A stretch of 64,000 nucleotides of DNA from Bugulina stolonifera (Eukaryota > Bryozoa > Gymnolaemata > Cheilostomatida > Bugulidae). Below, piece by piece: positions 1 to 64,000 of this stretch (positions are counted from its first letter, which is position 1; the number at the start of each line of letters is the position of its first letter). The DNA lies in assembly GCA_935421135.1 (NCBI GenBank), contig OW285191.1:2666001-2730000 (forward strand), in the 5' to 3' direction. A model generated the notes under the pieces. It was not told the origin of the DNA. It saw only the letters and a program-made list of their open reading frames with translations, and made no database searches. Position numbers and translations under genes: made by a program.

Positions 1-504
1 ATGGACTAACCAACTGGTAAACCTAAAGGCCTACTAATAATAGGCTACTAATCCACTAGATAGGCTACTACTAACTGGGGTATTATTTTAGATGTTTCAT
101 ACTCTCTCTCTCATTTCACCCACTATTTGACCAATAACACATCAAAGCATTATTCACAATAGTTACTATCTGAGGAATTCCATGCTAAATGGGAGTTATC
201 GCCTCTTAAAGGCTGGTCACAGTTGTACACATGACTTTGTGGTAAAATCTGACTCAACTGAGGTGAGTATGAGTCAGATAAACTCTGACTAACATACACA
301 CAAACATGTACTATACAGTCGACTCTAGCCTACTCAACCTCCAATTCAACGGACTCTCCTGCACTAGTAAGTGGCTAGTAATGGTTTGACACTCTTACAG
401 CAGTATTTTAATAACAACTCTACATAGCTAAATGTAGGCCTACCTGTAAATGTCATTATTCACACTCTAGTTTACACAGCTCACTATATGGCGTGAGAGT
501 AAAA

Positions 505-635
505 GAAGACAACTCCAACTAATGTTACAAGAATTAGAAATCAAACCTTTTTTACCCCAACCACCAACCAAAAGTTTTTCTTCCGTTTAGCTCTTCCCTA
601 TTATAGGTATTCTAACGTTAGTTGGAGTTGTCTTC
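505..635. mobile_element. Short inverted-repeat element (MITE-like)
   Basis: Two 23-bp arms at 505-527 and 613-635 are inverted copies with about one mismatch (outer end gaagacaactccaacta) around an 85-bp AT-rich centre. It lies downstream of the last visible PKC exon, so probably in a PKC intron. The core acaactccaact recurs near 24,490, which suggests a dispersed family. No coding capacity. Confidence 0.5.
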
Positions 636-1242
636 ACGCCCTCCCATCGCTATCTACATACTGGAAAAGCCCTTACATGGATACCATAATTAATTTTGCT
701 TACTGCACAGTAATTGGGAGTTGTCTTATCACATAGGGTAATTTTCTGCACATTGCATAATATAATGTGCAACATGACATGTAATAATATGATAATCTCA
801 AAGACAAATTTTCCATGTTTGAACTAATAGTTCTCATAGAAAATACATTCCCCAATCCACATCAAGTATAGATTAACAGATTGCACTCGTACATCCAGTG
901 TAGAGTCCAGCTAATGAATAGAAGCTATTGTCAAATTGAAAAGGCTGAGAAGATAGAATTGAAAATGTTATTGGAATGTAATACTGGAACAAGAAATGAA
1001 CACTAGTCACAAATGCAATTAAAATAATGGAAAAATACACAACAGGCAGCCTACTCATGGCAAGCTGTCAACAGACCAACTCTGAAAGTCATCCTGGATT
1101 TCTTGGAATTTGGTTAGCCTGGCATCAGACTTGTTGGAACCTAAGGCTATCCGACACCCAATGATGGAATTATTTAATTATATAATCTACAGGGTCATTG
1201 TGAGCATTGTATGGTTAGGCTACCAAGTAGGTTAGCACATAC

Positions 1243-3353
1243 CTTCAGACCTTGAACCTATCAGCAGTATGACCACATGCACTCTACCACAGGGCTCCAG
1301 GTCAACCTGTTATAATAGTAGATATAGACAACATCAATGAATCTACATACATATTTATTGTGTAATTGTCTACTATAAGATTGGTTGTATAGACTGTATG
1401 GACTTGTATGGTTGTATGGACTGTATAGTATGCCAACTATGGTATAATAATAATGTAGCCTACTTCATATGTCACTAAGTAATTACACACTTCATTCAAA
1501 TGATGCTTGCTTTTAATTACTTAGCAAAGTCTAGTCTAACACTTCTATTAGTATGTTATATAACTTATCAGGTTATTGATGATGATTACAGTTTGTGAAG
1601 TTCGAGGAGTTGTCTGTCCATGCTGAACAGAGATATAATTGGATGAAGCTGTGAATTCTCACCATCATTAATTAGTGCGAGTCTAGACTAACTGGAAAGT
1701 CTTTACTATGCCATTTAAAACTCAGATATTTTAAATTTAATCCAATTACTGGAGTCATTGAGACTTAATTTTACTAAGGTATGATGCCTGGTTGCTAGCA
1801 ACATGTGATAACCATTTAGATGCATGATACTAGTACATGTGTACTAACTTACCCAAATGTCACATTTCTCTGAGAGATCCTCGAATGGTATGCTACAGTT
1901 TGCTACAAAGTCATCTTGTATAGGGGAGTCATCAAACACAGTCAGTCCCAAAACCTGCAAATGTACACAGACTAGGAATTGTTCTACACTGGTGAAACCA
2001 TACTGTATAATGTATTATTCTAATTATACTTTACTTCTGAAGTAGGTTACAGTCAATACAACACAGGGTTAGTATAAAGGTTAGTATTATACTTCATAGT
2101 TGATAATATAACCACTGTGTACCAGCACTGAACAGAGAAATCCATTAGATTTTGGAGTTATCCCTCCTTACATTTGAGACTTGACTACAACATCAGTCTA
2201 TCTACATTGTATAACATTACTAGTATAAGTAGTACAATACAGTTAGACCTGCCAGTCAGCAGGTACCTTGTAGGTGCTATAACTACTAATTAATCATTAG
2301 TCTGTGAGAAGCCATAACGTAGGGATATGATGTAGGGATATGATAGCATACAGTATTTAGTCTTGGTGGCATATTATAACAGTAGTAAGGCTATAATATA
2401 GTATCATATTGTGTATACAATATAGCTAGCAGATGGAATAGTATTTATATAACACTAATTACTAGGATCATCAAGCCTACCCAACTTCACAACATTGTTT
2501 ACTAGGCTATAGCTAGGCCTACAGCACTTATTACCTTATATTGATATATTAGCTATGATGGCATAACAGACCAGTTCAAAGCTAGTAAAAATGCTATAAT
2601 AGGCTGAACAGACCCTGGTATTGGAGGTGGGGGTGGTGGTGGCGGTACAACTTAGTGAAATCTTCACCATAACTACAGTTACATCACAACTGTTATTATT
2701 GCAGGCCTATTTAACGGGTCTAGTGTAATAGGGGTCTAGTGTAATAGTGGAGGCGGGGCTATTGCTGCTAGGGGTAGTGACTGAGAGATTTGGATAGCCT
2801 TAGTTCCTAGTTTGTGGTTGAGGCAAGTGATATACTGAAGAAATATAGAGAACACAACTTCTAAGCACCTAACTCATAAGACAATAACCTGACATCAGGT
2901 AAGAATCGATTTCTCATTGTAGTCATGCATCTCGCAAAATCTTGCAAAATCTTGTATCGGTTTTTTCCTGCCGGCAAAAGTTAAGTTGAGAGTAGAACAT
3001 AACTCCAATAAATTAACGGCATACAGCTCTATTTGGTAGACAGCTACATTTAGAGGGGAGAGTCACTGAAGGAGGATTGAATGACGCCCAGCACAAAACA
3101 AGCAACATAATGTACTACTAACCTGTCCATTGTGAACGTCTGTAGAGAATTCCTCATTGAACTCTGGGTTGATGGTTTTCAACTTAGACTTAGTCTTAGC
3201 AAAATGAGACTCGTCAATGTCTAAGGCTATGTAAGGGTCAAGGTTAGATCTGGTTGAGCCTACGAAGCTAGAATGTCTTGTGGCATAGTTAGTTGGCTTG
3301 AGGTTGGTTGCCTCTACCACCTTTATTTGCAGACGCCCAGTGAAGTAGACCAT
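1243..3353 (-). CDS. Novel-type protein kinase C (epsilon/eta class), 5' part, C2 domain
   Basis: Three exons are visible: 3353-3123, 1954-1853 and 1306-1243. They join in phase through GT-AG introns into about 132 residues. The ATG at 3353 opens the protein with MVYFTGRLQIKVVEA, followed by LDPYIALDID and then VFDDSPIQDDFVANC, ending with VDLEPCGRVHVVI. This is the order of the N-terminal C2 domain of novel PKCs. In that class C2 lacks the full calcium-binding aspartate set and acts in anchoring and interaction; C1 zinc modules and a Ser/Thr kinase domain follow. Neither is visible, so the remaining exons should lie beyond the left edge. The last exon leaves one extra base before a GTATGT donor. 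PKC class is clear; epsilon versus eta is not decided. Confidence 0.85.
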
Positions 3354-5578
3354 GGTGATAGTGTGTGACTATCTGAAGTCTATGTAAGGCAGCAATGAGC
3401 TAAGGCTATGGTGTGAACTAGGTAAAGTGTGATATGTAGTTTTGCTAAAGACTGGTTGAAAGAGATATGGGTAGAGATTGATCTGGTGAGAGCAGGTCAC
3501 CCCCAGCACCCATTGAACTGACCGCTCAGATGGTCAGCAAATATCACATGGAAACCGTGACAATGCTGCACCTACATAGCATCAGATGCTGCGACGATCC
3601 TCGACGTATATATTAATAGTGGAGCATGGCATTTCCTTTGCGTCACACCTCCACAGTTACTTTGTTATCTACAAGACAGCAGCTAATATGGTGTAGAGAC
3701 ATAGTATATAGTCTATATACAGTGTACTAATATGTCTCGAGTTATAGGGACCCTGCTGTGAACAGCACACTGCATTACATGATAACACTACTCTATGTAT
3801 AAACAGTATCACATGACAATATCATGAATATCATTGCATATTTCATGATGATACAGAGTTTATATGGCCTGTGATAACATGACTGGAGTAACATCTCCAC
3901 ACTCGACCCAAACACTACACCTCCATATTTAAACTACTGGAATGGTATATCTAACTCGTCTAGTCTTAGTATAGAGCCTGCTAGCTGGAATAACTATATA
4001 TATGGGGCTATAGGCAACTAAAGCGTAAGTCACCAGGTGAAAGGACGACAGGACGGTACACTTCAACTAAACACTAGACGCAGCATAGTCAATAAAATAT
4101 CCAGCAGAACAATAGATATTATGATTAATAAGGAGTTGATAATATATAAACATTAGGATAATATATTGATTTTAGTCAAACAATTAAATTACAAAGTTGA
4201 TTAAACTGTTAAATGTTGAAGTTTAGCACTGCTACTATGTATAACTGGCTTAATCTCTCATTGTAGAATCGTAAAAGAAACTCTAGTTAGACATCAAGTG
4301 TTCTACCTTGAGATTGGCAACAGGTAACCTAGTACCACAGAGACAAAATACCTCAGTTTACTTAGTAGGCTACAACTATTAGAGAAGAAATAGTCTAATT
4401 ATAAAACTTGATACCCACAAATGACTACACCTATTCTTTCTGAAGGATTCTACAATTTATAATTTCTACACAATTAATAGCACTATTTAATAATAATCTT
4501 TGGACTTCTCCATTTTGATTGAGATTTATTTCATTATTTAGGAGATAGGCCATAAGAAATATATTATCTCCATAAAATAAGTAGGTCTACTACATTGAAA
4601 GGCTTCAGAATTTTAGTGACTTCAAATACGAAGCATGATATGACATAAAACTGTGGAATGTGGCCCTAAATTATGACGTTTTAATGTGGCTGTAACGCAG
4701 CTAGCTTTCTAACTCGACTAACAATCTATCTAATCAGTCAGAATCCAACAGGAAAAGTGGCTTCTATGCAGCTTCTATAAATTTTATATTTATTGCTGTA
4801 ACAGCATTGATATGCTAAGGCATAAGCCTATGTTTATATTTTATTTAAAAATTAGAACAAATGTATACTATGTAGCCTAGGTGTGAATGTGAATTTAGGC
4901 CAACTATTCAAGTCTAGTTTGGTTTGGTTATAACTATTTGCTGGTGAAATTGCTAAAACAATTAAACTAGATTTGAACGTGTTATCCTAGCCTCTATCTA
5001 ATCCGTTGGTATTCGTTCTGGTATTCGTTCTGGTAGCTTTAAAATATAATATGGTTTGAACTGTCAAAAGACCTGTCATAATTACCTGAAGCTAACAATG
5101 AATAGTTATAGCTATAGGCCCAAATAGTAGGCCTATAACTTTAGTAAATTTTTAAATACAACTAGTTTTTATGAAATAAACAGTTGACTTCAAAAGTCAC
5201 CAATATCAATATTAAATAATATAACACAACAACATTAAAAAGGTAAGTTAGTAATTCAGTCAGAATGGCACAAGACAATGGCAATTATCATAAGTATTAG
5301 ACTATGATCCAACGATTGTGATTATTATTGGGATGTATTTATTTTACTATATTATTGTTATTAATTATTAGTAATTATTTATCGTTATTATTATTAATTT
5401 ATCCTTATTCATTATGAAACAGATAGGCCTATATAACATATAGATAGAAAATTCGAGATTGATATAACTATATAATAATAATTATCATTATTTTTATTGG
5501 TATTATTAAATCATTATACTACAACCTAATAGCAACAATGAACATGAACCTCAGACAACAGTTCAGACTAGATCACAG
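3354..5578. other. PKC upstream region without a recognised gene
   Basis: AT-rich DNA upstream of the PKC start codon. It presumably holds the PKC promoter and 5' UTR, but I see no convincing TATA box, open frame or repeat array. Confidence 0.4.
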
Positions 5579-5671
5579 TGTAGAAACGAACCGCGGTCTA
5601 TTGGAGCCACTGGGAACTGTTTCCATAACAGCTTTCTACCCCGCACAATACGAGACCTTAAAAAAGAATAA
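5579..5671 (+). mobile_element. LINE 3'-end fragment (jockey/CR1-type ORF2 tail)
   Basis: Reading from 5579 gives a tail with HNSFLPRTIRDLKKE followed by TAA. It matches the C-terminal tail of the LINE fragment at 6.2 kb (HNSFLPKTIRELK). Only the last 30 codons survive, as expected for a 5'-truncated non-LTR insertion. Confidence 0.65.
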
Positions 5672-6226
5672 ACATTAGCAGAAGAACAACACAACTAATA
5701 CTAAAATACTACATGGGTACCCACTTGTACCCACTCTGAAACCAAATATCTTACCTATGAGATGGTATATGGAACAATGTCCTTATGATAATTTATGTAC
5801 AAAAATTGAGGCACGCCCCTTCCGCCCCTAGGCGGTCTAGCGTAATGTCGTCATTGATGTAAGTTGATGTAAGTTGATGTAACATGAACATATATATTAA
5901 TATAGGCCTACATTGAAACTAAGAATACAATAATATTATTATAATTATTTTATGATAATTATATTTACTATTAATATAAGTATTTATGAAATGATATAGT
6001 TATAATAAATAATTATTAATATCAATTATATAATAATATTAATATATAATAATTAATAATTTAGGCCTAATACATTACTATTTTACTACTGATTACAATA
6101 TCAAATTATTACCTGTTACCTGTTCTTTGCTAGTACGTACTAAAGCCGGTGTGACAAGCGGTACGCCTCTTGTTTTGAGAATAAGATTTTATTAAGTGGT
6201 TATCGTTCATGCTATGTTAGCATTTA

Positions 6227-6850
6227 TTAAAGGGTTTTAGCTTTTAACTCTCTTATGGTTTTTGGCAGAAAACTATTGTGGTAAGCTGACGATCTGGCAT
6301 AGATGGTTGGGGGTTCCCCTCTGGCAGTTGCTCTGGTAATGGCTTGGACATTGGTCTCTATATCCACCAATTCCTCATAAGACTCTAGGAGAGCAGGATG
6401 GTTGTCCTCTTTTGAGAGGACCCTCATAAGAAGGTTGTGTCGGCTCATTTTACGACGATCACCTAGAGTGCCAATGTTTAATTCACTCGCTGCATCCGAT
6501 ACATTTTCCCGACCTTTCAGGTCACTTATAAACCTAACAGCACAATTCTGCACCATGTCTAAGTCATGGATCATGTAGCCCAAGGCAGGATCCCATACAC
6601 ACGAAGCATACTCAAGATGTGGTCGACATAAACTTGTGTAAGCAAGAAGTTTGGCATCCCTAGGGGCACCCTGGAGAACCTTCTTAATCATGCCAAGCTG
6701 CCTTTTGGCTTTGGCAATCTTGGTCTGTATGTGAGTGTTGAACTTAAGATTACTTTGGATTATCACCCCTAGGTATCTTGATTCATTAACAACACTGAGT
6801 GTCGTGTTGGCCAGGGAATATTTAGGAGACGGTGAATCTTGCTTTTGATT
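6227..6850 (-). mobile_element. LINE ORF2 C-terminal fragment (jockey-like reverse transcriptase tail)
   Basis: An open stretch of about 200 codons encodes the end of a non-LTR retrotransposon polymerase. Motifs in order are ESRYLGVIIQSNLKFNTHI, AKRQLGMIKK, LCRPHLEYASCVWDP, a MVQNCAVRFI segment and a final HNSFLPKTIREL. This is the thumb and C-terminal part; the catalytic palm with the YxDD motif is missing. There is no ATG at the 5' end of the open stretch, so it is a truncated copy and not a gene. Upstream sequence is AT-rich and unrelated. Confidence 0.85.
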
Positions 6851-8005
6851 AAAAATAAAAATATAATTACAGTGTGAGTGAAGTAAGTAAAGCGTAAGAT
6901 TATCAATATTAATATTATTAACAATAGTAATTTTATAATTATAATAATTATATTATTTATTATAATTATTCATATCGATGTTGATATTGATTTAGATTTC
7001 GGCATTGGTTCCAGACCGGCCTTTTAAACGCTCTTACTTTGGTTTTAAATTTGGACTTTCAGCTACTCGAAGACCGTCCCTGTAATTTCACTAATTTGGA
7101 TACAAGCCTAGCCTATAATGATAATAAGAAGCTATGCAATAACTACCAAATCTAGTCACTCCAGCCCACAGATTAGATTTGCCTATGCTTCAGCCAGAAT
7201 TCTACACTTCCGAATAGAAATGTTGCGCAAGCGCCTTGTTAATTTTTTTGCTCTGATAGAATCACCCTGGAAATTGTCCTTTCCTGATGAATCCAGGACG
7301 AGGTTTCGTTTGGATATCCATGTGTTCTATTTCCCCTCTATGATTCTATCGGTCTTTCAAGACCGTGGTTCTTTTGAACGCCCTTACATTTTCTTACAGA
7401 TCTACATAGCCGTCCCCAAGAAACTGCTCTGCGGATCTAGACAAAACATAGGTTATTAATATACACAACGGAGATGTAATAATTAATTAATTATTATCTT
7501 GAGCGGAGATAATCTTGGATGGCCTTTTATCGCTGGTTTCCCATTCTTAGAAGCTCACTTATTTGATTGGAAAATTTCCTATTTTTGAGAGCCTGACCGG
7601 TTATAAAATGAGATAATGAGTGGAACCTTTTTCAAACTAAATTTGGGCCTCAGGTGAGGTATAAATTTAAAACTAAACTAAAAATAAAATTATTATATAT
7701 ATATTAATTATTATATTATAATAATTATAATTTAAATTGAAGTTGAAATAATAAATAATTATAATAATTTAAAATAATTAATAATAATATAATATATTTA
7801 TAATTACTCTAACTCTATATAATTCTAGTAACTATTATTATGATATAAATTATAAAGATCTAATTTGAGTTTTGATCTGAATTTATTAATTTTATTCATT
7901 AATGATATGATTAATTATGATTATTAATTAAATAAATTAAATCAAATAAAATTAATTTTTATAGCCTATATTCATACTAACAGTGTATCAGAGGTGAGAG
8001 ATCAG

Positions 8006-8250
8006 TTAGAGATCCGGACCCTGGAAAATAGAACAGAAAACCGCCGGCTGTGTCTACTGACCCGGATTCTTCACAACGAAAACAACATTCCACTCTATCC
8101 AGATTTGCATATGATGATATTGTGGGTGACAGAGGGATAGTAACAATGACCACTAGAGCAGCCTACAGAGGAGAGCCAATCTCAATATCAGCCAAACGAT
8201 GTATGTACCACTCTAGTTTCCTGCCACGAACCATTCGTGAGATGAGATGA
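8006..8250 (+). mobile_element. Decayed LINE 3' end, third copy
   Basis: Two frames are needed. The first reads LEIRTLENRTENRRLCLLTRIL, related to LNIGTLGDRRKMSRHNLLMRVL of the 6.2-kb copy. A second frame reads RAAYRGEPISISAKR then HSSFLPRTIREMR and stops at 8250. It is therefore a frameshifted remnant in the opposite orientation to the 6.2-kb copy. Confidence 0.7.
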
Positions 8251-10407
8251 GAAACCAACCTCCAGTCCTAAACAGTGATATACTGTAAAAATTGCAGACC
8301 CTTAGTCCAAAAATAGTTATAACTAGAGACTCCTTTATAGATTTAAATGAAATTGCTGGCGGAGTCCTACCTCATCTGAGGTAAATTCTAAGGTAACTAA
8401 TAGGCTAAAATATTAATATTATTATATTTATATTATAAGCTATAATATAGAGAGCAAGATGCTGTTCTTCCCCACCAAAATTTCTAGTGAAGTAAAAGGC
8501 TAAAGCTTCGGTCTCCTTACTCTGTTCGAGCCGTTATAAGCGATGCTCTTCAATTGCTCTCTCTACTCCAAACTCCTGTCCTGCTAGCTTCTTGGGATTT
8601 ATAGGCCTGCACAGCAAGGTAGGTTGAATTTAAGAATTTTTGAAGAAGTGCGATCTCAAGCTATGAGATGTACCGCTCATATTAATGGGTGAAATGAAAC
8701 TATGTGTATATCAAACAATATAAATGGTGCCACAACAAACAGTGAAAAAATCATCAGCTTACCTTCAGATGGAAATGTTGAAACAAACCAACGTCCCACA
8801 CTCTTGATTTCTGCTTATAATGGACTGACGAGTCTTCCTCAACACCTATTGAAAATACATGTACATGTAGATCCTTATAATATTCACCGATAACATTTGA
8901 GGCCCCAGAGAGGGTAGCCTATCGATAGTAAACCAAGAATTTTGGAGTGGAACTCATTGCTAAAAACCCGTGCTTGCCAAGCTAACAGGAGCCCCTACCG
9001 ACATAGCAAAAATGCAAAATTCTGCATCTATAAAATCAAAATCTTGTAGGTCTACTACACGTCTTCACTATATTGCATGAAGCCAAGTTTAAAAAACAAG
9101 ATTGTTTATAATAGCCTAAGAATTTCTATGAGATGTTTCAACTTGGAACATTTTCCCATTATATCCAGACCAAAGTGTAGGCCTACAGCGCTCACATTGC
9201 ATAAGGAACTGTGTAGCTTACCACAGACTCACTTGATCAGTCTCAGTTACTATTTTGCTCGCATTTCACATTTACTAGTTTTCTCTGTATAAACGGGTTG
9301 CCAAAACACCTAAATTCGGAGAAGGCTTCAAATATGCTTAGTAGGCCTATTAGTTATGAGGCCTAAATAAATATACCTAGGTCATAACTCCAAAAACAGT
9401 TTTACTATTCATTGTGGCGCTTCTAACAGGTTTGCCCAGCTTTGCTGACTGTGAGTTTTGCTCAGAGCTACTTCCTACCGCTGTTCTGCAAGTGGCTGCA
9501 GTTTAAATATACTCCATTTGGGTTGATAAACATATTTGTGATTAATTTGGTTCCCTATAGGCCTTTGACTAAGCTATTTAACAGATGCACATAAATTTAA
9601 TAATTTTTTGGGAGGCCAGCCCTTCAGATCGGTAGTTGCGATCATGAGTTTATAAAACTGTTGGTCCACTTTTCTGTAGAATTCTTGAGCTAAATGACAC
9701 TCAAATATGTTGGTGCGAGTCAAGAGCTTTATGAATATAACGTAGTGCTAGTATCATCATCACTAAAGTTTGATGTCCTCTGGTGATACTCCATGATAAT
9801 CATAAATCCCACCCTGGTTGCACCAATCGGACAGAAGTGGGTCTAGAGCCTGCCTTCTCCTCACAGTAAAGCTACATGGCGTGTTGCTCCAGACGCAGAG
9901 ACTACAGACTACAGAGAGAGAACACAGATTTCACTTTCTGTAAACTGCTCATTGTCTTGTTCTAATCTAGGGTGAAATTTCATTACGCATAAGCAAGTAT
10001 ATTCGTTTCCATGGCCTACTTTCTAATGTGTAGCCTATGGGAAATTCTGAGTATGTTCTCAAATGGGATGAATCTAGTATAATATTATGTTTTATAGGTT
10101 TGCTATAATACCCCTGAAGTACAGCCTGTCATGTTTTGATCACATCTCCACCTCATGAATGTCATACATATTAACCCCTCTCTAAGGCAGGTGCCACACA
10201 ATGCCCAGACAATACTGCGACCCAATCTTCTTCAATAGCATTCTGTATAAACTTCTACAGTACATTGTATTGGGGCATTTAATGGAAATGCATCTTCCAA
10301 CTCTACTACTACTTTGCTGGAAGCGAAGGATTTGACCCTATTAGTAATTTATTCAGTCGCTGCTTGTTATCATTTTAATTGTTATTAGTTTCTTTGAATC
10401 ATTTAAG
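8251..10407. other. Intergenic region upstream of ISCA2
   Basis: No gene was recognised. Short open frames at 8.7-9.3 kb have no family resemblance. The ISCA2 promoter and 5' UTR should lie at the right end, but no TATA box stands out. Confidence 0.4.
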
Positions 10408-11486
10408 ATGTTTTTTAGAAGTGGTGCAGCCTGGAGAGCATTCTCTGCAAGATACAAATATGCTCCACATGGTTTTGGGGTCCGATGGAGCAGCCGAGTG
10501 CCTCCTTCTCCAGATACTATTATGATAAATGACCGAGCAGTACAGGTAAGTAAACATGGTGGTGCTGAGTGCTTTTAAACACACAGTGGCAATATTTTAT
10601 TTGAAGGTTGATTCTCCAATTACGTAGCATTCCATAACTCCTATTTGTAGTATATATAGTATCATAGGAGTACTAAATGACTCCTTGATTCAACTACTTG
10701 GTTGATACAGTTATGATCACATCCTGGAATACCTCTGTCTGCGATACAGCGTGTGTTATACGTGTATGCATAATATAAGTGTAATATTAATATTGTATAT
10801 TGACAGCAAATGCAGAAGGTGTGTTCAGACGGCAGCTCATTGCGTATCACAGTGGAGGGAGGAGGCTGCTCTGGGTTCCAGTACCTCTTCTCCCTTGAGG
10901 AACCAGACGCAGGGCAGCAGGAGGAAGATATGTAAGCATTGCTAATATACAATGTGCATTATATAGTGTGTATACCATGTACCTCATGTAGTGTGTATAC
11001 AATGTACATTATGTAGTGTGAATACAATGTACATTATGTAGTGTGTATACAATGTACATTATTTTGTAGTGTTTATGTTATGCATGGTAATGTCTGATGT
11101 TATAGCATAGAACCAAGAGGTGGTTATAGGTATTACCTTACAGTACCGTCGTGTGTTGAATACCAAGGTGATATGTTGTATTGCCCTGCCACAGTGAATA
11201 TACTGTTACCCTGCAGTAGTGGTATACGCTGTTACCCTGCAGTAGTGGTATAATATACTCTTACCATGCAGTGGTGATGTTATGTTACCACGTAGTACTG
11301 ATGTGTTGTAGATGCATACAATATAAGAACACACAAGTACTCGTAGACACAGACTCTATGGAGTATATAAAGGGATCCACTTTGGACTATAACACAGAAC
11401 TCATCCGTTCAGCTTTTAGAATAATTGATAATCCCAAGGCTGAGGCTGGCTGCTCATGTGGCGCTTCATTCGCTGCCAAAGACTAA
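10408..11486 (+). CDS. ISCA2: Mitochondrial iron-sulfur cluster assembly 2 (A-type carrier)
   Basis: Three exons, 10408-10545, 10807-10931 and 11312-11486, join through GT-AG introns into 145 residues; human ISCA2 has 154. A-type carriers act late in the mitochondrial ISC pathway, with ISCA1 and IBA57, in delivering [4Fe-4S] clusters. The three cluster-ligand cysteines are present: Cys67 in [11 protein letters not shown], and Cys135 and Cys137 in GCSCGASF at the C terminus. The first 30 residues are rich in Arg, Ala and Ser with almost no acidic residue, fitting a mitochondrial presequence. The ATG at 10408 begins that basic leader. A poly(A) signal AATAAA lies at 11834. Intron 2 carries short tandem repeats near 10,960-11,060 and 11,200-11,270. 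Confidence 0.92.
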
Positions 11487-13001
11487 CTGGTGCAGGTGCT
11501 TGCAAGTTATTACTCACTATCACTATATAAGACACCAGCTCAGTACTAGTGGTGTGGTGGTATAGGAAAGACCACCCAGTAGTAAAGTGTGCTGTTCTCC
11601 TGCTTACAATCCAGTGCAATGAGATGAACCACCCTATAGGTGTTCATATGTTACTGAACGTGCTACATCATAGTGGTTGACAAACCAGAAGTTGTCCACC
11701 CTTCTCTGCCAAAAGTTAGAAACGTTCCAAAATGTATTTCTCAGCAAGGAATTTCCATGTTTGATAAACAATAGTTGTGTATTTGCTAAAATATATTTTA
11801 TATATTACTCTGTTACACAGTAAGCTTTTACACAATAAAATTGTGTTTTTTCTCAATATTTGTAAAGCATGTGCTGGTTTTGTGTATAAAATTATGTAAA
11901 ATAGGAATTATTTATGATGTAGATTACCTGTACACTGTACTGAGAGTTATATAAAGTATGCATGCGTTTCAAACCACTAGACTTTCTAGACACCATGTGC
12001 AGCAGTTGTGCAGTTTAGCCTGTGATATACATGTATAGACTTCCCAACAACACAACCTTTATTTCATTTTTGTTTATGTTCCTTTGCCATTGTGAGTTGC
12101 CTGCTCCCTGGTATATCTAGAGCAGATAACTCTTGTGTGTAGTGTCCAATTACTGGATTTGTGAAAATATATGTACATGTGCATGCATTTGTACTACAGT
12201 GTACCTACATATTACATGTATATAACTTACAATGGTTATATTACTAACCCCAACCAGCACAGCAGTGTTGATATATTACTAATAATTGTAGTCAACAATC
12301 ACTGCACATATCTACAGTAACAGCAGAGGTGCATGAATAGAAACCATATCATTATTATCTTCTACAGAAAGTCAGAAACCATATTATGTTACTATCTGCT
12401 ATCGGTTATATATTCTACAGAATCTGTATTATGTACAAATGTATATATATGCATAGTGGCAACTATTGATGGTAGATGTAGTTAGAATAGTGCTATTTTT
12501 ACTCGTACTTTAGTTAGCTCTGTCAACAGCATTGTATTTGTTTGACATCTTTGCTGGTAGCTTGGGAGATTTTTTGATAACCTGCATGTAATGGGCAGTT
12601 GACTTGTGGACTAGTGAGAATAAAGAGCAGAGTATTTAAGAGTCCAATAGAAACCTACAGAATTCATATTATTATCTTCTATGGAAACCATATTTTCTAC
12701 AGAATTCAATACATCATTGCCCATTATGCTGTTTACACAAATTCTGACAGGTGTTAGAAGCAACTTCATGGCTTAACACAGAGAAGACAACTCAGCTTCA
12801 CCAGGGACCAAGGTCATTTTTACCTCCCAGCAGACCACCCAGTTATGATACACAATGTAGTTGGTATAAAGAGAGTTTTGGTAAAACCTTCATTTAAGTC
12901 ACCGCCGAGAATATAACTGCCTTATTATTATATTATAAACTAGAAATTATAATACAACTACATGTACAATAATATTATACTTGTATAATAACATTGTAGC
13001 A
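11487..13001. other. 3' flanks of ISCA2 and TFIP11
   Basis: Convergent gene ends. It holds the ISCA2 3' UTR with AATAAA at 11834 and AT-rich DNA. No further gene or large repeat was recognised. Confidence 0.4.
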
Positions 13002-13060
13002 TAATTTGGAGTTATCTACCTGTTCGAATAGTCTAACAGAAGGTAGATAACTCCAAATTA
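13002..13060. repeat. Short perfect hairpin near the TFIP11 3' end
   Basis: A 20-bp arm at 13002-13021 is exactly complementary to 13041-13060 around a 19-nt loop. It contains the ggagttatct core. It lies about 190 bp beyond the TFIP11 poly(A) signal. It could be a small MITE or a transcribed hairpin. Confidence 0.5.
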
Positions 13061-13253
13061 CGCCGTTATGTACAGTACAATCATGTCATGTAGTTATACA
13101 TAGTAGGGTGTCTTACATGAAGGGTATACTAGACTTTTCACCACATAGATGCAGTGTCACACACAATACTATGTACATTTATTATTTAATATACATAATA
13201 AACATAATATACATGGATGTTCATTGTTACTATAATAGCTACAGTCATAAGGA

Positions 13254-13259
13254 TTTATT
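13254..13259 (-). promoter_or_regulatory. TFIP11 poly(A) signal
   Basis: A canonical AATAAA on the minus strand, about 33 nt beyond the TFIP11 stop codon at 13292-13294. Confidence 0.6.
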
Positions 13260-13291
13260 GTACATCTAAGATTGCCGTGTTCCTGTTAATC

Positions 13292-16200
13292 TTACTCATC
13301 AGCTCTTTTAATCAATTGGGTGAGGGTGACTGGAGACCAGCCCGTACTTTCCTGGACATAGATCAAACCTCGGTCTATAGAAATATTCATGCTGCCAAAC
13401 TGGTACACCTGTAAATACAATGTACTATGTGTATACTGTGGTGTCACCATCCACAATAACACTATTTATATACGTAATACATGTAGTGCTAGTTGTACAA
13501 TGGATACAATAGCTGAAGTAGCTAAAATCGTTCACCAACAACATCAGCATATGTATGTAATAGCGGACTAGTACTGTACATGTAGAATATGTGTGTATAG
13601 TATAGTATAGTATAGCTGTACCTGACGGGCTTCGTGTGTTTTCCCAGCCACCGGATAGAACTGTAGATTCTGTTCTGCAGCTTTCATCGCAACAAGATCC
13701 CTAAAGCTGTGAGTGACAGCTCCAGCTCCAGAGAGAGGAGGTGCCACAGGCTCATTGTGTCCTTTCCTCTTGGGGTGAGGGAGAGGGGGCGGAGGAGGTG
13801 GTGGGGCAGCTAGTGAGGAGAAGTCTGGCACATTGTTTCTGAAAGTAAGCATGTTATATATGAGTTGTATAATAGTAAACTAACCCATATATGGAAGAGA
13901 GTATAGAATAAAGTAAACATTCCCATATATGGAAGAGAGTACAGAATAAGGTAAACGATCCCATATATGGAAGAGAGTATAGAATAAGGTAAACTAACCC
14001 ATATATAGAAGAGAGTATAGAATAAGGTAAACTAACCCATATATAGAAGAGAGTATAGAATAAAGTAAACGATCCCATATATGGTAGAGAGTATAGAATA
14101 AAGTAAACGATCCCATATATGGTAGAGAGTATAGAATAAGGTAAACGATCCCATATATGGTAGAGAGTATAGAATAAGGTAAACGATCCCATATATGGTA
14201 GAGAGTATAGAATAAGGTAAACTAACCCATATATAGAAGAGAGTATAGAATAAGGTAAACTAACCCATATATCGAAGAGATTATAGGTGGGAGTTGGCCT
14301 GGTATAGGAGGACCTGGGGGAGGCGGAGGTTGCAACGCACTTCCTGGCACCATGACAGGCACTCCTGGGTTACTGAAGGAAGAGTTCATGAGTTTCACAG
14401 CTTGAGCCAGTCGTTCTGAAAGCATAAGAGTGAAGGTGGTGAGTATAGTGAGAGAGTATACATGATACACAAGTATACATTATATTGACAATAGTAGTAA
14501 ATGTAGGACTAATAGGAGAGGCCATCTATTATCAATACTTAGTTCTCTAAAGTGTGAATATGGTACCTTTACATGCATTACTAGTAGGAGTATAACATAA
14601 ACATGCTACTGTTCTCCAGTTATCTCCTTATATACCAGCTTAGTGATTTAGTGCCATGAACAATGATGACCTTACAAGTGTTGTTCATAGCCCACCCACC
14701 CAACATTCTAACGAACACAGAGACTCTTGGTCTACTGAGGCTTGGAATAAAGGCTACAAAATAACATCACACCAGGACAGTAGTTGCTAAGGAATGCACA
14801 TCACAGTTAATACTGGTGACTGCCAACTAACCTTTGACTACCATATGGCTGACAAGTCTCTCTGGAAGCACACTCTTCCAGCCCTTGTACCAGAGTCCAA
14901 CCTCCTCATAGTTGGGGGACGTGTTCAGCCAGTTAGCCAGAGTTCCCAGCCAACGTTGAAAGAAACAGCGCTCTAAGAGAGAGATGAGGATCTGGTCAGA
15001 GAGGAGTTCCTGCCATGCCATCACGGATTTCCAGTTGTCTATGGGAGAGAGAGACAACACAATAACTATAAGCTTACATCATTCTTATACTATGTTATGC
15101 TACAGGTTACATTCACATAACATATCATTTTGAACTGTATTACAATTATCTATCTACTAACCCGAAAGTTCTCCATTAGTTAGTAGACATTCTGCTAACG
15201 ATTTTTAATCACAATCTAACATTTTTACCAAAACACTTCCAACCTCTTTGCTACTACACATAGGATGTATACCTACATGTAATAACAAATGTGTATGACT
15301 CACCCATAACCTGATTGGCTGGGGTAATAACAAGCTCCTGCAGGCACTGAGCTAGCTTTGGTACAATATTCTTAGCAAGAAAAGCCTCCATATGGCCAGG
15401 AGAGAAGACCCTCACCCAGGGTTTTAGCATCAGCATGGCTGATATATCAGAGGGATGCCACTTGTTAAGAGCTGTAGCTAGTTTGTGTCTAATGGGAGCC
15501 CAAAGTGGTTCTAGACGTTGCCCTGTAACACAACAGAAAGTTTGCAAGTTGCTACCAAAGGTAACGATGAGTGAGAAGCTGATAGCACATTGTCTGTTCT
15601 TATGTACATCACTGGGTGGTTCTTGTGGATGCAACTATGGAGTAACAGAAGGAAAAGTACAGTTTACCCATGAGCGGCAGCCAGGGGTGTAGCCAGGCAT
15701 GTATGGGAACGGTGTCAGTCAGGGGGTTCCATTTATCCACCTCCATCTGAAGCTTAGGGTTGATGAGTTGGTCGAGAATATTCTGGAACATCCATGGAGG
15801 TATCAGAGGCATCCAGTTCTCCAGAACTTCTATCAGTGCGTCTGGGTTACGCGTGTTCCACTGGCTTTAGTGCAGAGAAAGGAGTGTTAGTACAATACCA
15901 TTACACCTACGTGTCATAGACATCTGGGTTTATGTGAGATTTGATCAATACTTATAAACATGTCACTCATAAAACAACGATTAGAGGGTATAGCCTACAG
16001 ACAAGCCAATAGCTAGATTTGGGGACTTAGTCTACAGACAAGCCAATAGTTTGATTAGAGGGCATAGTTTACAGACAAGCCAATAGTTTGATAATAACTA
16101 CTATTAGCATCACTAGGAGCCCAGTTACTCACTTGATAGCTGTACGAACTATTGGCATCCAAACATCCCAAATCAATTTTGAATAAGCATTGTGATTGGC

Positions 16201-19200
16201 TGTGCTATCTCCTTGTCTTCTGTCAATATCCAATATGGCCTTCCATTTGGACATAACGTCACAACCTAGAAGAGATCAGAGGTAGGTACACTTGCACCAT
16301 TTCATACAGTATAATTGAATACTAAATGGAACCCGATTCTAATAATAATGACATACAGGATTGTTGGACAAATGGTCATACAAAAACATATATAATTACA
16401 TTGCGCAATGATTCACCATATTCTCAGATATATCTATGAATACAGCACAATACTACTATTATAGCAAATATAACAAACCTAGTGAGGGTTGCGAAAGCGG
16501 CTGCCAGCCAGCAAAGTACTTCTTAAAGAGAGGGAATACGACAGCAATAGATAAGGTCACAAGGTCATACATCCTGTACTCTTCATAATATTCTTCCTGT
16601 AAGGTAAGGAGTAGAGAATAGTCATACGCGTATCAATCTAATATACCAGATAATATAACACAACACACAGTGGGGTGAGTACAACACAACTTGGCAACAT
16701 CTACATGTACATGTAAAGTACTAGTATTTGGTAGAATTTCATTGTTTTATCTCTTTTATTACTATTAGTTTCATGCTATATACTGGAATGAAATATATAG
16801 CAATCATCTGATGATTGCTATATATTTCATTCCAGTATATAGCATGAAACTAATAGTAATAAAAGAGATAAAACAGTGAGATTCTACCAAATACTAATTA
16901 GCTCTGTTGTAAACATTGAGCACTTTGACTGAGATTCAGCAGTGTATAAACACGTGCATTACTCCATAAAATACTAGTATATAACTACTACTTTATATAC
17001 CGCAAACAGTTTCGTAAATAGGATACTTTACCTGCAGTCGTGTGAATAGCTGTGCACACTCATCTAGTCCGAGGGGATGCTCCGCATCCGCCCGGCTTCT
17101 TGTCTCAAATGTGTCGAGTAAGTTAAGTACTTCAGTTAATCTGCTTATCTGCTGGGACTCATGGGAGCACAAGCTTTCCAACCTCTCTGACTCGTGCTTC
17201 ATGTTAACCATCATATCTCTCTCATATCTACATATATGTATATGGAAACAGTAGCATGTGACGGTATGGAAACTGTAGCATGTGACGGTATGGAAACTGT
17301 AGTATGTGACGGTATGGAAACTGTAGTATGTGATGTTATGGAAACTGTAGTATTGATGGTATGGAAACTGTAGTATGTGTTGATATGGAAACTATACCTA
17401 AGCTGTCTATCTTTAGTAATTATCTCCTCCTCTGTCATATCTATAAGCATGTTAATGTTGTGCATGAGCTCCGGCATCTCGAACGCTCTCTTCTCTCCAA
17501 CGTCTGCACTATCTGCGTACATGTCTACCTCATCATCTGAATCATGTTTCTTTGTGGAGATAGCATGGTAACCTAATCAGGTACAAATAGATGCTTTAAA
17601 CAGCACATATTCACCTTTATATCAAATCGTCCCTTAATTATGTATTGCGATTAAATAAATAATTGCGCTTTTTACACGTTAAAGGGGTTATGACATGTAG
17701 TTTATGTCTATATTCATGGCAGCACCTCTTATTTTGGTTTGTTGCATTTGTGCTACTGTAAGCAGAGTTGTGTCCTCTTGCCCATACTTGACTCATTAGC
17801 ACTATTCAATGCTGCTTCAAACGCTACTTTGTTATGAAGACGCAACTCCGTGTTTTATGTCTTATAGAGAAAATTGTTGAATTCAAGCTGTTTGCATAGA
17901 AAGAGTACAGTAGTAAACAAATGATTTCACAGTGTTTACTAATATAGCTGTAGGATAACTTGTGCAAGTTTTTGAATTTTTCCGGGCTTTCCTTTTGCTG
18001 GCAATAACTAGCTGCCTTTATCGGTAGGTCCGGTATTTCATCTGGCCACTATATACGGCGGCTATTATTGCGTTCTTCTATATGCCTATACATTGTGTTG
18101 TGGTCTAGTTGTTCTAAATATAGCCTGGAAGGCACAAACAATAGGATAGTTACAGGACTAGAATAACAAAATATCTAGGCACTCAATATGTTGCGCCACT
18201 ATATACATATGTAGCTGAGTGCGTCTTAATGCTACCGTAAAACACGTGGCATAACCCCTTTAAATCATAAGAAAGAAAAAAAACTCAGCATCAAACTGCA
18301 ATGCAGTCTTAGTACCTGTGAGAACTCTCTGTTCTTTGCCTGTCATATCAATGACCTTGACCTGCGAGTGCTTAGATTTAGTAGTATCTTTGACTTTTCT
18401 CTTTGAACCTCCTTTAGCAATTAGCTGGTCTGCTGTTTTGTAAACATAAGTTGGTTTCTTTGCACCTGAAAGCGGATAGAGGAATATTCACAGCACCATA
18501 ACTGATTAAACACAATAAAATACTTGTGAGCTAGCTGACATGGCAATAAGTAACGGTGTCATCAACTTACCTTGATCCGTTCGCTTCCATCTACTCAATT
18601 CTTCATTAAATTTCTTATCTTCCTCAGCCTCTTCATCTTTCACAGGAAAATCCTTTAGAGATCGCTCAGTGCGCTCAGTACCATAGTAACCTGTTAGATA
18701 AGATCACATAATTATGTGACTACAGGGCCAATCTGTCATAATCCAACAATAGATTAGTCACAACAATACTGCACCTTGTAACATAGGGCAGCAATAACAA
18801 ATACATATTTGGTAGAAGTGTTGACAGATACATGTACCACAGTGCTAGCTCACCTATTGCTCCTTTACCAAGTCTGAGTTTAGCCTCCACAGGTGTAGCT
18901 ATACCTCTGCCATCCTTCCCCAGACCCTCTCCGGGTTTATATCCCATCTTCATGAGTAGAGTGGAACCAATCTTATTTGTATGCTTCTCCCAATCACCAA
19001 TCCTAGAACATGTCATAACGTTGCTGCATTATGAGGGTATGCAGGTATTACGTGTAACTGGTTTTAACCTTGAACTTAGATTGTGTCTGGACATCATGAG
19101 GCTACTAGCTGGTTTTTGAACACCAAGAGCTTCTCTCAGACTGCATTCCTATACATTCTTATGCATCTGCACATTTGACTGTGAAGCTCTTCGTTTAATA

Positions 19201-21100
19201 CAGAGTTAAAGCTTAATCTAGTCACTGATTCACTAGCTTAATTTCAATTTCAATTGTCAATCACAATATACTCACAGCCTAATGCTACTTTATCTGCTAT
19301 TAAAGTGCTATACAGTACTTGACTAATCAAATCACTCATGGCATCTAGTCAAGTAGAAAGTATAGCATAACACAGTCCACACTCACCCTTTAGCAGCAGA
19401 GCTACTACTAGCACCAAAACCTCCTCTTTGTCTACGAGGCTTATTCTGTCGCACTCTGCCAAACTGAGATTGGAGTAGTGGATCAACATCTTCTTCCCCT
19501 TCTTCTTTTTCTGTCCCCTTATTAGATATTGCAGCGGCTTCTTCTTCAGCAGACTTTTTCAAGCCACCACTGACGAAACTTATTGAAGAAGAATAGCTCT
19601 TCTTTCCACTACAGAACAGAATGAGAAACATAGGCTTAGCATTACATCAAATGAAAACGAGCTACTAAGATGACAGGAACAGTGATGAGTTCATTTCAAC
19701 TGAAATCAATCATAATCAGATCTTTCATGGCTGCTAGGTGATTAACCAGAAATTTGAAATTTGGAAAAAGTCCTCCATTCCAAAAAGTCCAATGTACACA
19801 CTTTGAGTTAGCAGAAATCTTAGGCCTACACCATTCTCATCTTTCCACAGTCATGCATCTTATACAAATAGGACTCACTGTAAGACTTACTATAATTGAA
19901 TTTACCCATAAGAGATATATTAGACAGTTACAGAATAATACTGTACATACACACACGTAGGCCTTGAAGTATATATGAATGAATAGGTCAATGTTGCTTT
20001 TTATTTCAAGAGCGGCCAAGTGAAGCATAGGCTACTTGCCAAGGAGCAGAAGCAAAGAATCTGGACTTTTTGACTCAAAATCCCTGGACAAGCACCAAAA
20101 TCCCTGGACATAGTTTGGGTGTACATTATTCGAAGGAAACTTATCACTGAAAACCATCAAATGATCAATTTTAGTGTTATGTAGTGGCTTGTAAGTAATT
20201 TTCTTCAATGTAAATGACTTATTTCAGGTTGTACCTTGTGTTTTAAGAGGTTTGGTAACATTTTCACCATAGATAAAAAATCAGGACAGCTGGAAAATTC
20301 GTAGGGACAGGCACAAAAACCAGGGAGTGTCCTGACAAAATCTGGACACTTGGCAAGTAGCCTATAAAGCGAAGGCTTGTGTACACGAGAGGCCGTGAGC
20401 ATAGGCGGAACATCTTCATTGTTTGTTGGTGCGGTTCCATAGGCTTGTGTACACGAGAGGCCGTGAGCATAGGCGGAACATCTTCATTGTTTGTTGGTGC
20501 GGTTCCATAGGCAATGCATAGTAGGCTACCAGTCTATCAGTGGCCTTGATTAATATTCAACCAATAATCAAAGCTGATTTTTAACCTGACCGCTGAACTC
20601 CGATCATAAGAAAAAAGTTTCCACTGATGAGCCTAATAGTGGTGGCTACCAGAAAGATAATTACAATATTAATTATTATCTTATGATTATTATCACAGAT
20701 AATATATTACAATATTAATAGTGGTGACTACCAGAAAGATAATTACAATATTAATTAGGCCTATTATCTTATGATTATTATCACAGATAACAATCATATT
20801 TATTATCCATTAGGCCTATAATAAATATGAACACACTTCATAATTAATGACAATAGGGCCTATAATATTCTATGTAGTATAAGCGAAGACCAAAAATTAA
20901 TTGATGGCTAGTAAACAGTAAAGCACAGACCTGCCAAAACCGGGTCGAGCATCCCAGTCATCATCCGAATCTCCATCCCCACCAAAGGAGCCATATATTG
21001 CTTGGGCTTTAGTTTGTTTTCTCTGAGGTCTGTTAATGTTAAACTCGTTTTCGTAATCATAATCTGTTATTTCAAACTTTTCAACTTCTGGTGACGACAT
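13292..21100 (-). CDS. TFIP11: Tuftelin-interacting protein 11 (spliceosome disassembly G-patch protein)
   Basis: Fifteen exons join in phase into 846 residues (human about 837): 21100-20931, 19608-19387, 19002-18854, 18690-18571, 18465-18316, 17572-17398, 17227-17032, 16596-16479, 16265-16133, 15864-15668, 15522-15304, 15038-14832, 14415-14265, 13838-13622 and 13408-13292. TFIP11 (yeast Ntr1/Spp382) activates the helicase DHX15/Prp43 to take apart the intron-lariat spliceosome in the nucleus. The N terminus has [13 protein letters not shown] (TIP_N). A G-patch lies near residues 136-182 ([19 protein letters not shown]). The GCFC region includes [29 protein letters not shown] and [13 protein letters not shown], and the C terminus has [10 protein letters not shown]. 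The TTG six bases upstream is in frame, but the ATG at 21100 is the natural start. Exons 13-14 add proline runs. Introns 5, 6, 7 and 13 carry repeats described separately. Confidence 0.95.
13875..14292. repeat. 38-bp minisatellite spanning the TFIP11 exon 13 donor
   Basis: Eleven units start every 38 bp from 13875 to 14255. The last unit overlaps the end of exon 13, and the array fills nearly all of intron 13. On the minus strand five units (1, 4, 5, 10 and 11) keep the ATATGGGTTAGT splice-donor context; the other six have GATC or AATG changes that destroy it. Confidence 0.9.
16722..16896. repeat. 175-bp near-perfect palindrome in TFIP11 intron 7
   Basis: Arms of about 86 bp meet at a 3-nt loop centred on 16809. 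They are almost perfectly complementary, with a few mismatches near the outer ends. TA dinucleotides border both ends, compatible with a Tc1/mariner-type fold-back element. Transcription of TFIP11 would yield a long RNA hairpin. Confidence 0.85.
17240..17397. repeat. 24-bp minisatellite making up TFIP11 intron 6
   Basis: About six to seven imperfect 24-bp units (ggtatggaaactgtagcatg followed by tgac) fill almost the whole 170-bp intron between exon 6 (ends 17398) and exon 7 (starts 17227). On the minus strand most units contain CTACAG, which resembles a 3' splice acceptor. Confidence 0.8.
17683..18259. mobile_element. piggyBac-type MITE in TFIP11 intron 5
   Basis: A 577-bp segment is flanked on both sides by TTAA (17679-17682 and 18260-18263) and begins and ends with inverted AGGGGTTATG / CATAACCCCT. 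A TTAA target with short inverted repeats starting AGG or similar is the piggyBac signature. There is no transposase frame, so it is non-autonomous. Confidence 0.75.
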
Positions 21101-21444
21101 TTCCAAGTTATTGACGCCCTACTACAGGATCTAAATGCACAATTTAATGTTGGATTAACAAATTGAGTCAAAAAAATGTCAACAATCCTTCGCCCGGATA
21201 TCGTTTTAACCGTAGCTGTATTGGAATCGTCAATACTTGCAGCCTCAGAGCTTAGAAAAAGAGAAAAGATTCTTTGCGTGTTTCCTATTATTAATAAGCT
21301 GTTTTGACTCTAGTTGTCTTTGGGCAAAACTTGAATCCACGGCTTTCCCCTCTTCCAAATAAATTGTAAGATAATTCACAAACGGCTGTTTTTATTTGTT
21401 ATGATCATTGCATTTAAATAGAGCTGCAGAACAGAAACCTTAGG
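21101..21444. promoter_or_regulatory. Divergent TFIP11/DNAJC17 promoter region
   Basis: Only 344 bp separate the two start codons, which point away from each other, so both transcripts must start here. No TATA box is obvious at a suitable distance from either ATG, which fits housekeeping genes. I could not identify specific factor sites. Confidence 0.7.
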
Positions 21445-24400
21445 ATGACTTCGTTTGATTATACGAAAGTTGATTTATACGATATTTTAGGAATAGAGAT
21501 TGATGCTACAGAAAAAGATGTTAGTTAGATTTAAGTTAGAGTTACACAGTACATGTCCATGTTCTGTTGATGTAACAGAACAGATAATAATGATATAATC
21601 TGAATTCCTATTACTCTATTAGATCTCGGCCTTCATTGGATTTGATATATCGGTAGTGTGCTGTCGTAATTGACCACATTGAGGCAAAAACACGATCCGG
21701 TTTGATGGAGTAATTTCTACTGACTTCAATAATATAATATATCTTCTAAAATTTCTGTACTAAATAAATTAAAAACTTTTCTTTTAGAGGCAGAATTATA
21801 TTATTGTGAAAATCCATTTTCAATTTGTCAGATAAAAATACATTTTGTGGTCTATATATCTATATTTTGATGTCAATTGAAATGTATTATAATGTAAATA
21901 ATCTGTTCTACATGAGCAATTCAAATCGTTTGTTTTACATGTAGGTATGCCCTCTTAGCAGGATATATACCGGTGCTTGTGTTTCTCTTTAACTTCAATT
22001 CCAAATTTTCCATTTCCAAATAGCGTTGAAAAGCCACTAGTGCTTCGTTATATGCTAACGTTTTTCCACGACGATTAATGTTGACCCTCAGTCGGTTAGA
22101 TCATGATGTTGTGTAGCCTCTTCACTGCTGTCTGAACAAATTATATAGCCTAACTATCATCAATAAGTGATTGGGTTTCCTATTCCCTGGTTATGGGATT
22201 TCACCAGCGAGAATAGCGATTCCCTAGTCCTAACCCTGATCATAGGATAGCAACTAAGTAGTCATTATTACACTAATAGAGTGGCACTGACTTTGAGCTA
22301 GAGTTTATGTAGTGAACCTCTTGATTGATGAAATTGGTCTAATAAGTCAAATAAAAAATTTTGGTAGTCCTAAATAAATCATCGAACATTAAACCGTAGG
22401 TATTAGTGATTGTTATGTTAACTATGGTATAATATGGTAACTATTATAATTACCATCTCCAGGTTATAAAAGCTTACAGAAAGAAAGCACTGAAATATCA
22501 TCCCGACAAAAATCCTGATCCCTCAGCAGTAGAAATATTCCATAAATTATCTAAAGCTTTAGAAATTCTCACAGATGAACGGGCAAGGGTAAGTACCCTT
22601 CACTTGTGTAAACACGATATAATATTCAATTATTCTAGCGCGATAGGCCTCATACAATAGATTGTAATTATTTTTCATTTTGGTTGCTGTTCTGTCATAT
22701 CTAAGATAACATGCACAACTTTGTATGCATAGGCCTAAGCACTAACTTATAATCGCACCTCTCTATTTGGTATAAAACACTGAGAATTAACCTAATAGGT
22801 CCTATGTATTTTTCCAATTTTTTGTTCTTGCAGGCAGCTTATGATAAAGTACTCAAAGCCAGGGCAGCCGCACAGGTTCGGCATAGACAGCTTGATGCTA
22901 AACGTCAAAAGTTGAAAGAAGGTAAAGCTGTTGCGTACAATCGGATCCAGTTTCCCTAATGTTGAACATATATACATTGGACACACTATTCTACATCATT
23001 GTTTAGCCTGTTATAGGCTACACTCCTCTTCTTATATAGTATAATGTATAGTTTTGTATCTTAGATTTGGATGCCAGAGAACAGGCTGTCTCTTCTGAGC
23101 AGCAGAAGAAAACACAAGCCAAGAATCTGCAAGCAGAAGTGGAGCGGTTGAGGAGGGAAGGTAGCGCCCTTCTACAGAGAGAACAAGAACTGTTTAGGGA
23201 ACAATTGGCTAAGCAAGCAGAAGAGCAAAGACTGCGCTCTACTCCAGGTGATTATACAAACAACATTATCTGTGTTGAAAGCTATAGGTTTTTATAATCT
23301 AAAGGGTTTGGGAATATATCGATGAGAGAATCAAGTTGATTGAACATTTGAGAATTAAATGGTGTAATAGGCTATCGCATTAGTATTCTTTATCAGTAGC
23401 TATCAGACAGCACTAAGTGGAGAATCTACATTTGCATCCCCCTTGCTGTTGTATAACTTGTGTTACCTGTCCTTATGTAGAGGAAGTTGAGCCAATCGTA
23501 TTGAAACTGAAGTGGAAATGTTCCAAGAGTGACACAAATAATGGTGGATATAATAAGGAGGTGATCACGTCTATATTTAGCAAGGTAACATATTCATATA
23601 ACCTTGATGGTCTTTGTACAAGCATTTATAGAGTCCCATGTGCGGATTCTGACTGTTATAAACTCTGTATATATAAATTATTAGTACACTTACATGTACT
23701 ATTTATCTTGTAGTATGGTGATGTAGCTAATGTGATACTTGGATCTAAAAGAAATGGCACAGCTGTGTTGGAGTATAAGCGTCCATCAGCTAATGTAAGT
23801 ATACACATTCTATACGTCATACACAGAGCTGTCTATGGGTTGCTATACACTGTTAGTCTGCGAGTCGATTTTAAAGTTATCCCCTCTTACTCAGTAAGAG
23901 TAATGTGAACACAACTCCATGTACACAATTCAACCACTTGTATGATTGAGTGTTAATTACTCAACTGATATAAACTTTATCTGATGTTCTGACTACAGCT
24001 GTAAGTTACAGAAATGAACACCCAAGCTTGCGATCCTTCAATCCTGAATAGTCTAAACTCTTGGAATATTTGACCTAATTAATCGGTTCCATGTTCTAAT
24101 CTAGAAGGAAATATTCTGAATACTTGCTGGCCAGAATAGGCCCAGGAGCTTGTTGATGGCCGACTATGACAGACTCTAACTGACAGCTATCATCAGCTGC
24201 TTCCTTTTGTTACAGTTACAGTCTGTGGAAAATGAAAGAGGTCTGTCATCCTGCCCTCTGGTGGTGAAATGGATGAGTGGTAAACCGTCATCTTCTGCTG
24301 CTGCTGACCTGTCTAACTTTGCTGACCATTCCGCTGTCCCACTAAGTTCGCAGGTGTGTAGGGTATATACATACTATAATACAGTACATACCATATATCC

Positions 24401-24730
24401 AGTTAGTGTATGTATTCAGTTACAAGAGCCCTTTCCACAGCTTAGTTTCAAATAAATCATCTGCTCTGTGACACCTAAATCCTAATATAGACAACTCCAA
24501 CTAACTTTAGAATACCTACAATACCTATCATTTACACTGTCATAAACTTTGTCTATTCTATGAATTTATGTGTGCTATTTGTGTAGACTGAGGACCACAA
24601 AGTGCAAGACTTTGGGGGATTCGACAACTTTGAAGATTTTGAAGAAATGGTTCTGTCCAAGATGGAGAAAGGAGAGCCGAGGAAGAGACCAGCCAATCAG
24701 GAGATTAGCACGGACAATGGTGATACTTAG
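21445..24730 (+). CDS. DNAJC17: DnaJ homolog subfamily C member 17 (spliceosomal J-protein)
   Basis: Eight exons join in phase into 312 residues (human 304): 21445-21519, 22463-22588, 22834-22921, 23065-23247, 23481-23584, 23714-23794, 24216-24353 and 24587-24730. The J-domain (about residues 10-75) has DLYDILGIE and the catalytic HPD at 38-40 ([20 protein letters not shown]), which stimulates Hsp70 ATPase. A charged coiled coil follows (about 85-155), then an RRM (about 162-236; [36 protein letters not shown]). DNAJC17 and its yeast relative Cwc23 act in pre-mRNA splicing; Cwc23 binds Ntr1, the TFIP11 counterpart. The ATG at 21445 is the only start giving the full J-domain. Intron 1 has a GTTAGT donor. 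A possible AATAAA lies at 25124. Confidence 0.95.
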
Positions 24731-26030
24731 CTTTAATAGTGGTTAATATGTGATATTGAATGGGTACACCTATGTGTAGAGGGTCATACCTGGCTGTAAT
24801 ATTAACTGGGTACACTTCGGGATAAGATAGGGTTTTAGTATTTAAAGGTACAATGTACATAAGTTATGGATAATACATAGCTATGGTATTGAATTAGTAC
24901 AAATAGATTAGACATAGCTATGGTATTGAATTGGTACAAATGGATTAGACATAGCTATGGTATTGACAAAGTATAAGTGAATTTGACACAGTTGTAATTC
25001 GGTCACTATAGCTATAATTATGGTAATGTACATAATATTGTAATTTTGCTGTATATATTTCTCATTTATACTGCCTTCATAATGAATGATAAGAAAGAAA
25101 CAGGAAAGCTTCATCTCTCCTATAATAAATGTTGTTATGTAACATAACTGTACAATGTGATTCCATACTGCAATGTCTCAATGAAATGGATTTCCACTTA
25201 CGACATGAGTACTGACACCTGTTAGCTACTGACACCTGTTAGCTATTGACACCTGCTACCTACTGACACCTGTTACCTACTGACACCTGTTACCTACTGA
25301 CACCCATTACCTACTGACACCTGTTACCTACTGACACCTGTTACAGTAGCAACCTCTCTATTTTATAAGTTCGCATCTCATACTAGTATAAGCTATTCTA
25401 CCTGATTACACATGAGGTGAAACAACGAAAACACACTGATATTAATGTATAACTTGTCTGCCCATTGACTCTACCAAGTGAACATAAATTTCTTATACAC
25501 GAAACATGTTGTGATACATACAATGTACACTGTAGATGCTTGGTCAGCCAGTTTTGACTCTCTCCCACTCTCTTGTTTTCTAGGTACAATCCAAGTGGTT
25601 ATATTATTACAAACTTACAACGAAAAGGAATTTCGAAATTGTACAAGGGCATATTGTGGTGGTCGAACAATCTTACACATAAACTGTATATTTATGTATT
25701 TGTCATAAAATGTTAATGGTGTTAACGATTATGCTTTTACAATTGGTTGAGGGGTTCTTTCTAAATTATAGTGTTAATTAATGATTTTGTCCTAGTCCTG
25801 TTTTATGCCATTATTTTTAATGACTGGTGTAGACCGACTAGCTGGAGGCTGAGATGTTTTATATGTGAATCAATTGCTCCTGAGCAAGAAATGAAGACAC
25901 CTCTATTACACTTACATATATATACATGTAATTATGGAGTGGTAGACTCCAACTATTAGTATATAATGAATTTTATCAAGGAAATTATCTTTGAGCAGTC
26001 AGAGACTTGTTTCATATCCATGAAAATATC
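24731..26030. other. 3' flank of DNAJC17 and gene-free stretch
   Basis: Holds the DNAJC17 3' UTR, short repeats of the type catagctatggtattgaatt at 24.88-24.96 kb, and the minisatellite at 25.2 kb. No other gene was recognised. Confidence 0.4.
25204..25346. repeat. 17-bp minisatellite
   Basis: About eight head-to-tail copies of ctactgacacctgttac with minor changes. No coding or splice-signal content is evident. Confidence 0.85.
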
Positions 26031-26035
26031 AGTCC

Positions 26036-26336
26036 CTGACTGGGGTTTGAACCCGGGGCCTCTACGGCACCTAATCGTCTAGCACAGTGAACAGAACATG
26101 CTAGCACTACACCAGCTCAGCAACCTTAGAAAAGGAAGCTTCACAAGTGAGCAGTAGACATGCTCTGAGCGAACTGCACACGGGGCAAAAACAAACCCAA
26201 ACCCCAAACCCCCACCCCTCTTATTATGGCCACTTTGTGCCTTACAGAATGTTAGGGGGTTTGGCCATTTTCTATATATATATATAGAACTAATGGTCAA
26301 GTGTAACTCTAACCCAGCCTCCCGACTACGTGACAC
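26036..26336 (-). mobile_element. Possible tRNA-derived SINE
   Basis: On the minus strand, GAGCTGGTGTAGTGCTAGC resembles a tRNA D-arm (A box). About 50 nt later GGGTTCAAACCC matches a Pol III B box. The sequence upstream, including GTAGTCGGGAGGCTG, has a similar partner near 54,475-54,510, so it belongs to a repeat family. A (TA)n run and the AT-rich end of the Gypsy element adjoin it. Confidence 0.4.
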
Positions 26337-26434
26337 TTATTATATATACTTACATTATATAAAATTTTATTATATAATAAAATTTTGTATAATAATAAGC
26401 TCTCCCTTCAGCCTTCACTATTAGTGACCCTGTA

Positions 26435-29400
26435 TTAATAGTCATAAATATAATATGGGTCTCTCCTCTTTTTTCTGACTCTACCCCTACTGCTCACGCA
26501 CACTCCATTCTCCCTGGCATTACACTCTAACTCACTGTCATTGGTCAGACCTGTCTCTTCCCCAGCCTCCTTTTCTTTATTCACTATCGATGTCTCATCC
26601 CTCTTCGACTCCTCTTGCGTTCTCAACCTTAGGTGAACTCTAGACCTCCGCAGAAGCCTGCCGTTTACTTCAACCCAGTAACTGTATGGCTCCTCTGCTT
26701 TGTATCTCACCACACCAGGCCTGCTAGGATCTTTGTGATCCCTCTTCACCCACACCAGGGTCCCCTCCTCTAGATCCGGCATTTTGACAGCTCTGTGGCC
26801 TCTGTCAAAATCACGTTTCTGTCGCTCTTTCAGGCTTGTGTCTCTAATCTTAAATCCTTCCCTATCTGGTACCCTGTCTCCTACGGCCCTAAGCCTGGGG
26901 ATCTGATTCCTCAGCTTCCTACCCATCATCAGCTCATCCGGTCTGTATAAGCTCTCCAGTGGCGTAGTCCTATAAGCTAAAAGAGCCACCAGCTTATCCT
27001 TCTCTTTCCTCCACATAGTCTTCACTGTTTCCACCGCTCTTTCTGCCATCCCATTGCTTTGATGATAGTGTGGGCTACTGGTCTCATGTGTGATTGCGTA
27101 TTCTGACATCAAGTCTCTCCATTCCCTTGAGATGTAACACGGACCGTTATCTGACCGCATTTTCTTCGGCGCCCCGAACCTAGCTATCAATGGCCTGAAT
27201 TTCTTGACCAGGTGCTCCCCTGTCTGGCTATTCATTTCAGCTGTCTCTATCCACCGTGAGTAGTAATCGACAAAGAGGGCATACCACTTTCCCTCAAACT
27301 CAAACAAATCAGTGCCTACCTCTTCCCAAGGCCCTTCTGGCAGTACACTGTTACTGACTGGTTGATATTGCATCCTTTGGTTACAAATGCATCGATTACA
27401 GGTCTCTATCATGTCCTTCACTTCCCTATTCAGTGCAGGCCACCACACTGTGTCTCGGCTTCTCCTAACCGTCTTCACTATACCTTGGTGTCCACTGTGC
27501 AATTTCTTCAACATGTCTCCTCTCATACTGAGAGGGATGTATATCCTAGAATTCATGGTCACCAACCCATCCACTAAACTCAGGTGATCTGCATTAACCC
27601 TCACTTTCCTCACCTCCGGAGACGGATTTTGAGGCCAAGTTCCCTCAATGCCTTTCACTATATCCTGATAATCCTTATCAATCGTTCCGGATCTCCTGAC
27701 TTCCTCTAAGGAGATATCTGTAATGGCATTAATATAAGTACTCGCATGCATCTCCACCCTCTGCACCTTCACTATTTCCTTTCCTGAGGGTGGCCTTGAC
27801 AGAAGATCAGCGATGAACATTCCAGTCCCCGGGGTGTGAAAGATACTATAATGGTATCGCATTAGTCGCATCTTAAATCTTTGTATCCTTAACGGCAAGT
27901 CAGACAAGTCTCTGCTACCCAACAGCGGTATCAATGGCTTGTGGTCGGTCTCTATCTCAAACGACCTTCCTACCAAGTAAAAGTCAAACTTCTCGCAAGC
28001 CCATGTGATCGCTAATGCTTCCTTCTCTATCTGTCCGTACCTCTTCTCTGTCTCTGTCAACTTCCTCGAAGCATACGCCACTGGCTGCCATGAACCGTCT
28101 GTAGCTTCCTGGAGTAGAGCCGCTCCCAACGAATGTGCACTAGCATCTGCAGTCACACGGTGGCTTTTGCTATAGTCAAATAATGCTAGTATGGGGGATT
28201 TTGCAATCGCCTCCTTGACTTTATCAAAACTTTCTTGCTGTCTATACGTCCAACACCAATCATTCTTCTTCTTCTCTAGCTCTCGCAGTGGCAGCTCTAT
28301 CTCTGACAGCAGCGGACTGTACCTCCCCAAGTAGTTTACCATCGCCAAAAACCTCTTTAAACCCTTTAGATCTGTGGGGGCCGGCATCTCCCGGATAGCC
28401 CGTTCTTTCTCTGGATCCACTCTGATGCCTTCATCGCTCACTATATGTCCAAGAAACTTCACTTCTCTTACCCCAAACTCACATTTATCTTTGTTTAACG
28501 TCAATCCAGCCTTCTGCAGTTTAACCAACACCTCACCTAATCTCTCATCATGCTCCTTTTTTGACTTACCGACCACCAAAATGTCGTCCATCATACACAC
28601 TACTCCTTGACTATCTCCCAATATCTTGCACATCTGTCTTTGAAAAAATTCCGGCGCTGCCGAGATACCAAACGGCATCTTGCAGTATTGATACCTACCA
28701 AAAGGTGTGATGAATGTAGTATACTCCCTAGACTCCTCATCCAGCCTTATCTGCCAAAATCCGGAGTTGGCGTCCATCTTGCTGAAATACCTGCTACCTT
28801 CCAACGATGCCATAGTATCTTCCAATCTCGGCAGAGGAAAGTGCTCTCTTCTCACACTCTTGTTTAGTTGTGTCAAATCTACACATAGCCTCACCTTCCC
28901 ATTCGACTTTGGAGCAACTACCATGCCTGAGCACCATGTGGTTGGCTTCTCTACCTTCACTATCACTCCCATCCGCTCCATACGCTCTAACTCCACCTTC
29001 GTGGCCTCACACAGACCAATAGGTACTCTTCGCGGTACGCTCAGACATAAAGGGACTGCACCTTCCTTCAAATTTATTTTAAACACATCTGGCAGCACCC
29101 CTAGGTCTCCAAACAGCTTCGGGTATCTGGACTGGATTTCTTCCTCAACCAATCTGACAGTTTTTACTAGGTTAAGTTTTCTCACCTCAGGTTTGCCGAG
29201 CAAATTGCTCTTCCCTCCTTTCATTACGTAAACTGTGCTAACCACCTCTTGTCCCCAGGATGATATTAAAGACAATTTCATTTTTCCTATCACATCTAGT
29301 ACGCTTCCATCAGCTCCCGTGAATATCCTGCCTGTTTTTAATATTTCTTGACCTACTTTTTTTGCTGTCTGTGTGGTAATAACAGATACGTCTGCCCCCG

Positions 29401-29482
29401 TGTCAACAAGGAATTTTACAATTTTCCTACCACATCTTAAGCTAATATCAAACTCTTTATCTTTATTTTTCCTTGTTCCTAG
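26435..29482 (-). mobile_element. Ty3/Gypsy retrotransposon pol (protease-RT-RNase H-integrase)
   Basis: The frame runs open from just after the gag UGA (29483-29485) to a stop at 26435, about 1,015 codons, with no ATG of its own. In order: aspartic protease (LVDTGADVSVI), reverse transcriptase (VRLCVDLTQLNK, FSKMDANSGFWQI, VVCMMDDILVVG), RNase H (TADASAHSLGAAL, ITWACEKFDFYL), an HHCC zinc module (HSGHQG ... CNRCICNQ), an integrase DDE core (GTDLFEF, RSDNGPCY, HHQSNGMAE-type segment) and a GPY/F-like C terminus. The polymerase box reads MMDD in place of the usual YxDD. No chromodomain and no envelope gene are visible. With PR-RT-RH-INT order and an intact frame this is a young element, but the absence of a 3' LTR means this copy could not complete a normal cycle. 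Confidence 0.93.
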
Positions 29483-29485
29483 TCA
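29480..29485 (-). promoter_or_regulatory. Gag-pol UGA with CUA readthrough context
   Basis: On the minus strand the gag stop is TGA immediately followed by CTA (then G), and gag and pol share one frame. UGA-CUA is a well known leaky-stop context in several viral and cellular mRNAs. Readthrough would give the Gag-Pol fusion without a frameshift. Confidence 0.7.
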
Positions 29486-30517
29486 CAATGATTCTTCCGA
29501 ATCGCTGAAGTGCCTGCTGACTGCATGTATATGTGCTTCACCCCTATAACTATCCCTTCCTCGACCACTCACTGTTTTAGGACATTCCCTAATGAAGTGT
29601 GGGCCACCGCATCCAAAACAGCCGCCTGTTCCCGGGGCCATCCTTGATTTTGGGCAATCCTTCATCATGTGATCACCACTGCACACAAAGCAACCTCTGC
29701 CTCTACCCTTGCCTGGTCCGCTTCTACCTCTAAAACCTCTTTGGCCTCTGTAATTACCGCCGCCTCTACTATTGTAAGTGTAGTTCTGTCTAAAGTTTCC
29801 CACTCTGTCAATTGAACCTGGTTCCTCCCTTTCTTCCTGTACTGCTGGCTGGCCTTCGACTCTATCTATTTCCGGTTTCCTTGTAGACCCCTCATCCCTA
29901 TATTTTGAAATAATGCGGGAGGCTGTCTTTGCTGACTCATGCCTCAGGCATACTGATTTTACTTTGTTTGAGTCTAAGTCTTTCTTCCCTAGTAACTCAC
30001 ACCTAATTTTGTCATTGGTCATCCCTTTTATTATTGTCTGGACTATCATAGCATCTGTGAGAGAACCCCAACGACATGTTTTCGCTGACCTCTCCACTCT
30101 TTCTATAAACTTATCCACCCTTTCCTCTGCACTCTGCACTATGCTCAAATATCTGTGTCTTGTTGCCACAATGTTTTCTTTCTCTTCAAAGTGAGCTGTG
30201 AAACCATCTTTTAGGTCCTCATACTGCATCGTTTCTATATCCGTGTTCCATGATTCAAAGATGTCCATCCCTGTTTCCCCCATGCTATCTAGCAGCAGTG
30301 CAGCCTTCCTGTGCTCTATTTCAAACTTTGCCTCTGCCTCTTTAGCCCCTTTGTCTTTTGTCTTTGGGCCCGTACTCTCTTTATGCCTCAGACCCGCTCC
30401 AATCACCGCTATCTCAAATCTTCTGATAAACTTATTCCACCCCTCTAATTCTGCTCCATGTTCTATAACTAACTGGGGTGTACTAACACCTTTGCCGAAT
30501 TTTAAATTGTTATCCAT
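29483..30517 (-). mobile_element. Ty3/Gypsy gag with two zinc knuckles
   Basis: A 344-residue frame from an ATG at 30517. Its N-terminal half is a helical capsid-like region (FEIEHRKAALLLDSMGETG, VQSAEERVDKFIERVER). An RGG-rich linker near residue 250 precedes two zinc knuckles, CFVCSGDHMMKDC and CFGCGGPHFIREC. Both have CX2CX3HX4C spacing, one residue shorter than the common CX2CX4HX4C. It ends with SDSEESL and a UGA. The pol frame continues in the same reading frame straight after the stop. Confidence 0.9.
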
Positions 30518-30700
30518 CCTCGTGACTACTTAGCTCTATTTCCTTTTAATCACTTTCACTTCTCTATCACTCTGACTCGCCACTAGACTAGGACTACTAC
30601 TAGGCCTATTATTCAACTCTCCAAACGCAACTTACGAATCACTTTACTTTTCAAAGCACTCTATTACCTATTAACCGACGTAACGTTATCCTCTGGTTTA

Positions 30701-30712
30701 CTTCTGACACCA
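30701..30712 (-). promoter_or_regulatory. Retrotransposon primer-binding site (tRNA-Leu)
   Basis: TGGTGTCAGAAG directly follows the LTR. It is complementary to the CTTCTGACA-CCA 3' end found in eukaryotic leucine tRNAs, so minus-strand priming by tRNA-Leu is inferred. Confidence 0.65.
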
Positions 30713-30853
30713 TGTAGTGTATTGGTAAGACTGTATTGCACTTACTTTATTAGTTCTCCCTGCACCTCCTTCCTGTCTTATCGTCCTCGTCCAAGTCCTT
30801 TTCTTTCGTACCTCCTGCGCAGACCGGATCTAGTCTGAGTCCGTGACGCTACA
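30713..30853 (-). repeat. 5' LTR of the Gypsy element (141 bp)
   Basis: Bounded by TGTAG and CTACA (TG...CA ends) and directly adjoining the primer-binding site. On the element's strand it contains AATAAA in CTAATAAAGTAAG. The LTR is short for the group. No second copy was seen beyond pol. Confidence 0.7.
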
Positions 30854-31036
30854 TCACAAAAACTGTCTATTACATACATGTAAAAAGATTTTTCAAGTCA
30901 AGAGCTGAAATTTTGGAGTTTTTAAATACTCAATAAGGAATATTTTGTCATCTGCAATAACTGCAGACAAATTCGAAGTCTGGCTTATTTGGCGTAGATA
31001 CGTATATTTGGTAGAAACGTATATTCAGCTCTCTCA

Positions 31037-31661
31037 ATGGCCTAAATCGAAAGGTGCAGAGTCGAGATAAGAATGTGCTAACGGCAGCTGCTAAACTCAT
31101 CACTTTCCAAGACAAACGAAAATTGTGGCACAGTCATGTGACCAAAAGAAATTTTATTTCTTTTTCATGTGTGAATGAGATTTTGCAAAACAGAAAATTT
31201 TCCAAATTGGTTATTTGAGAATATCACAGAACGCGTGGTTGCACTGAGAAATGAGCTGAACAAGTATATTTTCCAAAGTTAAGTGATGAAAAAGAGACTC
31301 GCAAACACTTAGCTAGAGATCCGTTCAAGCGCTTTGTTAAAGTACCTCCTAAGCAATTACAAGAGAAATTTTTGGAACTATATTATGATTCCACCATAAA
31401 AGATAAATTCAGAAGGTCTCTTGAGAAGTCTGGGTTCTAGCTAGCAATATTTATCCAAAGACTAGTAACAAAACACTACGCATTCTTCTGCAATTCTCCT
31501 CGACATATTTATGTGAAGTAGGATTCTCGGCTATGGCTAATATGAAGACTAACGCTCAGAAGAAGCTTGATGTAGCAGCAGACTTGAGGTGTGCGCCATC
31601 TGATACCACTCCCAACATGCCACAATTGGTGAAATCTAAGCAGGAGCAGAGGGCCCACTAA
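31037..31661 (+). pseudogene. hAT transposase remnant (ZBED/SCAND3-like)
   Basis: Several frames are needed. NGLNRKVQSRDKN and the following KLWHSHVTKRNFISF match the RNase H-like region of ZBED-type hAT transposases. Next come ITERVVALRNELNKY and FPKLSDEKETRK, then RDPFKRF. The hAT dimerisation segment follows at 31465-31661: LLQFSSTYLCEVGFSAM and then KKLDVAADLR. Stops and frameshifts separate the blocks, so it is dead. Confidence 0.8.
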
Positions 31662-31910
31662 GTAACCATTACTCATGAACTGCAGAACTTTTGCCCTTAT
31701 CTACATGTACATGTACGCCATGTACTTGCAATATTGTTTTATACTCTTGTTATTTAGCTACTAATGAATAGAATATATATTATTATAGTCCTATAGAACA
31801 CATTCAATTTAAAGGCCATCAAACAGTCAAAATTAGCAAAAATGTTCGTAAAATCAACTAGGGGGAAGTTGTCAATTTGGGTATTGAAAAATCGGAAATG
31901 GGAGGAGAAA

Positions 31911-31925
31911 GGTTAAGAACCACTG
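31911..31925. repeat. hAT-type terminal inverted repeat (one end)
   Basis: ggttaagaaccactg is the inverse of CAGTGGTTCTTAACC, a typical hAT terminus. It lies 250 bp after the transposase remnant. I did not find the matching left end before the Gypsy LTR at 30853. Confidence 0.6.
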
Positions 31926-32216
31926 GTTTAACACAAAACAATTTTGAAAATGATTGTTTAGGTTTTAGTGAAATCTTTAATTTCCCATAAATGAATTACT
32001 ACTACATTGCAAGCTACTTCGTGCGTCAATACTGCATGATTGTTCTAATTTTTATGATGTCGTTGGGTGAATTGTTTAAATAACCGGCATTCATAGATAG
32101 AACAAGACGTCTTGTACTACAACATATGGCTGAAATTGCTTTAAGTCAAAGCTCAGCTCCCTGGAGGAGAAAATAAAAGCGAAACTTACTCAAAGTGCTG
32201 GCATCTAAAAGATACT

Positions 32217-34595
32217 ATGGGTGGCACACAACTGTTGCGGCGTGCATTTAGCGCTTCTAAGGAAGTTGCATTCGAAATGATTGGTTACAATTCAAGCCTA
32301 AAAGAAATCTACAAAATACACATCTACTCTAGTGAAGGTAACTTTACAGGTGCTGCTTCATTGCTGGTAGACACAGAGAAGAAAGTGATCAACGTGTATC
32401 TAAAAGCTGCAGGTCACCATGTTAGCAAGGTTTATACAATTGTTGGAGATCTGAATGACCGAGAAGGAGCTGTAGTATTATTACAAGGAAAAAAACAGGT
32501 ACGCCTGGCTGAAATAAGCCAGAAAACAGCGCATTATGTTAAACCAGGGGATAAACATTTTATCATAGCAAGTAATATGCGTGAAGACAGGAACTTGCTT
32601 CTTGAATTCACAGGAAAGTTTTCTTTGGGATCTGGGAAAATTCCATCAGAACTCACCAAGGGTCACAGATTTCAATTTGCTGAAAAGTTTAAGGAAATTA
32701 CATTTAGTGGCCAACTGATAACCATGTTACTCTTGTTTCTGAATTACTATTCTTTGAGCGATTTAAAAAATCAAATTGCGAAGCCTACAGAGATAAAAAT
32801 TCAAGATGTATATTTTGGACCCCTCTCACAGCTATCTACATATGATGACATCACAATAACGAAGTCTGACGATGAATCAGGTTCTCAGTGGTACCATGTT
32901 ATAGAGACAAAAGGAGGACAACTCCTTGCTTACATAGAACTGTTAGGAGGACCAATAACAAAATCATCTAGATTTATGAATGTTTTTGATAGTGACAGGA
33001 GATATATATTCAACGTAGTTGGTAAAACATTTAAAAACTGTAAGATATACTGTGGACAACAGCAAATAATGAGCAATCGCTTTTCCCGGTATCATACCAT
33101 GATAACAGATACTGAAATTGATATGTACCCTGAAACACACGTGCCCTACTTAAAATTCTACCAAAACCAAGTAAACGCTCTGCTAGCAGTTGCACATGGC
33201 TGTAAAACCGATGACGAAAGTATTCGCATTCGGTTTCAACATAATCTTATCAAGCCTGAACCGGAAGAATTTGCTGCTTTTATCACTACTTGTATGTTTT
33301 ACTGTAGCTTAGGATATATGAAAAAGGCAACATCATATCTTTCCCAAGTATGCTCTTTAAGAGGACCAAGAACAGCGAGTAATAGTTCTATCTTAGAGAG
33401 ATATGCTTCTATACTAGAAGGCATGAGTAAGAATGAGAGAAAGCTAATAAGGAAACAAGGTGAATACTGTCTGTCAGCTAATCTGGACCGACCTTTTAAG
33501 CAGAGATTACCAAAGAGATGGAGCCAACCTGACAACCATTCTTCACAGAACTCAACACCTTCATCAGGATCTGACATACTCAAACCAATGCTCTTACACC
33601 AGCAACCTACTCCCATAACTACTCTCAGCTCTAGCAGTACATCACTACCACCTAATGGTTCAAATGAAGTTGACCTGCTTCCAACCACTGAATCTACTTA
33701 TAACTACAGTGCATCGTTAAGAGTTCTTACAGAAGCGGCACCACCGCAATACATGTATGCAGAAAATAATATATTACCCAGATATCCCCATCAAATTCAA
33801 CCATTTTTACCTAATGACCACTACACCAACACAGCCCACAACTCCAATAGCTATTCACCACTTCAACTTCAGCTATCACCATTTACTCAAACACAAAGCT
33901 CCTATCCTGTCCAACTGCCACATTCAACTAATGTGCTCATGGCGCCTGGGCAACATCTGGACACATCCCAATTCTATCACAACTACCCTTTCACCAACAC
34001 AGGGCATTTTCCTAGTAGCCCAAATCCAGTCGTACCTCAGCTATCACCATTTACTCAAACACAAAGCTCCTATCTGGCCCAAGTGCCACATTCAACTAAT
34101 GTGCTCATGGTGCCTGGGCAACATCTAGACACATCCCAGTTTTATCACAACTACCCTTTCACCAACACAGGCCATTTTCCTGGTGGCCCAAATCCAGCGC
34201 TACCCCAGTTATCACAGTTTACTCAAAGCTCCTATCTGGCCCAAGTTCCACATTCAACTAATGAACTTATGGCTCCTGGGCAACATCTGGACATATCCCA
34301 ATTAAACCCCAACTACCCCTCCACCAACATAGGTAACTTTTCTGGTGACCCAGTTCCAGCTCTACCTCAGCCATCACCTTATGCCCCAATCGAGAGTTCC
34401 CTTGGATTCCAGCTGCCACAACTTGGTCATGATATAATGACTCCGGCACGACAGACTCAGCAGCAACTGCCTGAATCTGAAACACATCAAGCTTCTCAAC
34501 CAGTCAATTTCTGTTCTCAGCAGGTGGCCCCATCCCAACCTGCACAGGAACAAAAACCACTACTTCTCGCATTGCAATCACTGAATCTTGATTAG
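32217..34595 (+). CDS. Intronless protein of unrecognised family (paralogue 1, 792 aa)
   Basis: A single open frame from the ATG at 32217. I do not recognise the family. Residues 1-430 form a conserved core shared with the protein at 52.0 kb. Shared blocks include VGDLNDREGA (IGDLNDYRGA in the paralogue), LLLFLNYYSLSDLKNQI, YLKFYQNQVNALL and EPEEFAAFITTCMF. The core looks like two beta-rich halves (about 20-155 and 200-330) and a helical end. A weak likeness of the second half to scramblase/LURP-one folds is only a guess. Residues 440-792 are rich in Pro, Gln, Ser and Thr, and hold three 54-56-residue tandem repeats from about residue 553 (LSPFTQTQSSY ... GQHLDTSQFYHNYPFTNTG). No signal peptide. 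AATAAA at 34748. Being intronless among intron-rich genes suggests a retrocopy or a mobile origin. Confidence 0.75.
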   Translation: MGGTQLLRRAFSASKEVAFEMIGYNSSLKEIYKIHIYSSEGNFTGAASLLVDTEKKVINVYLKAAGHHVSKVYTIVGDLNDREGAVVLLQGKKQVRLAEISQKTAHYVKPGDKHFIIASNMREDRNLLLEFTGKFSLGSGKIPSELTKGHRFQFAEKFKEITFSGQLITMLLLFLNYYSLSDLKNQIAKPTEIKIQDVYFGPLSQLSTYDDITITKSDDESGSQWYHVIETKGGQLLAYIELLGGPITKSSRFMNVFDSDRRYIFNVVGKTFKNCKIYCGQQQIMSNRFSRYHTMITDTEIDMYPETHVPYLKFYQNQVNALLAVAHGCKTDDESIRIRFQHNLIKPEPEEFAAFITTCMFYCSLGYMKKATSYLSQVCSLRGPRTASNSSILERYASILEGMSKNERKLIRKQGEYCLSANLDRPFKQRLPKRWSQPDNHSSQNSTPSSGSDILKPMLLHQQPTPITTLSSSSTSLPPNGSNEVDLLPTTESTYNYSASLRVLTEAAPPQYMYAENNILPRYPHQIQPFLPNDHYTNTAHNSNSYSPLQLQLSPFTQTQSSYPVQLPHSTNVLMAPGQHLDTSQFYHNYPFTNTGHFPSSPNPVVPQLSPFTQTQSSYLAQVPHSTNVLMVPGQHLDTSQFYHNYPFTNTGHFPGGPNPALPQLSQFTQSSYLAQVPHSTNELMAPGQHLDISQLNPNYPSTNIGNFSGDPVPALPQPSPYAPIESSLGFQLPQLGHDIMTPARQTQQQLPESETHQASQPVNFCSQQVAPSQPAQEQKPLLLALQSLNLD
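33873..34400 (+). repeat. 168-bp in-frame tandem repeat in paralogue 1
   Basis: Units start at 33873, 34041 and 34209 (168 bp each, 56 codons), and a partial fourth starts at 34371 after a 6-bp shorter third unit. All length changes keep the frame, consistent with a translated product. Confidence 0.85.
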
Positions 34596-35670
34596 TTAGA
34601 AAACTTGTCATATTCCGGAAATATGCAAAAGGTGACTATTTTCTTGAAATTTCCTTGACATGCATATAACATGATGATAACAGTGTGGTACCCTTTTGCA
34701 GAGAGTTTCAGTTGATGGATAACAAATCATTCATACATGTATATCATAATAAATTATAAAATAAGAATTTATTTCACTCAATGACCTTTACCTCCGGTTA
34801 CGACATGTGATTTGATACTACTTGTTGAGACGCCTGAATTATTACTGGTTAATTAGTAAGTGTCGCACCAAGCTGTGCAAAGTTTGTGATATTTACTACA
34901 TCGTTAGCCATCAATTATAGGCTTGTGAGAGCAAACATGGGCTTTCTATAACAGTACTTTAAATTATACAAACTATATGTTTCCACTGCATGCACTGAAT
35001 CTCCTCACTTGCCTTGAGCCTGGTTTTCCAAATTCCATGCTCTCTGCAGCAAATATTAATATATCTCTGTTGGGCCTGAGATTGCTGCACCACATTCCTA
35101 CAGGTTGCAGCAGATAAGCATTCTAAATAATGTGAGTGAGATGCCTCCTCAACAATTAACTGATGTTATTATAGTTTAGAATGCAGGCTGACTAGCCTAA
35201 AAATAGTTGGCAATGTATTATGATACTATGGTGCATGATAATCATGTTAGCATAAAATGCTGCAGTTCGGTCAGCTGAAACATTATACATGTATTAACGT
35301 TAATAACCTGAGTTACTCAAGTAGCTCAGCCTACCTAATTCATTTCTAGCCTTGTTATTGATCATTGTTCTTAAATAGAGTGGGCTAGTTCACCTGTCAT
35401 ACTAAAATTATGGAGGTCAATATCTGCCTACTACATCAGTATTGGTGCCCTTGTTACGTGTATGTGTTTATACCAGTTGACCATTCTATTTAGGAAAGTG
35501 TTCTACTCACCATTTGGAAGGCTACTAGCCAACTAAAGTTCTGGTTATAGCTTTGGATGGTTCTGGGAATTTTGATTGTAATTGGTCTCTACAGCTACTA
35601 CAAATACTCAGATCGGTTAATAATTTATTATATAGTTTAAATACCTTGGATCTACTGCAGTACAGGAGGA
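34596..35670. other. 3' flank of paralogue 1, no gene seen
   Basis: Contains the 3' UTR with AATAAA at 34748-34753 and unremarkable AT-rich sequence up to a LINE fragment. Confidence 0.4.
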
Positions 35671-36130
35671 GGAGGAGGAGAAGTAAAGAAGAGAATACAA
35701 ACTGGCTGGTGTGGATGGAAGAAAGTATCAGGCATATTATGCTATAAGGAGCTGTCAGCCAAGCAAAAGAGAAGAATCTATAACACAGCAGTCCGACCAG
35801 CAATCCTATACGATATTGAGACTGTGGCTATGACCAAGAAGCAGGAGGCTGAGTTAGAGAATAACATATGCTTAAGTTTGTATTGGGGGTCACAAGACTT
35901 GATAGGAATGAGTACATTAGGGGTACAGCAAAAGTAGTACGACTGGGAAGCAAAGTCAGAGAGAGAGCAGATTGGGATGCTATGGACATGGGCTATGGAG
36001 AGATGGAAATTATCTGGGGAGGAGAGTAATAGACATGGAATTATGGGAGTATGAAGAAAGGGGAAGACTTAAGAGAGGATTTCTCGATGTGGCAAACAGT
36101 AGGTTTGACAGAGAAGGATGCTAATGACAG
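35670..36130 (+). pseudogene. Decayed LINE reverse-transcriptase C-terminus (RTE/CR1-like)
   Basis: Frames with stops read IQTGWCGWKKVSGILCYKEL, then LSAKQKRRIYNTAVRPAILY and IETVAMTKKQEAELE. Shifted blocks resembling GVTRLDRNEYIRGTAKV and GRRVIDMELWEYEERGRL follow. This pattern (trp-rich segment, NTAVRPAILYGIETV, tandem C-terminal motifs) is typical of LINE polymerase tails. It belongs to a different lineage from the copies at 5.6-8.2 kb. Confidence 0.75.
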
Positions 36131-36391
36131 AATGAAATGGGGAGGAGGGGAAATCATCTATGGTGGTGACCCTTAACACATATTTTGATAGCGAGTACAT
36201 CAAGACACCAAGTATGGTATGGATCCATGTGTAAAAGATTGAATACCACCTGTACTACATGATGTATACTCTGAAGCCAGATTCTCTGATTCTTGCCGGT
36301 GCAAATACTTGTATGATATTCATCGAACTACTTGCCGTATTCAGAAGCATTTATCTGATAGTAAGCCTGTTTATAGGTTTTTTGAAGATCT

Positions 36392-37000
36392 TTAATAACT
36401 GTATTTGAATTCAGTAGGCTTTTCTAAATTATGGGGACTTTTACGCTGGTAGTCACATGCTGTGCACTTGTATGGATTCTTTCTGCCATGATCTAGTATT
36501 TGATGTCTTTCCCGACTTGATTTAAATCTGAACCTGGAACCACATTCTTTACAGAGATGAGATCTCCTGTCAAGGTGTTTCCTCATGTATCACCTTCCTT
36601 TGGGCACTCATTACACCTGAATGCTGTCTCTCCAGTGTGTATTCTCAGATTTTTTTTGAGATTAATTCTAAGATTACAGATTGTAGTTCGGTAGATACAT
36701 ACAGTGCACTAACTTGTATGGATTCTTGTAAACATGATTTCGCACATGCTCTTTTAGCTCACCTTCAGTTACATACTTAGCTTTGCAGTATGCACAGCTA
36801 TAAGGTCTCTCTCCAGTATGTATTCTCATAATATGATCCTGAGGAATTTGATGTAGCGTACTAGAGTAATTGCAGTAGGAACACGTCCTGTACTTCTTGT
36901 ATTTCTTTGGTTTCACAGATTTATCCATGTTTGCATTGGTGGTTTGCTCAGTATTTGCATCTTTGATACCTTTGGTGCCACGTTCATAACAGGTTGTCAT
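36392..37000 (-). pseudogene. C2H2 zinc-finger gene remnant
   Basis: The first block (from about 37000) has two C2H2 fingers, TCSYCNYSS ... HIMRIH and YSCAYCKAKYVTEGELKEHVRNH. A frameshifted block has the linker LRIHTGETAFRCNECP. A third block (36586-36392) has CKECGSRFRFKSSRERHQILDH and CTACDYQ. The GSRFRFKSS finger matches finger 5 of the intact gene at 49.1 kb (GARFRFKSS), so the two are paralogues. Stops and frameshifts show this copy is dead. Confidence 0.8.
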
Positions 37001-37693
37001 ATTGGATTTCCAGCGACTACTGGAGGGGTCGTCGACTCAGCGGACCATTGCTCTACTTCAGGGGTCACTCCACCTTTCTCCTCGTCGCAGCCAGTGTCAC
37101 ACTGACTGGGGGGACACTTCCATGGGATTTGCGTCACCTGTAAGCACAGATTCAGTAATCAGAACACCCTGCACAGAAGACTGAACGGTACCATTTTCAT
37201 CCGTCCGCAGGAAATGGCCAGGAGAAGGCATAACCCTCCTCTTTAGTTTACCTACGAACTTCGGAGTGAGTGTGCATTCTACAACCGTGGTAAATACTGA
37301 ATCAGGCACAGTGTTCTTCCCTGAAGCTTCAAAGTCGTTGGTGACAGGGCCGTCGGAGGTAGCCCAAGTCTGGACTACTACTCACCCTACATACCCTCTG
37401 AGAACTGAGGTTCTCAGATACGGGTCTTGTAGGAGTATGTAAGGTAGCAGCCAGGCTTTAGAGTGAGGAATTCAACAGCACAGACGACCTACTGTCTAAC
37501 CTAGGGCCGTCTATTGATTTACATGTATCTAGCTCCAGAGAAGCCAGCTCATCCCATAACTCACCGTGAGAATTCATACTTTCTTCCAAGGTGAATGTAG
37601 TACAGCTACAAGGTTTAGAATTCTCCGGGATAGCACATGTTGACTCAAGGCAAAATGTCTGAGGACAACATGTGCATGAGCGGAAATGAGTGG

Positions 37694-38779
37694 TCCGCGT
37701 AGTAATGGGATGGAACAGCCAGCCAACAGTAGTCCCAAGCTAACGTACGCCAACGCCGTTAAGAAGGCCTTAGTATCAAAGCGGATGCTGCCTCTCCTGG
37801 TCAACTCTAAGAAGGTCGTGACAGCTAGCCTTCGTTGGCTAGTCACATAACATTATTATTAGCTGACATTCAAATATCTTATCCATGCATTGTTATCCAT
37901 ATCCATCTATGCATTCATTATCATCCTATATATACTGCGTGTCTTATATACATATGTACTAGCAATCAAGCCTTGGGATTACGTTCTATTGCAACTTGGT
38001 TTTTCTCACATTTACATGTATATACTTATTTAGTAATTGTCTGTTCTTGCTTGATTGTGAATTATTAGTCTTTTTGCCATTTATATAGTAACTTCGTGGT
38101 TGACCTTATAGATTTAGCTCATAATTATATACGACATGTTTCTCCTTATTGTAAGCACATTTGGTGCGAAAGCCAACCTTTTATGTGGCCGAGTCGAACG
38201 GAACCAGACATATTGTTGCGTCAGTTCCGGAGCCGACCCCATGTCGGATAACCGACACCATGTCGGGCCCTTTTGGCCAGAAGTTTGTTATGTATATAAG
38301 GCAGTTCATTTTGTGTTGTGAATCAATTGTTGATTGCGCTTGAATAAAGCAACACCTCCTAACTCTACCTACAGAGGGTAGGCGGGTAACTCCACCTGAG
38401 AATCCTTTGGATTCAGTACGGCTTGAGTTCACCTCATCCTAGGCTAAGCATATCTCTATCCACCCCTTAGGCTTAGGCCGATCCCGGGTTCTAATGAACC
38501 TAGCGTCGGACTTAGGTTCTCAAGGGTAGACATTCTTTCTCTGCACTCCCTCGGAGTATAAACTCTACATGACCTACGTTGCTCCTGAGCTCCAATGAGT
38601 CTCGGCATCGGCCTACATCTGATATAATCTACAATCTACACTATAAAGAGCACGCATAACTGTTCACTCTTTTATGTAATGAGCAGAAGGTACACTTGGT
38701 CGGCCTCTACTACCGTCCAAGCCCTTCCCATACTTGTAGCCCTCGGCTCTCGTATGCAATAGCACTCAAAAACATTACG
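37694..38779 (+). repeat. LTR-like repeat, subfamily 1 (solo copy)
   Basis: Shares long stretches with the copies at 41.7, 43.3 and 63.3 kb. It has TATATAAG at 38293 and AATAAA at 38343, the 50-bp spacing expected of an LTR promoter and R region, followed by about 430 bp of U5-like sequence. Family ends look like TGTAATGG ... CATTACA, though this copy is diverged at both ends. Boundaries are approximate. Confidence 0.55.
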
Positions 38780-38894
38780 GTAATTCCTTCGCAACTGCAC
38801 TGCTCAAAGAAAGTGTTCCCACTTATATAGGCAACGCTAGTACCTGATAGATCCCAGACATCACTGCAGTCAGCCGTCCGCGTTAGGCCACGCC

Positions 38895-40180
38895 TTAACT
38901 TGACGACTGGCCATCTCTGGAACCCACCCACCCATTCCCGAGGGACGGCTCGAGCTCTGCCTGCGACGACTTGCATTTGGGTGGGTCGTCCAGGTGCAGG
39001 ATTGCCTTGCCACCAATATAGAGGCTTGGAGTCCATTGCAAGAGTGACAGATCGGGCCGTCTTTGCGCGTGTATGTTACAACGCTCATTGGGGCCAACAG
39101 TGACAGATTGGACCAGGACTAGTCGTCCTTGCGCCTGTGTGTCATACTGCTCCCCGGGGCCGTGTATGGGATTCTCTGTGTTCAGCTGGGTCATCGACTG
39201 ACGCCTTTGTCGCGCTGTTTCACAGGGGGTCGTTACTGTACTGGCCTCAACAAGATCTGTTCTAGGGTCGTTTGAGATAGAGTCAGTCGCTAGCTGACCT
39301 CTCCGACTCCTCCGGAACTGTGGGTTAGTGGTACAGGTGATCCTCTCACCATAGAAGCCCAAACTCTGCCTCCTAAAATCATGTGCCATCAGAAAAGGCA
39401 TCCCTAACACTTCATTCGCCCTTATAGGCCCCACCACAAATGCTTCTTTGCTGCAGGTTCTACCAATACAGAGCTCAGTCTGAGTCGTCCCCTCCAGCGG
39501 GAGCCTAGACCCAACTGTCAGCATAGCCGTCGTACACTCTAATGGCCTATCTGGTCTTCTGCTATCAGGTATGGCTGCTGCAATCTGGAGAGCAAGCACA
39601 TTGGCCGTGCAACCTGAGTCAATCAGGGAACGGGCTCTTACTTCCCCTACCAGGCCGTCTACATACAAGCTCTCCAGGTATTCTTCATTCCTTGCAGTGT
39701 CCACCCAGAGCTCTTTGTTCATCATGTTTCTGACACCTTTTTCTTTCCCTCCCAGCTCGCACTCGTGTCCATGCCAGTAGCAACCGTGGAATTGGTAGAC
39801 TGTCCGACCCTGTTCGCTATAACCATCCACCGGTAGGATGACATCTCCTCTCTTCGACGATTTGAACTCTATAACCAACCATGCGCCACTTTGCAGAACT
39901 TCTTCACAGGTTCTAGAGCAAAGCCTTGACTCTCTAGCCTCCGCCTGGGATAGCCTGTGGGCATATCCTCCATCATACAGTACAGGTAGAGAGCGTTGGC
40001 ATCAACTCCCAGAATGGACCCGAAGGGTTTTACGGATGTACCATACAGTCATCTTCTCTCGAATAGAGGTCACTCCAACCTCATGATGTCTGTGAAAGAT
40101 AATGCTTGGCCCTCCCACGAGACTATCGCGTAGAGTATAGTACAGACTTTTGCTCTCCTCATCGAACAGACAGATGGGTT
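38895..40180 (-). pseudogene. Polinton-type DNA polymerase B fragment joined to a retroviral-type protease
   Basis: From 40180 leftwards, frames read LYYTLRDSLVGGPSIIFHR and, after a shift, GVDANALYLYCMMEDMPTG. These match the palm region and motif A of protein-primed family-B polymerases of Maverick/Polinton elements. A third frame, open to 38895, begins VYQFHGCYWHGHECELGG, another PolB motif. After about 50 residues it turns without a stop into an aspartic-protease domain: RARSLIDSGCTANVLA, PIRANEVLGMPFLMAHDF. The DSG triad takes the place of DTG. A frameshift and a stop kill the polymerase part, and motif C is missing. The protease tail runs into an uninterpretable region. Confidence 0.7.
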
Positions 40181-40202
40181 GCGAGTTGCAAAGTTACGTC
40201 CC

Positions 40203-40335
40203 ACCAGCACCTAATAACTTTTCACTCTTTATGTAATGAGCAGAAGGTTACTTGGTCGGCCTCTACCACCTTCCAAGCCCTTCCCATACCAGTGGCCTAT
40301 AGGCACGCGTATGTAACTATACTCAAAAACTTTGC
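40203..40335 (+). repeat. 3'-end fragment of the LTR-like repeat
   Basis: Closely matches 38650-38779 (cactctttatgtaatgagca, ggtcggcctctac, caagcccttcccatac). Together they bracket the PolB/protease fragment as direct repeats. Confidence 0.6.
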
Positions 40336-40499
40336 AGTATTTAAGCTCAAGCTTAGCGACAGGTACTTCTCTGTACCCTCAGTTCAAAAATTTTTGGTTC
40401 AGCTGTTCACTGCATGCCATTGCAATATAGTTTCTGATTGGTCAATACCCGCTGACGTGTCAGAGTAAATAGATCCATACGATCTAAACAGATTGTTAC

Positions 40500-40810
40500 T
40501 CCGACTCTGACACCAACTCCGTCTTTTTTGCCCAACTCCGGCAAAGTTGGTTTAGTAAGACGAGACGCATTTTTATATTTTTGTTGACTCCTTATATTTC
40601 GATGTATGTCCATACATCATCACCAGAGGATGTATGGACATACATCGAAACATAAGGAGTCCAACAAAAATGTAAAAAATGCGTCTCGTCTTAGTATTCA
40701 TTATTAAGATGCTTGCTCGAACCAACATTTTCCAAAGTTGGTTTAGTGTGAACACAAAAGTCGGAGTGAGTGTAGGAGATCCCTATTGTCGAAGACGGAG
40801 TCGGAGCAAG
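40500..40810. mobile_element. MITE copy interrupted by a fold-back element
   Basis: The outer parts (40500-40555 and 40747-40810) match, in order, the reverse complement of the uninterrupted element at 42964-43138. The insertion at 40556-40732 splits it. The sequence caaagttggtttag (40542-40555 and 40733-40746) flanks the insert on both sides as a 14-bp target duplication. Confidence 0.75.
40556..40732. mobile_element. 177-bp fold-back element, nested insertion
   Basis: Arms of about 65 bp pair around 40624: taagacgagacgcatttttat on the left and its inverse at 40693. A 39-bp unpaired tail runs to 40732. It is flanked by 14-bp direct repeats. Relatives lie at 45331-45417 (half copy) and 57251-57427. 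Confidence 0.75.
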
Positions 40811-40999
40811 CCAACACTGCTGGGTATTGACCAATCAGAAATCAGTATTTTAATTATAGCTAGCATCTGTTTTGCAAATCTAGGATTGGCTCTGGATTAT
40901 TGATGATAAACCTAAAGCCAGTGTAATGGTACAGGACATTTGTATACGACTCCAGCTACCGGACAAAGCCCTACAGAACCCTAAGTGCCTAGTAGTTGT

Positions 41000-41707
41000 C
41001 ACAGCGCTACTCAGCTGACACTCAAACTCTCATAAATAGCTGCTCGTATACCCACATTCAATTGTATTGCATGTTAAACCATTTAATTACTATCTATATA
41101 CGTGTATCCATGTGTTTATACCCATTACATACTGATGTGCATTCATGTATGATTATTACTAAGTCTTTTAATGCCTTTTATACCCATGTACAGAGGCCCG
41201 ACCTCTCAGAATCCATTGATATTCATTTTGTACATGAATTGGACCATTATAAGCAACTTTTGTAGAACCCGACCTATTTTGGGTCGGCCGTCGGGCTTCC
41301 GGCGGCCATGTTGTTGCGCAACTTCCGGACGACCTTACGTCGTCTTTTCCCGACACTACGTCGGGCGGAAGTCCTTATACTATATAAAGGGCATTGTTTC
41401 ACTGTTCATTGTCTCAGTCTTCACTTGGCTTTCAATAAAGACACATCTATCCTTGATACAGAGACTTTCACTTCCTTTTGTCAGGTCATTCGCTTAGCGA
41501 ACCGCCTACTAGGTCGGATCACTCTCTTTCAACGTATAGTCTGAAGGCCAGACTTGGGACCAGATGGGTCGTCTCTGGTAGTTTATGGGCTACTGAGACC
41601 GCTAGATCTTTCATGTAATGCGAAGTCCTATTACCACTCATAGGCACTTCATTTCTGGGTCGATAGTCGTCCAAGGACGACCGCACCAAATCACAGAAAC
41701 CATTACA
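41000..41707 (+). repeat. LTR-like repeat, subfamily 2
   Basis: TATATAAA at 41381 and AATAAA at 41434. It shares blocks such as cacatgaattgga, gggtcgg and caataaagacac with minus-strand copies at 54050-54310 and 50990-51110. It ends with accattaca, like subfamily 1. The left boundary is approximate. Confidence 0.5.
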
Positions 41708-42531
41708 ATATTATCCTTTCATGCATTATTGTCTCACCTTGTACAATTACTATACATGCATGCTTATACTATCTTATATAATCAACCACTTATCGTGTGC
41801 TCTATTATTGTTATCCACCAATCAGATTATTGCAATTACACCTGGTTTTTCCCACATATTATAAACAATTCTCTTCTCTGATTGTATTAAACAGAGTCTT
41901 TTACCATGTACTTTTTAAGGCCGATATCTTGGAATAGGCTCATACTTATATACTTTCTATTTCGGACCATTGTAAGGACCTTTTGTGCCAAGACCGACCC
42001 TTTTTGTGGCCGACGTCAGGCGGAACCATCCATGTTGTTGCATCAGTTCCGGACCCAATACCTTATCGGCCGGCCGATACCTTATCGGCCTCTTTTTGCC
42101 GGCAGTAGGTTTAGTACATAAGGTAGCACATTTTCTGTATGAAATCAGTTGTTGATTGTGCCCTAATAAGGCAACATCTCCTAACTCAAACCTATAGAGG
42201 CTTTCTCTTGTAGGCGGGTAACTCCATCGGCGGATCCATAGATCCATACAGCTCGAGTTCATCCCCATCTTCGTTTAAGCATATCTCTACACCACTTCTA
42301 TGACTTAGGTCGATCCCGGATTCTATACGAATCTAGTGTCGGGCTTAAGATCCTAGAAAACCAGATCTTTCATTGCACTCCTCTGGAGTATAAAGTCTAC
42401 AAGACCTACGTCGGTCCTGGACTCTTCAATGAGTCTCAGCATCGGCCTACGTTAGATACATAATAACAAGAGCACGTCCTAATAACTGTTCACTCGGCAC
42501 CCGCATGTAAACCTACACTGAAAACATTACA
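41708..42531 (+). repeat. LTR-like repeat, subfamily 1, head truncated
   Basis: Follows the subfamily 2 repeat directly and is nearly identical over long stretches to 63490-64000 (aaggccgatatcttggaata, tgtggccgacgtc). The TATA element has decayed to acataagg and the poly(A) signal to AATAAG, so this is an older copy. It ends gaaaacattaca. Confidence 0.6.
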
Positions 42532-42963
42532 GTATTATAATATTTTTATCATTATTAGCTTTAGGTAAACTACCAGGCCTAATTTGACTAGATTGATGAA
42601 ATGGACCCTGACTTTCTAACTACATAATATTGGATTCTATTACATTGCCAGACCAACTTTCATATAATATTTAGCAGAATGAAGTTTACTAAAACGTTTG
42701 GGACATAAAAGATGACAACTCCCTGGAAATGTAAACAATGCTTAGAGGCCTAAGCTAAGCCAAATAGGCTATTTTACTGGCTGGATTAAAAGCACAGCTC
42801 ACTGTAGCAAATAAATGAGTCCAGCTTCCACAAAATAGGTATATATGCGTCCAGCTTCAACAAAATGAGTCAATATGCGTCATGCGTCCAAATAGCAATT
42901 GTTTCTCTAAAATGCATCTGTGGACTCATTATGCGTCCTAGTTGGTCAGTCTGGAATTGGTCA
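42532..42963. other. Spacer between LTR-like repeats
   Basis: Nothing recognised except short direct repeats of atatgcgtccagcttcaacaaaatgagtc type near 42.80-42.90 kb. Confidence 0.35.
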
Positions 42964-43138
42964 GGTGTAATGTAAACGCACCTCAGCTCAGCACTGTTGG
43001 GTTTTTCCGACTCTTTTTCCGACATTAGGGATCTCCAACACCAACTCCGACTTTTCTGTTTACACTACACCAACTTTGCCGGAGTTGGGCAAAAAAGACG
43101 GAGTTGGTATCGGAATTGGTGTAATGTAAACGCACCTT
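42964..43138. mobile_element. MITE, uninterrupted copy
   Basis: Begins and ends with the same direct 20-mer ggtgtaatgtaaacgcacct (42964-42983 and 43118-43137), with an internal inverted copy (gtttacactacacc). The repeated core is gccggagttgggc with gtcggagttgg. It is the intact form of the element split at 40.5-40.8 kb. Confidence 0.6.
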
Positions 43139-43336
43139 AATTGATATGTAGATTTTTGGTATTGTCAAGCCATAAAATACATGAATAGTAAGACAAGACG
43201 AGACTGGAGGAAATGTAACAATACTAAGCAGGAACAGAATCAAAACAACATTAGAAGAAAAATATTAGAAGCATTACACATCAGACAGCACAAACCAAAA
43301 TTAAATATACAAGGACAATCTTATCCACTAAACCAT

Positions 43337-44190
43337 TGTAATGGATTTGTGTTAGGTTAACGCACGAGTGCCGATATTAACACGGGTGCGGGAAGTGCTT
43401 GGTAGTTGGTAGTGGGCTGCCAAGGTAAACTTGCACACATTGCATAAAGAGTGAACAGTTAAGTTAAGCTCTTGTAATTATTGGAGAGAATGTAGGTCGA
43501 TGCTTAGACTCATTGGAGAGCCAAGGGTCGATGTAGGTCCTGTAGTTTATACTCCAAAGGAGTGTAGAAAGCATCAATGTTGATCTAGGGACGTAGACCC
43601 AATGCTAGATTCATTGAAGAATCCAGGATCGGCTAAGGTCCGATGGTGTAGAACTCACAAGGAGTATAGAAAGAGTACTTGAATGAGTATGAGGATGGGC
43701 TCGGGCGGTGAGGTCTAAAAGACCTGGGCTGGAGCTGCCTGTCTGCAAGAGTAAGACTCTGTAGGCTGAGTTAGGAGATGTTGCTTTATTAGAGCTCAAT
43801 CAGCAGCTGATTTGTACAGCAAAATGCGTGAGCTTGTATACATAACAAACTTCCAGTGAAAAGGGCCGATAAAATATTGGGCGGTACGATAAGGTGTCGT
43901 ACCGGAAATTACATAACAACATGGCAGAAGAACGCCCGAGGCCCTCAATAAAGGTCGGCCTTGCACAAAAAGTGCTTATAATAAGGTAAAACAGATAATA
44001 TGTAATTATGACCATGTTCGGTGACATCGGCCCCAAATGTATACAGGGAAAAAGACATGGAATAGTAATCAGGCAAAGAAGTAATTGCACACAGTAGTAT
44101 AATTGACTACACAATAAATGCAAGGACCTGATTGGCTAATGATAGTACAATACACATCATGCATGCAGTAGTTGATAACAATGATAATAC
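43337..44190 (-). repeat. LTR-like repeat, subfamily 1, minus strand
   Basis: In reverse orientation it has GTATACAAG near 43840, AATAAA at 43785-43790, the aactgttcactc block at 43447-43460 and a CCATTACA end at 43337. The 5' end is truncated or diverged. Confidence 0.55.
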
Positions 44191-44261
44191 AATGTAAGTG
44201 TATTCTGTATTGTCAAGCATGTATGAGATTCATGCGTAATCTATCATATAACTAAAGACGA

Positions 44262-44320
44262 AACGGTTTACGGTCTACGGTTTACGGTCTACGGTCTATG
44301 GTTTACGGTCTGCGGTCTGC
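44262..44320 (+). repeat. Short ggtttacggtctac tandem array
   Basis: About eight imperfect 7-bp units alternating ggtttac and ggtctac. Superficially telomere-like, but short and internal. Confidence 0.7.
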
Positions 44321-44371
44321 CATCCTCCAATCAGATTTGGGGTCGAAAATCGGGACGATTCATATATGTTG

Positions 44372-44780
44372 CAATGCTGCCGGTCAGGATCTCGGCCCCG
44401 GGTGGCGCTAGGACCTTGGGACCGGGTTCCCCTGCATCGCTGCCGGGGTGGGTCCCTAGCCTTAGGCCCTCGGACCCGACCTAGGACGAGGTGGGTGCTC
44501 GACCCACCTCACCCGCCAAATAAGTGTTGGAACTCAGGCTATGCTTGCAGTGGAGATCCTCTTGGACCCTTGATTTATATATAATACAATGCTGCCGGTG
44601 AGGAACTCCGTTCCGGGTGGTGCTAGGACCTTGGGATCGGGTCCTCAGGCATCACTGCCGGGGCGTGGCCGTAGCCTTAGGCCCTCAACCTTGAACAAGG
44701 GCGGGTTGGGTGCCAGACCCACCCAACTTTTTGGTGCTGGAACTCGGACTATGGACTTGGAGTTGTCTTCTTAATGCAAG
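44372..44780 (+). repeat. GC-rich tandem duplication of a 216-bp unit
   Basis: Two diverged copies begin caatgctgccggt at 44372 and 44588. Shared blocks are gctaggaccttggga, ctgccggggt or gccggggcg, and ccttaggccctc. GC content is far above the surroundings. The identity is unknown. Confidence 0.75.
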
Positions 44781-44859
44781 GGAGTGCAACTCCTTATGGA
44801 ATCACTGTAACATGCCTGCGCCACCAGAGGTCATGCACATGCATGACCACAGCACATGA

Positions 44860-45330
44860 ACACAAGCCATCATTACACGCGAGCGAAGCGAGCAACTAAT
44901 GCAGTGAGACTTGCGTCGCAGACCAAGCACGAAGTGCTTGTAATAGAATATAGTCAGTGTGTAGTTATCCAGAGGAGGCTACTAGGGAGGCTGATTCACT
45001 ATACCATTTGGTAACTAACATCATTTACACTAACCAACTAAGCCATACATAAAAGATAGATTTTTTACCTGCAATTATATAAATACAGTAGTTTGTAAAT
45101 AAGTAATTATAGTAAATTATAGTAATTATTTGAAGAAACTTTAACCCATAATACATATATTTATTAGTAGCCTTTGATGTATAGATTTAATACTGTCATC
45201 TCTGTAATTCTATTATACAGGTAGTTTAAGCTTTCTTCCCTTAACCTAATATAACCTTATAGCTGTTTTCTTGTTGATGTATTTATCCAATATATACATG
45301 TAAGTAACCATAAATTTCCTAAGCTTCATT
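44860..45330. other. Spacer with a short GC palindrome
   Basis: A gcgagcgaagcgagc motif at 44,880 and cacgaagtgcttg nearby form small palindromic elements. The rest is AT-rich with nothing recognised. Confidence 0.35.
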
Positions 45331-45417
45331 CCTCTGAATATGATGTATAGATATACATAAAAATATAAGGAGTCAACAAAAATATAAAAATGTGTCTCGT
45401 CTTACTATTCATTATTA
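45331..45417. mobile_element. Half copy of the fold-back element
   Basis: The right arm atataaggagtcaacaaaaa through gtctcgtctta, then attcattatta, matches 40640-40705. The left arm is missing. Confidence 0.6.
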
Positions 45418-45641
45418 GGTACTTGCTCTCACCAACATTTTCCAACATAAAATACATGTAGGAACCTGGCAGTCTCACCCTACACTGATTCCATATTGGC
45501 ATTATATAATATAGATGTACATGTATATGTACATGTATATGCACTGAGACTGTTGCTACTAGTATAATTATAGCAACACTCAATAATGGGCCAATTGTTG
45601 TTGGTTCTGATGATGAAGTGGTATAATTTCCATTGAAGGAC

Positions 45642-48544
45642 ACACATCATATACATCATATACATCATACACATCATATACATCATACACATCATGCACG
45701 GCATACACATCATATACATCATATACATCATACACATCATATACATCATACACATCGTATACATCAGATACATCATACACATCATATACATCATATACAT
45801 CATATACATCATATACATCATATACATCATACACATCATGCACGGCATACACATCATATACATCATATACATCATACACATCATACACATCATACACATC
45901 ATATACATCATACACATTATACACTGATACACATCATACACTGATACACATCATATACATCATACACATCATATACATCATACACATCATATACATCACA
46001 CACATCATACACATCATGCACGGCATACACATCATATACATCATATACATCATACACATCATATACATCATACACATCATATACATCATATACATCATAC
46101 ACATCATACACATTATACACATCATACACATCATACACATCATACACATTATACACATCATACACATCATATACATCATATACATCATATACATCATATA
46201 CATCATATACATCATATACATCATATACATCATATACATCATATACATCATATACATCATACACATCATATACATCATATACATCACATACATCATACAC
46301 ATCATACACATCATACACATCATACACATCATATACATCATATGCATCATACACATCATATGCATCATACACATCATACGCATCATACACATCATACACA
46401 TCATATACATCATATACATCATACACATCATATACATCATATACATCATATACATCATACACATCATATACATCATATACATCATATACATCATACACAT
46501 CATATACATCATACACATCACACGCATCAGATACATCATACACATCATACACATCATATACATCATACACATCATATACATCATATGCATCATACACATC
46601 ATATACATCATATACATCATACACATCATACACATCATACACATTATACACATCATACACATCATATACATCATATACATCATATACATCATATACATCA
46701 TATACATCATATACATCATATACATCATATACATCATATACATCATATACATCATACACATCATATACATCATATACATCACATACATCATACACATCAT
46801 ACACATCATACACATCATACACATCATATACATCATATGCATCATACACATCATATGCATCATACACATCATACGCATCATACACATCATACACATCATA
46901 TACATCATATACATCATACACATCATATACATCATATACATCATATACATCATACACATCATATACATCATATACATCATATACATCATACACATCATAT
47001 ACATCATACACATCACACGCATCAGATACATCATACACATCATACACATCATATACATCATACACATCATATACATCATATGCATCATACACATCATATA
47101 CATCATATACATCACATACATCATACACATCATACACATCATACACATCACATACATCATACACATCATACACATCATATGCATCATACACATCATACAC
47201 ATCATACACATCATACGCATCATACACATCATACACATCATATACATCATACACATCATACACATCATACACATTATACACATTATACACATCATACACA
47301 TTATACACATTATACACATCATACACATCATATACATCATATACATCACATACATCATACACATCATACACATCATACACATCATACACATCATATACAT
47401 CATACACATCATACACATCATACACATCATATGCATCATACACATCATACACATCATACACATCATACGCATCATACACATCATACACATCATATACATC
47501 ATATACATCATACACATCATATACATCATATACATCATATACATCATACACATCATATACATCATATACATCATATACATCATATACATCATACACATCA
47601 TACACATCATACACATCATACACATCATATACATCATATACATCATATACATCATACACATCATACACATCATATACATCATACACATCATATACATCAT
47701 ATACATCACATACATCATACACATCATACACATTATACACATTATACACATCATACACATCATATACATCATATACATCATATACATCATATACATCATA
47801 TACATCATATACATCATACACATCATACACATCAGATACATTATATACATCATATACATCATACACATCATATACATCATACACATCATACACATCATAC
47901 ACATTATACACATTATACACATCATATACATCATATACATCATATACATCATATACATCATATACATCATACACATCATATACATCATACACATCATACA
48001 CATCAGATACATCATATACATCATATACATCATATACATCATATACATCATATACATCATATACATCATATACATCATATACATCATACACATCATACAC
48101 ATCATATACATCATATACATCATATACATCATACACATCATACACATCATATACATCATATACATCATATACATCATACACATCATACACATCATACACA
48201 TCATACACATCATATACATCATATACATCATACACATCATATACATCATACACATCATACACATCATACACATCATACACATCATATACATCATATACAT
48301 CATACACATCATACACATCATATACATCATACACATCATACACATCATATACATCATATACATCATATACATCATATACATCATATACATCATACACATC
48401 ATATACATCATATACATCATACACATCATACACATTATATACATCACACGCATCAGATACATCATATACATCATACACATCATATGCATCATACACATCA
48501 TATACATCATCATATACATCATACACATCATATACATCATATGC
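45642..48544. repeat. 2.9-kb 9-bp satellite (acatcatay)n with higher-order duplication
   Basis: More than 300 units of a 9-bp motif, acatcatac or acatcatat. Variants such as atgcatc, cacacgcatcagatac and acattatac are scattered through it. Marker variants at 46147, 46341 and 46521 recur exactly 495 bp later (55 units), so about 46120-46615 was duplicated as a block. Because the unit is a multiple of three and lacks stop codons in most frames, it gives very long meaningless open frames on both strands (VYD, CMM, HHT and IIH repeats). I do not call any of these a gene. Confidence 0.97.
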
Positions 48545-49148
48545 ACAAAATATCTCATATGCATACAGCACCCTGTTCTTTGGAATGGGAAACACATTCT
48601 AGACAGCATGTGCAATCATAGATTTAATGCTTCCTTCAAGTGGTGTTCGTTCTATAGACATTATGTCACTTTCACTAGTGAATCATGCAAATTCATTGGC
48701 ATAATTATTATGGCATGATATTGAACACACAAGACAAGAATTGATATTACTGACAGAATGATGTAGTGTAGGTTTTAGTTCACAAAGCCTTGCTCATTAT
48801 TGTGGGAAAATACTTCATAAAATTAGGAAATCAGTGATATTAAAGTAAAATACAGAGTAGATGCTGCAGTTTATCTGTCTTGACTAAACATACGGCAGAA
48901 AAATACAGAGTAATGCTTTGATTAGTAATGGACTAAACTTGCATGAAATACAGAAATTCACCCCTTTGGTTTCATCCTATACCATTATGGCTACTATCTC
49001 AGATGTATGCAGGACTCCAATAGCCATAAATCCACAAAACTCAAAAATTTAATGTGCTTTTAAAATACTACATGTACATGTCTACGTAGACGTGTTCTCT
49101 TTTTCTTGAGAAAAATAGAAGCTTTTAAAGGTTGTTTCCAGCATTCAT
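48545..49148. other. Spacer between satellite and zinc-finger gene
   Basis: AT-rich, nothing recognised. It should include the zinc-finger gene's 3' UTR. Confidence 0.4.
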
Positions 49149-50192
49149 TTATGGATATATCGTTACATTCCTTATGAGTATGGGAGCTCTAGCATGTTTA
49201 ATCTTAATGTGTCTCACTAGGTCTACAGAGCTGCTACACTGGTAGTCGCACTCTGAGCACTGATAGGGCTTCTTGTTGCCATGAACCACCAAGTGATGTC
49301 TACGCCAACTCGATTTAAATCTAAACCTGGCACCACAATCTGTGCAAACAAAGGGTCTATTTCTAATGTGTTTCTTCATGTGTCGCCTGAGGTCGCCATT
49401 TCGTGTGCATCCATAGTAACACCTGCTACACACGTACGATGCCGCTTTAGTATGTTTTTTCCTATGGAGAGCAAGATTAGATTTTCGGTTTGTCTGATAG
49501 GAGCACATTGTACACCTGAGCAACTTTAGTTCTGTATGATTTCTTGTATGCTCTCGTACCTCCCCTATAGTAAGATACTTGTCGTCGCAGTGTATACAGC
49601 TATAAGGCCTTACACTAGTAGGCTTATGTTTATTTATGACATGATCCTTAAGGTCTTTATACTGTTTACTAAAAAAATTGCAGCTTAAGCACTTGTACTT
49701 TTTTAGTCTTATCGAATCATTTACGTCAGCATTCACACTATTGTGGTTGCCAGAACTAAGATTGGTGCCCTTTATAGCAATCCCTTTTGCTTTAGAGAAG
49801 TTCAATTTTGTACTAGTGTCATCAATATTTTTTGCGTCATCAGTTTGCTCTACATCAATGTCCTTCTTGCGTCTTTTCTGATCCGATTCATCAACATGAT
49901 GGCCACTCTGATCACCTTCTCTCTCATAGATGCGTTTGACTCTACAACCTCTCGCACTATTGCCTTCTAAACCATTGCCTCCTACACCAACGCTTCCCAC
50001 ATTAACACCTTCCATATGGGTACTTCTCACATCAGCACCTTCTAAATTAATAACTACCATATCAGTATCCTCCACATTAGTAACTACCATATCAGTATCC
50101 TCCACATTGGTAACTACCATACCAGTATCCTCCACATTAGTAACCCTCCTATCGGTAACTTCCAAATCAGTGCCTTCCACAGTAAGTTCCAT
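49149..50192 (-). CDS. C2H2 zinc-finger protein, six fingers, intronless (347 aa)
   Basis: A single open frame. The first ATG is at 50192 (MELTVEGTDLEV); an in-frame TTG upstream is not a likely start. Residues about 10-60 hold four to five copies of a ten-residue VTNVEDTDMV repeat. A basic KRRKK stretch could be a nuclear signal. Six consecutive C2H2 fingers occupy the C-terminal half, from CLSCNFFSKQYKDLKDHVINKH to CSECDYQCSSSVDLVRHIKIKH. All have CX2C X12 H X3-4 H spacing. No linker fits the TGEKP consensus. It probably binds DNA in the nucleus; the target is unknown. It is a paralogue of the dead copy at 36.4 kb. Short inter-finger spacing and linkers resemble REST/CTCF-like polydactyl proteins, but no orthology is claimed. 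Confidence 0.85.
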   Translation of the reverse strand: MELTVEGTDLEVTDRRVTNVEDTGMVVTNVEDTDMVVTNVEDTDMVVINLEGADVRSTHMEGVNVGSVGVGGNGLEGNSARGCRVKRIYEREGDQSGHHVDESDQKRRKKDIDVEQTDDAKNIDDTSTKLNFSKAKGIAIKGTNLSSGNHNSVNADVNDSIRLKKYKCLSCNFFSKQYKDLKDHVINKHKPTSVRPYSCIHCDDKYLTIGEVREHTRNHTELKLLRCTMCSYQTNRKSNLALHRKKHTKAASYVCSRCYYGCTRNGDLRRHMKKHIRNRPFVCTDCGARFRFKSSWRRHHLVVHGNKKPYQCSECDYQCSSSVDLVRHIKIKHARAPILIRNVTIYP

Positions 50193-50536
50193 GCTAATAT
50201 CAATATGAATGACCAATGGGAGCTCCCAACAGATATTTACTTTGTAATGATTTATCCCTCTGAATTAAGTCTGTCCAACATGTTCCACTTGTGCTTTTCC
50301 AATTCAATATTACACAAAGTGCACTGTGACAGATATAACATGAGTCATTCGGATGCTATCAAAATGCTACAGTAGCTTTGAGGTTTGCTTAGAAAGATAC
50401 TTGTATTTAGTGCTTTCATAAATGTGGGATAACAAGCTGCAAGGTACAAATCTCTTTCTCACACAACTGCTATAAATTATTGATGCCAGTTCTTAATTTA
50501 TACTGTACCCATCAAACACCAACATTTTATTACTAT

Positions 50537-50899
50537 GTACTATTCCACCAGCCAGGGTAACTGAGGTACATACAGGTAAGTATACACTGTACTATTCCAC
50601 CAGCCAGGGTAACTGAGGTACATACAGGTAAGTGTACACTGTACTATTCCACCAGCCAGGGTAACTGAGGTACATACAGGTAAGTATACACTGTACTATT
50701 CCACCAGCCAGGGTAACTGAGGTACATACAGGTAAGTATACACTGTACTATTCCACCAGCCAGGGTAACTGAGGTACATACAGGTAAGAGTACACTGTAC
50801 TATTTCACCAGCCAGGGTAACTGAGGTACATACAGGTAAGTGTACACTGTACTATTCCACCAGCCAGGGTAACTGAGGTACATACAGGTAAGAGTACAG
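50537..50899 (+). repeat. 52-bp minisatellite carrying consensus 5' splice sites
   Basis: Seven units begin at 50537, 50589, 50641, 50693, 50745, 50797 and 50849. Every unit contains acaggtaag, a near-perfect CAG|GTAAG donor on the plus strand. It lies between the zinc-finger gene and paralogue 2. Confidence 0.92.
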
Positions 50900-50989
50900 G
50901 GAAAAAAGAGTCAGAACCAGAGACAAAACTTTAAAGTAGAGGCTTCTGATTGAAGGTTTTAAGTATCCTTTTAGCAACGAGAATCTAGT

Positions 50990-51110
50990 AGAAGTATTGG
51001 GGCTGGCTCGATGATACCGCTAATTCTCAGAGGTCGGCCCTCTTTATATAAGTATAAAAAGGGTATAATTGCTCAGTAATGCATATAATAAGTATATAGG
51101 CATATAGTAA
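50990..51110 (-). repeat. LTR-like repeat fragment, subfamily 2
   Basis: ctcagaggtcggccctcttt then ataaaaagggtataattgct matches 54260-54320 and, inverted, 41160-41220. Confidence 0.55.
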
Positions 51111-52015
51111 TTATAACAATATAGTCAAAACATGCATAACAATACACATAGGGTGCCTACAAGTCAAATGTAGGTAAGTATGGAACATAGAGGAGTAGAG
51201 CTCTGACAACTAGCTGTACTTATGGTACTGTATTGTCCATCAGGCAAGCTGAGGCTATGTAGGCAATGTCCTGACCTTTACAATATTATGTAATATGCAT
51301 ATGTACAATGTGCACAATACATGTAAATTATGCTCAATGTCAGTTATCCATGACATGACTATGGAATTGTTTGGGCTACTACATAATCTTGAGCCATAGT
51401 AAATTGCCAAATCAATAAAATTGCAAAACCTCTAGTTTTTCACCAAACTCTCCATCAAATCGCTGCAGCTTTCAGCGCGTTGTTGGATATGATTGTCAAA
51501 AAGGGGAAAAGTTAGCATCAATGGCTCAGCCTCTCTGGCTACTTTCATGGGTAAAATGTGATAACTAAAGGAAGGGCAACAATGCAAAAAATTTCTAAAG
51601 CTCCTATTTTAACGCAGCTAGACTTTGCTTTGCTACCTAGAAAGTGCCAGCCACTAAAGATCTGTGGTGCACTAGAGGCACTGAGCATGCTGAGAATGCG
51701 GCGAGAATTGAATTATATGTTTAAAGGAGAGAACACAGCAAGATAATATGGTGTGCTCAGCTATGGAATGAAAAAAACAAGTGATAGGATGCTTTATTGT
51801 ACTATTTTGTGCATCATTATATTGTTTTGTAATAATTAATGTAACATGATGGTAATAATTGTGTAAAAATAATGTATGTTTCGTTGGCTTCATAATTCAA
51901 ATATTTAAACAAAAAATATGTATATTGAGAAGTTCTAAAAAAATTAAGTTCCAAAAATTGTACACTGACAAGTTGGACAGTGAAAACATTGAATTAAAAG
52001 TGCTGGTTCACTAGT
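51111..52015. other. 5' flank of paralogue 2
   Basis: No gene recognised. Possible decayed sequence at 51.4-51.75 kb has a short open frame (LDFALLPRKCQPLKI) without a family match. The promoter of paralogue 2 should lie at the right end. Confidence 0.35.
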
Positions 52016-53377
52016 ATGGATAATTTAAGAGAATATACATTACAGAAACTGTGCCAAAAATGTAGAGAAGTGGATTTTCGAAAGGTTGACTACAACCCAC
52101 AACTGAAAGCAATATACTCAATAGACATCTACACTAATTCAGAGGTCGATGGTGGAGGTGAACTTGAAGGTAATCTTTATTTGTTGGTAAATGAGGAAAA
52201 AACGTTGACAGATATATTTGTTAAAGTATGTGGACATCATTCACGTCATGCATTTAAACTTATTGGAGATCTGAATGACTACAGAGGAGCTCTGCGGCTA
52301 CATCGAAATAAAAAGGAAATAGCACTGATAAGACTATCAAAAGCATATGACGAATCAGATCAAGATATAGTAGAAGTTAATGCAGAGGCATTTGCAAACA
52401 ATGCTGTGTTTCTTAAGATGGAAGGAATGCTTAATTTGGGAAGGGGAGTAATACCACCAAGCCTGACTACTTCTCACAGATTTAAATTGAAGGAACGCTT
52501 TGAGAACCTTTCTGCTAATACAAAGGTCTTAACTTTATTGTTATTGTTTTGGAATTTCTACATGCTAAGTGATTTAAAGAATCAAATTCCTATGCCGATG
52601 GAGTTTAGTCTAGCAAACTTTGAGCCTTTTCAGCATCTTTTGACACTATCCAAATATGACAAAGTTACTATTCGAAAGTATGGTAGCACTAAAGTTAGTG
52701 GCAATCAAGAATATTTTATAATGTCATCAACAGGAAATCAGCTTCTTGCTGTTATTGAATTGTTTAGTGGACCGAGAACTGATTCCTCGGATTTTATTGC
52801 TGTCCGGGATGCTAAAAATAAATATATATTTCATGTTACTGGAATATGCTCGACAAACTGCAAAATCTGGTGTGAAAATACAGTAATCTCAGAAAATAGG
52901 CTTTGCAGACAAGGTGGTACTGAGATCATAAGTACTGAACTCGATATGAGTAAGAACTCAGTTCTTCCATATCTCAAGTTCTATCAGAACCAGATAAGAA
53001 CTCTTCTGTGCAGTATAAAACAATGTGAAAACTATGAAGAAGAATTTTCTATTAAGTTCAGAGAGAATCATGTCAATGTAGAGCCAGTTGAATTTGCCGT
53101 TGTTCTTTCAATCAGCATGTTTTTTTGCGCCGAAGAAGTTATGAAGAAAGCAAACTTATATTTAAAGACAATATGCCCACTTAAAGGAAAACAACATGAC
53201 ACTGATGAATGTATTTTAACACAGCATGCCTCCATACTACAGGGTGTCGGCTCAAGAGAGATCCAGCAACTTGAAAAACTGGCCCGACAGTATCTTAGTA
53301 CCAGCCTTGACACAACTGTGAATCAACACAGCACCATGTCCATTCCGCCCAGTACAGGATACGACTTCGCTACCTGA
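52016..53377 (+). CDS. Intronless protein of unrecognised family (paralogue 2, 453 aa)
   Basis: A single frame from the ATG at 52016, alignable throughout with residues 1-430 of the protein at 32.2 kb. Shared blocks are IGDLNDYRGA, LLLFWNFYMLSDLKNQI, AVIELFSGPRTDSSDF, a CSTNCKIWCENTVIS segment, YLKFYQNQIRTLL and VEPVEFAVVLSISMF. A pair of cysteines, CSTNCKIWC, parallels FKNCKIYC in paralogue 1. The frame stops at 53377 just after the core. A shifted frame then continues (SLPDMLPASSSAYPVATANL), and a later piece near 53518-53599 (LSKSLQSLKI) resembles the paralogue's terminal LLLALQSLNLD. So the Pro/Gln-rich tail was lost by frameshift, or exists only as remnants. The intact core suggests continuing selection on it. 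Function unknown; no signal peptide or clear membrane segment. Confidence 0.75.
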   Translation: MDNLREYTLQKLCQKCREVDFRKVDYNPQLKAIYSIDIYTNSEVDGGGELEGNLYLLVNEEKTLTDIFVKVCGHHSRHAFKLIGDLNDYRGALRLHRNKKEIALIRLSKAYDESDQDIVEVNAEAFANNAVFLKMEGMLNLGRGVIPPSLTTSHRFKLKERFENLSANTKVLTLLLLFWNFYMLSDLKNQIPMPMEFSLANFEPFQHLLTLSKYDKVTIRKYGSTKVSGNQEYFIMSSTGNQLLAVIELFSGPRTDSSDFIAVRDAKNKYIFHVTGICSTNCKIWCENTVISENRLCRQGGTEIISTELDMSKNSVLPYLKFYQNQIRTLLCSIKQCENYEEEFSIKFRENHVNVEPVEFAVVLSISMFFCAEEVMKKANLYLKTICPLKGKQHDTDECILTQHASILQGVGSREIQQLEKLARQYLSTSLDTTVNQHSTMSIPPSTGYDFAT

Positions 53378-53600
53378 CATGCTTCCAGCTTCCAGTTCTG
53401 CTTACCCTGTTGCAACAGCAAATCTTTCACACAGTCATAGCAGATCTCAACAATAGAATGCGACTGAACAAACCGTTCAATCTAGTGACCTGAGCTAAAT
53501 AGTCAAGGAGACCTAATGCAATCTTTACAAGAACAGCCACAACAGCCCTTGTCTAAATCACTCCAATCGCTGAAAATTTCACATTCCAAAAAATCGTAAA
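53378..53600 (+). pseudogene. Frameshifted remnant of the paralogue 2 tail
   Basis: Directly follows the stop at 53377. One frame reads PDMLPASSSAYPVATANL then SHSHSRSQQ and stops. From 53518 another reads MQSLQEQPQQPLSKSLQSLK, which matches the C-terminal residues of paralogue 1 (QEQKPLLLALQSLNLD). The 56-residue repeats seen in paralogue 1 are absent. Confidence 0.6.
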
Positions 53601-54049
53601 GCCAAGAAAATCTAAAAAAATATCACGTTTTTGACTAAAACTGTATTATAAAACAATGGGAGTTATTCTGCTCAGAATATCAAATGGGGAAAACATGTAT
53701 ACCATTATTCTAACCTGAGTTTACTCTAGGAGATTATTCTTGTGTTAATATTATAATCTCAGATAATTCAAGATTATGAATGCAAAAATTCTTCTCTATT
53801 AATAAATAATTCACTATGATCAGTACTCGAAGGTTCATTTCTCAGGTTATTCCCCTGGTTTTAAACTTTTAAATTAGTGTAAGTTGTTGTCATAAAAATA
53901 GTAAAGCAAAGCTGTTGTAGAAAATTGTGGAGAAAAATTGTACTGTCTGACCCGACAATAGGTGATATAATATTGTAGTGTTTTGGAGGGTTGTGTGTAT
54001 GTTGCCCTTGTCAACTGGAACAACCAATACTACAAAGTGAATACTCTGT
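53601..54049. other. 3' flank of paralogue 2
   Basis: AT-rich, with AATAAA at 53801 as a possible poly(A) signal. Nothing else recognised. Confidence 0.4.
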
Positions 54050-54310
54050 ATAAGTGATATAGAATGTCTTTATTGAGATCCAAGCATCAACTGAGACGAT
54101 GAACATAAAAACTGTGCCTTATATACAGTAAAGAGGCCGACATAGTGCCCTCCAAAAATTGCACAACAAGATGCGATCGGAAGGCCGATGCCCGACCCAT
54201 AGCATGTAGGGTTTAACAAAAAATGCTTAAAACTATCCAATTCATGTGCAAAATAAGTATTAAGTAATTCTGAGAGGTCAGCCCTCTTTACATGGGTATA
54301 AAAAGAACAT
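54050..54310 (-). repeat. LTR-like repeat, subfamily 2, minus strand
   Basis: The reverse complement has TATATAAGG near 54120 and AATAAAG near 54070, plus the cacatgaattgga and gggtcgg blocks shared with 41.2 kb. Confidence 0.55.
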
Positions 54311-54340
54311 AATTGCTCAGCAATGCACATTATAAGTAAC

Positions 54341-54437
54341 TTGCCTATATTAACTTCTCTCTGTAGTAAATTATCACTTATATAATATACACTCTTGTAA
54401 GTGATGATTTACTACAGAGAGAAGTTAATATAGGCAA
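54341..54437. repeat. 97-nt hairpin (40-bp stem)
   Basis: A 40-nt arm at 54341-54380 pairs with 54398-54437 with a single mismatch that would be a G-U wobble in one RNA strand; the loop is 17 nt. The size resembles a small-RNA precursor, but a young MITE would look the same. Confidence 0.75.
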
Positions 54438-54746
54438 ATTTATGCAATAAAGTAGTGTTCATAAGAAGTACAATGTAGTCGGGAGGCTGAGTATAGAGTT
54501 GCATTTATCACTACAGTAATATCCAGCTCTAGGAGCCCTGGTGGTCCCTCGACTAGTTCTGCTATTGGGCAGCCACATTAAAAAATTGTTTGGCGTCACG
54601 GATATTATATGATTATTATTACTTTCAGCAGACTCCGGACGACTACTACATGTGCTATCCCATAAAGAAATTGACGATCCATACCAAGAGCCGTCTTCAA
54701 CATTATAATTTTCTGTACACAAGACATTATTGTAACTGCTCTATAT

Positions 54747-55115
54747 ATGAGAGTCATCCAAAAAGTAGCGCCTGTTGTATGAGATCAGAGAAATTTTATT
54801 GTTGACGTACACAAACTCTAGATTATCAAAATGACTGAAAATGTCTCTAGAATACCATCCTATCACTCAATATACAACCATGTAGTCTCCTCTATTATCC
54901 ACAGCTGCTGTCTAGTGCTTTACTAGAGCATGTATTTCTGTCTCGTAAAAGGAGGATGGTTGCGTGCGAAGCCAAGACAGCACAGCTGTGATAACCACTT
55001 CATCAGTCGAGAACCGCTTACCATGCAGTGCTTCTTTCATTGGTCCGAACAAAGGGAAGTCTAATTGAGCCAAATCAGGGCTATATAGTGGATGGGCAGT
55101 GCGGTTCACCCATGA
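54747..55115 (-). pseudogene. Mariner-type transposase remnant with one terminal repeat
   Basis: From 55109 leftwards: HPLYSPDLAQLDFPLFGPMK, then GKRFSTDEVVITAVLSWL and FYETEIHALVKH, a stop, then TAAVDNRGDYM. This is the C-terminal third of a mariner transposase (HPPYSPDLAPSDYHLF type, with the final GDYVE-like segment). The last catalytic Asp is at the SPDL motif. A stop replaces the Trp-Cys region. The end at 54747-54775 (agagtcatccaaaaagtagc) is a mariner-like terminal repeat. The N-terminal two thirds are missing. Confidence 0.8.
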
Positions 55116-55328
55116 CGGGTGATTTGTTGTCTGGTTCGCAAATTTGGGTGATTTGTTGTCTGGTTCGCAAATTTGGTTTTACATTTTCTTAGGCGTAGTG
55201 GACGGTGTCAGTCTGACCACAGCTGCCCTAGCTTCTTCAGGTAAATGGGACTTGGGCTCATAGGACCTAGGTCCTACATCAGCAGATATAAAAGCAGGAT
55301 AAGCCATGTGCCGATTCAGTTTCATGGC

Positions 55329-55934
55329 CTACAGGAATTCTGGAAACGTGTACTGGATATTGCCATGGGACTTCTCTCCTTGATGCCTATACACAGTTAC
55401 GGCACCTCTGGCACTCACTCTACAGGAGCAGAAGTATCTGTTGAAATGCTGTCTGACATCCTGTCTAATCCGGTTCTCTGTGCCTTCCAACCCACCCAAT
55501 TTACAATACAAGTCTTTGCCCTTCTGCCGGGCTGTAGTTTTGATGTCTTCTGTAGTCTGAGGTGCCACCCAACAGAGCTGAAATTGAAGCGCTATTGCTT
55601 CCTGAGACTTTGTATTGGGTGGAATAATTACAGAATTGGTGTAACCGTCCCAATACAGTTCAAGCACTCCTAGGTCTAGCAAGACTGGCCCTTCAGGGAA
55701 GTGGTACGAGTCAACGTCATCAGGAATGACCCCATCCCTAATTGGGGCTGACATGTCAGCAATGCTAAAGCCGGACATGAAGAGCACGACCCCACCTTTC
55801 ATAGGTGTCCTGAGACACGAGTGCAAATTTTCTCTGCTTAAATGCAACAGCGCAGTCTCTAGGTGAAATTCCTCACCTGCACAAGCCATAGGTTGACCGA
55901 CCATATGTGAAAGCCCGGAGTGTTGGGATAGCAT
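55329..55934 (-). CDS. Uncharacterised 201-residue open frame
   Basis: A single frame from the ATG at 55934, unusually long for this AT-rich region. I do not recognise it. Visible features are FPEGPVLLDLGVLELYWDG, IALQFQLCWVAPQTTEDIKT and a basic C-terminal part ending IQYTFPEFL. No signal peptide, membrane helix or known motif is seen. It sits between a mariner remnant and a gene-free stretch, so it could be part of a mobile element (for example a capsid or gag-like piece) or an exon of an unseen gene. Confidence 0.4.
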   Translation of the reverse strand: MLSQHSGLSHMVGQPMACAGEEFHLETALLHLSRENLHSCLRTPMKGGVVLFMSGFSIADMSAPIRDGVIPDDVDSYHFPEGPVLLDLGVLELYWDGYTNSVIIPPNTKSQEAIALQFQLCWVAPQTTEDIKTTARQKGKDLYCKLGGLEGTENRIRQDVRQHFNRYFCSCRVSARGAVTVYRHQGEKSHGNIQYTFPEFL

Positions 55935-57250
55935 AGTACATGTTAGCTCTATGCACTTGCTAGGCAGCTCGGCCTATTGGCCTATTGGTCAACACTCATG
56001 CACAGAGTAACCAGTCAACCATAAGCTCAGTATAATATATGTACGTAGGAGAGAGTCTACTAGACTACTCTTAGACTTCTCCCTTTTCGTACAGCAAAAA
56101 AATTACAATATTACAACTTTTAAACTGCCATGCAAGCAGAACTGCTATTTAAAATTTCAGTTTATGGATTGTGGGATAGGGTATTATCATTTAGTGATCT
56201 ATCTTTCCTTCCATTACAATGTACATGTATCTTTTTAAATGGTCAGAGTCTAATCAGAACTACACTGTACATGTAAGCTATAATTATGTTTGTAATCCTC
56301 CACAAGGAAAATGAAATTTAAAGTCACAACTCATTGGCTACAGTTTCTCTCGCCAAATCCTAAAGCCATCACCTATTAAATTATGGATACACAAATGTGT
56401 ATGTGTTGAAGTAATGTACCAAGATTTTCACGTGTCCTAAGGCTATGCACTAGCTTTCATCATATTATTCATCCGCAACTACAATTTTCTACAAAGTGCT
56501 TCCAACTTACACGCACATTTGTACAATAAGTACATTGTATGTATAGGTTCAAAAGTAAAGAATTTTGAAATAAGGTCATTTTTTGCCATTTTACTATGGC
56601 ATCCAACAGTAAATAACACCTAACAAGTACTTGTGAACATTGTGATGTTTTGCAGCAGTGCACCCAAGCTGAGTACATAGTTGGAAGGACGATGGTGGTC
56701 TATCGACCTTCCTATGACATGCACCGAGTAGCAATGTAAACAACCAATATTGACTAGTGCTAATACTTGTTGTGAGGACCTTAGGTGTAATCTACTGTCC
56801 GCTATGTCTGTACTTGCATGGGTACGACCTAAGCTGGACGCTCTGGCATCAGTTCCAGAGGAACTTTAGCTAAGAGCTTTCTAGTTTGTAAACATACCAT
56901 TTGTATAAAATAATGGATGCTTTTTTATTGGGTTCCAAAGACCAACTGACAATCAATGACAAAATGCCTCTACCTGGATACTAAATCCAGTTCTGTTAAA
57001 AGTTATTATTATAACATATTAATTGCAAAGAAGCCCGAGTTCCAAGAATACAAAGAAATGTCATGTATAATTTTGATGAAAAATCAGGAAAAATACCAAT
57101 AAGTTCATAACAACAATATTAGGCATGATAAAACTGTAATTGATACAAAGGTCGAGTCTGCTATAAAAAGTCCCATAAAGGTAGGGCCTCGGACATTATA
57201 TAAATGTAATATAAAGTACTGTATTGGAAAACATTAGTGCGAGGAAGTAT
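55935..57250. other. Gene-free stretch
   Basis: AT-rich DNA with no recognised gene, transposon or array. Confidence 0.4.
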
Positions 57251-57427
57251 CTTAATGATGAATGATAAGACGAGACGCATTTTTATATTTTTATTGACTC
57301 CTTATATTTCGATATATTATATCCATGCATCATCATTCCTCTGATGAAGATGTATGGATATATATCGAAATATAAGGAGTCAATAAAAATATAAAACTGC
57401 GTCTAGTTTTATCCCTCATCATTAAAG
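57251..57427. mobile_element. 177-bp fold-back element, full copy
   Basis: Arms of about 80 bp (left outer end cttaatgatgaatgataaga, right outer end its diverged inverse) surround a centre near 57339. The inner sequence ctccttatatttcgatata is shared with the copies at 40.6 and 45.3 kb. Confidence 0.75.
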
Positions 57428-57499
57428 TACTGTATATCAAGGAATAAACGCAATATAACTATATAACAATTTCCACTGGGTTGGCCACTGGCCTATTCA

Positions 57500-57930
57500 C
57501 AAAAGCACAATGTAAACACAGGATAGTAAGTTCTACTATATTATACAATGTAAACACAGGATAGTAAGTTCTACTATATTATACAATGTAAACACAGTGA
57601 TAGTAAGTTCTACTATATTATACAATGTAAACACAGGATAGTAAGTTCTACTATATTATACAATGTAAACACAGTGATAGTAACTTCTACTATATTATAC
57701 AATGTAAACACAGTGATAGTAACTTCTACTATATTATACAATGTAAACACAGGATAGTAAGTTCTACTATATTATACAATGTAAACACAGTGATAGTAAC
57801 TTCTACTATATTATACAATGTAAACACAGTGATAGTAAGTTCTACTATATTATACAATGTAAACACGTGATAGTAAGTTCTACTATATTATACAATGTAA
57901 ACACAGTGATAGTAAGTTCTACTATGTATG
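57500..57930. repeat. 38/39-bp minisatellite
   Basis: About eleven copies of acaatgtaaacacagtgata followed by gtaagttctactatattat, with a 1-bp length variant (caggata or cagtgata). Most units contain gtaagt. Confidence 0.9.
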
Positions 57931-58536
57931 AGGCTAGTATTCAAGTCGAGATAGTTACTACTAATTACTGTATAATGTCAGCTATAGTATTTCAACAAGA
58001 TAATATTCCAATACATATGTATGTTAAGAGTGTCAACTATCACATCACTATGGAATTGTACTTGTACTGATCATTACAATATTACCATTCCAGTACGGAA
58101 TCTGAGTGTTTGAAAACTTCAAAACTCTAATTCCTACATGTAACTCCAATCCCTAATCCCTTTAAAAGGAAGCTTTCGTAATATCTTGTTTCAAACTGAC
58201 ATGCCATTTTTAAACTGTCATTTTACCTGCAGTGCCAATTGTCTGGTTTCACACTTTAGTACATTCTGCTCTTACTCTTTGATCTTGTTAAAATATGAGG
58301 ATATAGATCAATAAAGAGACTCTAGGACCACTGCCTATTTAACCGGAATCATGTATTGCCATAGAAATGGGCATACTGTGTTCACTACACTATTCAATAT
58401 AAATTTAGATTGTGGTTTCTCTTCAGAAAGTTAAACTAAGCTCGTCAAGGTACTGCTGTGTTTCCATGTACTTAGAATACAGAAACTTGTCAATAAAATG
58501 CTGCCGCTATATACCAGCATTGTAACATAAATTGTT
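57931..58536. other. Spacer downstream of the membrane-protein gene
   Basis: Nothing recognised. Confidence 0.35.
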
Positions 58537-58542
58537 TTTATT
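58537..58542 (-). promoter_or_regulatory. Poly(A) signal of the membrane-protein gene
   Basis: AATAAA on the minus strand, about 36 nt beyond the stop codon at 58578. Confidence 0.6.
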
Positions 58543-58577
58543 GCCCTAATTTGTGACCAGTGTCAAGGTTAAGGTGA

Positions 58578-61500
58578 TTATCTGCGACTGATTGTAAAGC
58601 CTGATATTGAAACACTAAGGCTATATCTCGGAGGTAACATTGTAGCCGAGGCTCTAGAGTCGTAGCTAGATAGCATAACGTCATGCTCCACATCTGTGAT
58701 CTGCGGGTTGAAGAGGGTGCATTGCCAGTGACAGAGAGATATCAGTATAATACAGAGTATAACACAGAGAGCTACTATGACTGCTGTATAGCTCACCGGC
58801 CAGACCTTGTACCCGTCCTACAATATATACAGTGAACACCCTTTCAAATAGTTTATGCATGTCTCAGCAATGGAGACTGTGAGCCAGGTTTTGTAATGAC
58901 ATTATTTTGATGCTAAAGTTGGACGACTGTAAGTTCATATTACACTTTACTTGAACATAGGAAAACTTCTAAAACCTTATTTTCGAGGCTAACTTGTCAG
59001 AGTATCTAATTCCAACCCAAACAAATTGACTTTCCTTCTTTTTATTCAAAATTTAATGCAAGAGGAAACAACTCATTAATACATAGTGAGTTTACTGCAC
59101 TCAAGTAGCTAGTTGTACAGTGCATAATATATGCTATGTAGATAAACGGTCAAAGTGAAGGAATTAATAATATCAGGTGTGAGATTATATTATCTGCTCC
59201 ATAACATGCTCAGCTATATAACAGCTATATAACAGCTATATAACATCTATATAACAGCTATATAACAGCTATATAACAGCTATATAACAGCTATATAACA
59301 GCTATATAACTGCTATATAACAGTTATATAACAGCTATATAACAGCTATATAACAGCTTTATAACAGTTATATAACAGTTATATAACAGCTATATAACAG
59401 CTATATAACAGCTATATAACAGTTATATAACAGTTATATAACAGCTATATAACAGCTATATAACAGCTATATAACAGCTATATAACAGCTATATAACAGC
59501 TATATAACAGCTATATAACAGCTATATAACAGCTATATAACAGTTATATAACAGTTATATAACAGCTATATAACAGCTATATAACAGCTATATAACAGCT
59601 ATATAACAGCTATATAACAGCTATATAACAGCTATATAACAGCTATATAACAGTTATATAACAGCTATATAACAGCTATATAACAGTCTCCAAACTCAAC
59701 TCTTTCGATTTCCACTTCATGAATCACATTGCTATTTGTAAAGTTAATTATGAGGAAAGAATATTATGTGTAGATGTACACGTATATGGGTTATTTCAGA
59801 ATTATCACATCACACTGTTACATGTGTATGTTACATGTGCATGTTACATGTGTATGTTACATGTGTATGTTACATGTGTATGTTACATGTGTATGTTACA
59901 TGTGTATGTTACATGTGTATGTTACATGTGTATGTTACATGTGTATGTTACATGTGTATGTTACATGTGTATGTTACATGTGTATGTTACATGTGTATGT
60001 TACATGTGTATGTTACATGTGTATGTTACCAGATATTGCGTTGGTGAAAATGTAGCTCCACTTTCTACATTTTCTTGGTTTACGCTTTTATTTATGTTTT
60101 CTGATTCAATTTATTTTGAGTAGATAAATTCTCCATTTATAGCCATGTTGTTATTTCCTGCAGTAACCGATTCATTTGGAGCTGGACCTTTTGACAGGTT
60201 ATCAATATATTTGCCAATTTATCTATTTTTAGGTATTTGAGAGAATTTGGTCCTTAATTTAGCCTCAACAAACCATTTGTGTTCTAGCAAGGGCAACCAT
60301 GACAGTTGTAATATGTAAGTTTTCTGACTGATCACAAACCGTGCTGTATTCAGTGACCAAATCTTCATCTATTCGGCCGTCTCCATCGTCATCTTCACCA
60401 TTGGCTATCTCTTCATCTATCCTGTAGTCACAGTCATTATCAACAGCGTCATCTGCTGATGGCGATGTCACGTTACAGTAGCTTCCTGTAATATAAAATA
60501 ACAGCCATCAGCATAAGTGAAGTTGCTACTGAGTATACCATTTCCATAAGTTTCACCAGGAAATCCATAAATTTCTGGTTTTAAGATTATATTAGTAATT
60601 ATAGTGCAATGCAGCTAACAACTCAAATACTGCAAGATAATGCATAATAATATTGCTTATAGTACAGAAACATAAAACATTGCTCTATAAGTAATAGGTT
60701 TGATTATGCTATGGGCCAAAAGTTTGCCAACAATCTGATCAATCATGCCCCGAATAAGATAATTATAAGATTTGTAGTTAATTTTAACATCTTCGTGGCC
60801 ACTGTAGAACAATGAGTAAATTATTATTGGCATCTATCCAATGTTCACTTCATTCAAACCTATTGTACACAGTCTAAATTCCTTTACAATGAGCAGTGTT
60901 CGCTAGTATATGATCTCGTTACGCTGAACGTAATAGAGTATATTATACTATACTATTTATACTATACCATTTACAGTGATATTATTGAGCTTACAGGTAG
61001 ATACTGACCTGTGTTAGATATTCTAAGTCGGGAACTGGATAGAATCTGTCCATTTGCACCAGTTAAGTAAGCACTAAACACTGAGGTAGGTTTGGTATGG
61101 GTCACCATGTATTTCCCTTTTGGTACTCTGTACTGTTTGATAACATACTCACCTGTATTCAGTAAAATACATACATGTATGATACATATAATTCTAGAGT
61201 TGCATCTGCAATTTCTACTTCTGATTAACGCTGTAGCAATTGACCAATAATATTAGTTCAGGGTGCTCATTGATGGTATATGCTTAACCCCTACTAAAGA
61301 GAGAGCATAACTCCCACTAAAATATTTGTAATATTCAACTACTTTAATAGCTCTACAATGCCTACTACATGTATGCGTGCAAGGTTTAGCCTAGTAGGAG
61401 AGTCATATTACTGGTATATACTAATACAGGTCACGTAAGTAAGGCGGACATACAGTATATATATTGTAGTAACCAGATTGTCGATAGCATCAAGCTGGGT

Positions 61501-63127
61501 GTTACAGCATGTCACCTCTATGCTATTGCACCGAGTGCTTGAATCTCTTCAGCCCTCACCTTTGATAGACAAATAGCCTGAGAGTCTACAACATGCACAT
61601 ATATACATACCTACAGCATGGGAAGATAACTCTATATAGGAAGTGGTAGCCTTAGAGTTGATGAGTAGGCCGTCAGTTATATCTGCCTCCGCTGTAATTA
61701 GATGTAGAGTGAACTCAGCTGGGGTGTTAGAGGAAGGCTGACCAGAGGGCTCCAGTGCGTTCAGCAAAGCAGTGTTGACGAATTGGGTCACAGATGGTAT
61801 GACAGACAGCACACTGCTACCTGTATACAAATAAGTGTGACCTACTGTAATGTACATGTACATTATACTACTCCAAAGTTTGATACATATTCGCCACAGA
61901 TTCCAAAACTCTACTGTCAGTTTAGTGCTAACAAATAATATTATAGCCCACGTTTTATCCTTCCCTTCCTTTATCTGTTTTCTTTTCTCTTTTCCCTACA
62001 TATTATATCTGTTTTAAAACTCTTCCCATGTAGAATGTCTGCGTATCTTTTTGTTTTACTATAAAACTTATATTAATAATTTGGGGAAAGGGGCTAGTAT
62101 ACATGTATTTATGTACATGTACATGTACATGTACATGTACATGTACATGTACATGTACATGTACATGTACATGTACAATGTAGGTAAGAAGGAATATGTA
62201 GATATTTTCTCTGTATAGCATTAATATTTGGAGTTGAGAGAGTACAAACTGTTAATTCTAGCCATACTTGCTGTATATAACAGGAGTTAAGCAGTTCTAA
62301 TTCTCACCATCACTGGATACAACAACAACTGTCAGTACAGGGTGAGTACATTTCAGTACATCTGGCTCATTCAGTGTGAAGTCTTGATCTGCACCGATAA
62401 CTTGTTTACTAACTACTAGTTTACACTCCAAGTTAGCTCTATTGTTTTCTTCTGCTATAGAAATAGAAGATTATGGCTATTACTATAATGTAGAGCTACA
62501 TGTCAATACAAGTTTAGCGAATGTGACACAACACATGGAGCCGAAGAAAGGCGCAAGCTTTCTTATGTCTTGATTGCTGCATGAGACACACGTGCTTCCT
62601 AAGACATGAGGTTGCAACTACTTCCTCCACTACCACTTATAAAGTAAGTGCACTTATCTCTTTATAACTGACTCACATAACCCACCTAACTATACAATTA
62701 CTATGAGACATTTCAGTGTAATTACTTTTTATGAATGGTTGGTCAAATCTCTCTGTTATAAGATACACGTGGACCTGCATGTGTGTATATGTGTATATAT
62801 ATACTTATTGGAGTTAGTTCCCCATTGCTCAGTTTAGTACAATAAGTTCTACACAGAGACCAGTTAAATTAGCTAAGCTCATGGGCTCACACTAGTAGCA
62901 TAAGCCTTCCTTCATGCAGACATTCCTTTCTCCATGTCAACCACACAAAGTGTACTACTAGATAGTAAGTATAAATACTATGATAGCCTGTGCTACACAC
63001 CTGCTAGTCTGTATGTTGCGGGAGTATCCAATACAAACTCAACTCCCCACGTGTTCACTGGAGGAATATTCACCAACTCTGAGCTACTGGCCCCATTCAG
63101 GACTATCACAGGTTTATTTGACGTTAT
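58578..63127 (-). CDS. Single-pass membrane protein, 3' part (IgGFc-binding-like ectodomain, DDDGDG loop)
   Basis: Six exons join in phase through GT-AG introns into 337 residues: 63127-63001, 62454-62308, 61820-61611, 61152-61009, 60485-60340 and 58817-58578. The ectodomain segments ITSNKPVIVLNGASSSELVN and WGVEFVLDTPATYRLAG recall the IgGFc-binding N-terminal domain (my reading, low certainty). Then comes an acidic stretch, DNDCDYRIDEEI followed by GEDDDGDGRIDEDL, the spacing of calcium-loop repeats. The last exon encodes a transmembrane helix (YTAVIVALCVILCIILISLC) and a 48-residue cytoplasmic tail ending SISGFTISRR. So the N side is outside the cell. The signal peptide and earlier exons are not seen; they would lie beyond the right edge or past the LTR-like repeat. 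The family was not identified with certainty; splice phases support the model. Confidence 0.75.
59206..59685. repeat. 11-bp minisatellite in the last intron
   Basis: About 43 copies of ctatataacag with occasional gttatataaca variants, within the intron between the acidic exon and the transmembrane exon. Confidence 0.95.
59815..60028. repeat. 13-bp minisatellite in the last intron
   Basis: About 16 copies of tgttacatgtgta, 130 bp from the preceding array. Open frames through it (CYMCMLHVYVT repeats) are not genes. Confidence 0.95.
62107..62176. repeat. Self-complementary (gtacat)n hexamer array
   Basis: About eleven tgtaca/catgta units. The array reads the same on both strands and could extrude as a hairpin. 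It lies in an intron of the membrane-protein gene. Confidence 0.9.
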
Positions 63128-63164
63128 CTAAAGCAGGAATAGAATCTGTATACGACTGTAGCAA

Positions 63165-63260
63165 TCACATGACTTAACTCTCTACCTCGAGTCACATGAC
63201 TTAACATTCAAACTCAAGACACATAAATTAACTCGCTATCTCAAGTCACATGACTTAATT
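63165..63260. repeat. Short diverged tandem array
   Basis: Four imperfect units around tcacatgacttaa and ctc, about 28 bp apart. Confidence 0.6.
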
Positions 63261-63334
63261 CTCTAAGGTATTCGAAACGTCCTGTTTCCAACTGACGATG
63301 TTGAAATATTCATTTACCAATTAAACAAAATATT

Positions 63335-64000
63335 GTAATGGAACGGCCAGCCAACCCCACCACCAAGCCGACGTATGCAGAAGTCATAAAGCAGGCCCTG
63401 ATACCTAAACGGGTGCTGTCTCTCCTAGATGGCTCTAAGAAGACTCTAGTGGCTAGCCTTCCCTGGCTGGCCAAACAGTGACACTTATCTATGTTAACCA
63501 TTCATGCATATTGTCTTACCTTGTACAATTATTATACATGCATGCCTATACTATGTCTTAATCAACTACTTTCGTGTGCTCTATTATTGTTATCCACCAA
63601 TCAGGTTTATTGCAATTACACTTTGGTTTTTCCCACATATTGTTAGCAATTATCTTCTCTTATCTGATTGTATTAAACAGAGTCTTTTACCATGTACTTT
63701 TTAAGGCCGATATCTTGGAATAGGCTCATACTTATATACTTTCCATCTCGGACTATTGTAAGCACTTTTTGTGTCAAGGTCGACCCCTTTTGTGGCCGAC
63801 GTCGGGCGGAACCATCCATGTTGTTGCATCAGTTCCGAACCCGGTACCTTATCGGCCTCCTTTTGCCGGAAGTAGATTTAGTATATAAGGCAGCACGTTT
63901 TCTGTAAGAAATCAGTTGTTGATTGCGCTCTAATAAAGCAACATCTCCTAACTCAAGCCAATAGAGGCTTACTCTTGTAGGCGGGTAACTCCACCGGCGG
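63335..64000 (+). repeat. LTR-like repeat, subfamily 1, running off the right edge
   Basis: Begins tgtaatgg and matches 37694 onward and 41708 onward. TATATAAG at 63882 and AATAAA at 63932. It is the best-preserved copy in the window. Its orientation is opposite to that of the adjacent membrane-protein gene. Confidence 0.65.

Follow-up and report, generated by a model that had tools for sequence, protein, structure and literature searches.

Head-to-head (bidirectional) gene pairs of animals, with starts less than 1 kb apart, lie on opposite strands with facing 5' ends. In the yeast NTR spliceosome-disassembly complex, Ntr1/Spp382 and Prp43 are joined by Cwc23, and a single solved structure, 5y88, contains both Cwc23 (chain T) and Spp382/Ntr1 (chain U). 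A locus of the cheilostome bryozoan Bugulina stolonifera resembles both systems. In the window, the whole 64-kb stretch of DNA analysed here, TFIP11 and DNAJC17 are adjacent on opposite strands with facing 5' ends, their start codons are 344 bp apart with no TATA match in between, and their products match 5y88_U and 5y88_T. It also differs from each: the pair is absent from the bryozoan Watersipora, and Bugulina DNAJC17 carries an RRM whose match is that of the human protein.

Identity and layout of the two genes

The spliced models gave the following features.

13292..21100, minus strand: TFIP11, 15 coding exons, 846 aa (spliced model in frame; Pfam, structure and Watersipora matches)
20931..21100, minus strand: TFIP11 first coding exon, followed by donor GTCTGT (Watersipora residues 1-56 are 87.5% identical)
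21101..21444, no strand: 344-bp gap between the start codons, putative shared (bidirectional) promoter with both 5' leaders (sequence)
21445..24730, plus strand: DNAJC17, 8 coding exons, 312 aa (spliced model in frame; PF00226, 2d9o and Watersipora matches)
21445..21519, plus strand: DNAJC17 first coding exon, followed by donor GTTAGT (a Bugula neritina fragment is 87.5% identical over 24 residues)

Both models run from ATG to stop, with GT..AG ends in all 21 introns and every junction in frame. The TFIP11 ATG lies at 21100-21098 on the minus strand and the DNAJC17 ATG at 21445-21447 on the plus strand; in-frame stops 21 bp and 30 bp upstream, respectively, close the two frames. The interval 20931-21519 consists exactly of the two first coding exons and the gap. 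The identities, orientation, spacing and completeness given for the two genes in the first-pass annotation were thus confirmed.

TFIP11 carries the TIP_N, G-patch and GCFC domains of its family (PF12457, PF01585 and PF07842 in Pfam), and matches the human TFIP11 chain 8ro2_TF at E=1.1e-236 and a Watersipora TFIP11-like protein at 74% identity in the protein search table. TIP_N matched once in the genome and GCFC four times, with three matches inside the TFIP11 gene and one on C7. TFIP11 (tuftelin-interacting protein 11, or STIP) is the counterpart of yeast Ntr1/Spp382. DNAJC17 combines an N-terminal DnaJ domain (PF00226), in which the HPD motif can be read, with a C-terminal RRM. The RRM model PF00076 had no match at E<=0.001 in Pfam, and the RRM was assigned through residues 165-247, which match the solved human DNAJC17 RRM, 2d9o, at E=5.3e-21. 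The protein is 55% identical to a Watersipora DNAJC17-like protein and is the counterpart of yeast Cwc23. There is a single DNAJC17 locus: 8 of 19 matches, at 90-97% identity, all fall in the window, and the remaining 11 (35-58%) lie elsewhere in the genome and are confined to the J-domain part.

The gap as a putative promoter

The GC content of the gap is 0.36 against 0.382 for the window, and 66% of 344-bp windows equal or exceed it. Its CpG observed/expected ratio is 0.81 against 0.47, a value reached by 11% of 344-bp windows. A scan with 12 consensus patterns found a single CCAAT, a single AP-1-like site and, on the minus strand only, four weak initiator-like matches, with no TATA match; this outcome is uninformative. 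An Rfam scan of the window gave no matches at the gathering threshold. A promoter region common to TFIP11 and DNAJC17 is likely and is the natural reading of these 344 bp, and the pair is probably co-transcribed. A public poly(A) RNA-seq run, ERR10123683, is listed for Bugulina. A 5'-UTR intron could place the transcription start of either gene outside the gap.

The spacing alone is not rare. A random-placement estimate over assumed gene numbers and lengths expects such spacing for 1.6-10.9% of genes, and published animal rates for pairs less than 1 kb apart exceed it: close divergent pairs account for 31.6% of Drosophila melanogaster genes and 11,379 of 40,122 Amphimedon gene models. For the gene next door to encode a known partner's counterpart is an uncommon coincidence. 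It can be given no honest p-value because the pair is one among many features open to picking.

Linkage in other animals

The first-pass annotation implied a sponge host, which is incorrect: the animal is a bryozoan. Among the matches listed, both proteins are closest to bryozoans, and the best full-length match of each is in Watersipora subatra. There the DNAJC17 contig (66,617,907 bp) corresponds to chromosome 5 (66.62 Mb) of tzWatSuba1.1 and the TFIP11 contig (66,307,180 bp) to chromosome 7 (66.31 Mb). Each of the two Watersipora protein clusters has one member and one contig. Lack of linkage in close relatives is what the first-pass annotation had itself named as counting against its proposal, and this is what Watersipora displays.

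Linkage was compared more widely through the contig sizes printed in the protein search tables, which hold the best 120 of 674, 215 and 2108 matches; a printed contig may be that of a different protein in the same 90% cluster (for example Ostrea TFIP11, 57 members). By hand count, 17 species among the matches listed had both genes with a contig given, and the contigs differed in 16. Both genes lay on contigs longer than 10 Mb in 11 species, and in 10 of these the two contigs were not the same (Watersipora, Liolophura, Owenia, Oedothorax, Ptychodera, Clavelina, Sinanodonta, Patiria, Ostrea and Anabrus). The exception was the nemertean Tubulanus polymorphus, with both genes on a contig size of 32,063,560 bp, which may reflect chance or an old chromosome-scale linkage. 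Differing contigs in Ylistrum, Lottia, Candidula, Diadema, Mytilus and Bugula come from shorter scaffolds or mixed assemblies and are uninformative. Gryllus bimaculatus (contigs differ, but the J-protein match is named a DnaJC5 homolog) and Lytechinus pictus (contig not given) were left out of the species count. The human genes are presumably also unlinked, TFIP11 on chromosome 22 and DNAJC17 on chromosome 15. Among the matches listed, the pair is thus not a conserved bidirectional one.

In Bugula neritina, a DNAJC17 fragment (P0248, 126 aa, first Met included) lies on a contig of 63,532 bp and a TFIP11 fragment (P0241, 167 aa, from the GCFC region) on one of 16,910 bp. The corresponding features are about 5 kb apart in the Bugulina window, so a scaffold break between the Bugula fragments is possible. 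Bryozoan genomes are described as extensively rearranged. The paper that says this includes a synteny plot of five cheilostomes as well, so not every neighbourhood has been scrambled.

Origin of the pair

The pair is real, and we consider it likely to be a lineage-restricted head-to-head arrangement of this cheilostome bryozoan, made by rearrangement and with a promoter region in common, in which the partnership is coincidental or at most mildly favouring. A chromosomal rearrangement would have put two housekeeping splicing genes 5'-to-5', and they would now be transcribed in opposite directions away from a single open promoter region. Such transcription would give the joint expression tendency usual for divergent pairs. 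The functional relation of the two genes would then most likely be a coincidence, at most mildly favoured, and not the cause of the arrangement. Because the genes are on different chromosomes in the nearest chromosome-scale relative checked, the two look like ordinary neighbours whose adjacency is restricted to one lineage. Bugulina has closer relatives than Watersipora; a pairing that was old in the Bugula-Flustra group and had been disrupted in Watersipora alone would not be young.

It is unlikely that the pair reflects selected co-regulation, in which the arrangement persists because a common promoter keeps two partners of the Prp43/DHX15 disassembly complex at balanced dosage. The shared yeast entry speaks for this, as do divergent pairs of Drosophila and human, for which higher expression correlation and shared function are reported. 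Against it stand the separate Watersipora chromosomes and the different contigs in most of the species listed with both genes on contigs above 10 Mb; since the genes lie apart in those species, the proteins manage without pairing there. An animal DNAJC17-TFIP11 contact was also not found in the structure matches listed or in the main text of the human DNAJC17 interactome paper: the human TFIP11 entry 8ro2 is absent among the 60 of 67 DNAJC17 structure matches listed, and a term search of that main text found no mention of TFIP11, DHX15 or Ntr1. No paper naming both TFIP11 and DNAJC17 was found in the literature searched. The claim that partnership holds the pair together was not supported, given its separation between Watersipora chromosomes 5 and 7, and we found no evidence that partnership caused the pairing.

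Two separate promoters close by chance, one or both reached via a 5'-UTR intron, would fit several observations: no pattern among the 12 scanned indicates a promoter on both strands, the GC content of the gap is not raised, and AG dinucleotides upstream of both ATGs are possible acceptors. We regard this arrangement as quite unlikely, since two insulated promoters would presumably be cramped within 344 bp and the CpG observed/expected ratio is above that of 89% of 344-bp windows. A wrong join of TFIP11 and DNAJC17 in the assembly is exceedingly improbable: the gap is 344 bp long and free of reported tandem arrays and long inverted repeats, the assembly appears to be HiFi and Hi-C with QV 55.5, and no support for an artefact was found.

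A bolder version, which we think very unlikely, is that a Bugula-group rearrangement made a promoter common to a spliceosome-disassembly J-protein and a G-patch factor and that selection for matched dosage kept it, a recent, natural, operon-like coupling of interaction partners. If selection did keep the pair, it would offer a clean and recent case in which gene order brought physical partners under joint regulation. As it stands, the locus is mostly a caution that synteny has to be checked for functional neighbours when the genome is rearranged; here one annotated chromosome-scale relative sufficed to remove the case for an order-wide conserved pairing.

The TFIP11 and DNAJC17 genes

Models of both genes were reconstructed manually from the sequence. 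They confirm the head-to-head arrangement described in the first-pass annotation, with divergent ATGs 344 bp apart and each model in frame from ATG to stop:

21100 (ATG) to 13292 (stop), minus strand: TFIP11, 15 coding exons, 846 aa
21101-21444: gap of 344 bp between the TFIP11 and DNAJC17 start codons
21445 (ATG) to 24730 (stop), plus strand: DNAJC17, 8 coding exons, 312 aa

Every intron has GT..AG ends and all junctions are in frame. Each ATG is preceded by an in-frame stop, at a distance of 21 bp in TFIP11 and 30 bp in DNAJC17. The interval under study, 20931-21519, comprises the gap and the first coding exon of each gene.

TFIP11 carries TIP_N, G-patch and GCFC domains and matched both human TFIP11 in structure entry 8ro2 (E=1.1e-236) and yeast SPP382 in entry 5y88 (E=4.3e-8). 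DNAJC17 contains a J domain; its residues 25-103 resemble CWC23 of 5y88 (E=2.4e-8) and residues 165-247 the solved human DNAJC17 RRM (2d9o, E=5.3e-21). Across the whole genome TIP_N matched once and GCFC four times, three of these inside the TFIP11 gene and one on C7. DNAJC17 produced 19 genomic matches, eight with 90-97% identity and all within the window; the remaining 11, elsewhere in the genome, were confined to the J-domain part at 35-58% identity.

For TFIP11 and DNAJC17 alike, the top full-length match among those listed came from the cheilostome bryozoan Watersipora subatra, with identities of 74% and 55% in the search tables (73% and 55% by direct comparison). Fragments from Bugula neritina were nearer still, at 87.5% over 152 residues and 83.7% over 123 residues. 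The sponge host implied by the first-pass annotation is thus not borne out: a bryozoan is well supported, both proteins having their nearest matches there.

Several repeats lie within TFIP11. Intron 7 holds a near-perfect 87-nt inverted repeat (16722-16896; arms 98% complementary, 1-nt spacer), possibly a foldback or MITE-type element, and intron 1 a 68-bp tandem duplication (20373-20512; two copies, 100% matches). Minisatellites begin at the end of exon 13 (13875-14286; 38-bp unit x 10.8) and just past exon 6 (17240-17393; 24-bp unit x 6.4). A Ty3/Gypsy-type retroelement (26435-30529, minus), lying 1.7 kb past the stop codon of DNAJC17, has two long open frames, one gag-like (PF03732) and one encoding protease/RT/RNaseH/integrase. 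Two long plus-strand open frames (32145-34595 and 51998-53377), 816 and 459 aa when counted between stop codons, share 37% identity across 470 positions and matched no Pfam family at E<=0.01; they would form a local family. C2H2 zinc-finger stretches occur at 49149-50264 (minus; coding, above Pfam cut-offs) and, more weakly, at 36674-37036 (minus; under the cut-offs). Long open frames in 45617-48718 were rejected as genes; simple-repeat sequence spans roughly 3 kb there and leaves 5/6 frames open.

The intergenic gap

GC content of the gap was not elevated (0.36 vs 0.382 for the window). Its CpG observed/expected ratio was 0.81 vs 0.47 for the window, a value reached by 11% of 344-bp windows. 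Scanning with 12 consensus patterns found single CCAAT and AP-1-like sites and no match to TATA; four weak initiator-like sites were all on the minus (TFIP11) strand. These GC, CpG and motif results fall short of proving a promoter; a shared one is probable on purely anatomical grounds. Most likely, by an ordinary mechanism, a single open promoter region would drive two outward transcripts, and such transcription from a common region would bring some co-expression of TFIP11 and DNAJC17.

Protein partnership and conservation of the pair

Yeast entry 5y88 includes both Cwc23 and Spp382, and two human papers name DNAJC17 an ortholog of Cwc23. A term search of the main text of the second, a human DNAJC17 interactome paper, found no TFIP11, DHX15 or Ntr1, and 8ro2, the human entry with TFIP11, was absent among the DNAJC17 matches listed (best 60 of 67). 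After these two negative results, direct DNAJC17-TFIP11 binding in animals is still a step that we infer. A 2019 paper is reportedly titled on the co-evolution of these 'disassembly interologs'.

No publication with both DNAJC17 and TFIP11 was found in a literature search whose alternative names were Cwc23 and Ntr1, nor any co-mention of DNAJC17 and 'bidirectional promoter'. DNAJC17 was also absent among the matches listed (best 15 of 477) in a looser search with head-to-head terms. The one paper mentioning both TFIP11 and 'bidirectional promoter' was discarded, the terms referring to unrelated things.

Linkage in other species was judged from the length of the longest contig encoding each protein-search match. 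In Watersipora (one member on one contig for each gene), DNAJC17 is encoded on a contig of 66,617,907 bp and TFIP11 on one of 66,307,180 bp. In the Watersipora genome note, chromosomes 5 and 7 measure 66.62 and 66.31 Mb; the two contigs correspond to these chromosomes in that order, and the genes are therefore unlinked. A pairing maintained by the protein partnership thus fails in Watersipora the test set by the first-pass annotation, which had named separation in close relatives as grounds for refutation. Three tables (best 120 rows each) gave at least 17 species with sized contigs for both genes, on contigs of different length in 16 and of the same length in Tubulanus polymorphus (P0014 and P0139, its two matches; identical contig size of 32,063,560 bp), the sole case among the 17 counted. 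Where both contigs exceeded 10 Mb (at least 11 species), ten differed and one was shared; we infer that 1/11 would be unsurprising if each species has ten or more chromosomes. In Bugula neritina the pair may still be linked, its two gene fragments lying on short contigs (63,532 and 16,910 bp).

Frequency of divergent gene pairs

Divergent pairs <1 kb apart are reported to account for 31.6% of D. melanogaster genes, >10% of human genes and 11,379/40,122 Amphimedon gene models. Under random placement in a 235-Mb genome, a divergent neighbour within 344 bp is expected for 1.6-10.9% of genes, the range spanning nine combinations of assumed gene number and gene length. The Flustra foliacea genome paper describes extensive bryozoan rearrangement, with synteny still plottable among five cheilostomes. 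Because divergent pairs are frequent and bryozoan genomes rearranged, novel neighbour pairs are expected. It is strikingly coincidental that both neighbours have counterparts which are partners in yeast; this feature was chosen among many possible ones, so no honest probability attaches to it. Selection may have acted after the pair arose, inside the Bugula group. The TFIP11/DNAJC17 pair adds a new case to a very common kind of gene arrangement.
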